Shown here one piece after another: positions 1-64,000 of a stretch of 64,000 nucleotides of DNA. Under the pieces are notes generated by a model. That model made no database searches. It was not told the DNA's origin and was given only the letters and a program-made list of their open reading frames with translations. Source of the stretch: a virus. The position numbers were made by a program, and so were the translations under genes. Each line of letters begins with the position of its first letter. Positions within the stretch are counted from its first letter, which is position 1. The DNA is taken from positions 29,323-93,322 of the IMG/VR virus record IMGVR_UViG_3300005528_000046, one strand, 5' to 3'.

Positions 1-296
1 TCTGGATAAAAATCTGCACGTTCTAAAATATCTCGAGATATACTAAATTGAGCTGTTCTGGTATATGTATGACCGTAATCATCCATATTAGCAGTCTTGC
101 TTTCTTTAGTTATTAAACATGGAATTAAAATAGAATCATAATATGATTTAGTTTCAGATTCACCGTAAATATTAGAATTGGTTGATTCTACAATTAATTT
201 GAAAAATTCTATTTCAGTATCAACAATTGCATTTAATAATTCTGCGTTAATAGAAGCTAAAAATCTAGCATCTCGTTTTCCCCCAAATAGTGCCAT
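1..296 (-). CDS. gp14: neck protein gp14-like (partial, C-terminus beyond window)
   Basis: The first 98 codons of a gene that runs off the left edge. It starts MALFGGKRDARFLASINAELL and follows the gp13 homologue by 9 bases, the position gene 14 has in T4-like phages. In T4, gp14 and gp13 form the neck joining the filled head to the tail. The visible part contains SILIPCLITKES and ends in an SISRDIL segment. The assignment depends mostly on gene order and on resemblance to gp14 of marine T4-like phages, so it is moderate. Confidence 0.6.
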   Translation of the reverse strand, partial: MALFGGKRDARFLASINAELLNAIVDTEIEFFKLIVESTNSNIYGESETKSYYDSILIPCLITKESKTANMDDYGHTYTRTAQFSISRDILERADFYP

Positions 297-305
297 ATTT
301 TACTC

Positions 306-1550
306 CTATCCAACATAAATTTTTAACGGAACCTTGCCGAGAATTTCGGTCATTTGAGTTGCTTCAGAATTTTGACGTGTTAACATTTGTTCTTTTGTCA
401 ATTTTTCCAAAAATTCTCTTAACTGTGTTATTAATGCTTCTTTTTCTGTTTGTCCTTGTGATACTAGATCCGATCCATTAAGTGTTACTTCTGAATTAGG
501 AATTGGAATTGATGAATATTTACCACGTACATAACCTAACATTTCCTTTACAGTTGCAACACCGTATTTAAATATCCAGGAACGCCCCATATCATTAATT
601 GTACTGTATTTATGATTTGTATATGGTATATTAGATGCGTCACTTACAACCCCCGTTAAAAGTGCTGTATTGCCGAATAAAATAGCCTGTTTGCTTTTTT
701 CTTCTTCAAACAAATATTCAATCCATACTTTGCTATAAAATATTGATGATGCCGATGATCCTGTACCTGATGTTGGAATTGGCCAAAATTTAATATCATC
801 ACCATGTATTTCAAATGAGTAATGTGACTTACGAACCTGATCATTAAATTCAATAGCTTGCAATCTCATTAAATCTGCATGAATCGGCATCATCATGAAA
901 CTAATAGAAGGAGAAAATCCTCCAAAATTAAATGCGTCTAGAAGTTGTTGAGATCCTAATCCAGTACCAACAAATGGATCGAAATATCTTACAATCGCTG
1001 GTGGTGGTGTATGCATTACTCTGCGAATTTCTATAGAACTTGTATTAGATAATGAAATACCATCTTCAGCTAATGATGCAGATACTGCATTTCGAATGCT
1101 ATACGTTTGTTGTCCGGGTGTTACGTTAATTGCAGCTTTACGCCATCTTACATCACCTCCCGAATCAGCTTCAGTACCATATGCTTTAGATAGTTTAGTT
1201 ATATATCCTAAAGACTGTCCAATATTTGTGCCAGTAAATGATCCATTATTTGCAGTTAAATAACTAGAACCAGTTTGAACTCCTAATGTATTAATTAAAT
1301 TATTTACAATGTTAACTTGATTAATTTGATTAGAATATTCTAAAACTGCAGCTTCAAATGCCGTATAAAAATTTATATCTAAAAGTTCTACATCCATGAT
1401 AGGATATCCAACATGTTGTGCTGCAAACTTTGCAAATCGATCTGCATGTTGTTGAAACATTGGATCTGTATCAAAAAAACCAAAAGGAGTAGAACCTGTT
1501 GTAAATGATGAACTTCCTGGCCAAATTGGTTTATTTGCACTATAATCCAC
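306..1550 (-). CDS. gp13: neck protein gp13-like
   Basis: A 414-residue protein resembling head-completion neck protein gp13 of T4-like phages, which caps the portal after packaging. The C-terminal part (about 340-410) has the typical run: a conserved aromatic/Gly stretch (WIFKYGVATVKEMLGYVRGKY), then SEVTLNGSDLVSQG, then a helical tail ending in KVPL. The start is a GTG preceded by AAGGAAA, 19 bases after a late promoter-like ATATTTAT box that overlaps the phoH stop codon. Followed by the gp14-like gene. Confidence 0.75.
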   Translation of the reverse strand: MDYSANKPIWPGSSSFTTGSTPFGFFDTDPMFQQHADRFAKFAAQHVGYPIMDVELLDINFYTAFEAAVLEYSNQINQVNIVNNLINTLGVQTGSSYLTANNGSFTGTNIGQSLGYITKLSKAYGTEADSGGDVRWRKAAINVTPGQQTYSIRNAVSASLAEDGISLSNTSSIEIRRVMHTPPPAIVRYFDPFVGTGLGSQQLLDAFNFGGFSPSISFMMMPIHADLMRLQAIEFNDQVRKSHYSFEIHGDDIKFWPIPTSGTGSSASSIFYSKVWIEYLFEEEKSKQAILFGNTALLTGVVSDASNIPYTNHKYSTINDMGRSWIFKYGVATVKEMLGYVRGKYSSIPIPNSEVTLNGSDLVSQGQTEKEALITQLREFLEKLTKEQMLTRQNSEATQMTEILGKVPLKIYVG

Positions 1551-1568
1551 GATGATTTCCTTTTATAT

Positions 1569-1576
1569 ATAAATAT
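1569..1576 (-). promoter_or_regulatory. late promoter-like box
   Basis: ATATTTAT on the coding strand, 19 bases before gp13; overlaps the phoH stop. Confidence 0.55.
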
Positions 1577-2241
1577 CAATATTTTTCATTTAGAAGGTTT
1601 AAAATTTCTTCTAAAGCTTCATGTCTATGATTATCTGTTAAAATAATTTCATTAACCCATTTAGATGGTTTTAATTTAGGTACTTCGTGAACTGCTGAAT
1701 CATTACCGAATTTCAAATCAATTTGATATCTGTCTCCAGTTAATATCATTATACTATCTTTACCTAATCTGGATAAAACCATTTGTAATTGTTGTTTAGT
1801 TAAATTTTGAAATTCATCCACAATACAAATTGCATTATCAAATGTTCGTCCTCGAAAATGTGCTAATGACACTAATTCAATATTTTCTTCTCGTTCCATT
1901 TTATCTAGAAGTTCTGGTTTATTGTACACTTTACGCATATTGCTTCGAAGCGGAACTAACCATGGATCCATTTTTTCTGCTAATGAACCAGGTAAAAATC
2001 CGTTATCTTCATTAGACACTGTAGGACGAGTTATTATAATTTTATTTATTCTGCGTTTAAAAAACATATCCAATGCAATTTGAACTGCTAACAATGTTTT
2101 ACCAGAACCAGCTTTTCCTAATATAAAATTAAATGGAGTATGCAATATTAATTCTTTTGCTCGTTTTTGTTCTTCTGATAATGTTATTGAATATTTAATA
2201 TCAGTTTTTGGTGGAGTTTTCTCCTTGTTCGTTGTTGCCAT
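1576..2241 (-). CDS. phoH: PhoH-like P-loop ATPase
   Basis: A 221-residue PhoH family protein. Walker A is GKAGSGKT at residues 42-49 and Walker B is CIVDEFQN near 139-146; IITRPTVSNEDNGFLPG (about 69-85) is the family's characteristic segment. PhoH-like proteins are common in marine and T4-like phages, and their role there is unsettled; cellular relatives act as ATPases or helicases in RNA metabolism. It sits between the major capsid region and the neck genes. No late promoter box is visible in its own upstream gap, so it is probably read from upstream. Its TGA stop is part of the ATATTTAT box serving gp13. Confidence 0.9.
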   Translation of the reverse strand: MATTNKEKTPPKTDIKYSITLSEEQKRAKELILHTPFNFILGKAGSGKTLLAVQIALDMFFKRRINKIIITRPTVSNEDNGFLPGSLAEKMDPWLVPLRSNMRKVYNKPELLDKMEREENIELVSLAHFRGRTFDNAICIVDEFQNLTKQQLQMVLSRLGKDSIMILTGDRYQIDLKFGNDSAVHEVPKLKPSKWVNEIILTDNHRHEALEEILNLLNEKY

Positions 2242-2260
2242 AATAACCTTAAAATAACAA

Positions 2261-2536
2261 TTAAAATAATTTTGTAAGTGTTGATTCCCGAAGAGTCATG
2301 TCTTTAAGTGTTTCAATTTTACCTAAACACATTTTTCGAATTGCTTGAAATGTTTGACGTGCCGGATATGGTGTCATAACTTTAAGTGTGATTAATTCTT
2401 TATCAGGTCCTAAATCTTGTTCAATGTGAACCATTAGTACTAATCGAATTGCGCGAATTCTATCTAATACATCTACGAGGCGACCATCATAGCGAATAAT
2501 TGCTTGCATGGAATATTTGTTTCTAGGTACTGCCAT
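2261..2536 (-). CDS. small conserved-looking protein of unknown function
   Basis: A 91-residue basic protein starting MAVPRNKYSMQAIIR. A longer reading to 2590 would run through the promoter box and the terminator hairpin, so the ATG at 2536 is chosen; it lies 16 bases after an ATATTTAT box. The protein has two hydrophobic/basic blocks and no recognised domain. It lies between the major capsid gene and phoH, so a structural or head-assembly role is possible but unproven. Confidence 0.75.
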   Translation of the reverse strand: MAVPRNKYSMQAIIRYDGRLVDVLDRIRAIRLVLMVHIEQDLGPDKELITLKVMTPYPARQTFQAIRKMCLGKIETLKDMTLRESTLTKLF

Positions 2537-2551
2537 ATTAGTTCTTTTAAT

Positions 2552-2559
2552 ATAAATAT
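2552..2559 (-). promoter_or_regulatory. late promoter-like box
   Basis: ATATTTAT, 16 bases before the 91-residue gene; lies just after the U-run of the terminator following gp23. Confidence 0.55.
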
Positions 2560-2567
2560 CATACAGT

Positions 2568-2597
2568 AAAAAAGGGATGACCGAAGCCACCCCTCTT
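2568..2597 (-). terminator. terminator after gp23
   Basis: Minus strand GGGGTGGC, loop TTCG, GTCATCCC, then a U-run: an 8-bp stem (two G-U pairs) with a stable tetraloop. Confidence 0.85.
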
Positions 2598-2643
2598 TCT
2601 TAATCATTCTTTAATTCTTTAAGTCAATTTATTCAATTAACTA

Positions 2644-4308
2644 TTAAAGAGTGTTTAATCCGTGTACGTATACTTTACCGTAGAATTCTGGACGAACTAC
2701 TTTCTTCGCGTAACGTGTCATAACACCTTTACGTGGAGTAAAGTTAACTGGATCATATACAAGCGGAGTCATAATCAATGGAATATATGGAGAGAATACA
2801 GCACCTGTTTCAAGGAATTGCGAACCTCTGAAGCCCATTAAGATTACATTTTCTAACATGTATGGATTTTTATAAACCGTGTAGCGATTATTAATTGAAC
2901 CAATTTTTTGTACACCTGCTGCAAATTCCATCTTTGTTCCATCAGTATCAGCAGCAAATCCAGGAATTGATTCAAGGATAGTTGCAACCGCAGGAGATGT
3001 TACTAGGAAGTTAGCACCACCACGCAATGTTTTTTGGTGAATCTTATTTGATACTTTTTGCAGTTTAGTACCGAGAGTTTGGAACCAACCACCTTGTGTA
3101 TTGTAATATCCATCACCAACCGCGGTTGCAGCGCCAGCACCTGATTGTGTAAATCCAGATCCGTTCCAGAAATTATTATTTAATGCTGACCAATACTCAG
3201 TTGTCGGAGCTGCGGCAATCAACATATCGAGAATTTCGAGATCAATTTCCATTGATACATACTCAGAAAGCATTGAAGTCAATTCAGCTTCAGCATCAAT
3301 TGAGTGGTACGCATTAAGATCTTGAGCAAATTCAGGAGTCCATACTGCTTTCAACTTACGAGTCTTAGCAACGATTGGCTCTGATTGCATTTCAAGATTG
3401 ATTTCCGGAATATCAATATCTGTACCAACATTAATACCAGATTGACCGGATCCTTTGAAAGGATTTTTATCTTCAAAATCTCCTCTAGTAATGTCAGTAG
3501 GTTGAATACTATAATTGATCTTTGGATTTGCAGATGCACTAACTAATGTAGCTAATGAAGAAGATTGTGCAGTAGTTACGATAAACGATGCAGTATAGTT
3601 ACTATCAATTTTAGAAAATGCCTGTACAGGAATCAATTCAGTGTTTCCAGAACCTGATAATAATGTAAATGAACGAACTGCATATAAATCAGCATTAGTA
3701 GGAATAGGCATTGTAACTAAAGCGTATTGACTTGGCAAGAATGCACTATCAAAATTAAGAGATGCTGATGTAGCAGCTCCAATTGTAAATGATGCAAAAC
3801 CTACAGATCCAGTTACGTTATTAATTGAATAACCAAAACGACCTGCACCATAAAGACCGCCAGCTGCATCAGAACCGGTAGTAGTAACACCAAACATGGA
3901 ATCTAATGCATTAGGATTACCAAATGGATCACCTGTACGAAGATTATTATCATCATCAAATCCAGGCTGAGCTGTACCATACTTAAAATCTAGATAGAAG
4001 ATAAGTCCTGATGGCAAGTTCATTGGCTGAACTGAAACGAATTCTTTTGCAGCAAATTCAGCAAAAATTCTTCTTACCAAAGGAAGTGCAACACCTGCCC
4101 ATTCTTCTGATCCAGCCGTTGTCCCTGTAGAAGTTGCTTCTTTTACTAATTGACGTGCTTGGTTTTCAAGCAATTGGGCCATACCTGCTCTTTCGGTTTC
4201 ACCCTTAAGACCTTCCAATAGTCCGGTCTTTTCCCATTTTGCTGATAACGCTTTTGCTTGATTTCTTTGTACAAAATCGTTAGTTTGCAATAAATTTGAA
4301 ATACTCAT
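2644..4308 (-). CDS. gp23: major capsid protein gp23-like
   Basis: A 554-residue T4-type major head protein precursor. The N-terminal 57 residues look like the propeptide removed during maturation: QLVKE at 53-57 fits the hydrophobic-x-E cleavage rule of gp21 protease, giving a mature form starting ATSTGT. Further marks are the ALPLVRRIFAEFAAKEFVSVQP block near 73-94 and the C-terminal GKVYVHGLNTL. It lies downstream of the scaffold gene (27-base gap) and has an AAAAGGAAAA purine run before its ATG. A clear hairpin terminator follows the stop. Confidence 0.92.
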   Translation of the reverse strand: MSISNLLQTNDFVQRNQAKALSAKWEKTGLLEGLKGETERAGMAQLLENQARQLVKEATSTGTTAGSEEWAGVALPLVRRIFAEFAAKEFVSVQPMNLPSGLIFYLDFKYGTAQPGFDDDNNLRTGDPFGNPNALDSMFGVTTTGSDAAGGLYGAGRFGYSINNVTGSVGFASFTIGAATSASLNFDSAFLPSQYALVTMPIPTNADLYAVRSFTLLSGSGNTELIPVQAFSKIDSNYTASFIVTTAQSSSLATLVSASANPKINYSIQPTDITRGDFEDKNPFKGSGQSGINVGTDIDIPEINLEMQSEPIVAKTRKLKAVWTPEFAQDLNAYHSIDAEAELTSMLSEYVSMEIDLEILDMLIAAAPTTEYWSALNNNFWNGSGFTQSGAGAATAVGDGYYNTQGGWFQTLGTKLQKVSNKIHQKTLRGGANFLVTSPAVATILESIPGFAADTDGTKMEFAAGVQKIGSINNRYTVYKNPYMLENVILMGFRGSQFLETGAVFSPYIPLIMTPLVYDPVNFTPRKGVMTRYAKKVVRPEFYGKVYVHGLNTL

Positions 4309-4335
4309 TTTGTTTTTTCCTTTTCTTTTTTAATG

Positions 4336-5382
4336 TTATAGCAATCCTGCTAATTTTTTCCATCTGTTAGCTAACTCAAATCCTTCAGACAATACTTGAG
4401 TTGTTTCTTTTTTAGGAGCTGTGGTTGCAACTGGTTTAGATGCATACGACTCTTTAACTACTCTTTTCTTAGTTGCTGGACGTTTGAATGATTCAGCTAA
4501 CGTTGTAAATACTAATTTTACTTCTCTAGTGTTTCCTGCACGATCAAAGTTTTCAATTACTTTCATTTTTTGACCTTCATTCAACTCAAAATTGCGGAAC
4601 AATTTGTTTGTGTAAAGAAGTTTTGCATTAAGAAGATTAACTTCGTTGATGATGCTAGTAAGTTTTTTAACTGTTCGATAAGCTTCTTCAAGCTCTTCTT
4701 TCATTGTTTCAACTTCGCCATCAGTTCCTGCAGGTACTCCTACTTCTTCTTCAGCATCCATGTCATCTTCACGAAGAATAGCTTCAATAATTTCGTCGAT
4801 TGATTCATCTAACTCTTCATCTTCGCCTTCTTCTAATTCTTTGTCATCATCATGATGCATTCCCTCTGGCATTAGATCATCTTCTTCCTCTTCCATTTCT
4901 TCAGGCATTCCTGCTTCCAATTCGCGGATGATAGATTCTAATTCTAGATCTTCATCATCATGACCATAACCTTCATTGTACTCTGCATTCGCGTCTTCAT
5001 CTGAAATTGGAGCTTCTTCGCCTGGAAGTTCTTCACCTCCTAGATCTTCTTCATCTCCACCAGCCATTCCGACTTGAAAATCATAATCTTGACCGCCTAC
5101 TGTTGCTGACAATGAATCATCAGTCCAAGTAAAGTCTTCTTCTCCGCCTTCAGCTCCCATATCAGCTCCCATATCAGCATCAGCATCAACACCCATAGTG
5201 TCAGCTGCAGCATCTATTTCTTCTTCTTCGCCTTCGATTTCATTTGTTAGTTTTGTAGCTAACATTCTTTCTAGACGAGGAGCAAAAGCTTCTTGCAGAG
5301 CAATTTTTGCGTTTGCTAATGCAGTTTCTTTAACAGCATTTGCGTCGGCGATTGCTTGTTTTAGCAAATCTGATTTTGCCAT
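4336..5382 (-). CDS. gp22: prohead core scaffold protein gp22-like
   Basis: A 348-residue, extremely acidic protein: long Glu/Asp runs fill residues about 50-200, with helical N- and C-terminal parts. This composition, size and position directly before the major capsid gene match the internal scaffold (gp22) of T4-like proheads, which is digested by gp21 at maturation. The C-terminus FELANRWKKLAGLL is amphipathic. The start is preceded by AGGGGAAAA and by a leader of about 130 bases with two hairpins. It should form one transcript with the capsid gene. Confidence 0.75.
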   Translation of the reverse strand: MAKSDLLKQAIADANAVKETALANAKIALQEAFAPRLERMLATKLTNEIEGEEEEIDAAADTMGVDADADMGADMGAEGGEEDFTWTDDSLSATVGGQDYDFQVGMAGGDEEDLGGEELPGEEAPISDEDANAEYNEGYGHDDEDLELESIIRELEAGMPEEMEEEEDDLMPEGMHHDDDKELEEGEDEELDESIDEIIEAILREDDMDAEEEVGVPAGTDGEVETMKEELEEAYRTVKKLTSIINEVNLLNAKLLYTNKLFRNFELNEGQKMKVIENFDRAGNTREVKLVFTTLAESFKRPATKKRVVKESYASKPVATTAPKKETTQVLSEGFELANRWKKLAGLL

Positions 5383-5416
5383 AATTGTTTTCCCCTAAAT
5401 TTTTTTTTTTGGAAAT

Positions 5417-5483
5417 AAGATTATTCGAAATCTTAATAGAATATTTTATTTGGTATAGACGCTATATAAAGATTGAATAGCGT
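5417..5483 (-). promoter_or_regulatory. structured leader of the scaffold-capsid unit
   Basis: Two hairpins in the 184-base gap: ACGCTAT...ATAGCGT (5459-5483) and AAGATT...AATCTT (5417-5434). They lie between the bS21 terminator and the scaffold gene. They may stabilise the abundant scaffold-capsid mRNA; a promoter box like the others is not clear here. Confidence 0.45.
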
Positions 5484-5517
5484 ATTCTTTAATATATATG
5501 ACACAGTTTGAAAAAAC

Positions 5518-5555
5518 AGTAAAAAAGCCCTAACTTTTTACAGAAAGGGCTTTAA
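5518..5555 (-). terminator. terminator after bS21 gene
   Basis: Minus strand AAAGCCCT, 14-base loop, AGGGCTTT, then T-run. Confidence 0.85.
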
Positions 5556-5566
5556 TTAATTTTTTT

Positions 5567-5812
5567 TTATTTAGAATGCATATCTCGTATGTATTGTAAA
5601 TAAGAAGCTTTAGAATGTTCTTGCCGTTTAACTACGCTAGGCTTGATGTATTCTTTGTGTGCTTTAATTGTTTCTAATACACCTGATTGCTTTACTTTGC
5701 GTTTCCATGTTTTAAGTGCAGCTGCTAAATCTTCTCTACTACTTCCTGGTACATGTACTGCTAATGAATTGCCAGGAACAATCATTTGATGTTGTTTTTG
5801 TTTTTTACTCAT
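5567..5812 (-). CDS. rpsU: phage-encoded ribosomal protein bS21 homologue
   Basis: An 81-residue basic protein. Residues 28-76 match the bS21 pattern: a helix with ALKTWKRKVKQSGVL, then IKPSVVKRQ, then KASYLQYIRD. The KPSV-K-R and KA-Y-Q-R spacing is the form I associate with Bacteroidota bS21. bS21 binds the 30S platform near the 3' end of 16S rRNA. In Flavobacterium it helps to sequester the anti-Shine-Dalgarno sequence. The gene sits in the head-assembly cluster and is followed by a strong terminator. The first 20 residues are an unmatched extension. Confidence 0.85.
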   Translation of the reverse strand: MSKKQKQHQMIVPGNSLAVHVPGSSREDLAAALKTWKRKVKQSGVLETIKAHKEYIKPSVVKRQEHSKASYLQYIRDMHSK

Positions 5813-5821
5813 ATATTGTGT

Positions 5822-6328
5822 TTAAATATTTTCTGGAGCTTGTGGTGTTGTACGTTGTGGCATTTTTTTCTCACCACGTACATTGAATCGAAAATGTTTG
5901 ATTTCTGGTTTTTGTGCAATGTATCCTTGTATGCGTTGCGATTCTCTTGCAGGATCTTGCCCTAATCTAAAATAAAAATAACCAACTTTACCGGTAGGAG
6001 ATATAGTATGTTTAACTACGGTAAATCCTTTACGCTCAGCCCATTCACGTATTTCTTGTGCTACAGCTTTTGCCTCTGCAGGATCTCTAAGTACATATTC
6101 AACACCACCTCGATAATCGGTTATGTTATTAACTAATTGAGCTTCATCTATTTCTTCAGAAGTCATGCCTTTCATTAAAGCTTGAGTCTTTTGTAGTTCT
6201 TTGTTATAGTTTGCTAAATTTACCGTATCTTTTGGATCTAATCCAGGAACTACCGGATGTTTAGATGTTGGAGTTGATTGTTCCGTTAAACCAAAAAAGT
6301 CTCGATATAATTTTTTAAGTTTATTCAT
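5822..6328 (-). CDS. unknown head-region protein with possible gp21-cleavable leader
   Basis: A 168-residue protein; the ATG at 6328 is chosen over an upstream in-frame start because AAGGTATAAA precedes it and the N-terminus then reads MNKLKKLYRDFFGLTEQ. GLTE near residue 16 resembles a gp21 protease site. The middle has a Glu-rich helix (DEAQLV, AEAKAVAQEIREWAERKG) followed by beta-like strands (GKVGYFYFRLG). No known family recognised. Its place between the protease and bS21 genes suggests a head core protein. Confidence 0.7.
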   Translation of the reverse strand: MNKLKKLYRDFFGLTEQSTPTSKHPVVPGLDPKDTVNLANYNKELQKTQALMKGMTSEEIDEAQLVNNITDYRGGVEYVLRDPAEAKAVAQEIREWAERKGFTVVKHTISPTGKVGYFYFRLGQDPARESQRIQGYIAQKPEIKHFRFNVRGEKKMPQRTTPQAPENI

Positions 6329-6368
6329 TTTATACCTTAATATAAGTAAATTATGTATTCTATCCAAA

Positions 6369-6746
6369 TTAATTTACATCAAAATATTTATTAAGTCCTT
6401 GACCGATACTTTCATATGCCAATGCCATTCTGTGTTGTGCTTCATTCACTTCGCGAGCTGCATTTTCAAAATCTCTATAATCTTCACTTACTCGTTTAAA
6501 ATATTTTTTATGTGCTTGATTAGATGCCCAATCATCACTTTCAGTCATTATTCTTTCTGCACGTTCTACAATACGTTTAACGCGTTCAACAATTTCTTCC
6601 AAGTCACCTTTACCATAAACTGATTCTCCCATAGCAGAAAAATTGGCAACTTCTTGTACGAATTGTTGTTTTTCTTCTCTAGACATTGGTTGTGGTTTGT
6701 CTTCTAATATTGTTTCCAATATAAACTTTAAATTTGGCGTTTTCAT
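6369..6746 (-). CDS. small helical prohead core-type protein
   Basis: A 125-residue, mainly helical protein starting MKTPNLKFILETILED. The ATG at 6746 directly follows the protease stop (TAATATG) and has AGGATA as a ribosome site; the longer reading would overlap the protease gene. FILE and TILE near the N-terminus fit the hydrophobic-x-E leader rule for packaged T4 proteins. A long charged helix (about residues 45-110) follows. It may be a core or internal protein; function unknown. Confidence 0.7.
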   Translation of the reverse strand: MKTPNLKFILETILEDKPQPMSREEKQQFVQEVANFSAMGESVYGKGDLEEIVERVKRIVERAERIMTESDDWASNQAHKKYFKRVSEDYRDFENAAREVNEAQHRMALAYESIGQGLNKYFDVN

Positions 6747-6747
6747 A

Positions 6748-7374
6748 TTATATCCTACATTTTCCATCTTCACAGAGTATAGATGTAATTGCATCATGTA
6801 CTCTTGCGTATTTATTTGTCGTTGTTTTATTTACTGATTCATTCATTCGTGTTGGTCGCATAAAAGCTCCATGTGTCGATGGATTTGATACAAAGTCCCA
6901 ACAAATTAATTCAAAATCTTCTTGTACTTCTACAGTGCCTTCATTACGTAGTTCTTTTACAGATCCCAAACCACGTGATGATATTCCCAAAGTAATTCCT
7001 GCACGAAATAATTCTTTAAGGATTTTTCCCGAAGGTGTATCTAATACTTGAACCGTTCCAAGTAAATCATCACCATTCCACCATATTTTTAAAACGTTAT
7101 GTGATACATTGTTCAAGTTAACTACAGATGATTCTGGATGATCTAACTCGCCTAATGCTCTATGCTGATCAATATATTCACGCTGATAACGTTGACATTC
7201 TCTTTGCAATATATGTTTAGGATATACTCGTCCGTTTTGGTTTTTAGCTCCTGCTCTTTGTAAAACTCCTTGCACTACAAAACCACCCGGTATTCCATAT
7301 GCAGAACCATTTGATTCCGTTAAAGAACCAACAGGTCGAAATGGCATATATTCTACTATAAGTTGTTTTGACAT
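6748..7374 (-). CDS. gp21: prohead core protease gp21-like
   Basis: A 208-residue serine protease of the prohead protease family. The probable catalytic His is in LGELDHP (H79) and the Ser in GISSRGLG (132-133); the GVLQRAGAKNQNGRVYP block (36-52) and the C-terminal FVSNPSTHGAFM segment are typical of T4-like gp21. In T4 it cleaves scaffold, capsid and internal proteins after hydrophobic-x-E. Located between portal-side genes and the scaffold/capsid genes as in T4. It starts with an ATG after GGGGAATAAT. Confidence 0.9.
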   Translation of the reverse strand: MSKQLIVEYMPFRPVGSLTESNGSAYGIPGGFVVQGVLQRAGAKNQNGRVYPKHILQRECQRYQREYIDQHRALGELDHPESSVVNLNNVSHNVLKIWWNGDDLLGTVQVLDTPSGKILKELFRAGITLGISSRGLGSVKELRNEGTVEVQEDFELICWDFVSNPSTHGAFMRPTRMNESVNKTTTNKYARVHDAITSILCEDGKCRI

Positions 7375-7375
7375 A

Positions 7376-8086
7376 TTATTCCCCTAATGATCTTACTCGT
7401 TCTGATATTTTGATTAATTTTTCTGAAATTTTTTGTAGTGCCTTTGTGGTGCTAGGTCCATATGCTGAGCTAGTTACTCCTGCTTCAGTTTTTAATCTGG
7501 TATTGTAATTTACCATAGTTTCAATTTCATGAAGTTTTTTAGCAATTTCTTGAATAGTCTTTTTAACTTTTTGTTCTGGGGATGTATCTTTATCACCCGT
7601 TACAAAATCACGATATCCCTCAATTAATTGTTCATATTTACGTTCTAGAACTTCTTCTACTTTTAATGTATGTGGGTTTCCCACTTTCAATGTTTTATGT
7701 TTTTTAGTAGCGGTACCATGTCCTTTAGTATTATCTACAGAAGGATATTTATATTCATCATGTTGCCAATCTGATTCATTCATTGAAAATGGAAATTTTG
7801 CCATATATTCTTCTTCTTCTGATTCTGGTCTTTGGTGATGATAATCATCCTTTAAAGAATAATTTGGAGGAGTATTAACTGATTCTTCTACACCAGATGC
7901 ATATCCTACTCGTTTTACTTTTTTACGAAAAGCATTCGGTGTATTATATCCGGCAATAGCACCAGTAACATTTTGTTCATCAATTTCTTCATCACATTTG
8001 CATTGATCTTTTGGTTGACCACAATCATCGCAATGATTTTCTAATTCAACAAATTTATCTTCTATTTCACGCAAAAATGATTTCAT
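7376..8086 (-). CDS. head-region protein with N-terminal Cys cluster
   Basis: A 236-residue protein starting MKSFLREIEDKF. Residues about 19-30 carry CDDCGQPKDQCKC, a likely zinc-binding cluster. A GAIAGYNTPNAF motif follows near 43-54, a type of segment seen in head proteins of marine T4-like phages. The C-terminal half is helical with a coiled-coil-like stretch. Its start overlaps the stop of the next upstream gene. Probably a prohead core or vertex-associated protein; exact role unknown. Confidence 0.65.
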   Translation of the reverse strand: MKSFLREIEDKFVELENHCDDCGQPKDQCKCDEEIDEQNVTGAIAGYNTPNAFRKKVKRVGYASGVEESVNTPPNYSLKDDYHHQRPESEEEEYMAKFPFSMNESDWQHDEYKYPSVDNTKGHGTATKKHKTLKVGNPHTLKVEEVLERKYEQLIEGYRDFVTGDKDTSPEQKVKKTIQEIAKKLHEIETMVNYNTRLKTEAGVTSSAYGPSTTKALQKISEKLIKISERVRSLGE

Positions 8087-8934
8087 TATTTAACTTCTTT
8101 CAATTCACGAATTAAATCATAATATCTTAGCAACGATAAAACGTGTGATTCTTTTATCGTTTTTAAATTTTCAACATTGCACAACATTTCAGAAAGTTTT
8201 TGTACTTTTATCTTAATAACTTTGTCATCTACCGGTTTTGCAAGTTCTGCAAGTTCGCGTTTAATATTTGGTATTATGGTATGTACATACTCTCGCAATG
8301 TTGCTGTGTCATTAACGTGTGTAATGTATTTATTTAATAGTTGTTTTTGTGATTCATCTAATCCAGAATATTTTTCATTAAATTTATCAACAAGTAGTTT
8401 ATACGTTAACAAACGCATTTCTTTTGGTTGTGATTCAAATTTTTCTAGAACAGCATCTTTTGTAGGTTTAACACGTTCAACTATAAGTGAGTTTTCAATA
8501 ATAGCACGTTTGCATTCTAACAATTGTTTTGGATTATCTGTTTCTTCATGTTCAAAAATCATGTTGATAGAAGCCAATACTTTGTAATTGCTAATATGCA
8601 TTTTTGACATGTTTGCAAATATAAATCGATCTGATATTTCTTTAACTAAGTTATATCTTTGTCTTTTTAAAACAGATTGATTTAGTTTTGCATGTGCTGC
8701 TTTAACCGTACGTATGTAATCTAATGCCTGAGCTTCACTTCGAAATTGTTCTTTAAGTAGTGCATTGTATAGTTGCAATTCCTTTGACAATTCAGTATTA
8801 CGTCCGAAATATTTTTTAATAATATCAATTGTTACTGATTTATTAGATGATAATGTTTCCGAAGTTAATTTTCTAACCAACATTTCAAATAAAATACCAG
8901 TGTTTTTATATTTTGAATGTTTTAATTTCTTCAT
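8086..8934 (-). CDS. helical protein between portal and protease genes, unknown
   Basis: A 282-residue, Lys/Glu-rich, almost entirely helical protein starting MKKLKHSKYKNTGILFEMLVRKL. No catalytic motif is visible. Proteins with a YKNTGILFEMLVRQ-like start are found beside the portal gene in T4-like phages of marine bacteria, so a head-assembly role is likely. An ATATTTAT box lies 27 bases upstream of the ATG, with AAGGCGCCG between them. Confidence 0.7.
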   Translation of the reverse strand: MKKLKHSKYKNTGILFEMLVRKLTSETLSSNKSVTIDIIKKYFGRNTELSKELQLYNALLKEQFRSEAQALDYIRTVKAAHAKLNQSVLKRQRYNLVKEISDRFIFANMSKMHISNYKVLASINMIFEHEETDNPKQLLECKRAIIENSLIVERVKPTKDAVLEKFESQPKEMRLLTYKLLVDKFNEKYSGLDESQKQLLNKYITHVNDTATLREYVHTIIPNIKRELAELAKPVDDKVIKIKVQKLSEMLCNVENLKTIKESHVLSLLRYYDLIRELKEVK

Positions 8935-8960
8935 TTGTTATTCGGCGCCTTAATTTTTAT

Positions 8961-8968
8961 ATAAATAT
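8961..8968 (-). promoter_or_regulatory. late promoter-like box
   Basis: ATATTTAT, 27 bases before the 282-residue gene. Confidence 0.5.
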
Positions 8969-8976
8969 GGTTGTAA

Positions 8977-10809
8977 TTATAAAATATTGTTTTCATCTAG
9001 CATTGTGCCTGCGTCTAAATCTGTTTCTGTAGATTTCTTAAATGTTTCTGTAATAATACTTACTCCAGATTTACCTGACTTCATACCTTTTACAATGCTT
9101 TCTGTACGCGTTACTGATAATTTTGATTTGAAATTTGGATCAGGTTGATACGTTGTTTTTCTTTGTTCTGGATTAAAAGTTTGCCTAACTTGTTTTGTCC
9201 CTGTAGGATCCCATCCAAACTCATTACGATGCTGTCCTGATTTTATTCCTTCAGGTGGACGACCTCCTTGATCTTTTTCTTCAACTTCTTTGCTTGACAT
9301 ATGTACCGTTGCTAAATCGTGTGGTGTTCCAAATGATACTCCCGTTACAGCAGGGTCATTACCTTCTTGTTCAATTTGATTTTGACGGAATCTAAGTTTA
9401 AGATCTTCTAAGACATCATTGCGTTCTTGCAACCATTGATCTTCGGACATATTGAATATAAACTCATAAATGTATCGATCTGAAACTAATTTGCTATCTT
9501 TCATTGCGTTTGCTAATGTAATTTTTTCATTCATTAACGCAACTTTTTGTTGGTCATAAATAATAGAAGGAGCTGTTAATTCTAACTCAAATCCAACTAA
9601 ATCTTCTCCTTCAAAGCCTTGTGCATATAAATGTACAATAGCAACTTTTACTAATTCTGATACTACAATTTTTTGTATGCGTTCAATAGTTCTAGCAAAT
9701 CGAATATCAATTGATGCTAAGTTAACTTTGCCTTCTTGTGACTCACCATAACCTAAAAATGGTTTAGGAATTTTAAGAGCGGCCATCATTTTATCTTTGA
9801 TATATTCAATATCATCCATACCCGTAAAAGTCATTCCGGGCAATGTATCAATTGTAGTAGATGATTGACCTCCACGAACTGGTAAGTAATAATCTTCCAT
9901 CATGTTATTAAGATTAAATCTTAAATTGTAATTTCCAGTTTGTGGATCAATATGTGGAATTTTTTTCATCTTATTGATAATTTGTTCCATGAAAGTATCA
10001 ACTTCATTAGGAGGAATATTACCAATATCAATTTTAAAAATACGTTTTTCCGGAGCTCTCATGATACGATGTATTAACATTGCATCTTCCATCATCATTA
10101 ATTTTTGAAATTCTTTACGAGCTCCTTCTAACATGGATCTACCGTACGGTAAAAAGTTAGAATCGGATAACATACGGAAATGTGCAATCTCAAATGTATC
10201 ATATGTCATTTGTTCTGCAGCAACATTTTTAAATTTTATTTCATATTCGCCAGTAGCCTGATTATATTCTTCCCATCGCTCCATTTCATAACTAGAAAAA
10301 GGACGTGCATTGATAATTCCTATTTCTTCAGCAATATCTAATTTTAAAAAGAAATCACCATATTTGGTCATGTTTCGAATCCATGTCCACAGATTAAATT
10401 CTACATTTAAAACATCATAAAATAAATTGTATAGAATTTTTTGTATGCGAGTGTTGTTAGTTTTAATAGTAAGTATTTCTCCAAACTGATCTGCTAATGT
10501 AGATTCATCTGAATAAATATCTAATGCCGCAGATATAATTGGATCTTTATCCATCATTTCATAATCAGCATAAAGCTGCATACGATTTTGATGCATATAA
10601 TAGTTAGAATCATATCCACCCATACCTCCTACACGATGTTTATTAGCACCATGCAGACGCATATATCGGTCCGCGACTTTGCTTTGAGCTAAATTTCCAA
10701 CACCTTGTAAACGATTGGTATCTACTACTCGTAGTTTGTCTTTTCCATACGCACGTACAACTACGTTAGTACTAAAAAGATTTTGTAAACGTTTTCTTAA
10801 TGACGCCAT
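8977..10809 (-). CDS. gp20: portal vertex protein gp20-like
   Basis: A 610-residue portal protein, which forms the dodecameric ring through which DNA enters the head and nucleates prohead assembly. T4-like signatures are visible: DYEMMDKDPIISAALDIYSDEST near 82-105, FLKLDIAEEIGI, RAPEKRIFKIDIGN near 250, and a glycine-rich PVRGGQSSTTIDTLPG. The C-terminal 100 residues are hydrophilic. The ATG lies 15 bases after an ATATTTAT box. Confidence 0.92.
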   Translation of the reverse strand: MASLRKRLQNLFSTNVVVRAYGKDKLRVVDTNRLQGVGNLAQSKVADRYMRLHGANKHRVGGMGGYDSNYYMHQNRMQLYADYEMMDKDPIISAALDIYSDESTLADQFGEILTIKTNNTRIQKILYNLFYDVLNVEFNLWTWIRNMTKYGDFFLKLDIAEEIGIINARPFSSYEMERWEEYNQATGEYEIKFKNVAAEQMTYDTFEIAHFRMLSDSNFLPYGRSMLEGARKEFQKLMMMEDAMLIHRIMRAPEKRIFKIDIGNIPPNEVDTFMEQIINKMKKIPHIDPQTGNYNLRFNLNNMMEDYYLPVRGGQSSTTIDTLPGMTFTGMDDIEYIKDKMMAALKIPKPFLGYGESQEGKVNLASIDIRFARTIERIQKIVVSELVKVAIVHLYAQGFEGEDLVGFELELTAPSIIYDQQKVALMNEKITLANAMKDSKLVSDRYIYEFIFNMSEDQWLQERNDVLEDLKLRFRQNQIEQEGNDPAVTGVSFGTPHDLATVHMSSKEVEEKDQGGRPPEGIKSGQHRNEFGWDPTGTKQVRQTFNPEQRKTTYQPDPNFKSKLSVTRTESIVKGMKSGKSGVSIITETFKKSTETDLDAGTMLDENNIL

Positions 10810-10823
10810 ATTTCTTTTTTAAT

Positions 10824-10831
10824 ATAAATAT
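10824..10831 (-). promoter_or_regulatory. late promoter-like box
   Basis: ATATTTAT, 15 bases before the portal gene. Confidence 0.55.
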
Positions 10832-10857
10832 AACCATGTTTAGAACCATGCAAGTTT

Positions 10858-12438
10858 TTAACGTATCAACCAAGTTAAATCTTGATCTCCGTCACCTGGA
10901 TTCCAATTCCATCCGTTGTTTTGTTGAGTATTTTTGCCGGTATATATAACTTCACTTGTTTTTGTAAACTGAGATAAAGCACGTTTATTTAAATCAATTC
11001 CTTGTTGACGAAGTTTTAAAGCGGTATCACGTAACCAAAGTGTAATAGCAAATGACATTACAAGGTCGTCATTATATCCTTGTTGTGCCTGTGCTTTGCC
11101 GTTCAACCAAACAAATACTAGTAATTCTTGTATAAGACGTTTACTTCGTATTACGGGAGTTCGTTCTCGCATATACATTTCTAATGCTGATATCATTAAT
11201 GGGCGTGTTCTACTAGTAGTTGATACTCCAGGAACCATTTGGCTCTTATCTTTCATATCATAGCCTTTTTTCAATTGAACCGATGCATCTGTATATCCGT
11301 CATCTTTATATGTATAATGTAGATTTTGATAACCTCGATCTAATGCCGGTTGAATTGCAGCCCAACCAATATTAGCATTTTCAATTGCTAGTAAAGCATT
11401 ATTCCATTCTGTTGCAACCGTTACAAGCATATTACCAAAATCATTTGGTGCAATTTTACCTTTATATTCTGCAACTTGTCGTACTGATTCAACATCAAAT
11501 ATTTGAAATGTAGAATAATCTCCCCCATCACCTCGTGCAACGTCAGCTACTACTGTGTAATCTTTTGCGTAGTCTGGATATTCCCATATCCAATAATTTC
11601 CATCAAATCCGCGTCTTTCAATCGGATCTTCTGTTTTAATGTCATATTCAAGCAACAATGGACCATCTACTACAGTATGACCAGAACTGACGAAGTCACA
11701 ATCGCATTCTTGTGCCGCACCTCGTTCCCCTAATAATTGTGTTTGTTCATCACGCCAGGCCTGGTCTCGTTCTGGATGTACGGTCCAATGCAATTTAATT
11801 GTATGAAATCCATTTATTCCAGCTTCCGCATCTGCCCATGTTTGATGAAACCAATTACCAACACCATTTGGAGTTGATAATACAATTGCACCACCACCCG
11901 TTGATAGTGTTGCTTGTGATGCTATCCATATTTCTTCAATATTACGTATAAATGCTGCCTCATCCACAATTAGCAGTGATAATGCTTCTGAACGTGCACC
12001 GGTGGTTGCAGATGATACTGCTTTGATTTGTGAACCATTTTTAAATTTAAGTGATAATTTATTGTCAGCTTCAACTGTTCCTTTTAACCAACTTGGTAAA
12101 TTATCGTGCATTACACGTACTTTAGTAACTAAGTTTTTTGCTACTTCTTGTGTTGTTGCAATAACAAGTACGTTAAAATCTTCTGCAAACAACATGCTCC
12201 ATAGAGCAAATCCTGCTGAAAGAGTTGATATACCCAACTGACGAGACTTGAGAATAACATTGTATCTATTATCTCGTAGTTCTGTTAATGAATCTTCTTG
12301 AAATGGAAATAGATTAAATTTAATTTTACCACGTTTAGGATGTTGAATGTAACAATAGTTACGCATAAAAAATACAGGATCTTTAGCACATTGCATGTAC
12401 TGTTGCTGTATTATTTGCTTTATGTTCGGCTGAGACAT
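10858..12438 (-). CDS. gp17: terminase large subunit gp17-like
   Basis: A 526-residue DNA-packaging motor protein. The ATPase half has the Walker A variant KSRQLGIST (64-72) and Walker B LLIVDEAAF (154-162). The RNase H-like nuclease half has the acidic residues in VVADVARGDGGDYS, in LAIENANIG and in YNDDLVMSFA. Its length is a little short of T4 gp17 (610). It is followed 48 bases later by the portal gene. Genes for sheath and tube (18 and 19), which separate 17 and 20 in T4, are not here. Confidence 0.93.
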   Translation of the reverse strand: MSQPNIKQIIQQQYMQCAKDPVFFMRNYCYIQHPKRGKIKFNLFPFQEDSLTELRDNRYNVILKSRQLGISTLSAGFALWSMLFAEDFNVLVIATTQEVAKNLVTKVRVMHDNLPSWLKGTVEADNKLSLKFKNGSQIKAVSSATTGARSEALSLLIVDEAAFIRNIEEIWIASQATLSTGGGAIVLSTPNGVGNWFHQTWADAEAGINGFHTIKLHWTVHPERDQAWRDEQTQLLGERGAAQECDCDFVSSGHTVVDGPLLLEYDIKTEDPIERRGFDGNYWIWEYPDYAKDYTVVADVARGDGGDYSTFQIFDVESVRQVAEYKGKIAPNDFGNMLVTVATEWNNALLAIENANIGWAAIQPALDRGYQNLHYTYKDDGYTDASVQLKKGYDMKDKSQMVPGVSTTSRTRPLMISALEMYMRERTPVIRSKRLIQELLVFVWLNGKAQAQQGYNDDLVMSFAITLWLRDTALKLRQQGIDLNKRALSQFTKTSEVIYTGKNTQQNNGWNWNPGDGDQDLTWLIR

Positions 12439-12442
12439 AAAT

Positions 12443-12817
12443 TTATTTTGTTAATTCAATAACTAGTTTAGTAGTAAATACGGAAGTTAATATTCCAGCA
12501 GTAAACCAAATTGCTTTGTGATCGTACCAACGTGGTTTTAAATATTTTTCTCGTTCTATATATAAATCTACATTGTTTTTAAGCAAATCTACTTGTTTAG
12601 TTCGATATGCCATTTCCAATGAATCTAATCTTACTGTAGTTTTCAATTGACCTATTAATTTGTCTTGTCGTTCTATAATTAGTTTATTCAATGAATCTAA
12701 TTCATATAATGAATCTATTGTAAATGATATATCCAAAATTTCATCTGGAGTAAAACATGTATCTGTTTGTGAGTAACTTATAACAGGAAACAACAATATC
12801 AATAATAACTTTTTCAT
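12443..12817 (-). CDS. secreted/membrane protein, spanin-like candidate
   Basis: A 124-residue protein with a signal peptide (MKKLLLILLFPVISYSQ, cleavage probably near residue 17) of the style common in Bacteroidota. A charged helical stretch (about 30-90) follows, then a hydrophobic C-terminal segment (about 100-120). It overlaps the next upstream membrane-coiled-coil gene by 4 bases. A pair of one N-anchored coiled-coil protein and one exported helical protein resembles phage spanin systems, but nothing confirms this. Confidence 0.6.
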   Translation of the reverse strand: MKKLLLILLFPVISYSQTDTCFTPDEILDISFTIDSLYELDSLNKLIIERQDKLIGQLKTTVRLDSLEMAYRTKQVDLLKNNVDLYIEREKYLKPRWYDHKAIWFTAGILTSVFTTKLVIELTK

Positions 12818-13155
12818 GATTTTTTAGGTTTTCTACCTCGACGTGTTTTATTTAAAATGTTTTGTTTTGCATTTTCAACCGTACGTTCTTCTGGTTGAAT
12901 TTCTGTAACTTGTTGTTTTAAATCTTCAATCTCCGTTTCGGTTTGTTTAATTTTTTCTGCTACTTGTTCACGTTGTTCTTGAATTTGTTCAATACGTCCT
13001 TCTGCTTCAGCAATTTGTTCGTTATTGTCTTGTATTTGATCTTGTAATTTATCTAGTTTCGTTTCTCGTCGTTTACTAGAAAACATTACGAATGCTGCAA
13101 AAATAGCACCAATAGCTGCTACTATTAGTAACCAATATTTTTTAATAAATTTCAT
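12814..13155 (-). CDS. N-anchored coiled-coil membrane protein, spanin-like candidate
   Basis: A 113-residue protein with one N-terminal membrane segment (about residues 7-27, YWLLIVAAIGAIFAAFVMF). A long Gln/Glu/Lys coiled coil runs from about 32 to 90, and the C-terminus is basic (RRGRKPKKS). The layout matches an inner-membrane spanin or a membrane-tethered scaffold. It overlaps its upstream neighbour by 14 bases and its downstream neighbour by 4, so the three are translationally linked. Confidence 0.65.
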   Translation of the reverse strand: MKFIKKYWLLIVAAIGAIFAAFVMFSSKRRETKLDKLQDQIQDNNEQIAEAEGRIEQIQEQREQVAEKIKQTETEIEDLKQQVTEIQPEERTVENAKQNILNKTRRGRKPKKS

Positions 13156-13804
13156 TATTCATCTCCTTATCTAAATTATTTTCTAAATTATTTAAAAATT
13201 TTTCTTTGAATATATCAAATTGTTTTTGAATTGTAGCATCAAATTCTTCTGGTGTCATTCTTGCTGTCCAATGTTCTTGTTCTCCATCAGAATTAGTTAC
13301 AAATTTAGAAGCTTGTGTATATGTTTCTTTCAATAATGCAACATCACGTTCTGCTTCTGCTAACCAAGCAAGTTTATTTTGTCGAATTTTTTCTCGTTCA
13401 TATTCTTCAAATTTACCAGCTTTTTTAAGTTCATGCTCCATTTCGATTACGCAGTCAAAACACATTCCGTGTAGTTTACGCATTTTTTCATTTAATGGAT
13501 GTTTTGTTATACATGTACATGTTTCTTTGCGACAGTTTGGATATGATCTTAATTCTTCTCGAACTGATTGCAATACATTTGAAGCTTTTGTTTTTCTAAT
13601 TCTATAACCATCGCGTTGTTCAATAACATACGTTAATCCAGTAATTGGATCTGTTTCTTCCCAGACGTCTCCAACATCATGTTTAGTATTTTTCTTAGCA
13701 ACATCTGATGCATCAGAGAATCCTACCGTTTTTTTAGTTTGAAACTTGTGATTACCTTCCAACATCTGTTGAATGGCTTTGACATTTTGTAACTTTTTAG
13801 ACAT
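13142..13804 (-). CDS. unknown protein with Cys-rich zinc-binding-like centre
   Basis: A 220-residue hydrophilic protein. The centre (about residues 92-120) has C-x4-C-x-C then, some 20 residues on, CFDC, a plausible zinc site. Before it is a YVIEQRDGYRIRK beta stretch, and after it long charged helices. It lies just upstream of the membrane pair and terminase. A small terminase or packaging accessory role is conceivable by position only. Confidence 0.65.
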   Translation of the reverse strand: MSKKLQNVKAIQQMLEGNHKFQTKKTVGFSDASDVAKKNTKHDVGDVWEETDPITGLTYVIEQRDGYRIRKTKASNVLQSVREELRSYPNCRKETCTCITKHPLNEKMRKLHGMCFDCVIEMEHELKKAGKFEEYEREKIRQNKLAWLAEAERDVALLKETYTQASKFVTNSDGEQEHWTARMTPEEFDATIQKQFDIFKEKFLNNLENNLDKEMNNEIY

Positions 13805-13815
13805 ATGATTTTAAT

Positions 13816-14673
13816 TTAATCGTTGTTATTAGATTGTCGTTTAGGTGTTAATAAAGATATTTTTTTATTAGAAAATTTTCTTAATAAACGATAAAAATCT
13901 CGTTCTTCACTAGGATCATCTGGATTACTTAATACTTTTAAAAATTTACTAAGTTTAGATAATCTTTTAATATTTCCTAATTCCGAGGAACCAAATTCAT
14001 CTGATTTTAATACTTCTGGTTGTTCTATATCTGCAGTTGGAGTTGCAGCTGCAGTTGGAGTTGTAGGCGTAGTTGTATCAGTTGGAGGTGTTGCTGCAGC
14101 ATCAACCGGTGGTGTTGCAGATGCATCTGGAGTTGCTGTAATATCAGCTGGTGGTGTAGCTGTTGCATCAGTTGGTGGAGTTGCAGTTGCATCAGCTGCA
14201 GGAGTTTCTGTTTCTGGAGCTTCTGGTTCTTCTGTTGGTGTAGTTTCAGGTGTTGGTTGTTCTAATAAAACTTTAACTATTTTTCTACGAACATATTCTC
14301 TAACTAAACGTTCTTTTTGTTCGCGAGTTAAATTTTCAATTTTATCTTTTATTACGTCCTTTGTTTCTTTTTCTTCTGTATCTTGACGCTTCTTAAGACG
14401 TTTTGCTGCGGTTTTAGGATCATAATCACCAGTCTCTATGTCTTTATATAGACGATCATCATCATTGTATTTAACATACATATCGCCAGTATCAACCATT
14501 TCTTTATCACGTTTTCTCAAAACATTGAGTTGTGCATCTCCAGTAGAACGAGGATTTTGACCTCCTTTTTTATCATCTTCTGTATAATCTTTGATATCTT
14601 TACGTGGTTTTGGTTTTTGAGATTTTTCAAAATCTTTTGGTGCCTTATACTTGCTTTTATGTTTTTCAGCCAT
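13816..14673 (-). CDS. disordered protein with Ala-Thr-Pro repeats
   Basis: A 285-residue protein in three parts: a Lys/Asp-rich N-terminus (1-110), a helical segment ending KIVKVLLEQPTPE (131-143), then an Ala-Thr-Pro-Asp repeat tract (161-198, period about 8 residues), and a basic C-terminus. LLEQ resembles the gp21 cleavage rule, so the repeat part could be released in the prohead. No family recognised. The ATG is 22 bases after an ATATTTAT box. Confidence 0.65.
   Translation of the reverse strand: MAEKHKSKYKAPKDFEKSQKPKPRKDIKDYTEDDKKGGQNPRSTGDAQLNVLRKRDKEMVDTGDMYVKYNDDDRLYKDIETGDYDPKTAAKRLKKRQDTEEKETKDVIKDKIENLTREQKERLVREYVRRKIVKVLLEQPTPETTPTEEPEAPETETPAADATATPPTDATATPPADITATPDASATPPVDAAATPPTDTTTPTTPTAAATPTADIEQPEVLKSDEFGSSELGNIKRLSKLSKFLKVLSNPDDPSEERDFYRLLRKFSNKKISLLTPKRQSNNND
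14080..14193 (-). repeat. short tandem coding repeat, about 24 bases
   Basis: Degenerate tandem units encoding DATATPPT-like octapeptides, four to five copies, within the disordered protein. One unit is shortened to six residues. Such tracts vary in copy number and usually form flexible linkers. Confidence 0.7.
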
Positions 14674-14694
14674 TACAATTTTCCTATTTTTATA

Positions 14695-14702
14695 ATAAAT
14701 AT
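14695..14702 (-). promoter_or_regulatory. late promoter-like box
   Basis: ATATTTAT, 22 bases before the repeat-protein gene; overlaps the stop of the fusion enzyme gene. Confidence 0.55.
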
Positions 14703-17194
14703 CATCGAGCGTACTTTAATACTCCTAAAATCTGATTTACCGGTGCGAATGCGCCTGTCATCTTATATGTATTACCTCGATATGTAAATACTATGCCTTC
14801 TGTTGGTACAATTGCATCAAATCCTCCTAATTTTTGAATTCTTTTAAGTTCTAATTCCAATTTTGCAAGTGTTGCTGGATTTGGCGATATTTGCAATTCT
14901 TTAATAAGTTGTGCTAAATCTGTTTTAATATCTTGCACTGTTTTTGATGGATTTGCTGCTAAAAAGTTTGTAGCATTTTGTAATACTAAAACACCTAATC
15001 GTAAAAATATAGATTCAAATGGTTCTAAATTTTGTTTGCGATATTTTTTAAAATCTGATTTATCAAATTCAGTTACCCAAGCTTGGAATGCATCATTATC
15101 AATTTGTTTTTTAAGCATTGCAATGTTTACGGATTTATCTTCAAATGCCCAACGATATATCAATGTAGTTAATACTGAATCTGGTATATCATATCCTAAT
15201 TCTGTAGCTTTTGTTTGTATTACATCACGCCACCACGCTTTATGGTAATCACTTAATAAATCTGTATCTTTTAAACTAAATTTATCTCGTAACTGATCAA
15301 TTTCATTATAAAATGCAGCTTGTTGATCTTCAAAATCATAAACCTGACCTAATTTAATTTGCTGTGGAGGAATAAATGAAAACGTTTTTTGCATATGTGC
15401 ATTAGCATCTTGTATAATGTTTTGCATTAATGCACCACCTGTTAAATCCGTTTCAACAGTATTTCCTCGTTCATCATATTCTACAAGATTATGAAATTGC
15501 AAATGTGCTTTATCATATGCAATAACATTTTTAGTTGCTGGATAAATTATTTCCATGTTAGCAAATACTCGACCATTTTTAAATATTTGTTGCAATTTAT
15601 CTGCAGGTATTTTATTTAAAGCTTCGGTTAAGTCTTCAGCACATGCACGATATGCATCTACTATTAATTTATATCCTTCAGCAGCTTCTATACCATTTTT
15701 ATCGACAGATTCTTGATACTTTCTTTCAAAATCTGCAATTAATTGATCCGGGGTCATTGGATTAATGATAGTACCTTTATTACGAGCAAATCCGGGCTGA
15801 CCATCTTTCCAAGTAACTTGTATGTTTTGTCCATCTGTTTTCTCAGTTACAGCTTGTTCTATATCTAAACGTCCAGATAATGCTCTAGATACAATTTCAC
15901 GTACATCATTAAATGTTAATCCGTGATCATCCCATGGATGTGCCATATGACCTGCAGCACCTCCTTCTGTTAATACGCCTCCCGTTTTTAAACGAGATTC
16001 GATGGTATAAATAATATCTTCTGGATTATTTGATTGCCAACGTTTGCGTTGCTTTTTAATTGTTCTAGGAATCAATTCAATCATTTTTTTGCGAGGATTC
16101 CATTGTAACATGAACGGCATATGAATTGGAATATCAAATTGATAATCAGATCCAACACCGGTAGGTCGTTCTAAATTCAATTGTCTTGCAATTTTATCGC
16201 CATATTCATTAGCTAAGTCTTCAAAAAAGTCTCGTAACTCATCCGTATAGATCGGAGCTTCGTTTCTGGGATCATTCAATCTATCAATGAAATGTGTAAA
16301 CTTGCCTTGAAAATCTACATCGATTCCATATTCTTTAAAAAATCCATCAACTGCAGATTCAATAGCTGATAATTCTTGACGTGTAATGTAGTTTTCTGTT
16401 ATGATACTTTCTACTAGTTTTGCACCATATACAGTTTTGTTAAATGTATCAAAATCATATACAAAATCCTCACCTCGATGGTTATCTAAGAATGCACGTA
16501 ATTTTTTAATTTTATCTGCATGACGTTTCTTTTCACGCGGAAACATCATTGATTCTGCAACTTCTTCTACATCTTCCTGCAGTTGTTTTGTCCACCAATT
16601 TTTAGTAAATACAGCTTCCTGTACACCTGTTAATATTTGCCATGCATTTTTAACTTTAGCATCATCGTATTGTGGATACGCAGTCCTAAACGCAGCATAA
16701 TCTCCGGTAGCAATAGCATTACGAACATTAGTAGCTGATATAGGTTCATCATTACTTGTTAATGGATCTACATTGATGTTTAATTCTACAGCATCAACAC
16801 CGCGCGGTATAGTTCGACCTTTTTTATCTCCTATAGTAGCATATTTATCTACATTTGGAATAAAATCTTTTGCTCGAACATAATCATCCCCTTTTGCAGA
16901 TGCAGCCATTGCATAACGACCGGTAGCATCTTCCGGCAATGCAAATAAATATTCATACGCAGCCATGATAGGAGAATTAAATTCGGTTGGTTGTATTTCA
17001 ATTTGTGGATTGTCATTTAATAAATCAAACATTTCCATAGTTTTTTCACGCGTAATTCCATCACGTTCTTTAGGACCAATTAGTAATATAACTCGATTAA
17101 CATCTGGATGCTGTGCATATCGATTTGCTAAATCTAAATGTGCCCCTGTTATAGGTTTAAATCCTCCTGGAAAAAGTACTGTTGTTTCGTTCAT
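14702..17194 (-). CDS. nucleotidyltransferase / nucleic acid ligase-like fusion
   Basis: An 830-residue two-enzyme protein. Residues 1-190 form a HIGH-superfamily nucleotidyltransferase (NMNAT/cytidylyltransferase-like): PGGFKPITGAHLDL at 9-22 and the distal ISATNVR at 152-158. From about 410 the protein looks like an ATP-dependent ligase or nucleotidyltransferase: EKTDGQN at 451-457 (KxDG, motif I, probable K452), VFANMEIIYP (motif III-like), and TEGIVFTYRGNTYKMTG near the end (motifs IV-V). The middle (210-400) is unassigned. Together these suggest NAD-related or RNA-end chemistry, but substrates cannot be read from sequence. The ATG is 17 bases after an ATATTTAT box. Confidence 0.75.
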   Translation of the reverse strand: MNETTVLFPGGFKPITGAHLDLANRYAQHPDVNRVILLIGPKERDGITREKTMEMFDLLNDNPQIEIQPTEFNSPIMAAYEYLFALPEDATGRYAMAASAKGDDYVRAKDFIPNVDKYATIGDKKGRTIPRGVDAVELNINVDPLTSNDEPISATNVRNAIATGDYAAFRTAYPQYDDAKVKNAWQILTGVQEAVFTKNWWTKQLQEDVEEVAESMMFPREKKRHADKIKKLRAFLDNHRGEDFVYDFDTFNKTVYGAKLVESIITENYITRQELSAIESAVDGFFKEYGIDVDFQGKFTHFIDRLNDPRNEAPIYTDELRDFFEDLANEYGDKIARQLNLERPTGVGSDYQFDIPIHMPFMLQWNPRKKMIELIPRTIKKQRKRWQSNNPEDIIYTIESRLKTGGVLTEGGAAGHMAHPWDDHGLTFNDVREIVSRALSGRLDIEQAVTEKTDGQNIQVTWKDGQPGFARNKGTIINPMTPDQLIADFERKYQESVDKNGIEAAEGYKLIVDAYRACAEDLTEALNKIPADKLQQIFKNGRVFANMEIIYPATKNVIAYDKAHLQFHNLVEYDERGNTVETDLTGGALMQNIIQDANAHMQKTFSFIPPQQIKLGQVYDFEDQQAAFYNEIDQLRDKFSLKDTDLLSDYHKAWWRDVIQTKATELGYDIPDSVLTTLIYRWAFEDKSVNIAMLKKQIDNDAFQAWVTEFDKSDFKKYRKQNLEPFESIFLRLGVLVLQNATNFLAANPSKTVQDIKTDLAQLIKELQISPNPATLAKLELELKRIQKLGGFDAIVPTEGIVFTYRGNTYKMTGAFAPVNQILGVLKYAR

Positions 17195-17210
17195 TACGTG
17201 TTTCTTTTAT

Positions 17211-17218
17211 ATAAATAT
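17211..17218 (-). promoter_or_regulatory. late promoter-like box
   Basis: ATATTTAT, 17 bases before the fusion enzyme gene; overlaps the stop of the tail-protein gene. Confidence 0.55.
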
Positions 17219-19914
17219 CATATTATTGGATTCGCAGGAACGGAAATAACAGCTCCTACAGATCTACTAGATCTAAATACGAAGTTTTTTAATTTTAATA
17301 AACCAGATGCTCCGGTACTACTTACAGAAATCATGGTATGAATTAATACATACATTCCTTGTCGGTTTGAAATATTGTTATTTAAATCTACATATCCTAA
17401 GTTTACAGCACCAGAACGTTCACCCGTTATTGGAACCGTAACAATATTTTGCGTCCCAATTGACCCTGAATTAGTAAAAATTCCATATGAATTTAAACCT
17501 ACATTAGAGCCAGTAACGGCATTCATTAAAAATGTAGTTAAATTAAATGTTTTATTTCCGCCGGAAGAATCAAGTCTATCTGCTTGATATGTAAATGATG
17601 TCTGAATTCTTGTTTCTCCTGGTAATATAAATGCATGAAAAGCTGGACCAGCAAATATAGATCCAGTAACACCAGATGCCGTTGTTGGCAATGTTGCCAT
17701 GTCATATGTATATTCAAGTTGATCAAAATATAAAACTCGACCTACATTCAACCCATCAACAAATTCGCTATTTGAATCAAATAATACATCGCTTCCATTA
17801 ACTGCAATAAATGATGATGCAGTAACGTCACCATTTGCAGTTAAATAAAAACCACTTGATGATATTTCTAAATTACCATTACTACCAGATATATATTGAG
17901 AATTTGGATCTCCTAAAAAGAATGTTTCTGTGTGTACATCTAATTCGGATGGATTAGTTGAATACCTAAAATAGTTATTTGCATCTCCATATAATTCTAA
18001 TCCAACGCCACTATACGGCACTCCTCCTTTAGTTCCTAATGATCCACTTAATGCAGATCCACTCCACAATAAAAATCCAGGAAATGCTGCAGTAAATCCT
18101 TCATATCCTAATGATCTAACAAATCCTGTATTTTTATATCCAGATATTGCTACTCCCGATTCTAATGAATCTGCTACATACAAAGAACCGGTAAGCATAG
18201 AATAATCGCCATCAATATATCGATTACCACCTTCCCAATTTTTATTATATACGTAACTTATCTGCCGGCTCTTTTCTCCGTTAACGTTGTAATATTCTGC
18301 TTTAAATGTTAATTGATTGTTAGATTTATGTGCAGTTGGTACTAAAGTTCTTAATCTAGTATAATTTGGAGAATATCCAGGATCATTATCTGTTGTAGTT
18401 CTAACATCAGAAACTTGCCAAGCACCTTCTTCTACAACAAGCAATAAAACACCATCACCTTCACGATCCGTACTAAAATTAAATACTTCATCATCATATC
18501 GTTGCGATGTTTGTGATATGTTTAATTCGCCAATTCTTTTTCCAAATTTTACCGGAAACTGTTGATTGAAATAATCTGTTGCATCAAAATCAAATGCACT
18601 TCCGGACATGTACAATGAAAGTTTTGCCGTGCTAGACCCAGAAACAGATCCAATTGCATCTAACGTAACTTTGTATTGTGAATCGGCAATAAATATGCCT
18701 TTATATGAAGAATTAACGCGAACTACTGTTGCTGAGTTTTTTGCGGTTATATCTACTGCATTTTGTATCAACATGGAATTGTTAAGAGATTGAGTTGTCC
18801 ATGTTAATGTTGGTGCTGTTGTAGTTGCACCGTTGAGATATGAAACTCCTTGCCAATATGTATCAATAGTACTTTGAGTTACAAAAGTTCCTATGCTTAC
18901 ATCTGGAAATAGTGATGCTGTGCTAGGAATAAATATTTCTGTTTCTTCTAATTCTACATCATTTAGAAGTTCCCATGTTCCAACGGTACCGTTGTTATTC
19001 ATAAAAACTTTAACACGAGATACATCACCAGTAGCAGGTTCTAATCCTTTTATTTGTATGAGAGCAAATGATTCGGAATTTTGTGTAGCTGTATACGTCG
19101 GTGTTGCTTCATATGTTAAACTAAATGCAGATGCATCAAAATTAGTATATGTATGTTGTGAGATGCTTTGGTTACTATACGCCGTATACTCTGTATCTAA
19201 CAATGCGATTGTATCTGTTAATATCTTTTTTATCGTAGACACATAACTAGTTGTAGAGATAGTAAAATTAGGCGTAGGCGTAGGATTATTTGGTGCTGCG
19301 ACAGTCAACGTACCCGTTTTCATATCACTTGTAAATTTTGCACCTATTAATTCAACAGCTGGCTGATTGTTATATGAAAAATATCGTACTGTTCCCGTTG
19401 TAAAAGTTGGAAACTGTTGTGAGCCAGAGTATGTACGATTTAATTGTACTCCAACTACTTCTGAAATTACTAGTTCAGGTTCTGTCTCAAAAATTATTTC
19501 GGATATGTTTGATACATTCGGATTAACTGGTACAGATCTCGTCCATTTTACATTAGATTTTCCTTGCCATTCTGCAGGTACATTAAGCGCTTCTGCAGTT
19601 AATGTTATCGTGCAATCTCCAGGAGATGTTTCTTCATAAATGTATATTGCAACAACGCGAGACTTGTCATCATCAATAAAATCTACTATTTCATGATAGA
19701 TTGGATCACCATTATAATCTAAAACTTCAATATTTAAATATCCGCCGGGTCTTAAATTGGTAGGATGACCTCGCAATTTAAAAAGATTTTTTCCAGCAGT
19801 TAGACGTGTTGGAAACTCAGTTATTTGAAAGTATTCGGGGGATGTTAACGATGTATCTTCAAACCAAACTGGAATAAATTGTAAACCTTTGTATACCGCT
19901 TCTTTACGTTTCAT
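17218..19914 (-). CDS. large tail/appendage structural protein
   Basis: An 898-residue Ser/Thr/Gly-rich, beta-strand-rich protein without catalytic motifs. The N-terminal 110 residues contain an Ig-like or baseplate-attachment style region (RPGGYLNIEVLDYNGDPIYHE). The segment near 660-700 (NGNLEISSSGFYLTANGDV) is typical of phage fibre and tail proteins. No chaperone or receptor-binding domain can be named. Promoter box 21 bases upstream. Confidence 0.65.
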   Translation of the reverse strand: MKRKEAVYKGLQFIPVWFEDTSLTSPEYFQITEFPTRLTAGKNLFKLRGHPTNLRPGGYLNIEVLDYNGDPIYHEIVDFIDDDKSRVVAIYIYEETSPGDCTITLTAEALNVPAEWQGKSNVKWTRSVPVNPNVSNISEIIFETEPELVISEVVGVQLNRTYSGSQQFPTFTTGTVRYFSYNNQPAVELIGAKFTSDMKTGTLTVAAPNNPTPTPNFTISTTSYVSTIKKILTDTIALLDTEYTAYSNQSISQHTYTNFDASAFSLTYEATPTYTATQNSESFALIQIKGLEPATGDVSRVKVFMNNNGTVGTWELLNDVELEETEIFIPSTASLFPDVSIGTFVTQSTIDTYWQGVSYLNGATTTAPTLTWTTQSLNNSMLIQNAVDITAKNSATVVRVNSSYKGIFIADSQYKVTLDAIGSVSGSSTAKLSLYMSGSAFDFDATDYFNQQFPVKFGKRIGELNISQTSQRYDDEVFNFSTDREGDGVLLLVVEEGAWQVSDVRTTTDNDPGYSPNYTRLRTLVPTAHKSNNQLTFKAEYYNVNGEKSRQISYVYNKNWEGGNRYIDGDYSMLTGSLYVADSLESGVAISGYKNTGFVRSLGYEGFTAAFPGFLLWSGSALSGSLGTKGGVPYSGVGLELYGDANNYFRYSTNPSELDVHTETFFLGDPNSQYISGSNGNLEISSSGFYLTANGDVTASSFIAVNGSDVLFDSNSEFVDGLNVGRVLYFDQLEYTYDMATLPTTASGVTGSIFAGPAFHAFILPGETRIQTSFTYQADRLDSSGGNKTFNLTTFLMNAVTGSNVGLNSYGIFTNSGSIGTQNIVTVPITGERSGAVNLGYVDLNNNISNRQGMYVLIHTMISVSSTGASGLLKLKNFVFRSSRSVGAVISVPANPII

Positions 19915-19934
19915 TCACTGATATTCTTTTAAAT

Positions 19935-19942
19935 ATAAATAT
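19935..19942 (-). promoter_or_regulatory. late promoter-like box
   Basis: ATATTTAT, 21 bases before the 898-residue gene; overlaps the gp47-gp46 stop. Confidence 0.55.
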
Positions 19943-22900
19943 CAGTTATGGGAGATTTGGCTGAATCCGTTTATTTTGTTTACTTCAATTAAGTTGTCTA
20001 CCATATCACGCATTGTATCTACGTGAGATATGATAATTGAAAAATCAAATTTAGTTCTAAAATAATCAAATAGATTTACTACTGCAGAAATATGTTCTGC
20101 ATCTAATGAACCCCATCCTTCATCAATTGCAATGAAATTTGGACGTGGTAATGCTGATACATTGATAAGTGCAATCCGAATTGCTAAAGATGAAATAAAT
20201 CGTTCCATACCGCTTGTTAATTCTAATGGCCAAAAATTATCTTCATCATATATAATATATCCGTTAATATTTTTACCATCACTTTGAAGAACCATGTTAA
20301 AATCAACAACTTGATTTAATACGTTATTGATTTCAGTTTCTATTTTAGGCATAGCTTTTGAAATTAATTCATACGGTACGCCATCTCGTTTAACGGATTC
20401 TAAATAATATTCATATGCTTTGTATTCTGTTTCTAATTTTCGATATGAATCTAGTTGTGATATTGCAGTAGATTTATTAGTTTTAGCAACTTCAATAGCC
20501 CCATGTTTTTTACGAATTGCTTCTGTAATTTCTTTGATTAATGTAGTGCACGATTCTATTTTTTCTTTGCATTCTAAAATTTCAGCATCAACCGTTTTGT
20601 TATGTTTAATTGCAGATTCATTTGAACGAAATGATTCTTGTCGTTCTAAACATGTTTCTAATTCGGATTCTCGTGTTTGCAATTCACTTTCTAGTAATTC
20701 TAATTGCAATTCTTTTACTTTTAAAGTATTCAATGAGTCCGTAATAGTTGTTTTTATTTGATTTAACTCATTGTATTGAGTTTCATATGTTTTTAATTCA
20801 GCATATTGCGTTTGATTAATTTCATATCGTTGCATCAATTCTTCTAATACTTTTCTATCTTGATCAATTGTATGTTGCGCCGACATTGCATCTTGTACAA
20901 AAACGTTAGATGTACAGTATTTACATTGTGGGTCATATTCATGTGATTCAAGATGCTTAATTTTTTCTTCTTTGGCATCAATCAATCCTGTTTGTGTTTT
21001 AATTGCATCACGTAATTCTGTAAATTCTGTTTGAAGTTTTTGTAATGTTTCTACGTGTTGCAACAACTGTGTTTCATTGTAATTGTTTCGTATGTTTTGT
21101 TTTGCTTGTGATATATTTGTTTTTATGAGTTGTATGCCAGCAGATGCTGTATCAATATCTGATAGCAACGTTTCAATTTGTTTTGTTAAATCAGTTTCTT
21201 GTGTTTCTAACGCAGCAATATCCGGACCTTCATATGTTGTTGGAAGTTTTGTTTCAATTAAAGAAACAATTGTATTTTGTAATGCGTTTCGCTGTTCTTG
21301 AAAATCATCTTCCTGTGTTTCTAAATCTCGAATACTGTCTTGATTGTTAGTTATAACGGCATCGGCTTGTATAATAATTTCAGCAAAATCTGTTTTCTTA
21401 TATTCTTTAAGTTTACCAGCTGTTTCTTTGATTTCTTCATTTGCTAGTTGATACAATTGTTCAAACACCGTAATATCTAAAAATTGTGAAAGCAAATCTT
21501 TACGTTCTCTCTGAGACTTTTCTATAAAATTATTGTTATCTGCTTGAAGTGAAAATGCAGTTAAAATAAAATCATCATATGTACCTAAATAACGACGTAT
21601 TGATTTATTTGTATCACTTCGTTCTTCACCATTTAAATTTTCTGTGTCTGTATAAAAGTCTACTAATACTTTAACATGTCCGTTTTTTTGTTTGATTCCC
21701 GTACGTTCAATTGTATACGTTGTACCATTCATTTCAAATGTAAACTTGCCTCGAAACGTAGATTTTTTGTTATTTAAAACTTCATTAGCTTTTCCAGTTT
21801 TACTACATTTATCAAAAATAGTATATGTTATTGCATCTAATAATGAAGATTTACCTGATGTATTTGCAGCAAATAGGCCGCATACATCTTTCATATTTTC
21901 AAAATTAATCACGTTGCCTTCACCATATGAAAACATGTTATCAAATTCAAATTGAATAGGATGCCAAGTCATGTGACGTACTGATTCTACTGCCGGTAGT
22001 TTTGAATTTATTGTGCGATTAATATAACGAATTGCATCTGTTTCTTCCGAAGTAGCTTGTGGAAAATTTACTGCAATATAATCTGTTATCAATGTATTTT
22101 GATATTCAACGTCTCGTACATTACCAATAGTAAATGATGATGTTGTTTCAGTTGCAGACATTGCAGAACTACGTTGAATTGTAATATCCTGAACATCATA
22201 CTTTTTACGTATCGTTGCAATTAGCTTTTTCATGTCAGCCGCTGAAGTACCGTTAAATTTAATTCTAACGCGAGGTTTTTCTGGCATTCGATGTGGTGCT
22301 TTAACAACGGTAGTTCCTTCTACTTCAAGTGTTACATAACCATAATCATTTTGTATTTCTACAAATTTTGCCTCTCTACATGGAAGATCCCAAACTAAAA
22401 TTCCATGGTCTAATGCTTCGCCATGATTTTGTTGTATCAATGAACCAGGATATGCAATTGTGCCAGCATCATTTAAAAACTGTGCCGGTTTGTGTATGTC
22501 TCCTAGCAATGTTATGTCATGTCCTTCAAACAAATCAACGCCAACATGTTCATTAGATATCTGATATCCTATATCCGTTTTAGCAGAATTTACAGCTCCA
22601 TGATGCAATGCTATTTTATATGCTGCTTGAAACTGATCTGCTTTAATATATTCACTTGGCGGAACATCAACTGCCATGTGATTGAATACAATACCAGCAC
22701 ATTCAAACAATCCGTTATCTTTAATGAAATGAATGTTTGGATTTTTAATAACATTGATAATAGGACTAATTGCATCGATTCTATGCATATTGTTTAGATT
22801 CATGTCATGATTTCCTAGTATTACTATGGTAGGAATCATAAATCCATCAAAAAACTCAACAAGCATTTCAATTAGTTCCGGAGACATATCTAGTTTGCTA

Positions 22901-23085
22901 TGAACAATATCTCCCGTAACTACTGCAATACTGGATCTTGTACTGTTACATGCAATATGATCAAATAAATTTTGAAACACTTCGCGATATTCTTTATGAC
23001 GTTTTAAAGTACGTATATGTACATCGGATATATGAAATATCTTATCTATATAATCTAAACCTAGATCTAGTTGTTTTATATCCAT
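19942..23085 (-). CDS. gp47-gp46: fused gp47-gp46 (SbcD-SbcC / Mre11-Rad50-like) recombination nuclease
   Basis: A single 1047-residue chain joining both subunits. Residues 1-250 are a calcineurin-like phosphoesterase: DVH (21-23), GDI (58-60), GNHD (91-94), LHHG and GDIH (about 160-198). From 372 a Rad50-type ATPase begins, with Walker A variant AANTSGKSS (406-414). A coiled coil follows, with zinc hook CKYC at 721-724 and a return coil. The C-terminal lobe has signature LTSGMERF and Walker B FIAIDEGWG. In T4 the separate gp46 and gp47 resect ends for recombination-dependent replication. Its start overlaps the primase gene by 10 bases. Confidence 0.9.
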   Translation of the reverse strand: MDIKQLDLGLDYIDKIFHISDVHIRTLKRHKEYREVFQNLFDHIACNSTRSSIAVVTGDIVHSKLDMSPELIEMLVEFFDGFMIPTIVILGNHDMNLNNMHRIDAISPIINVIKNPNIHFIKDNGLFECAGIVFNHMAVDVPPSEYIKADQFQAAYKIALHHGAVNSAKTDIGYQISNEHVGVDLFEGHDITLLGDIHKPAQFLNDAGTIAYPGSLIQQNHGEALDHGILVWDLPCREAKFVEIQNDYGYVTLEVEGTTVVKAPHRMPEKPRVRIKFNGTSAADMKKLIATIRKKYDVQDITIQRSSAMSATETTSSFTIGNVRDVEYQNTLITDYIAVNFPQATSEETDAIRYINRTINSKLPAVESVRHMTWHPIQFEFDNMFSYGEGNVINFENMKDVCGLFAANTSGKSSLLDAITYTIFDKCSKTGKANEVLNNKKSTFRGKFTFEMNGTTYTIERTGIKQKNGHVKVLVDFYTDTENLNGEERSDTNKSIRRYLGTYDDFILTAFSLQADNNNFIEKSQRERKDLLSQFLDITVFEQLYQLANEEIKETAGKLKEYKKTDFAEIIIQADAVITNNQDSIRDLETQEDDFQEQRNALQNTIVSLIETKLPTTYEGPDIAALETQETDLTKQIETLLSDIDTASAGIQLIKTNISQAKQNIRNNYNETQLLQHVETLQKLQTEFTELRDAIKTQTGLIDAKEEKIKHLESHEYDPQCKYCTSNVFVQDAMSAQHTIDQDRKVLEELMQRYEINQTQYAELKTYETQYNELNQIKTTITDSLNTLKVKELQLELLESELQTRESELETCLERQESFRSNESAIKHNKTVDAEILECKEKIESCTTLIKEITEAIRKKHGAIEVAKTNKSTAISQLDSYRKLETEYKAYEYYLESVKRDGVPYELISKAMPKIETEINNVLNQVVDFNMVLQSDGKNINGYIIYDEDNFWPLELTSGMERFISSLAIRIALINVSALPRPNFIAIDEGWGSLDAEHISAVVNLFDYFRTKFDFSIIISHVDTMRDMVDNLIEVNKINGFSQISHN

Positions 23086-24020
23086 AACATTCCCATTTTG
23101 AGTTGCATTAACCGTTCAAACGTTAATACATCAGTATCTTGTATAATATTGTTAATTTGTTGAAATCCTAATTCTGATGCATCAGCATCTTGCAATTCTA
23201 TAAAATATACATTAAGACCTTCAGCCATAAATCGTTCAGCAATTTGAATGGCATTCTTAAGTGCATCAGCATCTAGACAAATATAAATGTCTCGTACGCG
23301 TTGTTCAATAATTTTTTTCTGAAGTGTGGATTGAATTATTTTACCAAACAAAGGAATTGCATTACGTTTAATTGCAATTGCATCAAAAGCTCCTTCGCAA
23401 AGAATGATTGGCTGTGACCAATTAACGAAAAGATCAAAACCAATTATGTCTTTTGAAATTTTTGGATTTTTATGTTTTTGTGTATCTGATTTATAAAATG
23501 CTCTACTTACAAAATAATTTAATTGACCGTTACAATCATAACTAGGAATAATTATTTTTCCAGAATATTCTCCGGTTTCACAATATCCAATTCTATATTT
23601 AATGATATCAAATATAGTTACTCCTCTATTTTTAAGATAATGTATTGCATTTCTATAGTCCGGAGTAGTTTTAGGTAACCATAATGGTTTATAATCTTTT
23701 GGAAGTTGTATTGTTTCTGTTTTAACATCAGCATCTTTAGTAACACGATATCGAGTTGATTCAATGATACGTCCTAGTTGTTCAAACTTTTCTTTAGGAA
23801 GATTTAGTTGTTTAAATAAACTAGAAATAGTACGACCTTTACGATCACTAATCCAACAATGCCATACATTTTCTCCTTGAGAATTTGTATTGATGTTTAT
23901 TTCTAATTTAGGTTTGTAATGTGAAACAAATGGTGAGAAAAATGCTACGTTATCTCCAGAAGTAGTTTTACCTTTACCAAGTACTGATTCTAATAACTGA
24001 AGTAACTTAATATGTTTCAT
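23076..24020 (-). CDS. gp61: DnaG-type primase, gp61-like
   Basis: A 314-residue primase. The N-terminal 75 residues have the shape of a CHC2 zinc-binding domain (FFSPF, then a strand, then VWHCW, then G-x-x-x-x-LF) but lack most zinc ligands. The TOPRIM part has the acidic IILCEGAFDAIAI near 203 and YICLDADA near 250. Primases of this type make RNA primers for the lagging strand. Grouped with the gp46/47 fusion and endonuclease I in a small replication-recombination cluster. Confidence 0.82.
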   Translation of the reverse strand: MKHIKLLQLLESVLGKGKTTSGDNVAFFSPFVSHYKPKLEININTNSQGENVWHCWISDRKGRTISSLFKQLNLPKEKFEQLGRIIESTRYRVTKDADVKTETIQLPKDYKPLWLPKTTPDYRNAIHYLKNRGVTIFDIIKYRIGYCETGEYSGKIIIPSYDCNGQLNYFVSRAFYKSDTQKHKNPKISKDIIGFDLFVNWSQPIILCEGAFDAIAIKRNAIPLFGKIIQSTLQKKIIEQRVRDIYICLDADALKNAIQIAERFMAEGLNVYFIELQDADASELGFQQINNIIQDTDVLTFERLMQLKMGMLWI

Positions 24021-24212
24021 TACTATTAATATAATGAAATACTAGTATATATCCTAATTAATTATATTAATATATTAATAATATTAGTTAGACACATACA
24101 TTACATTTCTGGTCTAACGATCGATTCAATTTCATACTGAATCAATCTATTAATTAAATAAATTTCATTAATCATCAATGAATATATTATTTTTTTATCA
24201 AAAATCAAATCT
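24021..24212. other. AT-rich gap with hairpins
   Basis: 192 bases without a gene between the endonuclease I and primase genes. It holds GTTAGAC...GTCTAAC (24087-24118) and GATTCA...TGAATC (24123-24143). No good terminator or promoter box; may be a leader RNA, an intergenic structure or a replication-related site. Confidence 0.4.
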
Positions 24213-24695
24213 TTAAGCAAAAAAAGTTTTAATTGTTTTCGGTTCTTCACCTTTTTTCAAACATTCCGCCATCCATTCCGACGGAATTTCTTTTTTTGCA
24301 ACATGTTTTATTCCTAGTTTCAGCGCATAAGATTCATAAGTAGTTTTACTGCCTTTTGATATTTTTTGCGTTGGAGATTGAAATACCATACGGATATCTA
24401 TTCCAGGATTAGATGCTAATACATGTTTCATTTTTAAACGATCTGCACTAGTCCATCGTCCTTTTGTTTCAACATACATGAATTCACCATTACGTTTTAC
24501 AAATACAAAATCTGGAGTATATTTTGCTTTACGCTCTGGTACTATGTAATTTAATGTTTCAGTTTCATATTTCAAAGGATAGTCAGTAGTTTTAATTTGT
24601 TCTGCTACTGTATGTTCTAGTCCTGATTTATATCCGTATTTAAGTGCAGCTGCACGTTTTGAATTTCCAGATGAATGATAATGATTTTTTGCCAT
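24213..24695 (-). CDS. T7 endonuclease I-like Holliday junction resolvase
   Basis: A 160-residue nuclease close in size to T7 endonuclease I (149). The catalytic set is visible: E27 in SGLEHTVAEQ, D62 in YTPDFVF, and E76-x-K78 in VETKGRW. Such enzymes cut branched DNA before packaging. T4 itself uses a different resolvase (gp49, endonuclease VII), so this is a replacement. It lies next to the primase and gp47-gp46 genes after a 192-base AT-rich gap. Confidence 0.85.
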   Translation of the reverse strand: MAKNHYHSSGNSKRAAALKYGYKSGLEHTVAEQIKTTDYPLKYETETLNYIVPERKAKYTPDFVFVKRNGEFMYVETKGRWTSADRLKMKHVLASNPGIDIRMVFQSPTQKISKGSKTTYESYALKLGIKHVAKKEIPSEWMAECLKKGEEPKTIKTFFA

Positions 24696-24713
24696 AACTT
24701 ATTTTGTTTTATT

Positions 24714-25682
24714 TTACATATAATTCCATATGTATTTTTTAGTTACTATTTCTAATTTTTTAGTTTTTCGATTATACTTCCAAAATTTTGCAGTAAATGT
24801 TGACGGCCGATTCCCTTTACGTATGGTATCAATCATAAATTCAACTAGATCTCTAATCATTTTTATATTAGCTTTATCATATCGTTTAGCTTGTTTTTCT
24901 AACGAAGTTAAAAGTTCCATTTCGTCTTTACGAAATTCCGACTTTAACCAATTGGCAGCACCTTCTTCATCATCATTAAATACTCCGCTAAAATTATCGA
25001 AATATTCTGCAGGATTTTTTGTAAATACATCATATAAATGTTTTGTATACCATTGTATCTTATCATGTACATTATTTAAATAAAGTGCAAATGCAATATC
25101 CATTTTAGTTACATTTTTACTAGGTAATGTAGAAACATGTATATGATCATAATGATCGGCTGCTTGCCATATATAAGATTTTTTATTTCCACTTTCCCAT
25201 AAAACATAACCCAATTTTTTAAGTTCTGCTACTAGTAAATTTCCTAATACTGTAAATGTTTTTCTATCATCCTGATATGTTATGCCGTTTAATCTACTAA
25301 TATCAACAGCATTTCCGGTATAATGTCTACTTATATTTCCAGATTCAGTATATTTATCATGCCCCGTTCTAGCAAATGTAATTTCAACATTTCCAATATT
25401 TGCTGCCTTTACGGCTTTTTTTAAATCTTGAAACAAATTTAAATCAATTTGATCAGCCTTTGCTTTATTACTTAAAGTCAATCGGCCGGGTTTATTTATT
25501 GGATTTTTTATAGGTATATCATCTGTTTTCTTGATATTTGTATCAGTATCTGTCTTTTTTACATCAGTATCAGTTTTTGGTTTTATAACTGGTTCAGTTT
25601 TTACTATAACATCAGTTTTTTTCTTTTTTGCAAAAATAGAATCTAAATTTGGATCTTGTTCGTATAATATTGAAGTATTCAT
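24714..25682 (-). CDS. M15-like peptidase domain protein with leader-like N-terminus
   Basis: A 322-residue protein. The N-terminus MNTSILYEQ ends in a hydrophobic-x-E-like site. A Lys-Thr-Asp-rich linker follows (20-65). Residues 118-127 read SRHYTGNAVD, the SxHxxGxAxD zinc motif of M15 (D-Ala-D-Ala carboxypeptidase/endolysin type) peptidases, and DHYDHIH at 176-182 supplies the second part. The C-terminal 120 residues are an unknown helical region. It may be a peptidoglycan hydrolase, possibly virion-associated, rather than a free endolysin. Confidence 0.75.
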   Translation of the reverse strand: MNTSILYEQDPNLDSIFAKKKKTDVIVKTEPVIKPKTDTDVKKTDTDTNIKKTDDIPIKNPINKPGRLTLSNKAKADQIDLNLFQDLKKAVKAANIGNVEITFARTGHDKYTESGNISRHYTGNAVDISRLNGITYQDDRKTFTVLGNLLVAELKKLGYVLWESGNKKSYIWQAADHYDHIHVSTLPSKNVTKMDIAFALYLNNVHDKIQWYTKHLYDVFTKNPAEYFDNFSGVFNDDEEGAANWLKSEFRKDEMELLTSLEKQAKRYDKANIKMIRDLVEFMIDTIRKGNRPSTFTAKFWKYNRKTKKLEIVTKKYIWNYM

Positions 25683-25692
25683 GATAATATAT

Positions 25693-27240
25693 CTATTGAA
25701 TTTTTTGATTTTTATGTTTTATAATCCACTGATGTGTATCTTGTGTAATCTGATCACGATCTACTTTATTTATATCTATATCACGATTTCCAGATTTATA
25801 TGCAACAATTACATTAATTAATTCTATTAATTCTTGCATATCGTTATCCCATTTGCCGGATGGTGTTTGATTGATAAATTTATCTATAGGATAGTCTTGT
25901 TTTCTAGATTCAAAAAATTCTAAATTTGTTGTGAACATTTCGATCATATCTACTTGTAAACTTCGTATAACATTAGTATCACTATCTTCATAAACCGGAC
26001 CATCATATGATTTATAATCAACTTGTATTCCGTTTACATATTTATTTTTTGGTTTATTATTTTCATCCCATAAAATTCCGTTAAATGGTTTATTATTTTT
26101 AAAATAACCTTCAAAATATTCGTCAGCTAATACTCGATTTAATTTTCCTTGTGATAATTGTCCATTTCGAATAATACCTGTAAATTGATGTGTTGGTAAT
26201 CCATCTGGTGTTTCTTGTCGATTACCAGTTTTTATATCTAATTGTAATGGTAAATTATTTGCATTTCCATTATTTAAATCTATAATATTTATAGCATAAT
26301 ATCCAATCTGATCAGATCCATATTTAAATTTTGAACGTTCATTTGTAGACTTAAATGACCCATCATATATAATAATCGTCGTCGGATCTGTAAGTATTAA
26401 TTTACCATCTAACGGTATATTATTTTTAGTATCAAAATTTCCATAAAATTGAATTTTAGATATAGTTCGACTCCATATATTTTTTGATAATTGGACTGTT
26501 AATGGATCTGATTCTGATACCAATATTGTATCTGGAATTTTTAATAATTCCTCTGGAGTTTGTAAATCAGCTGTTGATATTTTTTTATTAATTGTTTTTA
26601 ATTGTACTAACCACTCATATGCTTTTTTATATCTCGTTGCATCTATAAAAGTTTTATCGATAATTGATGTAACTGGTTTTAAATTAATCAAATCTATAAT
26701 TCTATTGGCTGATAGATGTGGAGTATTATTAGCTAATGGTAAAGCACCGCTAGATACAGTAACTTCTGGATATATCGATTGAATTCCACCACTAGGTAAT
26801 CCTAATGCAACATTGTATTGTCCAGATTTACTTTTAGTTACACTAGATTTATATATCCACATTAATTCTTCAATATAATTTTTAGGTAATATCCAATAAT
26901 TATATAAATAATTTTTTTTTGAATCACGTTGATCTGCAGAACGAATGAATAAATAATTACCGTTTAAAAAACGTTGCAATGTTTGATTTTGATTGATTCG
27001 TTGAGCAATTGCCTTTTCTACACTTTGTTTACTAGCTAGTTCTCCATTTCTTCTTTTAGCAATTGCTTTTAATTGAAATCCAGCTACAGCGCCTGCATCT
27101 TGAGCTTCTGCTATATCAGCTGATCGCAATCCGGTTTTAATAATTACCGTAATAACTTGCGTACTTGTTTTTGGTACAGCAGCTGTTGGTTGCAGATTTG
27201 ATTGCTCTAATAATAATTTTCGTATAATTTGTTCTATCAT
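25693..27240 (-). CDS. unknown protein with capsid-leader-like N-terminus and MORN-like stretches
   Basis: A 515-residue protein. The ATG at 27240 gives MIEQIIRKLLLEQSNLQP; the upstream ATG at 27252 is only 7 bases from the promoter box. LLLEQ fits the gp21 cleavage rule. The C-terminal half has repeated G-x-x-x-G-NG patterns (FTGIIRNGQLSQGKL, YFEGYFKNNKPFNGIL) reminiscent of MORN-type hairpins. No catalytic motif seen. It lies between the M15-like and kinase-like genes, both also with leader-like N-termini. Confidence 0.65.
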   Translation of the reverse strand: MIEQIIRKLLLEQSNLQPTAAVPKTSTQVITVIIKTGLRSADIAEAQDAGAVAGFQLKAIAKRRNGELASKQSVEKAIAQRINQNQTLQRFLNGNYLFIRSADQRDSKKNYLYNYWILPKNYIEELMWIYKSSVTKSKSGQYNVALGLPSGGIQSIYPEVTVSSGALPLANNTPHLSANRIIDLINLKPVTSIIDKTFIDATRYKKAYEWLVQLKTINKKISTADLQTPEELLKIPDTILVSESDPLTVQLSKNIWSRTISKIQFYGNFDTKNNIPLDGKLILTDPTTIIIYDGSFKSTNERSKFKYGSDQIGYYAINIIDLNNGNANNLPLQLDIKTGNRQETPDGLPTHQFTGIIRNGQLSQGKLNRVLADEYFEGYFKNNKPFNGILWDENNKPKNKYVNGIQVDYKSYDGPVYEDSDTNVIRSLQVDMIEMFTTNLEFFESRKQDYPIDKFINQTPSGKWDNDMQELIELINVIVAYKSGNRDIDINKVDRDQITQDTHQWIIKHKNQKIQ

Positions 27241-27258
27241 GATGCGTTTCATATATTA

Positions 27259-27266
27259 ATAAATAT
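27259..27266 (-). promoter_or_regulatory. late promoter-like box
   Basis: ATATTTAT, 19 bases before the chosen start at 27240. Confidence 0.5.
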
Positions 27267-27269
27267 CCG

Positions 27270-27806
27270 TTACCAATCAACCATTACCAAATTTCCGTTC
27301 CAACTCATTACATTATCAGATCGAAAATCTAAATCTAAATCAAATTCTGGTATATCTAATTTTTCAATGTCTGTTTTTAGAGCATTTAAAAAATTATCAA
27401 CCACCAGATCAATTGTATCTGTTTCAGCAACAAAATCAAATATTGAAACTTCACCACCATTTTCTCTAGCAAATACAGCATAATCTTGCATAAAATTATC
27501 AATGCTTGTTTTGATACGTGTGGATAATTCTGAAGCATTTGCCATAATATACATGTTTTTACCGTCAACATAATATACCGGAATAAACGTTGTGAACATG
27601 TCACTGCGATTAACTATGCGTTTAGCAACTTCATATTCATCACGTTCTTTAGTAATTTTAAAAACTTTATCTTCACCGTCGATTTCATATACACGACCAT
27701 TATCACCCGCACCGATTAATCGAAATGCATTGTTTTGTATTTTTTTCAAACAACGTTGAATATCAGAATCTGATATCTCTCGTAGTATTTGTTTTAATCG
27801 TATCAT
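27270..27806 (-). CDS. miniature protein kinase-like protein with leader
   Basis: A 178-residue protein with the order of protein kinase motifs in very small form. A glycine-rich loop GAGDNGRVYEI lies at 32-42, the VFK lysine at 50, and a possible helix C Glu near 58-59. The catalytic-loop pattern D160-F-R-S-D-N165 follows, and a metal-binding Asp sits in the final VDW (D177). There is no C-lobe after DW. The N-terminus MIRLKQILRE matches leaders of other proteins here and ends at a possible gp21 site. Its ATG overlaps the stop of the LamG protein gene (ATGA), so the two are coupled. Confidence 0.65.
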   Translation of the reverse strand: MIRLKQILREISDSDIQRCLKKIQNNAFRLIGAGDNGRVYEIDGEDKVFKITKERDEYEVAKRIVNRSDMFTTFIPVYYVDGKNMYIMANASELSTRIKTSIDNFMQDYAVFARENGGEVSIFDFVAETDTIDLVVDNFLNALKTDIEKLDIPEFDLDLDFRSDNVMSWNGNLVMVDW

Positions 27807-29482
27807 GTTTGAGATCCATTAATATTTGTTGATAAAACGGTTGCTGGTGTAATATTTTTATCTAAATCAATTCTAATTAAAAAATTCGTATCAACATCAT
27901 TTCGTTTTCTAATAGGCTGTGCTAGTTTTCCTACTGCTAGTAATTGACCTGCATCATTATATAATCCTATAGTTGTAATATATGGTGCAAATGAACTACC
28001 CGTAACAAATGAATGATATGTTACATCATTATCTTTAGTAAGAGTTGGATTCAATGATAAATTAAAATCACCGGCATCTAATTTTGTTACAACCCCTAAT
28101 TCATAGCTTGTTAGTGTGCTTTTATAACTAGCAGTGTATGTTTGTTGCAATATGTCGTGAAATCTAGGATCTAGAGTTGATACTACTACTAGGCCTTGTT
28201 TTGAAAATACATTTCCAACATGATTTGTTTGTAAAAGTCTGTATTCTCCAGATGCTCCAAATTCTGACGGGTTATATAAATTTGAAATTTCTTGGGTTGA
28301 TAAAGCTCGATTAAAAATTCTAATTTCATCTATAGATCCAGAGAACGTTTCCCCCGATATTCCAGTACCGCCTATCATTAATGGATGATCATTATCAATT
28401 CTAGCTGACACAGCTAACGGATTATATGTATTAGTTAGCCAAGTAGCAGATGCTGAAGTTACAAATGTACTATTAATATATAATTCTACGTTACTGCCTG
28501 TCTTCTGAAATAAAATATGTTGATATGAATCTATACTTACAAAAATACCTAAATTAGTAGTTGCTTGTACAGTTTGAGTGCCGCCTTTTATAGAACAAAT
28601 TATATCATTATTACCATTTACTTCAATTTTAAATGGATATTGTGTAATATTGCTACCGCTAGCTTTTGCAATTATTAATCTATTAGGTCCTGTAAATGGT
28701 ATTGATAAATCGGTATCGGAAGATGCAAATAATGAGATTGCATAATCAGAATCTCTGGAATAATCTCCATCTATTGTAGTTTTAATATATCCAGGATTTG
28801 AAAAATTTGCTGCAGTACCGAGCGGAACAAAAGTATTGCCACTTGGAGTATTATATGAAACTCGTATTCCTGGAATAAAAGTTACATTACGTGAGTCAAA
28901 ATTACAACGAGATGCATCAAAACATTCATTAAATCCTTCATAAAATTTAACACCTGTTACTATAGATTCGGTTGGAAATGTACTACTATACAAATTACCA
29001 TAACGATCTGAATGTATTCTTAATTTAGTTAAACCAAATCCATCAAGAAATGCAGATCCAGTAAACGTAAATGATCCTGGTTTTATTCCTTCACCAATTT
29101 TTTTGTAAGGAAATGATAATACGGATGCTGATTGATATAAATACTTTTTAGTTCGATTTAAATCCGTAGGACCTAATGTATTATATGGTTGCGTTCTATA
29201 TTTGTAAAATAAATGATTAATAGAATCATATATTACGGTTTGCAAACTGTCATCAACATTTTTTGCATCATTGTATGTTAATTCAGTTTCTAATGCTGGT
29301 AATATATCCGAATATATTGCATTTAACGGTAAACAACTAGATGTAGCACTACCAGATAATACAGTCCAAGATTTATATGTTTGAAACGGATTGATAGTTA
29401 CATCTGAATTATCAATTTTTTTAAACACACTAGGATATATTCCTTGATACGTTTCTTCTGAAGATATTTTTGTGTCTGCCAT
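27803..29482 (-). CDS. LamG-domain tail appendage protein
   Basis: A 559-residue beta-rich structural protein. Residues about 250-415 form a concanavalin A/LamG-like domain (QHILFQKTGSNVELYING-type strand, then GGTGISGETFSGSIDEIRIFNRALS), which often binds glycans. The C-terminus has a segment shared in style with the next protein: YTTIGLYNDAGQLLAVGKLAQPI. That suggests a shared attachment module. The upstream gap holds a terminator with the late box inside its loop. Confidence 0.72.
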   Translation of the reverse strand: MADTKISSEETYQGIYPSVFKKIDNSDVTINPFQTYKSWTVLSGSATSSCLPLNAIYSDILPALETELTYNDAKNVDDSLQTVIYDSINHLFYKYRTQPYNTLGPTDLNRTKKYLYQSASVLSFPYKKIGEGIKPGSFTFTGSAFLDGFGLTKLRIHSDRYGNLYSSTFPTESIVTGVKFYEGFNECFDASRCNFDSRNVTFIPGIRVSYNTPSGNTFVPLGTAANFSNPGYIKTTIDGDYSRDSDYAISLFASSDTDLSIPFTGPNRLIIAKASGSNITQYPFKIEVNGNNDIICSIKGGTQTVQATTNLGIFVSIDSYQHILFQKTGSNVELYINSTFVTSASATWLTNTYNPLAVSARIDNDHPLMIGGTGISGETFSGSIDEIRIFNRALSTQEISNLYNPSEFGASGEYRLLQTNHVGNVFSKQGLVVVSTLDPRFHDILQQTYTASYKSTLTSYELGVVTKLDAGDFNLSLNPTLTKDNDVTYHSFVTGSSFAPYITTIGLYNDAGQLLAVGKLAQPIRKRNDVDTNFLIRIDLDKNITPATVLSTNINGSQT

Positions 29483-29484
29483 AC

Positions 29485-29526
29485 AGTAAAAACCCTGCTA
29501 CATTTATAATAAATATAACAGGGGTT
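29485..29526 (-). terminator. terminator with late box in its loop
   Basis: Minus strand AACCCCTG, a long loop including TTATATTTATTATAAATG, CAGGGTT then a T-run. Ends the 431-residue gene's transcript while carrying the next promoter box. Confidence 0.6.
29509..29516 (-). promoter_or_regulatory. late promoter-like box
   Basis: ATATTTAT lying inside the loop of a terminator hairpin, 27 bases before the LamG protein gene. Confidence 0.5.
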
Positions 29527-29541
29527 AAATCATTGTATATT

Positions 29542-30837
29542 TTAGAAATCAAGCTTTACTCGTATAAGAGCTTCTCTTTGGAATGATTTCAATAATGGTT
29601 TACTCAATTTTGCTACTGCTAACAATTCTTGACTGTCATTATACAATCCAACCGTAGTAATATAAGTTTTAGGATTTCCAATAAATGTAGATTCAGCAAT
29701 TTGACCTACCGATCCAGTTACATATGAAGGATTATTAGAAAAATTATATTCAGCATTTTTAACTCGAACAAAGTAATGTGTACTAGTAATTTTTTCTGAA
29801 TTTCTTGCTAAAAATCCATATGGATCAGAAGTTTCTGGATCTGTAAAAAAAGATGAACCAGATATTGAATGAAATAATACAAAATGATTATTACCTTCAA
29901 CACTAGAAGAAACATTAGTAGCAAATCCCAACTGTTGATCTAGCATTTTTCCATCTAAAACTAATACACCATGATCTGGATATGCTAATCCATAATATGT
30001 TGGTGCAGCTGAATTATATACACCGGAGTTAATTGATCCGGATACAATATTATAAATTTTTCCAGAATCTCCAATAGTTGCAGAAGCTAAAGATGAATCA
30101 TCAATTAATTTTATAATACCACTACCAGTAACAACAGAACCTGTAGCATTCGTTGCACGAGATGAAATTTTAACTAATGGTAGTTCAAAATTACCAGCAT
30201 CCAAACGTTCCTTAAGACGATTACGTTTAAAATTAACAATGTATATAGAATCTGTACTACCCGATCCTGCAGTAGTAAATCTTGTATCTGTAGGTTTTAA
30301 TAAAAGTTGTTTGTATTGTGAATAAACTGCTTTAGATGGCGAATCATTTAAAGTGCCTTGAGAATCAGAACCACTACCCAATGCATGACCATATGCTAAA
30401 GAAAATTGAACCGCAGATCCTTCATTTGCAGGATTTTCTTGATATACATCTACATAATAACGACGTTGTGATACGGTTTGATTAGAAGATGTTGCATATG
30501 TAGTTAAACTAGCAATACCATCACTCCATAACCCAGCAGTTACAACTTCAGTTTGATTTGATACAACATCATTTACTATATCAAATTTTGTAAATATACG
30601 TCCGTTTCTAGCTAAAATTGAAGTTTGTTGTTGATCGGCAATAATTTGATTAGCTAATTGTTGAGCCAATTGTTGTACTTGCTGAGTAATCAAATTTTGC
30701 GTAGGTATACTATTTGTTAACTGTTGATTCGTTACTTGTTGTCCTACAAGATTAGCACCAACTCGTCCTCCACCTGATTGAGGTGGAACACCGCCATGTC
30801 TAGGTTGTTGTTTTAATTTTTCAATAATTTTATTCAT
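29542..30837 (-). CDS. tail/baseplate appendage protein
   Basis: A 431-residue protein. A Gln-rich N-terminus (residues 40-75) precedes beta-rich regions with many Ser/Gly. The C-terminus contains YITTVGLYNDSQELLAVAKLSKPL, nearly the same module as at the end of the LamG neighbour (YITTIGLYNDAGQLLAVGKLAQPI). These two tandem genes probably attach to the same or equivalent site. No enzyme motif. Confidence 0.65.
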   Translation of the reverse strand: MNKIIEKLKQQPRHGGVPPQSGGGRVGANLVGQQVTNQQLTNSIPTQNLITQQVQQLAQQLANQIIADQQQTSILARNGRIFTKFDIVNDVVSNQTEVVTAGLWSDGIASLTTYATSSNQTVSQRRYYVDVYQENPANEGSAVQFSLAYGHALGSGSDSQGTLNDSPSKAVYSQYKQLLLKPTDTRFTTAGSGSTDSIYIVNFKRNRLKERLDAGNFELPLVKISSRATNATGSVVTGSGIIKLIDDSSLASATIGDSGKIYNIVSGSINSGVYNSAAPTYYGLAYPDHGVLVLDGKMLDQQLGFATNVSSSVEGNNHFVLFHSISGSSFFTDPETSDPYGFLARNSEKITSTHYFVRVKNAEYNFSNNPSYVTGSVGQIAESTFIGNPKTYITTVGLYNDSQELLAVAKLSKPLLKSFQREALIRVKLDF

Positions 30838-30855
30838 AATTTTTTCTTTATAAAA

Positions 30856-31506
30856 TTATACAGTTACCGCAGTTACTTTTTTAACAGTTACGGTAATTGT
30901 TACATTTCCACCAGTTTCATTACCAACAATTGTAATTGTTGCAGTCTTATCTTCAATATATTGAGGTTTAGCAACAACTCGGAATTCAAATCCAGCAACT
31001 GCAACACTTTGTGCATCTTCATTATCTCCGATAAATCTAGCAGTTGTTGGAAGTACTGAATTTTGTAATGCTCTAGTAACTTGAATATCTGCAACAGTTG
31101 AATCAGATAAAATAGCAGTATAACCTAAATTAGCATTACCACCTTGTAAATTGCTAGTATTTGGAGTAATTGCAGCACCATCTCCTGGAGCTAACAATGT
31201 AATTGAAGTATTACCAACCGTTACTACTGGTATATTAGTAGTTTGTTTTGGCAATGTAATTAATTTAGATCGCAATGCTTGAGTTTCATCTGGAATTGCT
31301 TCTGTTATTGGCATATTTTCTATAATAACACCATAATAATTTGTCCCTAACGGATGATTTGGATTCCATAATGAATAATCAATTTCATCATCACCTAAAG
31401 CAAATTGAGTAATTTTAAAGGCATCTCCACCTTTTGCTAATAATTCTCGTCCTTTAAGAGTTAAAATTGCATCAACTGTTACAGAACTATTATCTAAATA
31501 TCCCAT
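30856..31506 (-). CDS. baseplate/tail protein, unknown
   Basis: A 216-residue protein starting MGYLDNSSVTVDAILTLKGRELLA. This N-terminal form recurs in tail-region proteins of T4-like phages, with FKITQFALGDDEIDYSLWN following. The rest is beta-rich and ends in an Ig-like strand series. Likely a small structural adaptor between baseplate and fibres. ATATTTAT lies 19 bases upstream of the ATG. Confidence 0.65.
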   Translation of the reverse strand: MGYLDNSSVTVDAILTLKGRELLAKGGDAFKITQFALGDDEIDYSLWNPNHPLGTNYYGVIIENMPITEAIPDETQALRSKLITLPKQTTNIPVVTVGNTSITLLAPGDGAAITPNTSNLQGGNANLGYTAILSDSTVADIQVTRALQNSVLPTTARFIGDNEDAQSVAVAGFEFRVVAKPQYIEDKTATITIVGNETGGNVTITVTVKKVTAVTV

Positions 31507-31524
31507 ATATTATTCCTATTTTAT

Positions 31525-31532
31525 ATAAATAT
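31525..31532 (-). promoter_or_regulatory. late promoter-like box
   Basis: ATATTTAT, 19 bases before the 216-residue gene. Confidence 0.5.
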
Positions 31533-31546
31533 GTTATGTTAAAAAA

Positions 31547-34500
31547 TTAAGTTAAAACAAAACTACCTTGATCTCCAGCAGTTTGATATATTAATTGATT
31601 TGGATTTGTTTCTCTCCATTCTACTACAGGTTTACCATCTACAGTCTGTGTAGAGTTCACATTAAAGGCTGGCGATGTCATTTTAGATCCTGCATATTTT
31701 TGATTTTCTCTACCACGTGGTAAATGATCTTGTACTTCAGCAAAACTACCAGTCCATGAATTTGAACTAGACACGTAATAAGAACCAGATGCTAAATAAA
31801 ATTCTGAAAATACTGAATTTAATACAGCTGGTAATACTGCTTCACTCGACCAATATGGCGATGATCCTGTTATATATGTACTACCACTTCGAAATAAATA
31901 CTCATAAGAATATGTAGTACCATCATAGCGTTTTGCATTAGATGCAGTTAAATATGCTTGCCATTGGTCATCATCTTCCGCTGATAGCGTTAATATTTTA
32001 CCGTCGATTTCTCCGGAATAATTTAAGTAATCTCCAGAAGCTGTTGGAGATACACCAGATAACGTAGTATTATATGTATTATCAAATGGTTGAATTTTTG
32101 GTAATACTGAAGTTTTATTACGTTCTAATATATTTGGTTGTATTAAAATACCAGTTAATTTATCAGTTCGTGCTGGCAATAATTGTTCTAACTGTCGGAA
32201 AAATGATAAATCAAACAATGTAAATATCTTTATATAAGAATTTATATCATTTCGATCTGCATATTTTTTCCAATAATCTTGAGATTTTTGTATCAATCTA
32301 GGATATGATTCTGATTGAGCATCTCCCGGGTCTCCTATATAATCATCTAACGATAAAAATCCAAAATGAGCAATGATATCTTCATCAATCATTGTTTGCG
32401 GTGAAAAATATACTCCTAATTTTTTACTGTCTAATGGAGCTTTATCAAATTGACTTCGTTCGGCTCTAGTTTTGAAATCTAACGTACCAACTAATTCATT
32501 ATCTTCTAATCGTATTTTATTGTCATCATACGTTCCAGCAGCTAAAGATATACCATCAAAGTAATATGTTTCTTCTATAGAATCGTATGGTGTTGCTAAA
32601 GTCCAAGATGCAAAAGAAGATGTTATTGTAGATGAAACTGGTTGTACTCCAGATAAACTTGCAGTTAATGTATGATTGATTTTTTGAGTTAACGGTAAAC
32701 GATATACTAATTCTGAATATGTATCTAAATTACCGTTATATGCACTAGGAGCTTTAACATGATTATTAAATGCACTATCTGATAAACTGCTAGACCATAA
32801 TCTTAATTCTTGCAATTGACCTACTAATCTAGAGGCGCCTGTACTAGTTCCACCTAATGTAACAGATCCAGAATAAGGAAATGAACCTGTTGCTGAAGCA
32901 GAAACTGCTGCTACAATTTTACCATATTTAGAACGTTTTGCTACAACTTGCAAATTACTTGCTGATGTACGTAGCATTGCAGTTGTCCATTCTCCATCAA
33001 ATAATTGTATTGCAGCAGATCCTGTACCATTAATACTAATCGTACCTTTATTTCCACTAACGAAATCTATTGTAACTGCATGAGAACCTATATTAAATAA
33101 ATTCATCGTATTTGGAATTCCAGGAAAATCTTCTACATCTGCAGTTCGAAATCTAAGTTCTACGGTATTGATTGACTGTGAATAAAATGTAGTGACTGTT
33201 CCTGCGGCAGATCCGCTTAAATCTAATGCATAATCAAAATTTAATTTTTCATATACCGGCGCACGTTCTAATCTAGGTCCTCCATATTCTTTAATTGTCA
33301 TTATAGATTGTGGAATTCCATAACATGATAACAATGCTTGTACACTTCGTTTAGTACCTTTAGATTTTAATAGTAATGGGAGATTATTAACAATTCGTCT
33401 CCAAACAGCGTATGTCATATCACGACCAGGCACTGATGGATCTCCAACTGTATTGGATCCTGTTAATGGAACTCCTGTTTCAGAAGTACCTAATACATAT
33501 TGCCATAAATCCTGATATTGATTTCCTTCAGTTAAATTCCAACCAAATTGTTTTGCTACGGAATATAACAATTCATTTGGCATACCTAATTTAGGATTTT
33601 CTTCACGTTTATGTATTTTGGTCATGTGATTGATATACATATAAAGTATATCGTAGTGATGACCTAACATGTTAACAAATGTAGCTAAATTTTCATTGGT
33701 AGAATCAAATTTAATAAATTCCGGTATTGCTTTATTTAATGAATTGTAATTTCTATCATCATATAAACTAGCGCTATCATATACTCCAGAAAACCATGTT
33801 TTAAATTGTGTACTATTAACTGGATATAATGTATATGGTATAGTTGAATTAGATTTAGGAACAGGTGTGATATAACTACCGGTAATTTGTGGAACATTAG
33901 GATTTTCTAATGGTATATTGTGTGTAGTTAATCTAGATGATGATTCATAGTATAAAAACTTTTCAAATGCATCAAATCCGCTAATTAAATTAGTTTGTTG
34001 TTTGCTATAATCTGCAGCATTTGTTGTAGCAACACTTCCAGATAATTGCGATATTACAATACTTTGTGAATTATAATATTCTAGTAATTCTAGTTTATAT
34101 TTAAAATTTTGCAAACGTTCTGTTGCAGAACTATAAAAAATAAAATTATTAAAATCAGAATAATCTATATTTAATTTAACACCACTTAACGAACCAGAAA
34201 AATACGCATCTACAATTTGTTGTGATGTTTGTACAGATGATCCTAATAAATCCGTCCATGTTTTTAAATCCGTTTCTGCAGAAATATTATAAGATGCATT
34301 TGCATACCAATTTGGATTGGCTAATTTATTGTATTGTTTTTTAGTAACAAAAGGTAATATAGAAATTTTATCTACATATGGAGATTTTTGTTCTTCAACT
34401 ACCCAACATTTAAAATCTGTTTCTATATCAGCTGGCAACGGCTCATATAGTTTTACATACAAATATTCACCAACTACGACACTATTAACAAATAATGCAC

Positions 34501-35062
34501 AGCGATTTCTGCTAAAATTTAATAGATATGGTTTATACCAACGACTTGAAGTTTGTTTTACCGTTTGTATGTAATTTGTAATTTGAGATAAAAACTCAGG
34601 ATCTTCAGCATCTATTGCACGTAATCTAAGTTCCGTACGATCTGGAGATATTTCATCAATTCGTAAATGTTGACGTTCGTAATTACCTATTAAATTTTTA
34701 AAAAAGTTTACAGAAATTCTAAAATTTCCAGCAGTTAAACTTAATTTAGATAATTCATCATATAAATCGATTGCAACTGGTTGTACTGAAAAATTAATTT
34801 GTTGATTGGTAATTTTATCTACATATGTTGGTATAGAATTTCGTATAGCAACTTTATGCGTACCGGTTATCCAAGAATCTCCCGAATAAACATGTATTTC
34901 AATTCTAGATGCATCGGTTTGCGTAGTTATATCGGTATTAAAATATATCGATTTGTTTATATCATAACTAACAAATTGAAGTTTTTTATTGTCAATACGT
35001 TCTGCCGACACCGAAGCTGGTGCTGTTTGTATTTGATCGATATTTTTATATTGAGTTAACAT
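31547..35062 (-). CDS. giant baseplate/tail protein with LamG domain
   Basis: A 1171-residue structural protein. Near residue 560 the stretch LLLKSKGTKRSVQALLSCYGIP resembles the conserved core of tail protein I/baseplate wedge proteins that hold tail fibres. A LamG/concanavalin-like domain follows at about 620-770 (VELRFRTADV to LQELRLWSSSL). The C-terminus reads like a virion protein without catalysis. Position after the wedge genes supports a wedge-to-fibre connector. Confidence 0.7.
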   Translation of the reverse strand: MLTQYKNIDQIQTAPASVSAERIDNKKLQFVSYDINKSIYFNTDITTQTDASRIEIHVYSGDSWITGTHKVAIRNSIPTYVDKITNQQINFSVQPVAIDLYDELSKLSLTAGNFRISVNFFKNLIGNYERQHLRIDEISPDRTELRLRAIDAEDPEFLSQITNYIQTVKQTSSRWYKPYLLNFSRNRCALFVNSVVVGEYLYVKLYEPLPADIETDFKCWVVEEQKSPYVDKISILPFVTKKQYNKLANPNWYANASYNISAETDLKTWTDLLGSSVQTSQQIVDAYFSGSLSGVKLNIDYSDFNNFIFYSSATERLQNFKYKLELLEYYNSQSIVISQLSGSVATTNAADYSKQQTNLISGFDAFEKFLYYESSSRLTTHNIPLENPNVPQITGSYITPVPKSNSTIPYTLYPVNSTQFKTWFSGVYDSASLYDDRNYNSLNKAIPEFIKFDSTNENLATFVNMLGHHYDILYMYINHMTKIHKREENPKLGMPNELLYSVAKQFGWNLTEGNQYQDLWQYVLGTSETGVPLTGSNTVGDPSVPGRDMTYAVWRRIVNNLPLLLKSKGTKRSVQALLSCYGIPQSIMTIKEYGGPRLERAPVYEKLNFDYALDLSGSAAGTVTTFYSQSINTVELRFRTADVEDFPGIPNTMNLFNIGSHAVTIDFVSGNKGTISINGTGSAAIQLFDGEWTTAMLRTSASNLQVVAKRSKYGKIVAAVSASATGSFPYSGSVTLGGTSTGASRLVGQLQELRLWSSSLSDSAFNNHVKAPSAYNGNLDTYSELVYRLPLTQKINHTLTASLSGVQPVSSTITSSFASWTLATPYDSIEETYYFDGISLAAGTYDDNKIRLEDNELVGTLDFKTRAERSQFDKAPLDSKKLGVYFSPQTMIDEDIIAHFGFLSLDDYIGDPGDAQSESYPRLIQKSQDYWKKYADRNDINSYIKIFTLFDLSFFRQLEQLLPARTDKLTGILIQPNILERNKTSVLPKIQPFDNTYNTTLSGVSPTASGDYLNYSGEIDGKILTLSAEDDDQWQAYLTASNAKRYDGTTYSYEYLFRSGSTYITGSSPYWSSEAVLPAVLNSVFSEFYLASGSYYVSSSNSWTGSFAEVQDHLPRGRENQKYAGSKMTSPAFNVNSTQTVDGKPVVEWRETNPNQLIYQTAGDQGSFVLT

Positions 35063-35064
35063 AT

Positions 35065-36114
35065 TTATACTGGTCTATTAAAATCATCAACATTTTTACT
35101 TGCATCGGTTATTGATAAAAATGTTTCATCGACTTTAATAAAATGACCGTCAATTTGTCCTGTTTTAGCGTTAATACCAAAAGTTGTTCCAACTTGAAAA
35201 TCTTTATTTTCAATTATAAAATCTATATCAACAAAACGAGTTTGCCCCGGCTGTAACAATCCGGATTGTCCACTACCAAATGGACCTGCAAATTCTCTAC
35301 TTAATCCAGAAGTTCCTCCGCGACCTATATAAAAATCCATATATCCAGGAAATCCTTCAACTAGTTGTTGTGTAGCTTGTGCAAGAGCGGCCGCTTCAGC
35401 TTCTGCAACATCAGCAGGATTATTTGGATCTCCAAAATTGTTAGCATCTATTAAATCCTCAAAATTAATTGTTCGTTCTCCAGATTCGCCTATAAACGAA
35501 TGTTGTATTCTAGCTCGAACTCGTAAATTTTTACCACTATCTTTAACAATTTGATTTACGGTATAAGCATTAGCAGTAGCTTGAGGCAATCCATCTACAA
35601 CGTTACTTAATTCTATACCTGAAGCTATTAGTGATGGGCCGCCGAATATTTGTTGATCAGCTGATGGTTTATATCTAGCATAAAACGGATCCGGTGGATC
35701 TGAAACTAAATCAGATAAATCAATTTCCGGTAATGCTGCAATATCAACACGCGTAACTGGAAATTTATAATATTCAAATCTAGTATCTAAAACTCGTAAC
35801 ATTGATGTTGTTGAAATTTTAGTAGTAGTTGGTTCAATAATTAATAAAGGATTTTCTGCAGAATTTTCTTGCATTATAATATTTCCAGCAGTATCTCTAG
35901 GATGTATATTAACATTATTACTAGTTACAGTTAATCCGTTTTGTACGTATTTTGTAACTAAAGCATAATCCAATGTATTAAATCGATCTAAAGAATCATC
36001 GGAAGGTTTAGATTTAATACTAGCTAAATTATTTACATCAAATACATTACTTAAAGTTTGAGTTAACAATCCTTGTATTGGTGTACCTTGTGTTGTTATA
36101 TTTTTCTTTGCCAT
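35065..36114 (-). CDS. baseplate-region structural protein
   Basis: A 349-residue protein with no recognised domain. The N-terminus is followed by a beta-rich middle and a Gly/Pro-rich region near 265-300. It is packed between the DNRLRE-like gene (1-base overlap) and the giant LamG gene (2-base gap), so it is almost certainly translated with them and belongs to the baseplate or its appendages. Confidence 0.6.
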   Translation of the reverse strand: MAKKNITTQGTPIQGLLTQTLSNVFDVNNLASIKSKPSDDSLDRFNTLDYALVTKYVQNGLTVTSNNVNIHPRDTAGNIIMQENSAENPLLIIEPTTTKISTTSMLRVLDTRFEYYKFPVTRVDIAALPEIDLSDLVSDPPDPFYARYKPSADQQIFGGPSLIASGIELSNVVDGLPQATANAYTVNQIVKDSGKNLRVRARIQHSFIGESGERTINFEDLIDANNFGDPNNPADVAEAEAAALAQATQQLVEGFPGYMDFYIGRGGTSGLSREFAGPFGSGQSGLLQPGQTRFVDIDFIIENKDFQVGTTFGINAKTGQIDGHFIKVDETFLSITDASKNVDDFNRPV

Positions 36115-37232
36115 TATCGAATCACTTTAAAGTAAATTTGATCTGTGATATAATCTTCTACAATTCCATCTTTAATTTTTAATTCTAAACGATAATAACG
36201 TTCTGGCATCAATCCGTTTAGATCTAAATAAATAAAGTTACTAGTAGAATCACAACTCACTTTACTATAAATATCATCGTATGGAATTATGGTTTCATCT
36301 GTAAGAGCATCGATAACTGTGTAATATGTTGTTGTAGGTAAATACTTAACTGTTTCAATCGGGAATATATTAGTAGGTGATTTTCTAGGATATTTATCAC
36401 GTCCAAATATTCTAATTTTAGCAACCTCAGTATCTTTATACGTAGGTTTTACGCGCGTATATGTAATATATGACTCAGTGTCTATCGAAGTTAGAGATCC
36501 TGTTGTAAAAGTGCTATTATCCCAATACATAGTTAATCTAGGAACATAAATTGTATGAGTTTCTCTAGAAAAGAATCTAACATAACCTTTTATAGAACTA
36601 TCTGATTCATTTGCATCTGAATACTGTAATAAAAATCCATAATTGGGTATAGTTGCACCACTACTACCACTCAACCAAATCTTAACAGCATCGGTTACAT
36701 CCATATTAAGATCTGTAGTACGATAAGAAAATGATTCAGACGTTACTAAACCCGCGGATGAGCTTAACGGTTGTGATTGATACATATAACTACCACCAGT
36801 ACCTAATCCGCCAACATACAATGTACTAGAACCAATTTGAACGTTTTGACTGCTAGAATACCATGAACTAGCAGATATAGGATAATTCCAACATACACCA
36901 TCAGTAGTAGTTCCTGCTAAAAATCCAGTACCATTAATCCAATCTTGTCCTACTAATTTTGCAACAATTGTATAATCTGACGGTAAATTTTTTGCATGAG
37001 ATGTAAATAGCTGCAATACAAATTTACAATCATTAACTGTTTTTCCATATTTAGATAATGATGCTGATACTTCTGCCATATCAAATTTAACTACTGATCT
37101 AGATTTTAATAAAGTCTCACCATCAGTATCTAAACGTTTTCCAATTTCTAGTATTTCATCTATACCAGTATTATAATTCGGAACTGATTCGTACAACGTT
37201 GCATCTTTTTGTGCATAAAATATTCTAAACAT
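36114..37232 (-). CDS. DNRLRE-like structural protein
   Basis: A 372-residue protein. Its first 230 residues follow the DNRLRE fold pattern: DATLYESVPNYNTG, then RSVVKFDM, then DYTIVAKLVGQDW, then MDVTDAVKIWLSG and NYGFLLQYSD. DNRLRE domains occur in surface and virion-exposed proteins. The last 100 residues form a second beta domain. Directly downstream of the gp6-like wedge gene. Confidence 0.65.
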   Translation of the reverse strand: MFRIFYAQKDATLYESVPNYNTGIDEILEIGKRLDTDGETLLKSRSVVKFDMAEVSASLSKYGKTVNDCKFVLQLFTSHAKNLPSDYTIVAKLVGQDWINGTGFLAGTTTDGVCWNYPISASSWYSSSQNVQIGSSTLYVGGLGTGGSYMYQSQPLSSSAGLVTSESFSYRTTDLNMDVTDAVKIWLSGSSGATIPNYGFLLQYSDANESDSSIKGYVRFFSRETHTIYVPRLTMYWDNSTFTTGSLTSIDTESYITYTRVKPTYKDTEVAKIRIFGRDKYPRKSPTNIFPIETVKYLPTTTYYTVIDALTDETIIPYDDIYSKVSCDSTSNFIYLDLNGLMPERYYRLELKIKDGIVEDYITDQIYFKVIR

Positions 37233-37241
37233 GAATCATCC

Positions 37242-39122
37242 TTAATAATTTACTACCCGTCCTCTAATATCTTGATCCGGAAATTTAACTTCAAAAATAC
37301 TAGGATCTAGAGAAGGATAAATAACACCGGTTTTTGTAGCACTTGTTAAATCATAAATATTACCAGAATATCCTGCATCAGAATCATATAAGTTTTTCAA
37401 AGTAAATCCAATTACAGATTGAACTCCAGAAACTTGTGCTAATATATTAGTAATGTCTGATTTAACTATTGGTTGATTAATTTGCCATTTATCAACATTA
37501 AAAAAACTTTTTAATTCATTAATACATTTCAATAAAACTTCATTACTATTGTAATTAGGACGAACTGAGATTTCAAAATCAATTCCTATATTGATAATAA
37601 ATCCATCTTTAATGTTTATTGCATCTGTTAATATTCTATAGTAATTTAAATATGTTTTTAAATTTTCTTTTACTGCATCATTCAATGCAACTAATTGTTT
37701 TGATGAATTAAAACCTAAAACATACATATTCATTGCTAATGGATTTGCAATTCTAGTTTCAACCAATTGTTTTTGTGATAATTGGTCATCGGGAACAATA
37801 TATGCCTTTGCAACACTTCCATACTTTGCTGGCATTGAATATGCACGAATGATATAATCTTCTCTAGTTACTAGACGATTTTGCGATGCAAAACTACCCA
37901 ATGCATTATTTTTTATATCAATTAATGTATCTGCAGTTTTTGCACCAGTTGCAGGAACTGTATTTGTAACAGCAACTGTACTTTTGACAAAATTAACTAA
38001 TGCAGCACTATTAGTTGAATTAATATTTTCATTGTATTCTATAAAATCAATATTCGTTAATGTATTTGCTTCAACATTATCCGATATACCATTTCCGACA
38101 GTATAAGTTACTGTTAATGTAGTATTAGATGGAGCCTGCCCGTATGCTCTAGTATATAAAAAGTTTGATGGATCTATATCAATATCTACCGTACGTCTAA
38201 ATCCTGCTAAACCATTTCCAACATTATCTGGATTAGGAATTATTTCTTCATCATTATTATCAGAAACACCTGCTCCGAATTGTAATTCTAATTTATTATC
38301 ACTTCGTAATCTAGATACAAAACGTTTTGATGTTTTTCTAAGCTTTAATAAACTAGGAGATGATGATCTATACAAATATAAATCAGGATCATTTTCTAAC
38401 AAATTAGGTACATCTTCAAAAATAGTATCTTGTGCTAAATAAGGTACTTGATACCAATTATCACCATCAGACTCTGTAACTGATACAATTTCTATAACGT
38501 TAGTATCAGGCAATACTACTTTATCATATGCAATCGGAGATCCAAATGTAAATGTAGCTGTTTTAACTTGACCAGAAACAGCTCTTACAGATTTTTTTAA
38601 AAGATAATATGTAGGTAAGTTTGTAGTATCATCACTTTCGTATACTGTTATTTCAGTTGGATCTATAGATGATGAAAAATTAAAATCAATTGAATCTAAA
38701 GTTCTAAACGTAGCTGGCCCATCTTTTTGTCTTATTCGCATTCCGGGTTTAATTGAAAGTGCAAAGTTAAAATCTGGTGCTACAGCATTTCCAGTACCAA
38801 TTGATGGAACTAATTGATATACATCTAAATTTACGTATGCCGGTATTGCATTATTCGGCGTATAACCTAAAGCACGAGCTAAATCAAATACATTAGCACG
38901 TTCAGTTGCTTGTTCTAATAATGATTCTTTTAAATTAGTGTCTGCGTAAAATGATAAAACATCGCCTACATATGCTGCTAACTCAATAAACAACATACCA
39001 GGTGATGATTCATTAAAATCGGTATAAGAATTCGGAAAATACTGTTTAGTAAATTCAATCAAATTTCTACGTATTTGACCAAAATCTTTTCCTAAATATG
39101 ATACATCTTTTTTTACTTCCAT
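37242..39122 (-). CDS. gp6: baseplate wedge protein gp6-like
   Basis: A 626-residue baseplate J/gp6 family protein, the wedge subunit that forms the inner ring of the contractile baseplate. The N-terminal hallmark is present: DFNESSPGMLFIELAAYVGDVLSFYADTN near 37-65, then a QATERANVFDLARALGYTP helix. A second conserved part near 400-430 (ASQNRLVTREDYIIRAYS) is typical. Adjacent to the gp25-like gene, the usual neighbour. Confidence 0.9.
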   Translation of the reverse strand: MEVKKDVSYLGKDFGQIRRNLIEFTKQYFPNSYTDFNESSPGMLFIELAAYVGDVLSFYADTNLKESLLEQATERANVFDLARALGYTPNNAIPAYVNLDVYQLVPSIGTGNAVAPDFNFALSIKPGMRIRQKDGPATFRTLDSIDFNFSSSIDPTEITVYESDDTTNLPTYYLLKKSVRAVSGQVKTATFTFGSPIAYDKVVLPDTNVIEIVSVTESDGDNWYQVPYLAQDTIFEDVPNLLENDPDLYLYRSSSPSLLKLRKTSKRFVSRLRSDNKLELQFGAGVSDNNDEEIIPNPDNVGNGLAGFRRTVDIDIDPSNFLYTRAYGQAPSNTTLTVTYTVGNGISDNVEANTLTNIDFIEYNENINSTNSAALVNFVKSTVAVTNTVPATGAKTADTLIDIKNNALGSFASQNRLVTREDYIIRAYSMPAKYGSVAKAYIVPDDQLSQKQLVETRIANPLAMNMYVLGFNSSKQLVALNDAVKENLKTYLNYYRILTDAINIKDGFIINIGIDFEISVRPNYNSNEVLLKCINELKSFFNVDKWQINQPIVKSDITNILAQVSGVQSVIGFTLKNLYDSDAGYSGNIYDLTSATKTGVIYPSLDPSIFEVKFPDQDIRGRVVNY

Positions 39123-39129
39123 TATGAAC

Positions 39130-39567
39130 TCATACTACTGATAATGTATTATCATTGTTTGCAAATATTGTTATTGTTTCAGTATCAAAATTTTGTATGC
39201 TGTATTGTATACTGATTTTAATTTGATGTGGTAACGTAGGATCATCTTCCGCTGTTACGATATCGATATTTTCAATAGTTATGTAAGGTAACCAATATGT
39301 TACTGGATCTTGTATTATATCTTGTATTTCTGGTTTTAATTCATTTGTATTAGGTTGAAATACAATACTTAATAAATTAGTACCATAATTAGGTTGCATA
39401 TATCTTTCACCGACACGTGTTAATAGCAATGTTTTTAAATTTTCACGTGTTTGTTTTTGTATTGAATATACGGTTTGAAATATTGATTGTTTATTTGTAA
39501 ATTTAGCTCCAAAAGCAGTTTCTTGCGTAGTAGTAGCATTGTTAATATTTTCAAAAACAAATGCCAT
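39130..39567 (-). CDS. gp25: baseplate wedge protein gp25-like
   Basis: A 145-residue GPW/gp25 family protein. The family signature is present: RENLKTLLLTRVGERYMQPNYGTNLLSIVF near 42-71, followed by PYITIENIDI. gp25 nucleates sheath assembly and joins gp6 in the wedge core. It overlaps its upstream gene by one base and is followed 7 bases later by gp6. Confidence 0.9.
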   Translation of the reverse strand: MAFVFENINNATTTQETAFGAKFTNKQSIFQTVYSIQKQTRENLKTLLLTRVGERYMQPNYGTNLLSIVFQPNTNELKPEIQDIIQDPVTYWLPYITIENIDIVTAEDDPTLPHQIKISIQYSIQNFDTETITIFANNDNTLSVV

Positions 39568-40085
39568 TACATACCTTTCTTTTTATTAATAGCTTTCATC
39601 AATCCAGAATAATCTCGAGTCATAGCTTGTTGTACAATTGGATCAACTTCATAAACTTTTCCAGTCTCAGGATCTTCCATTACTTTAGGAGCTTGTGGAG
39701 CTAATCCCATTGATTCTTTCATATTTTGTCGCATAGCACCAAAATTAACAGCATCTCTAGATGTCATTCGAATTTCTTCCATACCTTCATTCATTATATC
39801 TTTAAAACTATTCATTGCCATTGGTCCTTGTTCAACTAATGCATCAGTTTCATTTAATATAGATGCCCATTTATTTTCGTTGAATTGTACTTTTGGTTTA
39901 CGAGATGTTGGAGACGGCGTATTTCTATGTCCTGGCATATTAGATGTTTTTTTAGGTTGTGCCATTTCATTAACAGTAGATTGTAACCCCTCTCGAAGAA
40001 TTTCCGTCAATTCTTCTTTAATAACCGAACGTACTTCTTCACGTACTACCCGTTTTAGTGCTTGTATTAATGTTTTACTATCCAT
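39567..40085 (-). CDS. helical protein upstream of gp25, unknown
   Basis: A 172-residue helical, charged protein. The N-terminal helix (1-45) is rich in Arg/Glu (LKRVVREEVRSVIKEEL); a Pro/Ser/Lys linker follows. No family recognised. It begins 15 bases after an ATATTTAT box and starts a transcript that reads into gp25 and gp6, so a baseplate assembly role is likely. Confidence 0.6.
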   Translation of the reverse strand: MDSKTLIQALKRVVREEVRSVIKEELTEILREGLQSTVNEMAQPKKTSNMPGHRNTPSPTSRKPKVQFNENKWASILNETDALVEQGPMAMNSFKDIMNEGMEEIRMTSRDAVNFGAMRQNMKESMGLAPQAPKVMEDPETGKVYEVDPIVQQAMTRDYSGLMKAINKKKGM

Positions 40086-40099
40086 ATGAATATTTTATA

Positions 40100-40107
40100 A
40101 TAAATAT
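40100..40107 (-). promoter_or_regulatory. late promoter-like box
   Basis: ATATTTAT, 15 bases before the gene leading into gp25 and gp6. Confidence 0.5.
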
Positions 40108-40126
40108 GGAGTTATTAAAAATATGA

Positions 40127-40942
40127 TTAATTCCAACTATCGATGTTTACTTTAGGACCGTATATAGTTTGTGTACGTTCATCAATATAATAATCTCCAG
40201 GCTGTCCTAAAGTTTCTCTTGGTACCCCTATTCCAGTTAAAACTCTACTAGGAGCTTCATTTAAATTTGTTTGTATATTTAATTGTTCATCAATTAATTT
40301 TTGTATCGTATCTAATCTTTGTTGCAAATCTTCATCTGAAACGTTAATATTTCTGTAAAATTCACTAAAATATCTATCTTCCAAATCATCTAAATTAATT
40401 GGATCAAGTGCACCATCATCATCTCCTGCTGCATCGGTATTTTTACAAATATCATTTATAGCACTATTTGCATTAGATACAGCCTCTGATGCATCTTGCA
40501 ATGAATCATTGATACTTTCAATTACATTTTGTAGTACAACTATACAAGCTTTTATGGCTGCAACAGTATCTGCAGAAGATGCAATTGTTTGACCTATAGG
40601 ACCTTGCGGTACGCCTGGAGCACTAGGTATTGCTAATTGAGCAGCTCCGACAAATAACGCAGTAGTATTCAATGTACGAAGCCCTGTAGAAATTTGTGGA
40701 AAAAATTGAGCCAATTGTTGCATATTTTCTATAGATTCTAATAGTATTTGCAATTTATTTTTTAAAATTACAATTTCAATATCATCACAAGAAGCATTTT
40801 TTGATAGAGATGAAACAGAATTATTTAAATCATTTGCTAATTCATCTAATTTATTCAATTGTTTATTAACAGGTTTTAAAAATTGATTTAAAATTTTAAT
40901 AGGAACACCTGATATAAGATTAAACGGAAATAATGTAGCCAT
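40127..40942 (-). CDS. baseplate-region protein with fibre-like C-terminus
   Basis: A 271-residue protein with long helices (25-85 and 120-170) and a hydrophobic FVGAAQLAIP patch. The C-terminal GQPGDYYIDERTQTIYGPK (about 247-265) is a motif common at the ends of collagen-like and fibre proteins in phages. No promoter box in the short gap before it; it follows the gp5-like gene by 8 bases. Confidence 0.6.
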   Translation of the reverse strand: MATLFPFNLISGVPIKILNQFLKPVNKQLNKLDELANDLNNSVSSLSKNASCDDIEIVILKNKLQILLESIENMQQLAQFFPQISTGLRTLNTTALFVGAAQLAIPSAPGVPQGPIGQTIASSADTVAAIKACIVVLQNVIESINDSLQDASEAVSNANSAINDICKNTDAAGDDDGALDPINLDDLEDRYFSEFYRNINVSDEDLQQRLDTIQKLIDEQLNIQTNLNEAPSRVLTGIGVPRETLGQPGDYYIDERTQTIYGPKVNIDSWN

Positions 40943-40950
40943 TGCGATCC

Positions 40951-41973
40951 TTAAAATGTATCTTGATTTATATTTTTATTTTTTGCCCGTTTTAATTCAG
41001 ATCTAATTTGAGATAAAATTGTAGGGTCGGCTGTAACCGGAACTCCACTGCTATCAAGTAATCCTCCATTCATTAATTGAATGAAAAGTTTAAATAATTT
41101 TATAACTGCAGTACTATGTAATCCAGGTTCTTTTTCTTTTTTTAGTCCAATAGATAATGTTGGAGCATTTAATTCAATTGCAAACTCTGAATCTAAAACA
41201 ATCACATCTTGTTTAGATTTTAAAGTTATACGATCTGCAACACCGATAAGTTGAGAATTAGAAAAATCCGATTCAGATTTTTTTCCTTGTCGAATAGTAT
41301 TATTTAATTTAAAATTTGTAAGTTTCTGTGTACTTGTTAAATACAAAGAAGATGCATCGGTTTGAATATCTTCTGTAACAAATTTTCGATCGGTTAAATT
41401 TTTTCGACCGTTTGATAATATTATAATCGGATCTGTTGCAGTAGATTCTGTAGAAACAGTTCCGTTCCATAAAGCAGATTTATAATATGATCCGCCTGTA
41501 GATATTGTATTACTAAAACGAATACTATTTCCATTACGACCTTCAATAATTACATCACCTTCATATGGCTGTAATGGAGATACTGTTTTTAACTGAAAAG
41601 TTTTTCCTGGTTTAGTATTATCAATTTCAGTTTGTGTTTTACCACCCGATAAACCTGGCAATAAATTAGCATTAGTTGATGAATTAATATTTAGTGTTTG
41701 AAGATAATACCATGACTCTCTTTTTTGTGTTGAATCAGAAGCTTGATTAAATGTACGATAAATTAAAACTATTTCTCCAACTAATGGAATTTGTTTAATA
41801 TTAGCAGTACCCGGTCGAACTATAAAAGGTTTTTTATTGAAATAATGTAAACACGATCTAACTTTGATTGAAAATAAATTACCAACGTTGGTATTTGCTT
41901 GAGCAGGATCTATGTATTGATATGTGTCATTGTATTCTAATACTTCTGCAATATCAAATTCAATTTGATTCAT
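40951..41973 (-). CDS. baseplate hub OB-fold protein, gp5-like without lysozyme
   Basis: A 340-residue protein. Residues about 90-170 include PYEGDVIIEGRNGNSIRFS, a segment typical of the gp5 hub protein OB domain in marine T4-like phages. T4 gp5 carries a lysozyme domain and a beta-helix; neither is recognisable here, so cell-wall opening may be done by another protein (perhaps the M15-like one). Overlaps the upstream gene by 14 bases. Confidence 0.65.
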   Translation of the reverse strand: MNQIEFDIAEVLEYNDTYQYIDPAQANTNVGNLFSIKVRSCLHYFNKKPFIVRPGTANIKQIPLVGEIVLIYRTFNQASDSTQKRESWYYLQTLNINSSTNANLLPGLSGGKTQTEIDNTKPGKTFQLKTVSPLQPYEGDVIIEGRNGNSIRFSNTISTGGSYYKSALWNGTVSTESTATDPIIILSNGRKNLTDRKFVTEDIQTDASSLYLTSTQKLTNFKLNNTIRQGKKSESDFSNSQLIGVADRITLKSKQDVIVLDSEFAIELNAPTLSIGLKKEKEPGLHSTAVIKLFKLFIQLMNGGLLDSSGVPVTADPTILSQIRSELKRAKNKNINQDTF

Positions 41974-42400
41974 TTACATCTTTTCCTAATTTAGATTTTG
42001 CTTGATCTATTTTTTGTTGCAGTGCAACATCATCTTCTGTGATTTTATCTAGTTCATCTTCTAGTTCCGAAGATAATGTTTGCTCAGCCACTTTAAGTAG
42101 TTGTTGTTTTTCTTCATCACTTAAAAGACCATCAGCACCAGAAATAGTTTGTTTAGTTGAAATATAACGCTGTACGATTGCAGTTAATTTTACTAGATGA
42201 TCATCATTTTTAACTGATACATCTAAATATTCTTTGATAAGTGGAACTATAATAGTTGCATCAGATGCATTTTTTATTAATGGTTGCAACTGAGCAATCA
42301 ATTGATTGATCTGACGATCTTTCTTTTTAGAATTATGATACACATCGGACATCAAGTCTGCAAAACTAGTTCCTTTGAATAATTCATCATTCTTATCCAT
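41960..42400 (-). CDS. small helical protein upstream of hub gene, unknown
   Basis: A 146-residue, Asp/Glu/Lys/Gln-rich helical protein starting MDKNDELFKGTSFADLMSDVYHN. No recognised motif. An ATATTTAT box lies 19 bases upstream and overlaps the stop of the sigma gene. It may be a baseplate chaperone or hub assembly factor by position only. Confidence 0.6.
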   Translation of the reverse strand: MDKNDELFKGTSFADLMSDVYHNSKKKDRQINQLIAQLQPLIKNASDATIIVPLIKEYLDVSVKNDDHLVKLTAIVQRYISTKQTISGADGLLSDEEKQQLLKVAEQTLSSELEDELDKITEDDVALQQKIDQAKSKLGKDVNESN

Positions 42401-42418
42401 AACGCAATATCCTTTAAA

Positions 42419-42426
42419 ATAAATAT
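42419..42426 (-). promoter_or_regulatory. late promoter-like box
   Basis: ATATTTAT, 19 bases before the 146-residue gene; overlaps the gp55-like stop. Confidence 0.5.
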
Positions 42427-43133
42427 TAAAAAGGCAGATTTATGAAGTTTGCACGTTCATATTCTAGAAATGCATCATCGTATATTTGTTTCAATGTTTT
42501 TACTACTCGTGTTACGGCATTTGTTTGTGAAGGGTCTAATCCGGTGCGTTCACGAATTAATATATAAAGACGTTTTTTATTAAAGTCTTCAATCAATTCT
42601 CGGTGTTCAAAAATATGAAGAATTGAATCAGCAACATGAATATCTGTAGAATTTGTAAAAATATAGTTTAAATTGTTGTAACAATACTCAACGTAAGCAT
42701 CCATAAAATATTCCAACGTTTCGCGCATTTCATCATTATGCATTTCAGTTACTACGTTGCGTTGTTCATCTATATTTAATTCTAAAGTATCAGCTTTTAA
42801 TTTTTTATAAGCACGATCATTTTCACCAATCAAATAGTTATATGATGTTCTAGTATAGTAAGAATATGCTTTGCCGGCATTTGGATTAAATTTTGATAAT
42901 CGTTCGGTTAAAAATGTAACTAAATCGGTTTGCAAATCAGTAAACGTTGAATCAATGTATGTAGGCTTAATTGTATTAATTAAATTTTCAGCCATCTTCA
43001 TAAATGCAGGATAAATAAATCGTCTATAGATTTTTTCTCTTAATATCGAGTTATCGGTTTTATTGTAACCCAGTATTGCTAATTCTGTTATCCTAGTAAA
43101 GTAAACATTACTTTTTTTCTTCTTCTTCGCCAT
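42426..43133 (-). CDS. gp55: late sigma factor gp55-like
   Basis: A 235-residue protein resembling the highly diverged phage late sigma factors. The section near 50-115 (FMKMAENLINTIK, then LQTDLVTFLTERLSKFNPNAGKAYSYYTRTSYNYLIGENDRAYKK, split here for clarity) is a region 2-like helical core: a Phe-Asn-Pro turn followed by aromatic melting residues. A helical C-terminal part follows with no clear region 4, as expected for gp55. It should direct RNA polymerase to promoters with a -10-type box only. It lies between baseplate and HD-hydrolase genes. Confidence 0.78.
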   Translation of the reverse strand: MAKKKKKSNVYFTRITELAILGYNKTDNSILREKIYRRFIYPAFMKMAENLINTIKPTYIDSTFTDLQTDLVTFLTERLSKFNPNAGKAYSYYTRTSYNYLIGENDRAYKKLKADTLELNIDEQRNVVTEMHNDEMRETLEYFMDAYVEYCYNNLNYIFTNSTDIHVADSILHIFEHRELIEDFNKKRLYILIRERTGLDPSQTNAVTRVVKTLKQIYDDAFLEYERANFINLPF

Positions 43134-43425
43134 TGAATTGTTCTTTAAGTTCTGTAATTACTTCTGCCAATAATTGAAACGTTGTACCAGCTTCGTCATC
43201 TTTTTCAAATGCACCTAATCGGTCTATCTGTTGCATTACTTGATATGCTTCATCAATTTTAGAAAACATGTAGCGATTAGTTACTTCTAAGTCTTCTTCA
43301 TATTTTTGAAGATCTTCAATATAATCTTGAGCCTCAGCTAATACTCCTGCTAAATACCATACACGATAACTTGCATATGAAACACCTAACATTAGTAGTA
43401 TGTTGGTAATAATTAAAAATATCAT
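43108..43425 (-). CDS. small N-anchored coiled-coil membrane protein
   Basis: A 105-residue protein with an N-terminal membrane segment (MIFLIITNILLMLGVSYASYRVWYLAGVL region) and an acidic coiled-coil tail ending EEEEKK. The start at 43425 directly follows the HD gene stop (TAATATG) and is preferred to an upstream ATG that overlaps that gene. Its end overlaps the gp55-like gene by 26 bases. Confidence 0.65.
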   Translation of the reverse strand: MIFLIITNILLMLGVSYASYRVWYLAGVLAEAQDYIEDLQKYEEDLEVTNRYMFSKIDEAYQVMQQIDRLGAFEKDDEAGTTFQLLAEVITELKEQFNGEEEEKK

Positions 43426-43426
43426 A

Positions 43427-44203
43427 TTAATCTTGATTAAATGCACTAAAAATATCCGTCAATGTTTTTTCAACATCCGGATTATTTTCTGCTAAGTTTT
43501 TAAGTCCATTACTTTTTGTTACTTTGCTTTTTTCTACAACTGGCTTCGGAGTAGCATTATCTTTATTTCTCCATCGCTCATACTCAATTTGAGCTGCCAT
43601 GTGATCTGCATGATGAAGCAAGATAGGTAAATTAGTCTTTAATTTAGCTTGAGCGGATCTAGCAACAAAATACGGTTTATTTGCATCATCATACATTCCA
43701 TCATGAATCTTAATTGCCTGATATTCATTCCAAGACATTTTAATACCATATTCTTGCAACAACCAAATTGAAAGATCTGGTACCATTGTGAATGGAATGT
43801 TTTCATTATGTTTGTACATTTTATTTTGATTCTTGCGATGCCAATCCGAAGTTTCAACTTGATATACTTCATTACCATCACCTGGAAAACCTACTTTACC
43901 TAAATCATGATGCATTGCTGCAAATATCATTTCTTCTTCGGTATATCCTGACATATCAGCACCCATAGATTTCCATGTAACGTACAATGCTTTAGTACAA
44001 TCAATAACACGAAGTATATGATCAACATAACCTCCGGCGAATGCATTATGAAAGTGCGCAATAGATGATGCTGGCATCATAACCATTCGGTCTTCTAAAT
44101 CATCATATAAACGATTTAATTGATCAGCTCTACTAGGAAATGTTGCATTAACAATTGCTCGATACTGTTCCCAATTAGATTTTATTTTTTCTGCTTCTAA
44201 CAT
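43427..44203 (-). CDS. HD-domain phosphohydrolase
   Basis: A 258-residue HD superfamily protein. The pattern of metal ligands is visible: GGYVDHILRV (H62), AAMHHDLGKVG (H98-H99-D100), and a later KIHDGMYDD. HD proteins are phosphohydrolases for nucleotides or cyclic nucleotides; the substrate cannot be told. Phage HD proteins may degrade dNTPs or signalling nucleotides. A box variant (TTATTTAT) lies 7 bases before the ATG. Confidence 0.8.
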   Translation of the reverse strand: MLEAEKIKSNWEQYRAIVNATFPSRADQLNRLYDDLEDRMVMMPASSIAHFHNAFAGGYVDHILRVIDCTKALYVTWKSMGADMSGYTEEEMIFAAMHHDLGKVGFPGDGNEVYQVETSDWHRKNQNKMYKHNENIPFTMVPDLSIWLLQEYGIKMSWNEYQAIKIHDGMYDDANKPYFVARSAQAKLKTNLPILLHHADHMAAQIEYERWRNKDNATPKPVVEKSKVTKSNGLKNLAENNPDVEKTLTDIFSAFNQD

Positions 44204-44210
44204 AGTTTAT

Positions 44211-44218
44211 ATAAATAA
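44211..44218 (-). promoter_or_regulatory. late promoter-like box, variant
   Basis: TTATTTAT variant 7 bases before the HD gene. Confidence 0.35.
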
Positions 44219-44225
44219 TAGAAGA

Positions 44226-44393
44226 TTACTTGCGTAATTCCAAGATTTCGCCATTAACTAATTTCATTGTGCATTTCCAACAGGTAATAGAATCAGCTTT
44301 TTCATCTACTCGTTCTGATACATTATCACAATATTTACATTGTAACCGTTTAAACCCTTTTGCAGGTTTATTTTTTCCTTTTCGATCTTTCAT
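44226..44393 (-). CDS. small zinc-ribbon protein
   Basis: A 55-residue basic protein with two CxxC knuckles: CKYC (19-22) and CWKC (38-41), spaced like a zinc ribbon. The N-terminus is Lys-rich. It overlaps the end of the upstream membrane protein gene by 26 bases. Such small proteins often bind nucleic acid or modulate transcription machinery. Confidence 0.7.
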   Translation of the reverse strand: MKDRKGKNKPAKGFKRLQCKYCDNVSERVDEKADSITCWKCTMKLVNGEILELRK

Positions 44394-45342
44394 TTCTTAT
44401 TTTATTCCAATATGACAATATCTCCGGTGCTTTTGGAGTTTCTTTTATAACCGTTTGTGGTTGTGATTCTATTTTAATTTCTTCTGGTATAGATTCTACA
44501 ATAATTGTTGGTTCCTCAACTACAGGTTCTGTGTTTACAACAACTGTTGATTCAATTTTACGTGCTAATGCTTTATTTGCAGAAATTAGCAATACAATGG
44601 CTAATGGATCAAAAACAACTATTAAAAGTATAATCAACCAATTTACTACAGTATCCATACTAGATCCGGTAATTTTAGCAATATATTTCAATGGACCTAT
44701 TTCTGCAGCTACATCTGAATTTGTTTGCAATTCAATTATTTGAAAATCTACAGCCGTAACGGAATCACTTAAAGCAGATTGTTTTGCAGTCAATTGATCT
44801 AATCGCAAATTAGCAGATTGTAATTGTGATTCATATGCACGACGATTTTCTGAACTGGTACGTATTACTTGATTGCCATTTCGATCCGTATATTGAATTA
44901 CATTGTTAGATAAAGCGCCTGTCAATGATGCAATGTTTTGATTAACCGTTTTCTTTTCTGCATCAATTTGAGATAGTTGCATTTCAAATCTAGATTTTTT
45001 AGTTTGTAAGTTTTTAACTACAGTTTCTAAATTTTCAAATTTATATGCAGTATCCTGATATGCTGATACTAGAAAACCATATATTCCTAATGATGTGATG
45101 CACATTAAAATAAACACTGCAATCATCAGATAGCTTCGTATTGCTATACTAACTTCATTCCAATATCTATGAAGATATGATGCTGAAATTAATTTAGATG
45201 CTTCTAATGATCCGGCTAATATGACAATTGCTAGTGCTTGAGATGAAAATAATTTGCTCAATCCAAATACGCTATAATATGCTGCTGAACCAGCTAATGC
45301 GAATGCAGCTAACAATACAACATAAGGAAATACATGTTTCAT
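44368..45342 (-). CDS. multi-pass membrane protein with coiled coil
   Basis: A 324-residue protein with three to four membrane segments: about 5-25, 35-53, 70-95 and 232-258. Between the third and fourth lies a 130-residue soluble coiled coil (ENLETVVKNLQTKKSRFEMQLSQ region). The C-terminal tail is Pro/Glu-rich. The layout could fit a holin, a superinfection or envelope protein, but no family is recognised. It follows the 59-residue protein gene by 3 bases. Confidence 0.68.
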   Translation of the reverse strand: MKHVFPYVVLLAAFALAGSAAYYSVFGLSKLFSSQALAIVILAGSLEASKLISASYLHRYWNEVSIAIRSYLMIAVFILMCITSLGIYGFLVSAYQDTAYKFENLETVVKNLQTKKSRFEMQLSQIDAEKKTVNQNIASLTGALSNNVIQYTDRNGNQVIRTSSENRRAYESQLQSANLRLDQLTAKQSALSDSVTAVDFQIIELQTNSDVAAEIGPLKYIAKITGSSMDTVVNWLIILLIVVFDPLAIVLLISANKALARKIESTVVVNTEPVVEEPTIIVESIPEEIKIESQPQTVIKETPKAPEILSYWNKIRNERSKRKK

Positions 45343-45345
45343 TGT

Positions 45346-45525
45346 TTATTCTCGGTCTATATAATATCGAGCTGATTCCAATTTTTTTAATGCTGCAGCT
45401 AAATTAGATAATGCAGATGCTTTATCTGTCTTGCCTTCATTTAGTGCTTTTCCAACCATTTGTACAATGTTAATTGCATCATCGATGTCATCAGTAATTT
45501 TTGCTTTGAATTTGTAATATGCCAT
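45346..45525 (-). CDS. small helical protein, unknown
   Basis: A 59-residue protein starting MAYYKFKAKITDDIDDAI, ending RYYIDRE. Predicted helices with an Ala/Leu-rich middle. An ATATTTAT box lies 27 bases upstream with an ACAAGGAAG ribosome site, so it heads a transcript with the membrane protein gene. Confidence 0.65.
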   Translation of the reverse strand: MAYYKFKAKITDDIDDAINIVQMVGKALNEGKTDKASALSNLAAALKKLESARYYIDRE

Positions 45526-45551
45526 AACTTCCTTGTTTTAAATTATCATAT

Positions 45552-45559
45552 ATAAATAT
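45552..45559 (-). promoter_or_regulatory. late promoter-like box
   Basis: ATATTTAT, 27 bases before the 59-residue gene. Confidence 0.5.
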
Positions 45560-45560
45560 A

Positions 45561-46583
45561 TTATCCTAAAATTAATGATGATTTATGACAGTCAATTCCT
45601 ACATTCATCAAAGCCTGCTCTTTAGCCTTAGCCTCAATCTCAACATCAAGATCTACAACACCATAAGTGTCAGGAAGCTGTAAAATAAAGTCGGCATGAG
45701 CTTGCTCCTTGATCTTGCTAAACTCCTTGTACATCTTGGCAAATGTCGGCCACTTCGGCAAATCATCCCAAGCAATGCCGTGCTTATCACAGATACCTTC
45801 AATGAGTCGTTGTGCCTCGCGTCGTCGAGACTCGGAGTAATGTGTGCATTGAGTAACACCATGTCGCTCCCAAGTGCTACGAGCCATAAAAAATGCTTCT
45901 TGTTCGGATAAGTCACCAGTATTGAATGTATGGTGCCAATAGTCAAACGTAATAGGAATTGCAATTTCGGAATGCACACGCTCATACAAATCACGAACTG
46001 AATACATGGACGCCTTATCGTCATTTTCTAGAACGAGACGCTGTTTAAGAGAATCGGATAAACGATACCAATTCTGAATCCATCGTGCAATAGTCGTTGT
46101 CTTATCACCATAAGTCGCACCTACATGTATGTTAATAAGATTGTCAAAGCTAGGAGCATAACCCATGAGGTCAAACATCTCAGAATGTCGTTCAAGACCA
46201 ACGATAGAATTCTCAACAACAACTGGATCAGGACTACCTAAGATATGAAACGGACCAGGATGTGTAGTAAGACGATGACCATAAGCACGTGCATAATCAC
46301 CTGCGGCACGTAAATGCTGAGTAATCTCATCAATGCCCGGCAAATCTTGTAATTCATAATGATTCCAACGAGGAAATATCTCACTACCAATACGGAATAG
46401 ACGAATGCCGTGTTGTTCGTTCCATTGCAGGATAGGTAACAAGTCTCGTGCATTGGCGAGTGCAATATCCGAAGCAAGTTGCATACCACCAAGTTTAAAC
46501 TTTCTGTCAATCATTGTGCGCCCGGTACGGATGCCTTGTGATGATAATTGCATGTTGATGCAACAATAGCCGTGTCTAATCAT
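45561..46583 (-). CDS. uvsE: UV damage endonuclease (UvsE/UVDE family)
   Basis: A 340-residue TIM-barrel repair nuclease. Family marks: MIRHGYCCIN at the start, LFRIGSEIFPRWNH (60-73), RLTTHPGPFHILGS (103-117), NIHVGATYGDK, LENDDKASM and ITFDYWHHTFN. The enzyme nicks 5' to UV photoproducts and other lesions, beginning excision repair without denV. Its codons are visibly richer in G and C than neighbours, a sign of recent acquisition. Divergent from the plus-strand island. Confidence 0.9.
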   Translation of the reverse strand: MIRHGYCCINMQLSSQGIRTGRTMIDRKFKLGGMQLASDIALANARDLLPILQWNEQHGIRLFRIGSEIFPRWNHYELQDLPGIDEITQHLRAAGDYARAYGHRLTTHPGPFHILGSPDPVVVENSIVGLERHSEMFDLMGYAPSFDNLINIHVGATYGDKTTTIARWIQNWYRLSDSLKQRLVLENDDKASMYSVRDLYERVHSEIAIPITFDYWHHTFNTGDLSEQEAFFMARSTWERHGVTQCTHYSESRRREAQRLIEGICDKHGIAWDDLPKWPTFAKMYKEFSKIKEQAHADFILQLPDTYGVVDLDVEIEAKAKEQALMNVGIDCHKSSLILG

Positions 46584-46650
46584 AGTATTTTTTTATTAAT
46601 ATAAGAAAATTATATGAAAAATCAAAATTTAATGATTTTTTTACTATCAT

Positions 46651-46658
46651 ATATTTAT
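46651..46658 (+). promoter_or_regulatory. late promoter-like box
   Basis: ATATTTAT on the plus strand, 31 bases before the 527-residue gene, showing that the box turns with the gene. Confidence 0.55.
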
Positions 46659-46688
46659 TAAAAGAACCCTTAAAGGAATAATAACAAT

Positions 46689-48272
46689 ATGAATTTAGAA
46701 AAACTATTAGCAGAAAATATGCTAAGATTTGGAGCTAAAAATTTAGATTCTAAATCAATTCGAACTTTAAAACAATTAATTGAACAAGCAGCTGCGACTA
46801 CCGATCCAAATGCTATTCCAAAATCTATTGAAGAATTAGCAGATTCTGCAGATGTAAAACAATCTCCGGTATATAATGACGTAATTGGACGATTAATTGA
46901 ATTAGCTAAAAAAGATAAACCATTAGCACGAAGATCTTTACAATATTGGCGTGGTGTAACTGATGCCAGTAATCAAAATTTTATTAAAAATACAGATGTT
47001 ATTATTAATACATTTGATATTGTTAAACGTAAATTTGATGAATCTGGATTTCGCGGAAAAAATATTTCAGTAAGCGTAAATTACGCTAAATTGGAACCTG
47101 TATTTCAACAACTAGTCGATCTATTAAAAACGAATAAATCAAAAAATGTATACGTAGATGTTGAAAAACAACTTCCTTCGTTACTTAATCTATGTAGGCA
47201 AATTAGTAGAAATGATAGATATAAATTTGTCGGCGGAAACGATCCACAAAATCCATTTACTTTAATAATTCTTCCAGGTAATATTCAAGAAATGCAAAAA
47301 TTTATTTCTAATTTTTCTGCACAAGTAAAAGATAAAACCGGAAAAACAACAGAAAAAATTGCAAAAGTTGCAATTGCATCAATCACCGATGCAGATAAAA
47401 TTGATTTATTAAAAGCAGCTCAAATACAATTAGAAAAAAGAAAAGAAGATAAAAAACTTAGTCTAGGAATAAAAGGAGTAGATAAAATTATAATTGCACC
47501 TGCAACAGAATTTAGTACCGTAATTCGTACAGAAAAGGAAGCTGATGCTAAGAATCCTATTATTCAAGCAGTAACATATCCAGATATATCAAAAGGTAAT
47601 ACTACCGAATCTCAAAATTTCTTTGGTGATAATCAATCTCAACTCACCGCAGAACAAAAATCAAAAATTGCCGAAACGTTACAAATAGCCGTTAATGCAT
47701 TAAAATCTGAAGGAGTAACTTTGACAGAAATACAATATAATGCCGGTGCTAGTACTAGTAAAGTATATACAAGATATACTGGGCCGGGGACATTAGCTAA
47801 AGTATCTTCTGCTGCAAATAATGAAATACTAGTTAAAGATCGTATAGCTTCAATTGAAACGGCATTACGAGAAGCTATAGATACAAATCCAGATACTAAA
47901 GCTTTACAAATAGTAAAACAACAATCAGATGCAAAACCAAATCAAGGTGCCGAATATGGTAAGGATGCTAATGGAGCTTTTGGACCAAATGGAATACGAT
48001 GGAAATTTGATGCCGAGGGAAAATTAGATCCATCACAAAAAGCCGAATACGAAAAAATATATGCTCCATATAGATCTAATTTTGGAGCATTTGTATTAGT
48101 AGGAATGCCAAAACCACCAGAAGAACCGGAAGCAGAATATTCTGGTCAAGGCAAATGGAGAATTAGTTTAATTTGGAATCGTATAGAAATACCACCACCA
48201 CCACAGGGAGGAGGCAGAGTTGTATTATATCCAATGAGTACTAAAAAACCAGTACCATGTCCAATATTTTAA
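46689..48272 (+). CDS. large unknown protein with capsid-leader-like N-terminus
   Basis: A 527-residue protein on the plus strand. The N-terminus MNLEKLLAENMLRFGAKNL closely resembles that of the unrelated protein at 57.1 kb (LKDILAENMRRYNTKNL); LLAE fits gp21 cleavage. The rest is Lys-rich alpha/beta with an Ala/Lys/Gln segment near 300-345 and a proline-rich end (PPPPQGGGR). No known domain. A late box lies 31 bases upstream, with TTAAAGGAATA as ribosome site; a terminator hairpin follows. Confidence 0.7.
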   Translation: MNLEKLLAENMLRFGAKNLDSKSIRTLKQLIEQAAATTDPNAIPKSIEELADSADVKQSPVYNDVIGRLIELAKKDKPLARRSLQYWRGVTDASNQNFIKNTDVIINTFDIVKRKFDESGFRGKNISVSVNYAKLEPVFQQLVDLLKTNKSKNVYVDVEKQLPSLLNLCRQISRNDRYKFVGGNDPQNPFTLIILPGNIQEMQKFISNFSAQVKDKTGKTTEKIAKVAIASITDADKIDLLKAAQIQLEKRKEDKKLSLGIKGVDKIIIAPATEFSTVIRTEKEADAKNPIIQAVTYPDISKGNTTESQNFFGDNQSQLTAEQKSKIAETLQIAVNALKSEGVTLTEIQYNAGASTSKVYTRYTGPGTLAKVSSAANNEILVKDRIASIETALREAIDTNPDTKALQIVKQQSDAKPNQGAEYGKDANGAFGPNGIRWKFDAEGKLDPSQKAEYEKIYAPYRSNFGAFVLVGMPKPPEEPEAEYSGQGKWRISLIWNRIEIPPPPQGGGRVVLYPMSTKKPVPCPIF

Positions 48273-48280
48273 ATAGTATA

Positions 48281-48315
48281 AATGGGATAGATTGATTCTA
48301 TCCCATTTTTTTATT
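48281..48315. terminator. bidirectional terminator
   Basis: ATGGGATAG, 7-base loop, CTATCCCAT followed by T-run on the plus strand and by an A/T tract for the minus strand. It serves the convergent 527-residue and CAP genes. Confidence 0.8.
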
Positions 48316-48850
48316 AAAAAAATCTTACAACACTTCTAAAAGTACGACCCCACTCTTTTCCCGATATCGGACCATAAGCATTACCTACTGCGGCAACGCT
48401 ATTTACAGGATTTAATATACAAGATCTATGTCCTGGAGAATTCATCCATATGCTTACTAAATCTTTTGCTAAATAAACATAAATACCTTCTGTTTTTTTG
48501 TAATCACCTGTAGAAATAGTAGTTGCAATGCAAATTTCACTGTAATACGGATCTTTACTATGTCCTAGAATACCTTCTCGAATAAGTGAATCTCCAAATT
48601 TTGAAGCTTTGTTACATTCTTGCAAAGATGCAATAGTTAATTTAGATAAATGATGTTGTTGTCGTTGTGAGTTAATCTCAGTTAAAATTGCCAATCTTAA
48701 TTTTTGCTCATCTATTTTGTTTTGTGAAAGAAATACACTGTCATTCCTCAATCCTTCATACCAAAGATCAATTTGTCGTTGTTTATGATCGGTTTGTGCA
48801 ATAATAATGTTAGACACTGTGATTGCTACAATAAAAAATAACTTTTTCAT
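48314..48850 (-). CDS. secreted CAP-domain protein
   Basis: A 178-residue exported protein. The signal peptide MKKLFFIVAITVSNIIIAQ has the Bacteroidota style. The CAP (SCP/PR-1) domain follows: LAILTEINSQRQQHHLSKL (about 68-86), GHSKDPYYSEI (near 115), VSIWMNSPGHRSCILNP, and the closing GRTFRSVVRFF. CAP proteins act outside the cytoplasm, often binding lipids or cell-wall material. Convergent with the plus-strand gene and sharing a bidirectional terminator. Possibly of host origin. Confidence 0.8.
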   Translation of the reverse strand: MKKLFFIVAITVSNIIIAQTDHKQRQIDLWYEGLRNDSVFLSQNKIDEQKLRLAILTEINSQRQQHHLSKLTIASLQECNKASKFGDSLIREGILGHSKDPYYSEICIATTISTGDYKKTEGIYVYLAKDLVSIWMNSPGHRSCILNPVNSVAAVGNAYGPISGKEWGRTFRSVVRFF

Positions 48851-48887
48851 AACGGTAAAATTTAAATGAATACTCTCTTATTATACT

Positions 48888-48895
48888 ATAAATAT
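48888..48895 (-). promoter_or_regulatory. late promoter-like box
   Basis: ATATTTAT, 38 bases before the CAP gene. Confidence 0.45.
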
Positions 48896-48943
48896 AAGAA
48901 AAAAAATCCGTACGTCCTAATATCATATAAACTTTTTTTACGG

Positions 48944-48951
48944 ATATTTAT
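48944..48951 (+). promoter_or_regulatory. late promoter-like box, very close to ATG
   Basis: ATATTTAT followed 4 bases later by ATG (TTTATTAATATG). Such spacing would give a leaderless message. Confidence 0.5.
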
Positions 48952-48955
48952 TAAT

Positions 48956-50128
48956 ATGAAACATGTAAAAAAAATAAATTTATCGGATATAATTTTAGAA
49001 GAGTCTATCCGTGTTTCATTATCAGAACAACCCAAATCAACAATAAAATCAAAGCCGTTATCTGCACAAGAAAAATCAGCAACAGTAACACCTTGGAATG
49101 CTGCAAAAATTGCACAATTAATTTATGATTCTAAAGGATATGTTTTGGATGATGAAGAATTTGCTAAAAAAGTAATTGAACGTAACATACACGATTTGCA
49201 ACAATACCAAAAAGTACGTGCTGAATTACAAAAATTAACCGGTGGTGCGGGAATTGCTGCGTATCTTAGATCTTTTATGCCGTTAAACGATCGATTAGAT
49301 GTAGCAGATCATTTAATGACCGGCGTTATCCCACAATCTCAATGGGATACTATCATAACACAATTGGTACCATGGGAAGATTTAAGATATGTTCAAACAG
49401 ATCCATATAAAACATCTGCAGCAGATAAACGTTTTGGTGATTATGCCGGTACTGGTAGAATGACACAAACTGCTTTAGATATTGCATATAAATTATATCC
49501 GGAACAATGGAAAACTAGAGATGAAGAAAATTGGAAAGAGTTCCGGCATGAAATGTTATTTACAAGTTCAGTAGTAACTTCAATTATTCCCATAATTGGT
49601 CCGTTTTTATCTGGTGGTTTAGGTTTATTGGATGCTAAATATCTTTGGGAGGAAGGACAATATTATGAAGCTGGTTTAATAGCTACATTAACATTACTAC
49701 CTGGCATAGGTCGTTTAGCTGCTAAAGCCGGTGTTGCAATAAAACCGTTTATAAAAAATATTGTAACGAAACTTGCAAATAAACAAGCTGTACATACACT
49801 TACGAAAGTAGAAAGAGAGGCATTGATACAAGTAGCAATGCGAAAAGATGCTATTAAATCAAAACTTATGGATATGACTGCTAAAGGTATTGAATCTGGA
49901 AAACTTAATCCATATTCCTTAAAGGGAGTCGATTGGATAACAAAAGGCACAAAAAAAGGTACTTGGTTTGTTGGTTCTCAAGTAGTTGTTCCGACAATAG
50001 CGTATGATTATGCATTTACATCTGATTATGTTCAGAATAAATTCAAACAACGTCAAGCTGAATTAGCATCTCAACAAATCGATCAATATATTCAACAAGC
50101 AAGAAAAAATCTTGCACGAGGAAAATAA
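48956..50128 (+). CDS. unknown plus-strand protein with hydrophobic centre
   Basis: A 390-residue protein starting MKHVKKINLSDIILEE. A start 90 bases earlier is possible but would run through the ATATTTAT box, so the ATG at 48956 is chosen, only 4 bases after the box. ILEE fits a gp21-type leader. A hydrophobic stretch (about 195-245: SIIPIIGPFLSGGLGLL and then LIATLTLLPGIGRLAAKAG) could insert in membranes or form an inner virion channel. Coupled by 1 base to the next gene. Confidence 0.65.
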   Translation: MKHVKKINLSDIILEESIRVSLSEQPKSTIKSKPLSAQEKSATVTPWNAAKIAQLIYDSKGYVLDDEEFAKKVIERNIHDLQQYQKVRAELQKLTGGAGIAAYLRSFMPLNDRLDVADHLMTGVIPQSQWDTIITQLVPWEDLRYVQTDPYKTSAADKRFGDYAGTGRMTQTALDIAYKLYPEQWKTRDEENWKEFRHEMLFTSSVVTSIIPIIGPFLSGGLGLLDAKYLWEEGQYYEAGLIATLTLLPGIGRLAAKAGVAIKPFIKNIVTKLANKQAVHTLTKVEREALIQVAMRKDAIKSKLMDMTAKGIESGKLNPYSLKGVDWITKGTKKGTWFVGSQVVVPTIAYDYAFTSDYVQNKFKQRQAELASQQIDQYIQQARKNLARGK

Positions 50129-50129
50129 T

Positions 50130-51161
50130 ATGAATTCAAAAAAATATCACAAATCTGCAATCAATGAAATACAACCGCCAGCTGATTCGGGATCTGGAAT
50201 TGGACTCGATACTATAACATGGACAGCAATTATTGGTTCAGTATTAGTAGCAATTGCTGCAAAATTAAAAATTCCATTTTTAGCATATATGGGTGGTAAA
50301 CGTATTAGCAAACTTATAAGCAAGTGGACATTAAAATCTAAAAAAGGTCATATCCGTGCGATAAAAGAATTATTAGATAATCCATCAAAATTAAAACAAG
50401 CTGGACTAACTGATGATGAAATTGCTAAATATGAAGCAATGTTAGTTAGAAATCCCGGTGTCAAAGAATTGATGACTGCTGAATTAATTAAATCTACATT
50501 TGAACAATTACGTTCAGGAAAACTTACATTAGATGATGCATATGATATTTTAAAAAAATATGATAAAGATTCTGATTTATGGAATGATTTAAAAGCTGCA
50601 TATCCAAATGCTAAACGTAGAACAAAAACTAGTACTGGTGTTAAAATTACACAACAACGAATTAATTATAATGCGTTGCCGAGTATAACATTAAGAAATT
50701 CAATATTATCTGATCGTGATTTTATAACATTAGCAACAAAAAAATTAATAAGTCCTAGATGGTCATCATCTTATGGATTAAGCAGAGATTGGACTAGACA
50801 ATTTTCTTTATTAGTTAAAAAAATTGACAACTTAACAAAAAAAGATAAAGATAAAGGTTTTGATTATTTATATAAATTACGTAGTGGTAAAAAATGGGGC
50901 GGACGTTCTATAGGATTTATATCACCTGAGGTTAGAAATGCAATTGATGATTTTTATGCATTACGTAATTTAGGAAATATTGAATTTCGAAATACTACTA
51001 AACTTTATAATAGAAAAGATCAACCATTATCATTGAAATACTGGAGAGATGATTTATATGCACAACTTAAAGAAGCAGGACGTAGTAGTTGGTGGTTAAA
51101 TAAATCTGAACCGCAAAGGCAACGATTATCCAAATTGATCTTCAGCATGTTAGAAAAATAA
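50130..51161 (+). CDS. unknown plus-strand protein, membrane segment near N-terminus
   Basis: A 343-residue basic protein. The ATG at 50130 follows the previous stop by 1 base (TAATATG) with GAGGAAA upstream; an earlier TTG is less likely. A possible leader ends at INEIQPPAD. A membrane segment lies at about 30-55, then Lys/Arg-rich helices (KGHIRAIKELLDN; LTLDDAYDILKKYDKD). No family recognised. Together with its neighbour it may be an ejected or injected protein. Confidence 0.65.
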   Translation: MNSKKYHKSAINEIQPPADSGSGIGLDTITWTAIIGSVLVAIAAKLKIPFLAYMGGKRISKLISKWTLKSKKGHIRAIKELLDNPSKLKQAGLTDDEIAKYEAMLVRNPGVKELMTAELIKSTFEQLRSGKLTLDDAYDILKKYDKDSDLWNDLKAAYPNAKRRTKTSTGVKITQQRINYNALPSITLRNSILSDRDFITLATKKLISPRWSSSYGLSRDWTRQFSLLVKKIDNLTKKDKDKGFDYLYKLRSGKKWGGRSIGFISPEVRNAIDDFYALRNLGNIEFRNTTKLYNRKDQPLSLKYWRDDLYAQLKEAGRSSWWLNKSEPQRQRLSKLIFSMLEK

Positions 51162-51163
51162 AT

Positions 51164-51739
51164 TTAACGTTTAACAAATCCATTTAAAAAGTTACGTTGT
51201 TTTTCAATAGCCGAGTCTAACTCTGAGTTTCTAACAACTTTTCGTTTCGTTGTATTATTTCTGCCAGTTCCAGAAGTGCTAGGTGAAACAACATCTGATT
51301 TGGTAGATCGCTTTTTTCTAGTTTTTCTAGTTTTAGAATCGTCGTTTGCATCATCTCCTCCGCCATTCGAATTGCATATTGAGCTTTCATCTTTTGACCC
51401 TGCGGAGTTGATAGAAACTGTTGTAGCTCTTCGGTGTTTTGGGGTATTTTGAATGCGTTTGATGAGCTCGGCATCTCCCAATGACTTCGTTTCTTCGAAG
51501 AAGATATATCCTGTGTTATAGTTCGTCTTTTGCCCCTGAATTTGGATGCCGCACGGATACTTAATTCCACTGCATGATTCCACATTGTATTGAACGCCCC
51601 AAGTATTTTTTTTAATACGTATAACATAACCATATTGTTTTTGTCCTAGCCAAGAAAAGAAAACCGCATCTCCTATTCGGAATTGCGGCTTATCAAATTT
51701 AGCTTGTAATTTGTCTGAAATTTTTTGTTTTTTTGCCAT
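51164..51739 (-). CDS. unknown protein with SH3-like N-terminus and disordered tail
   Basis: A 191-residue protein. Residues 18-80 look like an SH3-like beta barrel (FRIGDAVFFSWLGQKQYGYVIRI, WGVQYNVE). The tail (105-190) is low-complexity Ser/Asn/Gly/Lys/Arg. A second ORF in another frame overlaps this tail and looks at least as protein-like, so the true product of the 3' part is uncertain. It converges with the plus-strand island (2-base gap). Confidence 0.6.
   Translation of the reverse strand: MAKKQKISDKLQAKFDKPQFRIGDAVFFSWLGQKQYGYVIRIKKNTWGVQYNVESCSGIKYPCGIQIQGQKTNYNTGYIFFEETKSLGDAELIKRIQNTPKHRRATTVSINSAGSKDESSICNSNGGGDDANDDSKTRKTRKKRSTKSDVVSPSTSGTGRNNTTKRKVVRNSELDSAIEKQRNFLNGFVKR
51217..51474 (-). 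CDS. possible nested gene in an alternative frame
   Basis: An 85-residue ORF inside the 3' half of the previous gene, in a different frame, starting MPSSSNAFKIPQNTEELQQF. It has the character of a real helical protein (STPQGQKMKAQYAIRMAEEMM; LFHLALLELAEIIQRNEK), whereas the host frame here is low-complexity. GGGAG lies directly before the ATG, too close for a normal ribosome site. It could be an overlapping gene, the product of a frameshift, or a chance ORF. Confidence 0.4.
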   Translation of the reverse strand: MPSSSNAFKIPQNTEELQQFLSTPQGQKMKAQYAIRMAEEMMQTTILKLEKLEKSDLPNQMLFHLALLELAEIIQRNEKLLETQS

Positions 51740-51745
51740 TACACG

Positions 51746-52207
51746 TTAATTAGTGCATATACTGGATATTTGATCTACTATCTTAAATATTCGTAAGTAT
51801 CTAGTAACTTTGTCTTTACGAAACATTTTTTCCATGTTACGATCTCTGCAGAGAATATATCCAGATTCTATAAATTTATTAGATACAAACCGTAAAGCAC
51901 GAAGACTATTGGATTCCAACATAATAGATTCATCATCAATCATTACATCAACACGTTCTTGATCTGGTTGTGTATTTTGATTAAGGCTTTCTACATGAAG
52001 TTGCATCTCTTCATTTCTTTTTGCTTCGTTAAGCAAAGTATCCTTAACGGATTGAAAGAACTTAGATAAATCTATATTTCCAATACCTTTTTGATGTTCA
52101 ACTTCATAAATATCAAATAAATAATGCAATCTATCCGCATCTTCTAACATCTTGAAATACTGCCATTCTGCATAGTTTATATTGATGTGTGAGAATATTG
52201 TTTTCAT
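51746..52207 (-). CDS. unknown protein
   Basis: A 153-residue mixed alpha/beta protein starting MKTIFSHININYAEW. No motif recognised. The C-terminal half has a winged-helix-like rhythm (LRALRFVSNKFIESGYILCRD) but the similarity is weak. Its ATG overlaps the stop of the 54-residue gene (ATGA). Confidence 0.6.
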   Translation of the reverse strand: MKTIFSHININYAEWQYFKMLEDADRLHYLFDIYEVEHQKGIGNIDLSKFFQSVKDTLLNEAKRNEEMQLHVESLNQNTQPDQERVDVMIDDESIMLESNSLRALRFVSNKFIESGYILCRDRNMEKMFRKDKVTRYLRIFKIVDQISSICTN

Positions 52208-52368
52208 GATTCTACCCTTTCAATATTAAACAATTCAACAACTTGATGTTTAAGTAATCGTTTAAGTTGTGCTATAATTTCTATAGCTTCATCTAAACAT
52301 GTAGCATATATCGTACCAACAATTTCCGCAGAAGAATCAGCTCGATATGAAAACTTATACTTATACAC
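52204..52368 (-). CDS. small protein, GTG start
   Basis: A 54-residue protein reading (M)YKYKFSYRADSSAEIVG, followed by a helix. The GTG start lies 14 bases after an ATATTTAT box and the TGA overlaps the ATG of the next gene, which supports it as real although no ATG is present. Confidence 0.6.
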   Translation of the reverse strand: MYKYKFSYRADSSAEIVGTIYATCLDEAIEIIAQLKRLLKHQVVELFNIERVES

Positions 52369-52379
52369 CGCTTTGTTTA

Positions 52380-52769
52380 TTATAAATATAAACCAAGCTC
52401 ATAAGCACGAACCGAAGATATCAATGCTTCATTTAAAGTTTCTGCTAATTTTCTTAATTCATGACGTTGCAAAGTAAATGTTTGCGATTTGATTCGAACA
52501 TCATATGTATCAGATTTAGTACCAGATACATAAGCTTCATCCATTGCAGTCTGCACAAATTTTGAATAATTGATAAGATCTTTATATGTTAATTGAAGTT
52601 TTTGATTGTAAATGCAAAGTTCACCAATATTGGTATTCATTGGATCTGTTTTAAATATTTCTTCTGAAATTTTTTCAGCAAATACGAAATCTAAATTTGT
52701 CCATACATTGCCATAACGTTTTTGATATTTTTCCGAAATAGCCCATGGGGTGTTAATACTACGTGTCAT
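52380..52769 (-). CDS. unknown helical protein
   Basis: A 129-residue mainly helical protein starting MTRSINTPWAISEKYQKRYG. The C-terminal half reads FTLQRHELRKLAETLNEALI. No family recognised. It follows the methyltransferase gene by 2 bases, so the two are probably co-translated. The late promoter box of the following gene lies within its last codons. Confidence 0.6.
   Translation of the reverse strand: MTRSINTPWAISEKYQKRYGNVWTNLDFVFAEKISEEIFKTDPMNTNIGELCIYNQKLQLTYKDLINYSKFVQTAMDEAYVSGTKSDTYDVRIKSQTFTLQRHELRKLAETLNEALISSVRAYELGLYL
52382..52389 (-). promoter_or_regulatory. late promoter-like box
   Basis: ATATTTAT, 14 bases before the GTG-start small gene; lies in the last codons of the preceding gene. 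Confidence 0.45.
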
Positions 52770-52771
52770 TT

Positions 52772-53434
52772 TTATTGAATTTTATAAATTGTTACTGTGT
52801 ATACGTCGTTTGAATAATTATGTCGAACATTGACATAACGATATTTTTCTATTAGCATGTCCATAACTAAACCTGGATGAACATAAAAGAATCCATCATG
52901 AATCTTATTATTGATTGGAGATAATAAATTGAATGAAACTGCTTGATTTGCTAAATTATACATTTTATCAATATCTTCAAACATTTTCATGAGATCAGCA
53001 TCTTCAGAATCACATTTTCTTTGTGTAAAATATCCAGATGCTACAACCCAATCATGATTATTTAGTTTTGCATTCTCAAACGAGTTAGGCTGTATGTCTA
53101 AATTGTACTTTTGCTTAGCTAAATCAGTCATAATTGGATTATGATCAATTCCGTTATATCCAAATAAGGCATTAGGATACATTTCTCGTATAAAACCATA
53201 TAAATCGCATCGTCCGCAACCAATATCCAAAATATTGCTATTATTCGGATCAAATCCGATAATTAAATTTTGAAATAAATACTGTTGTTCTGCAGTTGTA
53301 TTATATCCTACAACTTGAGGACTATTTAACATGTAATCTGGATCAGTATCTGCTTTTAGATTATCTCTACGAACATGTTCTGGATCGTTTCCGTAAAGTA
53401 AACGTTGAATTTTTTCTTGTAACTGATTTAACAT
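52772..53434 (-). CDS. class I SAM-dependent methyltransferase
   Basis: A 220-residue protein with the Rossmann-type motif I NILDIGCGRCD (67-77), followed by GYNGIDHNPIM (motif II acidic turn) and VVASGYF. A target-recognition domain is not evident, so the substrate is unknown: DNA, tRNA or a small molecule. It lies in the block of small late genes and is followed by the 129-residue gene. Confidence 0.75.
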   Translation of the reverse strand: MLNQLQEKIQRLLYGNDPEHVRRDNLKADTDPDYMLNSPQVVGYNTTAEQQYLFQNLIIGFDPNNSNILDIGCGRCDLYGFIREMYPNALFGYNGIDHNPIMTDLAKQKYNLDIQPNSFENAKLNNHDWVVASGYFTQRKCDSEDADLMKMFEDIDKMYNLANQAVSFNLLSPINNKIHDGFFYVHPGLVMDMLIEKYRYVNVRHNYSNDVYTVTIYKIQ

Positions 53435-53444
53435 GATAAAATTT

Positions 53445-53720
53445 TTATGCTCTTACAATTGGTAATTGATCTGCATCTGCTAATTCATTGTAATTCATTG
53501 TAGGAACTACAATTTTTGTATCACAAAGACGTTCGGTTAATTCTTTGTTGATATATGTTTTTTTAGATTTAGCTGTGTTGACCATTGTCATAGCCGTACG
53601 ATTCTCAAACAAGATATCATACATAGTTGCTTTATTAACAATGAATTTATCTAGAATAATTGCTACACGATTTGCATCTTCTTGAGTAACAATGACAGGT
53701 TGTCCTATTTTATATGACAT
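53445..53720 (-). CDS. small unknown protein
   Basis: A 91-residue protein, mostly beta/alpha, starting MSYKIGQPVIVTQEDANRVA. The N-terminal part resembles a small SH3-like strand set. No family recognised. Its ATG overlaps the stop of the previous gene by one base. Confidence 0.6.
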   Translation of the reverse strand: MSYKIGQPVIVTQEDANRVAIILDKFIVNKATMYDILFENRTAMTMVNTAKSKKTYINKELTERLCDTKIVVPTMNYNELADADQLPIVRA

Positions 53721-53929
53721 TATTCTAAAATTTTAATGATTTTACTTGCGTTAACTGCCTTAACTTCAAAATCAAAATTGTAACCTTGAAAATCTTTAAC
53801 AACTTTAGCTTCAGCTTCTGTAACAGATAAAGCTTCTACCAAATAAGTTTCAGTAATTCGTTTTTCTTTTGGTCCTTTTGGCGTATCAACTACATCGATA
53901 AGTTGTACTTTTGCTGTGTAATAACTCAT
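53720..53929 (-). CDS. small unknown protein
   Basis: A 69-residue protein starting MSYYTAKVQLIDVVDTPKGPKEK, with a beta-alpha-beta pattern including an SVTEAEAKVVKDFQG helix. Phage proteins of this type are often annotated only as hypothetical. Heads a two-gene unit. Confidence 0.6.
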   Translation of the reverse strand: MSYYTAKVQLIDVVDTPKGPKEKRITETYLVEALSVTEAEAKVVKDFQGYNFDFEVKAVNASKIIKILE

Positions 53930-53991
53930 TTTTGTTTAAATTTAAATTAATATAACTTTATTCAAATAATATAGAAAAAAAATGATAAAAC

Positions 53992-54855
53992 CTAAAGTTT
54001 TTCCATGTATTTTTGCAATCTTTTCTGTGATTTATAAAATTCATATGATTGCTGTATTTGTCTAGGTGTCAATTTTAATTTGTTTTGCAACATATTTAAT
54101 ATATCACCTATTATACGTTCCTTATCATCATTTGTTAATATATCAGTTTGTATCATTTTTATGATACGATCTAGGTAGTTAACAAATTGTTTAGGTAGTT
54201 TATCAATCATTTTGTATTTTATATCTGACACTCCGATATTTTTTGATTTTTTCTCGGTATCTTTATCAGCTTTTTTGTTTTTTTCAGCTGATGATTTGAT
54301 ATTTTTTGTTTTTTGAACAGGGTCTTTCAGAATTGCTTTAGTAATTTTTGCTGCTTCAACTAAAATATCACCATATCGAACTACCCAAGCAACTTCTGGT
54401 GCACCTGCAGGTGGCTCTGTTGGTGCAACACCAGCGCCTCCTCCTGCGCTAGCTTCACCTTTTTCAACTTTTTCTTTATCTTCAGCACCTAATCCTTTTA
54501 CATCATCTAAAGATAATTGTAATTCTATAGTATAATCGTTATTACGACCCCAACCTGTATAAGGAACAATGCGTATTGCATTTTTTCTAAGTAAACTTAA
54601 TAGGATATTTGGTGTGATATTTAAATCTTTACCGCTTCTACCTATAAATTCTCGTACACCGATATCAGATAAAGAATAAATGATACCAATTTGTTGTGTT
54701 CCATATGCATCAAACTTACCAAGAAATTTTTCTTCTGCTGGAGTAAATAGCGAATTTGCGGATGTTGATGGTGCGTTATCCGTTTCTTGAGGAGGAGCTT
54801 CCGTTAATATTGCTTTTAACGTAGATTCGACAATCTGATGCACTGAACGTATCAT
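53992..54855 (-). CDS. unknown protein with leader-like N-terminus
   Basis: A 287-residue protein starting MIRSVHQIVESTLKAILTEAPPQ. ILTE near residue 19 fits the gp21 leader rule, and the following stretch is Ser/Thr/Pro-rich. A folded part (36-115) is followed by a Gly/Ala/Pro linker, a Lys-rich segment and a C-terminal helical domain (TPRQIQQSYEFYKSQKR). Its ATG overlaps the stop of the next upstream gene. Confidence 0.65.
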   Translation of the reverse strand: MIRSVHQIVESTLKAILTEAPPQETDNAPSTSANSLFTPAEEKFLGKFDAYGTQQIGIIYSLSDIGVREFIGRSGKDLNITPNILLSLLRKNAIRIVPYTGWGRNNDYTIELQLSLDDVKGLGAEDKEKVEKGEASAGGGAGVAPTEPPAGAPEVAWVVRYGDILVEAAKITKAILKDPVQKTKNIKSSAEKNKKADKDTEKKSKNIGVSDIKYKMIDKLPKQFVNYLDRIIKMIQTDILTNDDKERIIGDILNMLQNKLKLTPRQIQQSYEFYKSQKRLQKYMEKL

Positions 54856-55043
54856 TATTTTTCTGCTTTAGTTTCTGCTAATTGCGTTGAACGATATTTT
54901 GTTGCTAACTTTTTTAATTCGTTAATTGATTTTCTTGCAACCGTAGCTGCTTTTTTTACGCCTTTTGCTTGAAAACGATCATGATTTTCTTTAAACGTTA
55001 ACCAATGCGATTCCATTACTTCATAGATTTCTTGTGATGTCAT
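54855..55043 (-). CDS. small basic helical protein
   Basis: A 62-residue protein starting MTSQEIYEVMESHWLTF and ending in a Lys/Arg-rich helix. Histone-like in composition (KKAATVARKSINELKKLA) but too short to name. An ATATTTAT box lies 24 bases upstream; it shares a transcript with the 287-residue gene. Confidence 0.6.
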   Translation of the reverse strand: MTSQEIYEVMESHWLTFKENHDRFQAKGVKKAATVARKSINELKKLATKYRSTQLAETKAEK

Positions 55044-55067
55044 ATTAACCTTTTTTTTTTATTTATT

Positions 55068-55075
55068 ATAAATAT
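55068..55075 (-). promoter_or_regulatory. late promoter-like box
   Basis: ATATTTAT, 24 bases before the 62-residue gene. Confidence 0.5.
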
Positions 55076-55080
55076 ATAAC

Positions 55081-55275
55081 TTACTTGAAACGATCCATTA
55101 ATACGTCGAGATTGGTATCCATTAATATTAATTCTTCGTAATCACTTAGTTCCAAAATAATTTGTTTATTTTTATTTTCATATATTCTGACAATACGATT
55201 CATATTGATAAATTGACGAGAAATATCACCGTTACTTAATTTAACATTTATCATTATGAATGTTGGTTGATTCAT
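55081..55275 (-). CDS. small beta-rich protein
   Basis: A 64-residue protein of alternating strands starting MNQPTFIMINVKLSNGDIS. No family recognised. Its ATG lies on the stop of the preceding gene (one-base overlap). Confidence 0.6.
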   Translation of the reverse strand: MNQPTFIMINVKLSNGDISRQFINMNRIVRIYENKNKQIILELSDYEELILMDTNLDVLMDRFK

Positions 55276-55853
55276 TAATCTCCACCGTAATATTTTCTGC
55301 CAGCTTCTTTATCCATCTGTATCATAGCGCCAATTCCGGAACCACCAACATCTTTAGATCTATACGGTGGATCTGGTTTGAAATCATCCATATTAGGTTG
55401 AATTCCTTGTTCAACCACTTTAGTTAGAACTTTATATGTATACCATCTAGATGGATTGCCTGTTCTTAATATATCAATAACATGATCTGGAGCATGATTA
55501 ACATCACCAGTATATAATGGCTGATATCGATCTAGTTTATTCATATCTATATTTTGTTCGATAAACTTTGCTACTTTCCATTTAGCATAATTTGTGGGTA
55601 ATGTATATTTTGAAATATCAATGCGATTAGTAATAGAATCTGGAATTTTCATCCAATCTGTTTCTACATACTCATCCGCAAAATCTGACCCCATATTGGC
55701 ATCCGCTGATAATAAAAGTACACGACGCCATTCTTCTGGCATCTGAGACCATTCATTAGATTCATTATATTCTCGCAAAATACGTTTAGTTCGTTGAATT
55801 TCTTCTCGAAGAATTTGTACGTGACTCGGATTTTTAAAATCAAAAATTTTCAT
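55275..55853 (-). CDS. unknown protein with charged N-terminal helix
   Basis: A 192-residue protein starting MKIFDFKNPSHVQILREEIQR. The N-terminal helix includes ILRE and a second ILRE (RTKRILREYNE), both hydrophobic-x-E sites. The remainder is Asp/Tyr/Pro-rich (YVETDWMKIPDSI; WYTYKVLTKVVEQG) and ends Gly-rich. Possibly another packaged protein. Follows the ferritin-like gene by 2 bases. Confidence 0.6.
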   Translation of the reverse strand: MKIFDFKNPSHVQILREEIQRTKRILREYNESNEWSQMPEEWRRVLLLSADANMGSDFADEYVETDWMKIPDSITNRIDISKYTLPTNYAKWKVAKFIEQNIDMNKLDRYQPLYTGDVNHAPDHVIDILRTGNPSRWYTYKVLTKVVEQGIQPNMDDFKPDPPYRSKDVGGSGIGAMIQMDKEAGRKYYGGD

Positions 55854-55855
55854 GA

Positions 55856-56230
55856 TTACTTTAAATTTTCTAGTTTATATACGGTAGTGTAAATTAAATC
55901 TTTAACAGCATCTAATTGATTTAAAATAAATGTGTCTTTTGGATCTAGTTTATCATATGTTCTTTCTACATACAATGCTAAGGCCTTAAAATATTTAAGA
56001 GTTGTTGCGGCATCATATGAATCAAATCGTTCTGCCGGAACATATCCTGTTAATATTCCATGTTTTCCTTGATATGATTCTACTAATGCATCTACTAATC
56101 CAGGAATAGCATCATAATATGCATTTAATGCCATATGTGCAGCAAACGAACCTTCTCCAGTTGTCTGCCAATGAAAGATATGCGCCTGATCTCGAGATGC
56201 TAATAGAGTAGAAATTAATTTTTCAAACAT
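55856..56230 (-). CDS. ferritin/Dps-like helical protein
   Basis: A 124-residue helical protein with a ferritin-like rhythm: LLASRDQAHIFHWQTTGEGSFAAH, then a helix with YYDAIPGLVDALVESYQG. The His-Trp-x-x-x-G part resembles Dps, where that helix carries iron ligands. It matches the short Dps-like proteins of cyanophages and other T4-like phages. Whether it binds iron is uncertain. Confidence 0.55.
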   Translation of the reverse strand: MFEKLISTLLASRDQAHIFHWQTTGEGSFAAHMALNAYYDAIPGLVDALVESYQGKHGILTGYVPAERFDSYDAATTLKYFKALALYVERTYDKLDPKDTFILNQLDAVKDLIYTTVYKLENLK

Positions 56231-56386
56231 TTATTTTCCTTGTGCTACATAAGGTTTAACGTAATTAGTCGCATTTTTGCTATGACTTGTTTTTGTCTTT
56301 GCATGAATGCCCGGACGTTTTACCTTTGGTTTTTTAATATGTACTTTTACACTATTTCCTTTTACTTTCTTTACTGCTGCTGACAT
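56231..56386 (-). CDS. small basic protein, unknown
   Basis: A 51-residue very basic protein (MSAAVKKVKGNSVKVHIKK at the start, ending YVAQGK). Its stop TAA is directly followed by the ATG of the ferritin-like gene, and GGGGCAAT precedes its start. Likely nucleic-acid-binding or head-associated by charge. Confidence 0.55.
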   Translation of the reverse strand: MSAAVKKVKGNSVKVHIKKPKVKRPGIHAKTKTSHSKNATNYVKPYVAQGK

Positions 56387-56480
56387 ATTGCCCCTTGTAT
56401 GTTAATATTTCATATAAACCGCAAAACCCAGCAATAACCATAAAGGTACAACCGATAATAAAAGCAAATAACTTATTCAT
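56352..56480 (-). CDS. small single-pass membrane protein
   Basis: A 42-residue protein: MNKLFAFIIGCTFMVIAGFC forms one membrane segment and the tail is Ser/Lys-rich. The ATG lies 4 bases after an ATATTTAT box (possible leaderless start). Its end overlaps the basic 51-residue gene by 35 bases in another frame. Confidence 0.55.
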   Translation of the reverse strand: MNKLFAFIIGCTFMVIAGFCGLYEILTYKGQYVSSSKESKRK

Positions 56481-56484
56481 ATTA

Positions 56485-56492
56485 ATAAATAT
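56485..56492 (-). promoter_or_regulatory. late promoter-like box, very close to ATG
   Basis: ATATTTATTAATATG: the ATG follows after 4 bases, as at 48944. Confidence 0.45.
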
Positions 56493-56500
56493 TAAACAAT

Positions 56501-56530
56501 AAAAAAACCTGATGTTTTCACACCAGGTCT
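56501..56530 (-). terminator. terminator after acidic leader-bearing gene
   Basis: Minus strand ACCTGGTG, loop, CATCAGGT, then seven T. Confidence 0.85.
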
Positions 56531-56562
56531 TAACTATATTCGCCTAAGGTAGCAGACGCTCT

Positions 56563-56955
56563 TTATTTCTTGAATGTTTCTTTTAAGATATAATCATTAC
56601 CTTTAAGATTGCGAAGAATTCTTTGTTCTAACGGAATTTCACGCATTTCTTGCAATCCGCCTTTTTTAATTAAAGTAGATTCATTTTTTTCTTCTTTATC
56701 AGACTCTTTAGCTTCTTTATCTTTAAAAGCTTGTTTCATTGATTCCGTTTCATCACGATCTCCATCAGCATCAATATAATCCGGTTTCGCAGCTTCATCA
56801 ACTTCTTCTTCGTCCATATCCGGCATATTTAATTCTGCTTCCTCACGTAGTTTGGCTTCATATGCTGCAGTAGTATCAGCAATAGTAGGTAAAGACCCAT
56901 CTGCCTTACGTTCCCAAGCAAAGCCCTCTTTAAGTATGTTTTTTAATTTTATCAC
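56563..56955 (-). CDS. acidic protein with capsid-leader-like N-terminus
   Basis: A 130-residue protein starting MIKLKNILKEGFAWE. The leader matches those of the kinase-like protein and the 58.0-kb protein. The middle is acidic and Lys/Glu-rich (MDEEEVDEAAK; ESDKEEKNES) and probably disordered. Late box 17 bases upstream with AAAGGAA; terminator follows. Confidence 0.65.
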   Translation of the reverse strand: MIKLKNILKEGFAWERKADGSLPTIADTTAAYEAKLREEAELNMPDMDEEEVDEAAKPDYIDADGDRDETESMKQAFKDKEAKESDKEEKNESTLIKKGGLQEMREIPLEQRILRNLKGNDYILKETFKK

Positions 56956-56971
56956 GATGATTCCTTTTAAT

Positions 56972-56979
56972 ATAAATAT
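56972..56979 (-). promoter_or_regulatory. late promoter-like box
   Basis: ATATTTAT, 17 bases before the acidic leader-bearing gene. Confidence 0.5.
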
Positions 56980-57024
56980 AAGAAGTTATGAAAAGGTATT
57001 AGTACGTTGTAAACGATGATTTTA

Positions 57025-57070
57025 ATGCATTAGTGCGTCCTCCCGGTTTCACCGAGGACCGCACATGCAT
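57025..57070 (-). other. strong extended hairpin after the 57.1-kb gene
   Basis: ATGCAT arms outside a GTGCG/CGCAC stem, then TCCT/AGGA and CGGT/ACCG with small bulges. It is not followed by a T-run; possibly an RNA-stabilising or processing element at the 3' end. Confidence 0.6.
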
Positions 57071-57082
57071 GTAATTATCAGA

Positions 57083-57502
57083 TTAATACTTGTCAAATCT
57101 TTTCCAATTGGGATCTTTTTCACCCCATTCAGCCGCATCGGAATAATGGTCTAATCTACTAAGAAATTTTCCGGATACATCTCGGATCCATTGTGCGGCT
57201 TGATTGGGAGTTATGTGTAGATGTGGTTTTTTTATATAATTTACAGCGTCTATTATTTTATCTAAGAATTTTTCCCTAATCTTGGCGTTAGCGTCTGCGC
57301 GCGCTTGATCTTCCGGAGAAAGTTTTATAGTTGGATACACAGGTGGTCCGCTCGTACGTGTTGTCGCTGCAGCCGGTGTGGCCGAGTTAGATGGTGCCGT
57401 TGTTGTAGTCGAAGCAGGTGTTGCCGTCGCAGGTTGTTCTGTTAAATTCTTGGTGTTGTAGCGACGCATATTTTCCGCAAGAATGTCTTTTAGTTTGTCC
57501 AT
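57083..57502 (-). CDS. unknown protein with capsid-leader-like N-terminus
   Basis: A 139-residue protein starting MDKLKDILAENMRRYNTKNL, closely like the N-terminus of the 527-residue plus-strand protein. An Ala/Thr/Pro linker (20-55) precedes a folded C-terminal domain (YPTIKLSPEDQARADAN; ITPNQAAQWIRDVSGKF). Base composition is G/C richer than the region to its right. A strong hairpin follows. Confidence 0.65.
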   Translation of the reverse strand: MDKLKDILAENMRRYNTKNLTEQPATATPASTTTTAPSNSATPAAATTRTSGPPVYPTIKLSPEDQARADANAKIREKFLDKIIDAVNYIKKPHLHITPNQAAQWIRDVSGKFLSRLDHYSDAAEWGEKDPNWKRFDKY

Positions 57503-57526
57503 TACATGTTCCTTTATTAATATATA

Positions 57527-58033
57527 TTACTCATCTTCAATACCAGTAGAATCCGCCGTGCTTTTACGCACTATAAACAGTTTTCCGTTGGTATCTAATA
57601 CAGTGTATCCAGCTGTCTCTAAACGTGTTTTATTCGCAGCCAATAAGCTTCGATAGATGCGAGTCTTTTGCAAGTCTTTTTCCGTGGATGTGGTGTCCGA
57701 TCCCGTAACGTCTATTGCCTCAGGTCGCCATTGGGCCACAAAGTCCAACAAGGCTTCCGCCACAGTACTCATTAGACGCAGGTAATTCACGCGTCCCACA
57801 GCCGCACTACGTGAATGTGCTACCGTAAAACCGCGTCCATCCGTGCTCGGGGTAACCATGGCAAATCCCCATTCATCATAGCCTTGTGGCGTCATGTTCA
57901 ACTCAATCTCAACGCCGTCAGCATCAAACGTTGATTGCAATGAATCGCCCCATTCTTCCCATGGGAATTGTGTGGCATATGGAGTAGCGCCGCCTAGAGA
58001 GATTTCCGTGAGTAGTGATTTTAATCGTATCAT
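57527..58033 (-). CDS. unknown protein with capsid-leader-like N-terminus
   Basis: A 168-residue protein starting MIRLKSLLTEISLGGATPYA. The ATG at 58033 is preferred to a TTG six bases upstream. LLTE fits the gp21 rule. The remainder contains a helix-rich part (RVNYLRLMSTVAEALLDFVAQ) and a C-terminal strand pair (GYTVLDTNGKLFIVRK). Higher G/C than the late region. Last gene before the non-coding boundary. Confidence 0.65.
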   Translation of the reverse strand: MIRLKSLLTEISLGGATPYATQFPWEEWGDSLQSTFDADGVEIELNMTPQGYDEWGFAMVTPSTDGRGFTVAHSRSAAVGRVNYLRLMSTVAEALLDFVAQWRPEAIDVTGSDTTSTEKDLQKTRIYRSLLAANKTRLETAGYTVLDTNGKLFIVRKSTADSTGIEDE

Positions 58034-58039
58034 ATACAA

Positions 58040-58047
58040 ATAAATAT
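58040..58047 (-). promoter_or_regulatory. late promoter-like box
   Basis: ATATTTAT, 6-7 bases before the MIRLKSLLTE start. Confidence 0.45.
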
Positions 58048-58086
58048 TGTTTCCGCATAAATGCTGGAAACGAGACGGCCGGTACT

Positions 58087-58104
58087 TTACTCGAGCTCGA
58101 GTAA
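58087..58104. repeat. 18-base perfect palindrome
   Basis: TTACTCGAGCTCGAGTAA, a perfect inverted repeat with no loop. It could be a protein-binding operator, a DNA-processing site or a cruciform. Nothing else in the window matches it. Confidence 0.85.
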
Positions 58105-58252
58105 TTGATAGGGTGATAGATGCGATTATATTATATAGGGAGGATCTTGGGATCTTGGTTGGCTATATGCACCGCATATCCTAATAAAGAGCACCTATAT
58201 AGCAAAAATCTTACCCGTGCTAGAAAAACATATATAACCTCCCTCATCAATC

Positions 58253-58270
58253 AGGGGGTCGTTACCCCCT
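58253..58270. other. G/C-tract hairpin
   Basis: AGGGGGT, loop CGTT, ACCCCCT: a perfect 7-bp stem. It is not followed by a T-run on either strand, so it is not a simple terminator. Confidence 0.7.
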
Positions 58271-58302
58271 TAACGAAACCCTCCCCCACCCCCCCTAAAC
58301 AA

Positions 58303-58370
58303 GGGGGTCTATAGGGGTCAAATAAGGGGGGCTATAGGGGTAGTTGTATAGGGGGGCTACCCACCCCCCA
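58303..58370. repeat. G-rich short direct repeats (TATAGGGG units)
   Basis: GGGGGTCTATAGGGG and GGGGGGCTATAGGGG lie 23 bases apart, then a third TATAGGGGGG followed by a C-rich arm. The G tracts could form quadruplex structures on the plus strand. Confidence 0.65.
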
Positions 58371-58408
58371 TCGAACCCCATCGGTCTATAATCTATATTG
58401 CATTCTGC

Positions 58409-58633
58409 TTATGCCAACTCACATAGTATTGCAAATGCTTCTCGGCTGTCTGGCAATGTGAAGTCTGCTTCTATACCTAACTGCCTCAGGAGGCCGTCAA
58501 TGGCACACCAGCGGCTTCTTGCTGACTGATGCAGTGGAGACTCTTTGCCATAATCTCTTTGCGACTTCTTGCACTCTAGGAATGCTGCTGCTTCTACGGC
58601 TTGGATGGTTGCGATCATTTCTTTCTTTGTCAT
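58409..58633 (-). CDS. small early protein
   Basis: A 74-residue protein starting MTKKEMIATIQAVEAAAFLE, with an Ala/Leu/Glu-rich helical pattern (SARSRWCAIDGLLRQLG). Related in style to the 68-residue protein at 60.1 kb (MTRQDIIATAEAF): both share a short helical start. Read from the promoter at 58.93 kb with the membrane gene. Confidence 0.6.
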   Translation of the reverse strand: MTKKEMIATIQAVEAAAFLECKKSQRDYGKESPLHQSARSRWCAIDGLLRQLGIEADFTLPDSREAFAILCELA

Positions 58634-58683
58634 ACTCTCTCTTTTTATATTGGTTACTTGATTACTTTGGTTTGCTGGGTTAA

Positions 58684-58887
58684 TTAGTCTAACTTGCTAT
58701 CTGCATAAGCCGCAATCATAATTGCTGAGATAAGTGTCGTTATAGCTCCTACCGGTACTACTAGGAATGCTACTAGGATGCTTATTGACTTAAGTGCTAA
58801 GAATGCTACTGCCGTTGCTGTGGTTAATGTTAACACTGTAACTGCGATTGCTAATAATGCTGCGATAACTTTAATTGAATTTTTCAT
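58684..58887 (-). CDS. small early membrane protein
   Basis: A 67-residue protein with two membrane segments (about 5-30 and 35-60) and a short polar end (YADSKLD). The early promoter block lies 25 bases upstream. Small membrane proteins in phage early regions often interfere with superinfection or host envelope functions; nothing specific is visible. Confidence 0.6.
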   Translation of the reverse strand: MKNSIKVIAALLAIAVTVLTLTTATAVAFLALKSISILVAFLVVPVGAITTLISAIMIAAYADSKLD

Positions 58888-58911
58888 ATCTCTATCTTTT
58901 TAATTATAAAA

Positions 58912-58942
58912 TAAAGATACCGATAATATCAATGCGAGTCAA
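58912..58942 (-). promoter_or_regulatory. early promoter
   Basis: Minus strand TTGAC, 20-base gap from TTG including CGCATTGA, then TATCTTTA. A-rich/GTTTGC block upstream. Drives the small membrane gene. Confidence 0.7.
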
Positions 58943-58996
58943 CCTTTTTGCAAACTTTTTTCGAACTTTTTTTGACGTGCTTTTATATAGTCCACC

Positions 58997-59022
58997 AGGG
59001 CCGACATTTTAGCGTCAACCCC
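58997..59022 (-). ncRNA. conserved RNA hairpin, copy 1
   Basis: On the minus strand GGGGTTGACG, loop, TGTCGGCCCT folds into a 10-bp stem using G-U pairs. It lies after the AAA+ gene. A second copy at 60.3 kb has changed bases that still pair, which suggests selection for the structure. Confidence 0.55.
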
Positions 59023-59048
59023 AGTTTCCTATTTGAGAGATATGATTT

Positions 59049-59990
59049 CTATTCTACCGAGATGATTTGTTCTGCTACCATCTCCTCAGGATTGTCAAAG
59101 CCCATTGCACATATCCTTGCTGCTTTGATGAAGCTTCTGAGATTAACTTCAATGCCGGCATACTTTGCATCCAGGCTCTTCATAATCTCCAATGCCTGCT
59201 GCTTCGCTGCCAAAGGAATGCTACGCTCCATGCTCTCCATCAATTGCTCCATGCGCTGGAACATTTGGGTGGTGTTCATTGAGATGTCTGCTACAAAGCT
59301 ACGGCTTCGGATTGCTTCATCTAATCGGCTTTGACTGATGTTGCTAATGAATATGATGCGACCTGTAAACTCAAAGTGAGCTGGTACCGGGTTGCCCCAC
59401 TCGTCTTTAAGAGGCTTGCTTGAGATATAAGATATCTTGCGTGTGTCATAGCTATCCAGAGCCGCTTTGAGGATGTTCACTGCATCATCGTCTTTGAATA
59501 CAGAGTCACAGTCATCCAACACAACTATCTTGTCGGAGTTCTGATATAGCGTGATAAACAATCCGGCTGCGGTAGCACGACCTTTAAAGTGAACAAAGTC
59601 TGAGGACTCCTTCAAGCCCATTTGTCTGAGCGTGTCTTTTACTAGGTGAGTCTTGCCGACACCTGCCATACCGGTAAGCACTAAGCTAGGTTGAATGCCT
59701 CGCCCTACCATTTTAGTCAGACGCTCCAAGTTAGAAAACATCACAGCTGGGTCACGCTTCTCAATCACATTGAGGAAAGACATCTTAGCGGGTGCTGTAG
59801 CCTTTGTGGACTTAGGTGCATCAATTCTTGTAACACGACCGTTGGGTGCTACTAACAATTGCTGCTGATTCTTCTCAGCATTCAATAGCTGGATGTGTCG
59901 GATTGAATCCTTAGGAGCAAACTCTCCTGTTGCTACACACTTTGCCATTAACTTGCCTTTTACTCTTACTGCTTCAAATACTCTCATCAT
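59049..59990 (-). CDS. AAA+ ATPase
   Basis: A 313-residue AAA+ family protein. Walker A is GMAGVGKTH (107-115), Walker B IVVLDDCDS near 155, and sensor-type IIFISNIS with a following arginine-rich helix (LDEAIRSRSF) near 230-250. The N-terminal 70 residues are a separate beta domain. Such proteins remodel nucleoprotein complexes; the early location suggests host takeover or replication start. The start may be either of two consecutive ATGs (59990 or 59987). Confidence 0.8.
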   Translation of the reverse strand: MMRVFEAVRVKGKLMAKCVATGEFAPKDSIRHIQLLNAEKNQQQLLVAPNGRVTRIDAPKSTKATAPAKMSFLNVIEKRDPAVMFSNLERLTKMVGRGIQPSLVLTGMAGVGKTHLVKDTLRQMGLKESSDFVHFKGRATAAGLFITLYQNSDKIVVLDDCDSVFKDDDAVNILKAALDSYDTRKISYISSKPLKDEWGNPVPAHFEFTGRIIFISNISQSRLDEAIRSRSFVADISMNTTQMFQRMEQLMESMERSIPLAAKQQALEIMKSLDAKYAGIEVNLRSFIKAARICAMGFDNPEEMVAEQIISVE

Positions 59991-60013
59991 ATCTCTTATT
60001 TTTTTAATTTATA

Positions 60014-60045
60014 TAAATTTAATGAATTTATCAATGCGATCCTAA
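60014..60045 (-). promoter_or_regulatory. early promoter
   Basis: Minus strand TTAGGA, CGCATTGA, then TAAATTTA; the -33 box is TAGGA rather than TTGAC. Drives the AAA+ gene. Confidence 0.65.
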
Positions 60046-60072
60046 TCTTTTGCAAACTTTTTTTAAACTTTT

Positions 60073-60279
60073 TTATAGGCCGGAAAACTCCCCGTCGACG
60101 AACAATAAAGCTTCTCCCGGCTCTAATCCAGCAACTGCGAGGTTGAGGTATCCGTCATTAGGATCCGAGATGTTGTCCATATCGAGGATAGCAAAGTCGA
60201 CTCCTTGCTGTTCCAATATTGTTATAAACCCTTTTGCCCGGAAGGCTTCTGCTGTTGCGATGATGTCTTGTCTTGTCAT
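60073..60279 (-). CDS. small acidic early protein
   Basis: A 68-residue acidic protein starting MTRQDIIATAEAFRAKG, with an N-terminal helix and a C-terminal strand region (AVAGLEPGEALLFVDG). No family. No promoter of its own, so it is probably read from the 60.83-kb promoter. Confidence 0.6.
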   Translation of the reverse strand: MTRQDIIATAEAFRAKGFITILEQQGVDFAILDMDNISDPNDGYLNLAVAGLEPGEALLFVDGEFSGL

Positions 60280-60305
60280 ATCTCTGATTGTTTCTCACGT
60301 CCTTA

Positions 60306-60329
60306 AGGGCCGACATTTCTGCCGACCCT
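60306..60329 (-). ncRNA. conserved RNA hairpin, copy 2
   Basis: Minus strand AGGGTCGGCA, loop GAAA, TGTCGGCCCT. It pairs like copy 1 (58997-59022) although several stem bases differ; AAATGTCGGCCCT is common to both. It lies between two co-transcribed small genes. Confidence 0.55.
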
Positions 60330-60350
60330 GGACTATGTTGAGAGATATGT

Positions 60351-60803
60351 TTACTCTGCTAGTGTCGCCTCATAGGCTGTGTCATGCGGATTGTCTCCTC
60401 GCTCCAACTCTACTACATCTGTCAAGATGCCTTCTTCCGCTGCTTCTTGTTGAGCCTGAATGAATCCATCTTCTTCCTCAACAACAAACTCATCAAGTGC
60501 ACTCGTCACATGCTCCATAATAGCTCTAGTGTCAACATCAACTCTGTCTAGGCGGATTGTGTTATTGTAATCCAATTCAAATTCGGCGCTGGCGGTGTCA
60601 ACAAAATCATCAGAGTTGTAATCTAAGCATCGCTCAATTTTATCTGCAATTTCCTCTGCCAACTCTTGCGTTATGCCCAACTTCGTTTCGACAACAATTT
60701 CAGGCTCCAATTGCTGGATAAGTGCAATTACATTGTCGATTGATACTACTGAGGTTAGCGCCTTTACTCCCTCTAACTGTGCAATTAAATTTTCTTTTTT
60801 CAT
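60351..60803 (-). CDS. acidic early protein, unknown
   Basis: A 150-residue very acidic protein starting MKKENLIAQLEGVKALTSVVSI. The composition (Glu/Asp/Val/Ala) and lack of motifs suggest a small regulator or DNA mimic, but no family is recognised. Promoter block 25 bases upstream. Confidence 0.6.
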   Translation of the reverse strand: MKKENLIAQLEGVKALTSVVSIDNVIALIQQLEPEIVVETKLGITQELAEEIADKIERCLDYNSDDFVDTASAEFELDYNNTIRLDRVDVDTRAIMEHVTSALDEFVVEEEDGFIQAQQEAAEEGILTDVVELERGDNPHDTAYEATLAE

Positions 60804-60827
60804 CTCTCTTATTTTTTAATTATACTA

Positions 60828-60858
60828 TAAATTTAATAAATTAATCAATGCGTGTCAA
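60828..60858 (-). promoter_or_regulatory. early promoter
   Basis: Minus strand TTGAC, CGCATTGA, TAAATTTA; 20 bases between TTG and TA. Drives the 150-residue acidic gene. Confidence 0.7.
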
Positions 60859-60887
60859 GCATTTTGCAAACTTTTTTTAAACTTTTT

Positions 60888-61052
60888 TTATCCGAAGAAT
60901 CCTCCGGCGGATAGGATCCAAATGAAGATTGCTGCATCTATCAACTTATAGAAGATGTTGTGTTCTCCGCTTTTAGGGCGTCCATGGAAGTGTGCTGTGA
61001 TCAACAATTGAAGTCCTATTAGAACTAGTAAAATGATTTGTGGTGCTCCCAT
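60888..61052 (-). CDS. small two-pass membrane protein
   Basis: A 54-residue protein with two hydrophobic segments separated by a polar loop (HFHGRPKSGEHN). Ends SAGGFFG. Follows the 88-residue gene by 8 bases and so shares its transcript. Confidence 0.6.
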   Translation of the reverse strand: MGAPQIILLVLIGLQLLITAHFHGRPKSGEHNIFYKLIDAAIFIWILSAGGFFG

Positions 61053-61060
61053 CGTGTTAA

Positions 61061-61327
61061 TTAATTAAGGTTAATACTGTTATTGATTGCTTCGCGGCTC
61101 AAATCCATCGCCGTAGTCTTGCTTGTCTTTGCCTCAGCAAACTTTGCCAATACCGCAGCCATCTCCATTACTTCTCCGCGGGATACGGCTTTCATCAACA
61201 TCGGTATGATTAGGCTCAATGCTGCGAAATCTTCGTCTCCGGTTATGATTGCTAGGTTCAATGCACTCTCTGCGGATTCATTCATTTGAGCTCCTAGCTC
61301 CTGGATCATTCTTCTTAGTTCTTCCAT
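61061..61327 (-). CDS. small helical early protein
   Basis: An 88-residue Ala/Glu/Met-rich helical protein starting MEELRRMIQELGAQMNES. No motif. GAGAGAGATGG at its start matches the purine-rich leaders of the early genes. Confidence 0.6.
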   Translation of the reverse strand: MEELRRMIQELGAQMNESAESALNLAIITGDEDFAALSLIIPMLMKAVSRGEVMEMAAVLAKFAEAKTSKTTAMDLSREAINNSINLN

Positions 61328-61345
61328 CTCTCTCTTTTTTAGTTA

Positions 61346-61462
61346 TTAATTTAATGATACTGTGTTAACAAACAATACACCGGCTAAATGCTGCTGTAAA
61401 CGCTTTCTTTCGATTTGCTCTACCTGGAGCTTTGCTGTGAGTCTTTTAAATGGCTTTTTCAT
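61346..61462 (-). CDS. very small early protein
   Basis: A 38-residue basic protein reading MKKPFKRLTAKLQVEQIERK, then a short hydrophobic end. The early promoter 20 bases upstream and the AAGAGATATG-type start support it. Confidence 0.55.
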   Translation of the reverse strand: MKKPFKRLTAKLQVEQIERKRLQQHLAGVLFVNTVSLN

Positions 61463-61481
61463 ATCTCTTAATTTTATAATA

Positions 61482-61512
61482 TAAAGATAAGGATAATATC
61501 AATGCGTGTCAA
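61482..61512 (-). promoter_or_regulatory. early promoter
   Basis: Minus strand TTGAC, CGCATTGA, TATCTTTA. The A-rich/GTTTGC part upstream is partly replaced by the end of the sigma gene. Confidence 0.65.
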
Positions 61513-61540
61513 GCATTTTCCGGAAAAAGTTTCAGAAAAG

Positions 61541-62281
61541 TTACAGGTATTGTTCTAGCAATTGGATTCCTGGTAGTTTAGCCAATGCCAACTCGGCACC
61601 ACGTACCAGCTGTCTTGCGCGCTCATTGGTTACTCCCATCTCCTCAGCAATCTGATCCATGCACTGTGGATACTCCCTGCCAATGCCATAAAAGCGTGTA
61701 ATAGCTTCGGCCTGCTTCGGCTTGAGTTGGTTCAATGCTCTTTGTAGGTCATACTGGAGATCTGCTGTGTCACGTGCTGATTTGGTGCTGTCTGCTGCCA
61801 AATAACGATCCGCATAGGTTTCTTTGTTCTCGTCATCACCTACCGGAGCATGGATGCTTTTAACGTATTGCTCTTCGGTTGCTGTCTTGTGGCTAGGGAT
61901 CCTAACAACTCTGGAAAGGTCATTCAATGCCTTTTGCAACTCAGCACGGATATACCATACCGCAAAGGTAATGAACTTGACACCTTTATCCGGATTGAAA
62001 CGCTCTGCGGCTTCGAACAATCCAATATTACCAAAGGCAATAAGATCCTCCAAAGGCAATCCCATTCCCTGATACTGCTTGGCTACTTGCACCACAAAGC
62101 GAAGGTTGGCTTCTACCAAAGCATTAACAGCCTTTCGGTCTCCTGCTGCCGCTGCCGCAGCTACTGCCTTCTCTTGTTCTCGGGTGAATGCGGCAGGCTT
62201 CTTAATCTCCTGCATATAGCGTAATGTGCTTGCTACATCTGTTACTATTGCTCCTGTGCTTACGTGAATCTTCTTTCTCAT
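61541..62281 (-). CDS. RpoD-like sigma-70 factor, Bacteroidota type
   Basis: A 246-residue sigma-70 without region 1.1. Region 2 is clear: NALVEANLRFVVQVAKQYQG (53-72), DLIAFGNIGLFEAAERFNP (79-97) and FITFAVWYIRAELQKAL (103-119). Region 4 ends the protein: MDQIAEEMGVTNERARQLVR. The size and sequence resemble the short primary sigma of Bacteroidota. The ATG at 62281 is preferred to an upstream TTG. It may redirect host polymerase to phage early or middle promoters. Confidence 0.85.
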   Translation of the reverse strand: MRKKIHVSTGAIVTDVASTLRYMQEIKKPAAFTREQEKAVAAAAAAGDRKAVNALVEANLRFVVQVAKQYQGMGLPLEDLIAFGNIGLFEAAERFNPDKGVKFITFAVWYIRAELQKALNDLSRVVRIPSHKTATEEQYVKSIHAPVGDDENKETYADRYLAADSTKSARDTADLQYDLQRALNQLKPKQAEAITRFYGIGREYPQCMDQIAEEMGVTNERARQLVRGAELALAKLPGIQLLEQYL

Positions 62282-62282
62282 C

Positions 62283-62384
62283 TTATTTTTGTAACTCGTT
62301 AACTGATTGGACAATTATTTTAACGCAACTGGCGATCATCAATACTAGGACCGCCATTGCCAATGTGCATGCTACTACTTTCAT
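62283..62384 (-). CDS. tiny lipoprotein-like protein
   Basis: A 33-residue protein: MKVVACTLAMAVLVLMIASC is a signal sequence ending in a lipobox-like MIASC. Its ATG overlaps the stop of the previous gene (ATGA) and its stop lies one base before the sigma ATG. The tight packing supports translation. Confidence 0.5.
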   Translation of the reverse strand: MKVVACTLAMAVLVLMIASCVKIIVQSVNELQK

Positions 62385-62578
62385 CTTCCTGTGGTTAAGA
62401 ATAAAAATGATACTCTTACCGGCTCTGCCTGCTTAGCTCGGTACTCTGCATTCTTGCGTCCCTGCGCTAATGCCTGGTCTACCGTTTTGGTATTCCCTCC
62501 TGTCTTTGCATCTCGGGTGAACTGACCCAATACTGCTGCTTGTCTTTCGAATCCTGAATTTTTTGCTTTCTTTGCCAT
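62381..62578 (-). CDS. small basic early protein
   Basis: A 65-residue protein starting MAKKAKNSGFERQAAVLGQF, rich in Ala/Lys/Arg. First gene of a unit that continues into the lipoprotein-like and sigma genes. Confidence 0.6.
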   Translation of the reverse strand: MAKKAKNSGFERQAAVLGQFTRDAKTGGNTKTVDQALAQGRKNAEYRAKQAEPVRVSFLFLTTGR

Positions 62579-62600
62579 ATCTCTTATTTTTTTATATACT

Positions 62601-62631
62601 TAAATTTAATGAATTAATCAATGCGTGTCAA
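62601..62631 (-). promoter_or_regulatory. early promoter
   Basis: Minus strand TTGAC, CGCATTGA, TAAATTTA. Drives the three-gene unit ending in the sigma factor. Confidence 0.7.
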
Positions 62632-62660
62632 CCTTTTTCCAAGAAAAGTTTAAACTTTTT

Positions 62661-62849
62661 TTATGGAACGTCCTCCGTGTCATATAAATCTAGTTCCGGT
62701 GGAACACCTTCATCTTCCCGGGTAATGCAATCTACATATCCTTTGCCTTCAGCTACCATTAACCATGCCTCTTCTTCAGTCTCAGCTTCGACTTCATAAC
62801 TCTGAATCAACGTTGCCGGGATCCTTTCTTCAAACTTAAACTTCTTCAT
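62661..62849 (-). CDS. small acidic early protein
   Basis: A 62-residue acidic protein starting MKKFKFEERIPATLIQSYEVEA, with a beta-alpha-beta layout resembling small phage proteins with an EEAWLMVAEG helix. Read with the 72-residue gene from the 63.1-kb promoter. Confidence 0.6.
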   Translation of the reverse strand: MKKFKFEERIPATLIQSYEVEAETEEEAWLMVAEGKGYVDCITREDEGVPPELDLYDTEDVP

Positions 62850-62852
62850 ATC

Positions 62853-63071
62853 CTACTTATTAAATGGTTGTACAACTCCGCACTTTAAAAGTGCCTCAAT
62901 CAAATCCGGGCGAGGCACAAAGCCATTAGGCATAAATTGATCCAGGTAAGTGTCTGTGCATGGCTCTGTTGCATCAAATTCCTCATTGAACTCAGCTTCC
63001 AAAAGTCCTTCCAAAAACATGGCAATGTCTGCTGCCATTAAGATGTCAACTTTAAATTCTCTTTCTCTCAT
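62853..63071 (-). CDS. small acidic early protein
   Basis: A 72-residue protein starting MREREFKVDILMAADIAMFLEG. Helical N-terminus, Asp/Glu-rich. No family. GAGAAAAATG precedes it. Confidence 0.6.
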   Translation of the reverse strand: MREREFKVDILMAADIAMFLEGLLEAEFNEEFDATEPCTDTYLDQFMPNGFVPRPDLIEALLKCGVVQPFNK

Positions 63072-63096
63072 TTTTCTCTCTTTTTAAATTAATACT

Positions 63097-63127
63097 TAAA
63101 TATAAGGAATAAATCAATGCGATCCTA
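63097..63127 (-). promoter_or_regulatory. early promoter
   Basis: Minus strand TAGGA, CGCATTGA, TATATTTA. Drives the 72-residue and 62-residue genes. Confidence 0.65.
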
Positions 63128-63132
63128 ATCTT

Positions 63133-63378
63133 TTAGCAACTTTTTTCAGACTTTTTATCTAAAGCGTCTAACTCATCAACTTTGCGATCCAATGCTGCTG
63201 CATACTTACGATCCGCTTCCTCATTCGGAATGAATCCAATATTGTAATCTGAGTTTGGATTGATAATGTAACGGCCACCCCGGTCTGCTTGTACAACAAC
63301 ATGCTGAGGATCAAATATCTCAATCATTGATCCAAATTCTACCTTCTTTGTAATTGTGTTTGTGAATTTTACTCTCAT
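63133..63378 (-). CDS. small early protein
   Basis: An 81-residue protein with an N-terminal beta region (MRVKFTNTITKKVEFGSMIEI) and a charged helical end (ALDRKVDELDALDKKSEKS). No family recognised. Single-gene unit. Confidence 0.6.
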   Translation of the reverse strand: MRVKFTNTITKKVEFGSMIEIFDPQHVVVQADRGGRYIINPNSDYNIGFIPNEEADRKYAAALDRKVDELDALDKKSEKSC

Positions 63379-63401
63379 ATCTCTCTTTTTAAATTAATAC
63401 T

Positions 63402-63432
63402 TAAATATAATGATTATTTCAATGCGATCCTA
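63402..63432 (-). promoter_or_regulatory. early promoter
   Basis: Minus strand TAGGA, CGCATTGA, TATATTTA. Drives the 81-residue gene; the stop of the next gene lies just upstream. Confidence 0.65.
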
Positions 63433-63436
63433 GCAT

Positions 63437-63607
63437 TTAGGCAACTTTTTTTACAACAAAAGAATATTTGTAATAGTTACGTTCCCCCGGCGTTAAATGT
63501 GCCCGGCGACTTTTAGCATAAGCTTTTGCTTCTTCGTGATTTGCAAATTCTTTAACTACCCGGCCGGATTCTCCTATTCGGCCTCCTTTTTGAATTACTT
63601 GTGTCAT
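63437..63607 (-). CDS. small basic early protein
   Basis: A 56-residue basic protein starting MTQVIQKGGRIGESGRVVKE and ending VVKKVA. The final codons merge with the A-rich/GTTGC block of the next promoter. Too short to classify. Confidence 0.6.
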   Translation of the reverse strand: MTQVIQKGGRIGESGRVVKEFANHEEAKAYAKSRRAHLTPGERNYYKYSFVVKKVA

Positions 63608-63632
63608 TTTTCTCTCTTTTTAAATTAATACT

Positions 63633-63663
63633 TAAATATACCGATTATTTCAATGCGATCCTA
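63633..63663 (-). promoter_or_regulatory. early promoter
   Basis: Minus strand TAGGA, CGCATTGA, TATATTTA. The TAG of the -33 box is also the stop codon of the gene to its right. Confidence 0.65.
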
Positions 63664-63855
63664 ATTTTTAGGCAACTTTTTTTCTAAATTTTTTCTCTTT
63701 GCTTTTAGTCGCTTTATTTCTAACCGGCGGAGATATGGTCCGTGATTATACGTGCTACCCGCCCAAGCCATTGTCCAAACTGTCTTGTCAGTTTTCAAAA
63801 ACTCAATGCGGTTGTCAATTTTTACAATCAGATTCTGGATTTCTTGCTGTGTCAT
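63661..63855 (-). CDS. small basic early protein
   Basis: A 64-residue basic protein starting MTQQEIQNLIVKIDNRIEFLK, ending KKLPKN. The ATG at 63855 is preferred to a GTG that would overlap the zinc-ribbon gene. Its stop is in the next promoter's -33 box. Confidence 0.55.
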   Translation of the reverse strand: MTQQEIQNLIVKIDNRIEFLKTDKTVWTMAWAGSTYNHGPYLRRLEIKRLKAKRKNLEKKLPKN

Positions 63856-63865
63856 ATATCTCAAT

Positions 63866-64000
63866 TTACCAATTATACCATCTAAAACTTTCACTGCCAC
63901 ATTTGCATTTAAATGCTCTTGCCCATTTGCCTAAACTAAAATTATAAACTCGCTGGGTTACTTTGCCGCAATTATAACATTGGCACTTTTTGATTTCGGT
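63866..64000 (-). CDS. zinc-ribbon protein (partial, N-terminus beyond window)
   Basis: The last 44 codons of a gene that enters from the right. Two Cys pairs are visible, CQCYNCG and CKCG, about 24 residues apart, giving a zinc-ribbon pattern. Ends FRWYNW. Function unknown. Confidence 0.6.
   Translation of the reverse strand, partial: TEIKKCQCYNCGKVTQRVYNFSLGKWARAFKCKCGSESFRWYNW

Follow-up and report, generated by a model that had tools for sequence, protein, structure and literature searches.

Can a virus change which messages its host's ribosomes choose to start on? The question is raised by a gene for ribosomal protein bS21 at 5567-5812 on the minus strand of a 64,000-nucleotide stretch of phage DNA (the window, bases 29,323-93,322 of a 93,322-bp virus record). 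A sequence-only reading of the window had proposed that this protein, by way of an altered N-terminus, frees the anti-Shine-Dalgarno (anti-SD) sequence of 16S rRNA in a Bacteroidota host, and so favours phage messages led by Shine-Dalgarno (SD) sites. Comparison of start sites among relatives suggests that the virus retunes host ribosomes toward its own late messages. One specific form of this idea, a late translation switch in which the phage bS21 enters the 30S subunit late in infection and makes the anti-SD usable, we regard as an even call.

The bS21 gene and its setting

The 81-residue open reading frame, with an ATG start, matches the Pfam model Ribosomal_S21 (PF01165) with an E-value of 2.5e-12 and a score of 46.8 bits, against a curated cut-off of 27, and is the only PF01165 match in the whole 93,322-bp record; the phage does encode its own bS21. 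Among solved bS21 chains the closest is that of Flavobacterium johnsoniae (7jil_z, E 2e-9), whose residues 4-61 align gap-free with phage residues 21-78, followed by 9i5v from P. gingivalis (3.9e-7) and a third distinct chain (7e-4). The ungapped alignment, with its offset of 17, leaves the phage protein 17 residues longer than the F. johnsoniae protein at the N-terminus (codons 1-17, 5762-5812, minus strand), an extension that is conserved in relatives, and the N-terminus is thus altered as had been claimed. The extension contains a basic KKQKQH stretch and no aromatic residue. Its residues K3, K4, Q5, K6, Q7, H8, P13 and G14 are invariant among 19 aligned relatives; across 91 distinct nucleotide versions of the gene, H8 and G14 are unvarying and K3 and K4 vary once each. 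Part of this conservation may reflect constraint on A-rich DNA near the start, since the Lys codons of the extension are nearly all AAA. Two peptide patterns run against the genomes of 84,980 species gave 572 matches, none of them a cellular relative of the extended bS21. The AlphaFold2 model has a mean pLDDT of 88 and places a short helix at residues 3-9; a Foldseek search of the model against PDB returned nothing at an E-value of 0.001 or less.

Tyr54 of F. johnsoniae bS21 stacks on A1534 of the 16S rRNA (McNutt 2023, PMC9976891). Tyr71 of the phage protein (codon 5600-5602, minus strand) pairs with it without gaps, so this Bacteroidia-type feature is present, and the position is Tyr or Phe in 90 of the 91 distinct bS21 proteins of the window's clade. 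Loss of Tyr54 was accordingly rejected as a route to unmasking for this phage, and the proposal that the anti-SD is freed through loss of a masking contact is not supported at the one contact examined.

The gene sits in a T4-like capsid operon, and the whole block, bS21 included, is on the minus strand. The order, as in T4, is terminase (10858-12438), portal (8977-10809), gp21-like prohead protease (6748-7374; Pfam Peptidase_S77, E 2.2e-32), a gene for a 142-aa product, a gene here called P0002 (5822-6328), bS21, a scaffold gene (4336-5382) that is called gp22-like from its position and has no Pfam match, and the gp23 major capsid protein (2644-4308; Pfam Gp23, E 1.6e-73). An ARAGORN scan of the window found no tRNA.

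Shine-Dalgarno sites before late and early genes

SD-like sites were scored as any of the 4-mers AGGA, GGAG, GAGG and AAGG, to which AGGG, GGGG and GGGA were added in counts for the clade, for homologous starts, for Flavobacterium and for the comparison of Arg-type with Tyr-type bS21 loci. Starts other than ATG were excluded from the counts in relatives; GTG and TTG were allowed for Flavobacterium rpsU. With starts chosen blind to SD, AAGG occurs at -17 to -4 before 28 of the 105 starts of the whole record, where 200 dinucleotide shuffles gave a mean of 5.5 (sd 2.1, maximum 12), and AAGGA before 15 of 105 (shuffle mean 2.2, maximum 6). G is richest at -9 to -7. The enrichment over chance that the sequence-only reading expected is therefore real in this record. 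The canonical forms AGGAG, GGAGG and GAGGT were tried as the signal and rejected, as they are not enriched here (2/105 against a shuffle mean of 1.2).

The sites are distributed unevenly along the capsid block. In 154 loci of the KK-type clade, to which the window belongs, with each distinct start counted once, SD precedes the protease in 75/75, the scaffold in 70/70, the capsid protein in 38/40 and P0002 in 57/90. The portal (0/24), the terminase (2/15) and bS21 itself (0/84, with a mean pairing energy of +0.15 kcal/mol) are SD-poor. Without AGGG, GGGG and GGGA the counts become 55/75 for gp21, 67/70 for gp22, 38/40 for gp23 and still 0/84 for bS21; by distinct protein, the bS21 start lacks SD in 91 of 91 genes. 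The strong SD typical of an autoregulated rpsU is thus absent before bS21 in this clade, although an SD-less start is not unique to it, because portal and terminase starts are SD-poor too. Outside the clade, SD sites stand before 6 of the 39 remaining extended bS21 genes and before 10 of the 26 short ones. In the window the sites are AGGGGA at 7380-7385 ahead of the protease, AGGGGA at 5391-5396 ahead of the gp22-like gene and AAGGA at 4318-4322 ahead of gp23, all on the minus strand, and the bS21 leader (5813-5834, minus strand) contains no SD-like 4-mer. The sites that had been named before gp22 and gp23 hold up across the clade. At 58-64 kb, the early genes that bear a leader have AATAAGAGAG or AAAAGAGAG, in which none of the four SD 4-mers occurs. 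A gene at 13816-14673 has an SD-like site in 7 of 9 distinct clade starts, its identity with the gp13 of that reading not being established.

Terminase and portal are SD-led in 1/23 and 6/25 cases in bS21 phages, although they are late genes. These starts give the impression that low-copy products bypass the SD route.

Nine bS21 phages (the window's own record, G004, G005, G006, G009, G013, G014, G020 and Mel-JY01) were compared with four phages that have no bS21 or a host-length one (G011, G018, G019 and immuto), using TATTTAT or ATTTATA as the late promoter word and regular expressions made for this analysis as rules for early and late. In the nine, SD is found at 109 of 221 starts with a late promoter, compared with 18 of 176 with a host-type promoter. 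The difference persists at equal leader length, with 47/70 late against 5/30 host-type starts for leaders of 17-22 nt and 39/62 against 7/47 for 23-39 nt; leaders of 0-11 nt are nearly SD-free in both classes (0/37 late, 4/67 early). The four comparison phages have SD at 1 of 109 late and 3 of 65 early starts. Starts internal to operons show the same contrast (208/762 against 17/262), so the sites are not a promoter element. In the window record alone the late excess is not significant (10/24 vs 2/10, Fisher p 0.21; 10/23 vs 2/9 under a slightly different version of the rules), and the case therefore needs the relatives, where the excess reaches p < 0.05 in seven of the nine phages (0.24 for the own record and 0.3 for Mel-JY01 in the same series).

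This split bears on the view that the phage protein is a plain substitute, which replaces host bS21 without altering the choice of mRNA, serving ribosome completeness or escape from host control, and that its link with SD reflects shared ancestry. Such a reading agrees with the retained Tyr54 and with the few independent changes on the capsid tree (below), and it has been argued that phage bS21 may work essentially as the host's does (Chen 2022, PMC9723584). Yet the early/late split and the conservation of SD at homologous starts exceed what ancestry alone would give, and we consider it highly improbable.

The promoters themselves show further regularities. The late word, TATTTATA, stands only about 20 nt ahead of ATG, for example before 8977-10809 and 14702-17194, so late leaders are very short; the same word occurs in immuto and other bS21-less relatives. 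The small early genes arrayed at 58409-63607 (minus strand) have promoters that are nearly identical (TTGACA or TTAGGA, CGCATTGA, TATATTTAA), and AATAAGAGAG or AAAAGAGAG precedes the ATG; the same leader is found in G004 (L240, L241). An example of the host-type early promoter without SD, TTGACA followed at a distance by AATAAGAGAG and ATG, is at 60804-60878 (minus strand).

bS21, P0002 and SD use among relatives

For a capsid-centred comparison, 78 of 139 sources were kept, after removal of 27 with too little sequence ahead of the capsid gene, 13 that gave no capsid match, 19 with duplicate capsids and 2 with a cut bS21. SD 4-mers precede 542 of 1069 starts in the 57 loci with bS21, compared with 47 of 384 in the 21 without, whose highest locus reaches 0.31. 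Loci in which the extension is at least 13 residues long have SD at 426/799 starts (43 loci, lowest 0.27), and those with a shorter bS21 at 116/270 (14 loci, range 0.05-0.59). At a cut of 0.32, 54 of the 78 loci have both bS21 and SD use, 21 have neither, and three are discordant, namely the window, which with its 64 kb takes in early genes, and loci L316 and L321. At a cut of 0.25, six are discordant. On the capsid tree both traits cluster; it requires 5 changes in the presence of bS21 and 6 in SD use (cut 0.32) and gives 2 supported independent pairs, a number with which sign tests cannot reach significance.

A first set of relatives (65 of 90 loci used) has 45 extended loci at 0.25 or above and 19 others at 0.25 or below, T4 left out. 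A terminase-centred set (23 of 80 loci used) has SD at 132/308 starts in 19 extended loci; the four other usable loci are L488 (4/15, no bS21), L490 (8/18), L493 (13/21) and L494 (1/18). With a single gene caller, AAGG precedes 24/93 ATG starts in the own record, 24/117 in G004, 23/76 in G005, 20/75 in G006 and 22/63 in G009, where about 5-6% is expected, compared with 0/48 in immuto, 2/68 in G011 and 33/1083 in Flavobacterium loci. The T4 late region has AAGG at 12/40 starts. Mel-JY01 has it at 5 of 39 ATG starts, but reaches 17 of 39 with AGGA, GGAG and GAGG. No PF01165 match is found in immuto (160,410 bp), nor in the records of G018 and G019; the bS21 of G011 is of host length, with His at position 54.

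The same association is seen start by start. Homologous gp21 starts carry SD in 28/31 cases with an extended bS21, 1/14 with a short one and 4/20 with none; the corresponding counts are 40/40, 12/14 and 9/21 for gp22, and 38/39, 11/14 and 5/22 for gp23. Homologous portal starts have SD in 6/25 with an extended bS21 and 0/18 with none.

The extension cannot be a strict requirement for SD use, a candidate rule that was rejected: L546 (11/25), L539 (10/20), L490 and L493 are SD-rich with a bS21 that lacks a long extension. The rule is further strained by ten Mel-JY01-like loci, whose 10-12 extra residues fall on the other side of the cut of 13. Among loci with bS21 but no long extension, L316 (5/24), L321 (1/20), L494 and G011 (0/17) are SD-poor. 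Of the idea that the altered N-terminus frees the anti-SD, the extension is real and the freeing is conjecture, with some loci SD-rich whose bS21 has no such extension. The wider claim, that bS21 reprogrammes the choice of starts, is partly supported, as a comparative pattern, by the company that SD keeps with bS21 across relatives and with late promoters, and loses the part that relied on a lost masking contact.

The register of the sites may say something about the manner of release. In 11 loci of the window's clade, AAGG-type sites outnumber GGAG/GAGG by 60 to 16. The counts elsewhere are 87 vs 185 in 35 loci without an aromatic residue 54, 49 vs 43 in 11 other aromatic loci, and 21 vs 34 in T4. 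It is the 3' portion of the 16S tail that AAGG pairs with, and the bias would fit partial release of the distal tail with Tyr/Phe54 still able to hold A1534, a comparison that relatedness confounds.

An alternative is that some other phage or infection-induced factor, or removal of host bS21, frees the anti-SD for high-output late genes, with phage bS21 only refilling ribosomes or having another role. As this would have it, SD is most marked before the scaffold, protease and capsid genes and lacking before those for portal and terminase; bS21-lacking ribosomes favour SD-led mRNA (McNutt 2023, PMC9976891); and four loci without bS21 (L331, L488, L530 and L535) have SD at 0.25-0.31. We nevertheless find it quite unlikely, since SD use drops without bS21 in most loci. 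One linked candidate for such a factor is P0002, which accompanies KK-type bS21 in 148 of 152 loci and other bS21 in 6 of 94, and is present in 0 of 21 capsid loci without bS21; its absence from SD-rich loci with other types of bS21 counts against it.

P0002 begins with a strongly conserved head, MNKLKKLYRDFFGLxE(Q/A), that is reminiscent of a capsid-targeting sequence of T4 with a gp21 cleavage site. The core is ferredoxin-like in a predicted model, in which the ten-residue blocks from 71 to 150 have pLDDT 89-97. Foldseek ranks a designed protein first (7lmx, E 8.3e-4), followed by a ribosome chain (9i5v_b, 2.4e-3) and an S6 permutant (6i69, 2.5e-3); 7jil_k, presumably bS6, ranks 19 (7.7e-3). 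By a second aligner, chains named S6 have Z scores of 9.7-10.6, unnamed mitoribosome chains up to 11.4 and ACT domains 11.0. The modelled fold is tied between S6 and ACT, and since a bS6-compatible fold is found in other ferredoxin-like domains too, the resemblance is a lead only. A Pfam scan of 32 members listed no bS6 family among the best 25 of 46 families, and sequence searches of Pfam, PHROGs and PDB did not place P0002 in a named family, any matches being weak and below cut-off. From model and context, the protein is a candidate bS21 partner or a candidate injected head protein.

According to McNutt 2023 (PMC9976891), bS6 forms one wall of the anti-SD pocket. A two-part kit could be imagined, in which extended bS21 and P0002, whose predicted ferredoxin-like fold bS6 shares and which may be injected with the DNA, would together rebuild that pocket; an SD-ignoring ribosome would become an SD-reading one, starting from the SD-less bS21 message. 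We rate this a long shot.

The host, the proposed switch and known systems

Among named phages, Flavobacterium phage immuto and Microcystis phage Mel-JY01 have the nearest terminase and capsid proteins (54-59% identity). A Bacteroidota host, as first supposed, is likely, because immuto is among the nearest relatives, the bS21 proteins of F. johnsoniae and P. gingivalis come first among solved chains, and the early-promoter boxes are immuto-like. The motif TTG-N20-TAnnTTT[AG] recurs in upstream regions, and for most relatives the spacing peaks at 20 (G004 9, G005 5, G009 2, G011 15, G013 21, G014 5, G018 18, G019 2, G020 9, immuto 6, Mel-JY01 8); the own record has 3 at 20 and 3 at 18. G006 has 0 at spacing 20 and 7 TATAAT instead, and the two T4 stretches that were scanned have 0. 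TATCTTTA and TATATTTG are examples of boxes that come close to the flavobacterial promoter box TAnnTTTG (PMC9723704). Promoter geometry alone was discarded as host evidence, as TTG-N20-TA is also a sigma-70 spacing; the -7 box is more helpful. Flavobacterium loci L153-L232 have no peak at 20 (7, vs 56 at 23), which may be due to their being copies of a single neighbourhood. Mel-JY01 (PP395634; L236, L423, L424), whose labelled host is Microcystis elabens, has -7 boxes of the TATATTTG type and carries a gene annotated 'major paralogous domain'; a bacterium within the culture may be the true host.

A host of another kind could account for the pattern differently, if bS21 phages simply infect SD-reading bacteria, with bS21 and SD both marks of host range and no causation between them. 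The phage hosts are inferred only, and among the best 30 of 384 Bacteroidota-phylum matches (L392-L421), a small and score-biased sample with Arg at bS21 position 54 in 23 of 30, other genes carry SD in 21/70 cases at Arg-type and 2/23 at Tyr-type loci. The TATAAT boxes of G006, in place of TAnnTTT, and the clustering of both traits on the capsid tree point the same way. But genes with host-type promoters in these same phages are SD-poor, whereas T4, the control with an SD-reading host, has SD at 35/62 early-region and 27/40 late-region starts. The Tyr/Phe type of bS21 in the clade is that of SD-poor Flavobacterium, moreover, and the promoter boxes are immuto-like; we find a mere difference of hosts somewhat unlikely. 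In Flavobacterium loci, SD precedes rpsU in 80/80 cases (mean -13.15 kcal/mol) and other genes in only 55/855, which agrees with McNutt 2023 (PMC9976891). Counted in favour of a late switch are the link between SD and bS21, the SD-led late genes of bS21 phages, the reverse picture in Flavobacterium and the presence of SD in both regions of T4.

A late switch of this kind would run as follows. Early phage genes, with host-type promoters and few SD sites, would be read by unmodified Bacteroidota ribosomes that make little use of SD, and the SD-less bS21 message would be translated by these same ribosomes. Phage bS21 would then replace host bS21 in the 30S subunit and free the 3' tail of the 16S rRNA, or at any rate the 3'-distal UCCUUU stretch. 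SD-led late messages (protease, scaffold and capsid) would gain initiation, and SD-less host messages would not. We infer the incorporation, the unmasking, the direction of cause, the extension as the active part and the host phylum, with which goes the disregard of SD by host ribosomes and which is the weakest point. Besides the retained Tyr54 and the mixed record of short bS21, two considerations weigh against the switch: an exposed anti-SD should raise host rpsU as well, which would work against the phage, and the phage sites pair more weakly than the < -13 kcal/mol reported for rpsU (McNutt 2023, PMC9976891). If true, a virus would be altering which messages a ribosome reads, as a timed switch, in a lineage that normally hides its anti-SD. 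Ribosome and reporter systems that exist for Flavobacterium allow a direct test, for which the gp22 and gp23 leaders are ready-made reporters.

The replacement of bS21 is, as an idea, prior art (Chen 2022, PMC9723584; Al-Shayeb 2020, PMC7162821; McNutt 2023, PMC9976891). The SD pattern, tied to bS21, biased to late genes and sparing the bS21 start, was not found in the open-licence PMC literature, surveyed mostly by listing. For bS21 of freshwater myoviruses that infect Bacteroidetes, a late role and preferential translation of phage messages have been proposed (Chen 2022, PMC9723584). Those phages likewise have bS21 by terminase, portal, protease and capsid genes, an aromatic residue 54 and predicted Bacteroidetes hosts; their bS21 is on the strand opposite to the structural genes, whereas here it is on the same (minus) strand, and the passages of that paper drawn on here do not examine SD sites of phage genes. 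For rpS21 of huge phages, preferential initiation on phage mRNA was predicted (Al-Shayeb 2020, PMC7162821). The window's bS21 shares a basic N-terminal extension with that rpS21, but in the passages concerned SD use is tied to rpS1 rather than rpS21, and no late/early SD pattern appears. The bS21 of Pelagibacter phage HTVC008M is reported to incorporate into E. coli ribosomes (Mizuno 2019, PMC6375957), a case of a phage bS21 entering the ribosomes of another bacterium, although its host group is other than that of the window phage; the 12 records found to match P0001 at E up to 10 do not include HTVC008M. The closest parallel in a cell is F. johnsoniae, where bS21-lacking ribosomes autoregulate rpsU and a preference for SD-led mRNA depends on the bS21 state of the ribosome, and for which a swap by phage bS21 has been discussed (McNutt 2023, PMC9976891). 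There the strong SD stands at rpsU; in the phage clade none stands at bS21, and it is the structural genes that are SD-led, with weaker pairing.

What the first reader, a model, noticed from the sequence alone, without database searches (positions are those of the whole stretch)
46689..58033. A family of unrelated proteins with one type of N-terminal leader
Leaders on proteins starting at 27240, 27806, 46689, 48956, 54855, 56955, 57502 and 58033 (MIRLKSLLTE, MIKLKNILKE, MIRLKQILRE, MDKLKDILAE, MNLEKLLAE and others) end in hydrophobic-x-E. The two at 46689 and 57502 share nearly the same 15 residues (LAENM-R---KNL) although the rest differs. T4 internal proteins carry such capsid-targeting leaders cut by gp21, whose homologue is present. 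This predicts a cargo set injected with the genome.
Basis: partly seen in the sequence, partly recalled or inferred. Interest (0 to 1): 0.74.

Follow-up and report, generated by a model that had tools for sequence, protein, structure and literature searches.

The report
Swappable capsid-targeting leaders on phage cargo
This aquatic T4-like phage, probably of Bacteroidota, puts one of a few short, interchangeable N-terminal tags on many otherwise unrelated proteins; the tags look like the sequences that send phage T4's internal proteins into the head before a protease cuts them off, so they probably mark proteins injected into the host with the DNA.

Summary
All eight leaders are real. The two 'LAENM-R---KNL' genes (46689, 57502) have two more copies just outside the window, and the same leader heads 119 non-redundant metaviromic proteins with 63 unrelated bodies. 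Columns outside my search pattern (Leu at -2, 116/119; Glu at +12, 104/119) put L-x-E at both ends of the leader, which is the gp21 cleavage rule. The short MIRLKSLLTE-type leader occurs 98 times at N-termini and 12 times internally in 1.17 million residues. Its conserved positions 4, 7, 8 and 10 are those that T4 genetics assigns to capsid targeting (4, 7) and processing (8, 10). A gp21-type protease with both active-site motifs is in the window, and the capsid protein keeps a [VI]-x-E at T4's propeptide site. Near-identical bodies carry different leaders (up to 98% identity), so leaders are swapped as cassettes. Relatives use two other leader 'dialects', also ending in [LI]-x-E; dialect A never shares a locus with B or C. 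Best explanation: cleaved capsid-targeting propeptides on an injected cargo set. Packaging, cleavage and injection are not shown. The mechanism is known from T4; the family, its dialects and the swapping appear new.

The parts
46689..48272 (+). Class-A leader protein, 527 aa: MNLEKLLAENMLRFGAKNLDS + unknown body. First L-x-E is LAE-9; the second site reads NLDS (one of the few copies without the second Glu)
   Evidence: orthologues G004_26128 and L115_6970 keep the leader
57083..57502 (-). Class-A leader protein, 139 aa; leader residues 1-22 (57437-57502) MDKLKDILAENMRRYNTKNLTE, predicted cuts after E10 and E22; Thr/Ala/Pro-rich body
57527..58033 (-). Short-leader protein, 168 aa; leader 58004-58033 MIRLKSLLTE
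   Evidence: orthologues LLTEI/ILTEI/LLAEI in G004, L076, L057
56563..56955 (-). Short-leader protein, 130 aa, GTG start; leader 56926-56955 (M)IKLKNILKE
   Evidence: in orthologues x of L-x-E varies (K, A, S, L) while E is invariant
53992..54855 (-). Longer leader ending ILTE-19 (54799-54855); conserved 287-aa protein with variable C-termini in relatives and a second conserved [LI]xE inside; possibly a head-core component
   Evidence: weak winged-helix-like model
48956..50128 (+). Leader MKHVKKINLSDIILE (48956-49000) on a 390-aa protein; homologous bodies carry MIQLKSLFNE, MIRLKKLLEQ or MANIKLKDLLNE instead
27270..27806 (-). Short-leader protein, 178 aa; leader 27777-27806 MIRLKQILRE; body has kinase-like motifs (GAGDNGRVY, FKIT, DLDFRSDNVM, MVDW)
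   Evidence: profile best PDB hits all kinase-like fold but E 0.14-0.71
25693..27252 (-). Possible leader MKRIMIEQIIRKLLLE (27205-27252), 519-aa protein; no orthologue found, weakest member
6748..7374 (-). gp21-type prohead protease, the predicted leader-cutting enzyme; GELDHP and GISSRGLGS motifs intact, own N-terminal site QLIVE-8
   Evidence: phrog_207 E=2.1e-54; alignment with T4 gp21
2644..4308 (-). Major capsid protein (gp23-like); propeptide residues 1-57 (4138-4308) ends QLVKE|A at the T4 cleavage position
4336..5382 (-). Probable scaffold/core protein (gp22 position), candidate docking partner of the leaders
   Evidence: position between MCP and protease; conserved in G003, G004, Mel-JY01; role inferred

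Best explanation
The leaders are capsid-targeting propeptides. During head assembly the N-terminal 10-22 residues dock a varied set of phage proteins onto the prohead core. The phage's gp21-type protease then cuts after Glu of [L/I]-x-E (once in short leaders, at one or both of two sites 12 residues apart in the long class), freeing the mature proteins inside the head to be ejected with the DNA at the next infection. The long class-A leader is the short leader (KLKNILAE) plus a 12-residue extension NMRRFGTKNLxE. Leaders behave as exchangeable cassettes, and each phage lineage uses its own dialect. Shown: shared leaders, unrelated bodies, L-x-E ends, protease and MCP site, swapping, protein-level selection. 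Inferred: docking partner, cleavage, packaging, injection, cargo function.
For: Leader family: 119 nr proteins, 63 body clusters; unforced columns give L at -2 (116/119) and E at +12 (104/119), with conservation falling sharply after that Glu; in an alignment of 82 full proteins only leader columns are invariant. Short leader: 71 nr proteins, 33 body clusters, 98 N-terminal v 12 internal. With Glu at 10, position 4 is hydrophobic in 90% although not selected (positions 3, 5, 6: 14%, 24%, 3%); T4 IPIII CTS MKTYQEFIAE, read from the T4 record, uses 4 and 7 for targeting and 8 and 10 for processing, and gp21 cuts after L/I-x-E (PMC9026906). Protease motifs and MCP site match T4. Swaps: same body at 97.9% identity with class-A or short leader; 86 A/short, 26 B/C, 4 A/B pairs. 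Other dialects: B, 55 proteins/29 body clusters, same E0-N1-K8-L10-E12 spacing; C, 118/82, ending IITE. gp21 found in 6 of 14 leader-bearing records, against about 6.4 expected if each is a piece of a 160-kb genome that has it. Enrichment absent in crAss001, which has no phrog_207 hit. The eight bacterial-genome hits are chance reads, not leaders. Codons vary freely (R4 uses six codons).
Against: No virion proteomics or cleavage data were available for any of these phages. The docking partner is unknown. Some copies lack the second Glu (15 of 119, including 46689). Mel-JY01 has one strict short leader and RM378 none, although both have gp21. Almost no cargo body has a known function, so 'injected effector' is an inference. 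The short-leader regexes were chosen after seeing the data.
Confidence: 0.82

Rival explanations
1. The tagged proteins are mainly head-core or scaffold components: the leader anchors them to the core and gp21 degrades or releases them during maturation, with little or no cargo injected.
For: T4 gp67, gp68 and gp22 are core proteins cut by gp21 (PMC9026906). 53992-54855 is widely conserved and has a second conserved [LI]xE inside. Head-module genes next to gp21 also have LxE near the start.
Against: Most bodies differ between genomes, which is unlike structural core proteins (63 clusters in 118 bodies, 47 singletons). They lie away from the head module. Some carry enzyme-like domains: a Zeta-toxin domain above its Pfam cut-off and kinase-like motifs.
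Confidence: 0.12
2. The leader is an uncleaved docking tag for another phage structure or compartment (tail, replication site, membrane or ribosome) and the L-x-E ends are incidental.
For: Docking and cleavage are separable in principle; in T4 IPIII, Asp at position 10 blocks processing but not targeting (PMC9026906).
Against: Three unlike dialects all end in [LI]-x-E with x variable and conservation lost straight after it; orthologues keep E and vary x; a matching protease and MCP site are present.
Confidence: 0.05
3. Chance, shared ancestry of whole genes, or a mobile DNA or regulatory element rather than a functional peptide.
For: Some short-leader genes are plain orthologues whose bodies are also related.
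Against: N-terminal to internal ratio 98:12; bodies unrelated; codon position 3 varies most (0.42 v 0.22 and 0.14) and invariant residues use all their codons.
Confidence: 0.01

Closest known systems
T4 internal proteins IPI-III and Alt: capsid targeting sequence cut by gp21
   Same: N-terminal about 10-residue leader; hydrophobics at 4, 7, 8 and Glu at 10; L/I-x-E end; unrelated mature parts; homologous protease; MCP propeptide at the same place
   Different: Leader sequence not homologous to MKTYQEFIAE; several dialects, including a 22-residue double-site form; cargo far more varied; leader swapping between bodies seen directly; host probably Bacteroidota. Packaging not tested
T-even ip loci of other T4-like phages (at least 10 Ips found by signal sequence, as cited in PMC12373910)
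   Same: One signal sequence on diverse accessory proteins; known functions are inhibitors of type IV restriction
   Different: There one conserved signal at ip loci; here many loci, several signal types, cargo of unknown function
Phage P1 DarB N-terminal packaging signal (PMC9024508)
   Same: The N-terminal 30 residues suffice to send a reporter into the capsid
   Different: Not a T4-type gp21/scaffold system as reported; no repeated leader family tested here
Giant phages SPN3US/phiKZ: ejected head proteins cut by a prohead protease (PMC5694885, PMC10052503)
   Same: Bolus of ejected head proteins matured by the prohead protease
   Different: Abstracts and search hits only consulted; cleavage specificity and leader types not compared here
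bS21-encoding freshwater Bacteroidetes phages (PMC9723584) and Far-T4 phages (PMC4360716)
   Same: bS21 inside the TerL/portal/protease/MCP module; Far-T4-like capsid; lake viromes
   Different: No leader family turned up in the passages I searched in those papers

Membership tests
T4-type capsid-targeting (CTS) cargo | Short N-terminal leader shared by otherwise unrelated proteins | tested here: met
   119 nr proteins, 63 body clusters; 71 nr/33 for the short leader; 4 class-A and 3 strict short-leader genes in this contig
T4-type capsid-targeting (CTS) cargo | Leader ends in the gp21 motif L/I-x-E | tested here: met
   -2 L 116/119, 0 E fixed by pattern; second site L/I at +10, E at +12 104/119
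T4-type capsid-targeting (CTS) cargo | Hydrophobic residues at CTS positions 4 and 7 (targeting), 8 and 10 for processing | tested here: met
   Position 4 hydrophobic in 90% of 147 proteins, not imposed by the selection; T4 genetics in PMC9026906
T4-type capsid-targeting (CTS) cargo | gp21-type prohead protease with intact active site in the same genome | tested here: met
   window 6748-7374, phrog_207 E=2.1e-54; GELDHP and GISSRGLGS conserved with T4
T4-type capsid-targeting (CTS) cargo | Other gp21 substrates keep the site (MCP propeptide) | tested here: met
   QLVKE57|A aligns with T4 FLTE65|A; immuto QIVSE, Mel-JY01 QLISE; P3 is V or I rather than L
T4-type capsid-targeting (CTS) cargo | Leader sequence homologous to T4 MKTYQEFIAE | tested here: not met
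   Same length and pattern, different residues; class-A profile finds nothing in T4. Analogous rather than demonstrably homologous, so it is filed as working like a CTS, not as a T4 IP family member
T4-type capsid-targeting (CTS) cargo | Protein found in the virion with leader removed and delivered to the host | not testable with these tools
   needs virion mass spectrometry and delivery assay
Far-T4 / bS21 Bacteroidota phages | Far-T4-like MCP and bS21 in the head module | tested here: met
   MCP 57% identical to Flavobacterium phage immuto, 38.6% to RM378; bS21 at 5567-5812

The most novel reading that the evidence does not exclude
Aquatic Bacteroidota T4-like phages run an interchangeable address-label system: lineage-specific leader dialects (A: LKNILAENMRRFGTKNLxE; B: FDLKKFLVENKLTxNSKLLxE; C: RMQMLAGIITE; short: MIKLKxLLxE) read by each phage's own core, so that any accessory protein becomes injectable by acquiring the local leader. 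This would give these phages a large, rapidly exchanged arsenal of injected effectors, including kinase-like and zeta-toxin-like proteins.
Probability: 0.45. Interest if true: 0.82.

Novelty: new variant of a known kind. Interest (0 to 1): 0.7.

Why it matters
If right, the injected protein set of an abundant, largely uncultured phage group can be read from sequence by its leaders. That turns hundreds of 'hypothetical' genes into candidate first-minute effectors (anti-defence, host takeover), gives exact neo-N-termini for mass spectrometry to test, and supplies a portable packaging tag for Bacteroidota phages. The swapping shows how phages recruit new proteins into the injected set.

Tried and rejected
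tblastn of the 22-aa leader against named phages found nothing (the query is short). Pfam and PHROG scans gave no solid function for class-A bodies. The same DNA pattern in 257 Gb of bacterial genomes gave 8 hits, none with the leader at a protein N-terminus: most are interrupted by stops and the rest lie inside unrelated reading frames, so host acquisition of the leader was rejected. The loose [LI].E test was too weak to use alone. AlphaFold of the kinase-like cargo gave pLDDT 45, unusable. The model of 53992-54855 (pLDDT 64) gave only weak MarR-like winged-helix matches, best E 0.027. Enzyme hits such as aminotransferase, PD-(D/E)XK nuclease and M23 peptidase in the mixed scan probably come from chance short-motif matches and are not claimed as cargo. 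The primase at 23076-24020 (LLES) is probably a false leader. A DNA-level element was rejected by codon diversity.

Full report
Setting. The window is bases 29323-93322 of a 93,322-base virus record. It holds a T4-type head module on the minus strand: gp23-like capsid protein, probable scaffold, bS21, gp21-type protease (phrog_207, E=2.1e-54), portal and large terminase. Nearest named relatives are Flavobacterium phage immuto (MCP 57%, protease 54.5% identical), Microcystis phage Mel-JY01 and Rhodothermus phage RM378, which places it among Far-T4/bS21 phages (PMC4360716; PMC9723584, predicted Bacteroidetes hosts).

Observation. All eight leaders exist. In the contig, [LIFV][LI]xE in residues 3-20 occurs in 16 of 86 proteins against 4.4 +/- 1.9 in internal windows. 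The pair at 46689 and 57502 belongs to a set of four: contig genes 879-1379 and 1408-1728, outside the window, start MMKKNILAENMRRFKTKNLNE and MMKKLKDLLAENMHRFGTKNINE. After the paralogous tail genes, the six pairs among these four are the most similar N-termini in the contig (scores 51-77; every other pair 36 or less).

A large family. The bodies fall into 63 clusters, 47 of them singletons. Columns I did not search for are conserved: Leu at -2 (116/119) and Glu at +12 (104/119), with x at +11 and the residue after the Glu variable. Both ends of the leader therefore fit L-x-E. Codons of invariant residues vary freely, so selection acts on the peptide. The same pattern in bacterial genomes gives only 8 chance reads.

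The short leader. M[IL][KR]L..[LI][LI].E heads 71 non-redundant proteins with 33 unrelated bodies; the motif is N-terminal 98 times and internal 12 times in 1.17 million residues. It equals the first half of the long leader. In orthologues of 56563-56955 and 57527-58033, x changes while Glu never does. In 147 proteins with Glu at 10, position 4 is hydrophobic in 90% without having been selected for. In T4, residues 4 and 7 of the IPIII leader matter for targeting and 8 and 10 for processing, and gp21 cuts after L/I-x-E (PMC9026906). The T4 leader MKTYQEFIAE was read from the T4 record.

Swapping and dialects. Comparing bodies without leaders, the same body is found with different leaders: 97.9% identity over 95 residues between a class-A and a short-leader protein, 86 such pairs in all; 26 pairs between dialects B and C (for example 78% over 153 residues); 4 between A and B. 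Immuto uses dialect B (FDLKKFLVENKLTxNSKLLxE, with the same E0-N1-K8-L10-E12 spacing) and C (RMQxLAGIITE). In IMG/VR, B heads 55 proteins (29 body clusters) and C 118 (82). Dialect A never shares a locus with B or C (115 loci with A); loci are at most about 15 kb and were fetched by dialect, so this is suggestive only.

Protease. The window's protease keeps the GELDHP and GISSRGLGS motifs shared with T4 gp21 and has its own N-terminal site QLIVE (T4 QLLIE). The MCP propeptide ends QLVKE|A where T4 has FLTE|A. gp21 was found in 6 of 14 leader-bearing records, about what fragments of a 160-kb genome would give (sum of lengths/160 kb = 6.4, my arithmetic). The 100-kb record without gp21 also lacks the terminase, so it is probably the other part of a genome. 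crAss001, with no phrog_207 hit, shows no enrichment (1 v 1.6).

Mechanism. The leader most likely docks cargo on the prohead core and is cut by gp21 at [L/I]-x-E; the mature protein stays in the head and is ejected. Docking partner, cleavage, packaging and injection are inferred. Cargo functions are nearly all unknown. Leads: kinase-like motifs in 27270-27806 (sub-threshold) and a zeta-toxin domain behind a short leader in L350. A minority may be head-core parts (53992-54855).

Known or new. Cleaved capsid targeting is known from T4 and its relatives. A full-text search for these leader strings found no real match, and no paper found describes them; the library holds open-licence papers only. 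I class it as a new variant of a known kind: same logic, non-homologous leaders, several dialects, demonstrated cassette exchange and a much larger cargo set.

Noticed in passing
window 5567-5812 (bS21) and gene starts genome-wide: Phages with a bS21 gene use Shine-Dalgarno-like sites (this contig 34% of genes v 14% at a control position; G003 30 v 9; G004 31 v 10; Mel-JY01 40 v 9), while relatives without it do not (immuto 6 v 16; crAss001 17 v 21). Bacteroidia ribosomes normally ignore SD because bS21 helps hide the anti-SD (PMC9976891), so phage bS21 might unmask it; PMC9723584 infers that it blocks it like the host's.
   Followed up: partly
class-A leader genes in L004-L123: 75 of 113 leader genes have an SD-like site v 257 of 929 other genes in the same contigs (odds ratio 5.2, p=1.5e-15).
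   Followed up: partly
window 27270-27806; L134:3366-3806; L007:2283-2990: A small kinase-like protein (Gly-rich loop, Lys, D...DN, terminal DW/DV) sits behind a short leader in several phages; the window copy ends right at the DFG-like motif.
   Followed up: partly
L350:11013-11798: Short leader MIKLLDLLKE fused to a Zeta-toxin domain, 38.6 bits v cut-off 22.3.
   Followed up: no
24 class-A bodies, e.g. L016, L022, L063: Many class-A proteins continue with DxDQNNNGYPDxTE right after the second cleavage site, resembling a calcium-binding repeat.
   Followed up: no
L082, L074, L187:13502-15472, L190:1023-2609: Homologues of 53992-54855 keep the N-terminal domain but carry different C-terminal domains.
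   Followed up: no
contig 16003-19036 (outside the window): Three tandem paralogues starting MFFGNSPSDFGFLP, probably virion fibre-type proteins.
   Followed up: no
immuto 102294-102869, 102880-103359, 113188-113946: A further N-terminal type MKKSxLRxIIKEEL may be another leader; its body swaps with dialect B (68% over 156 aa, L216_2671 v immuto gp095).
   Followed up: partly
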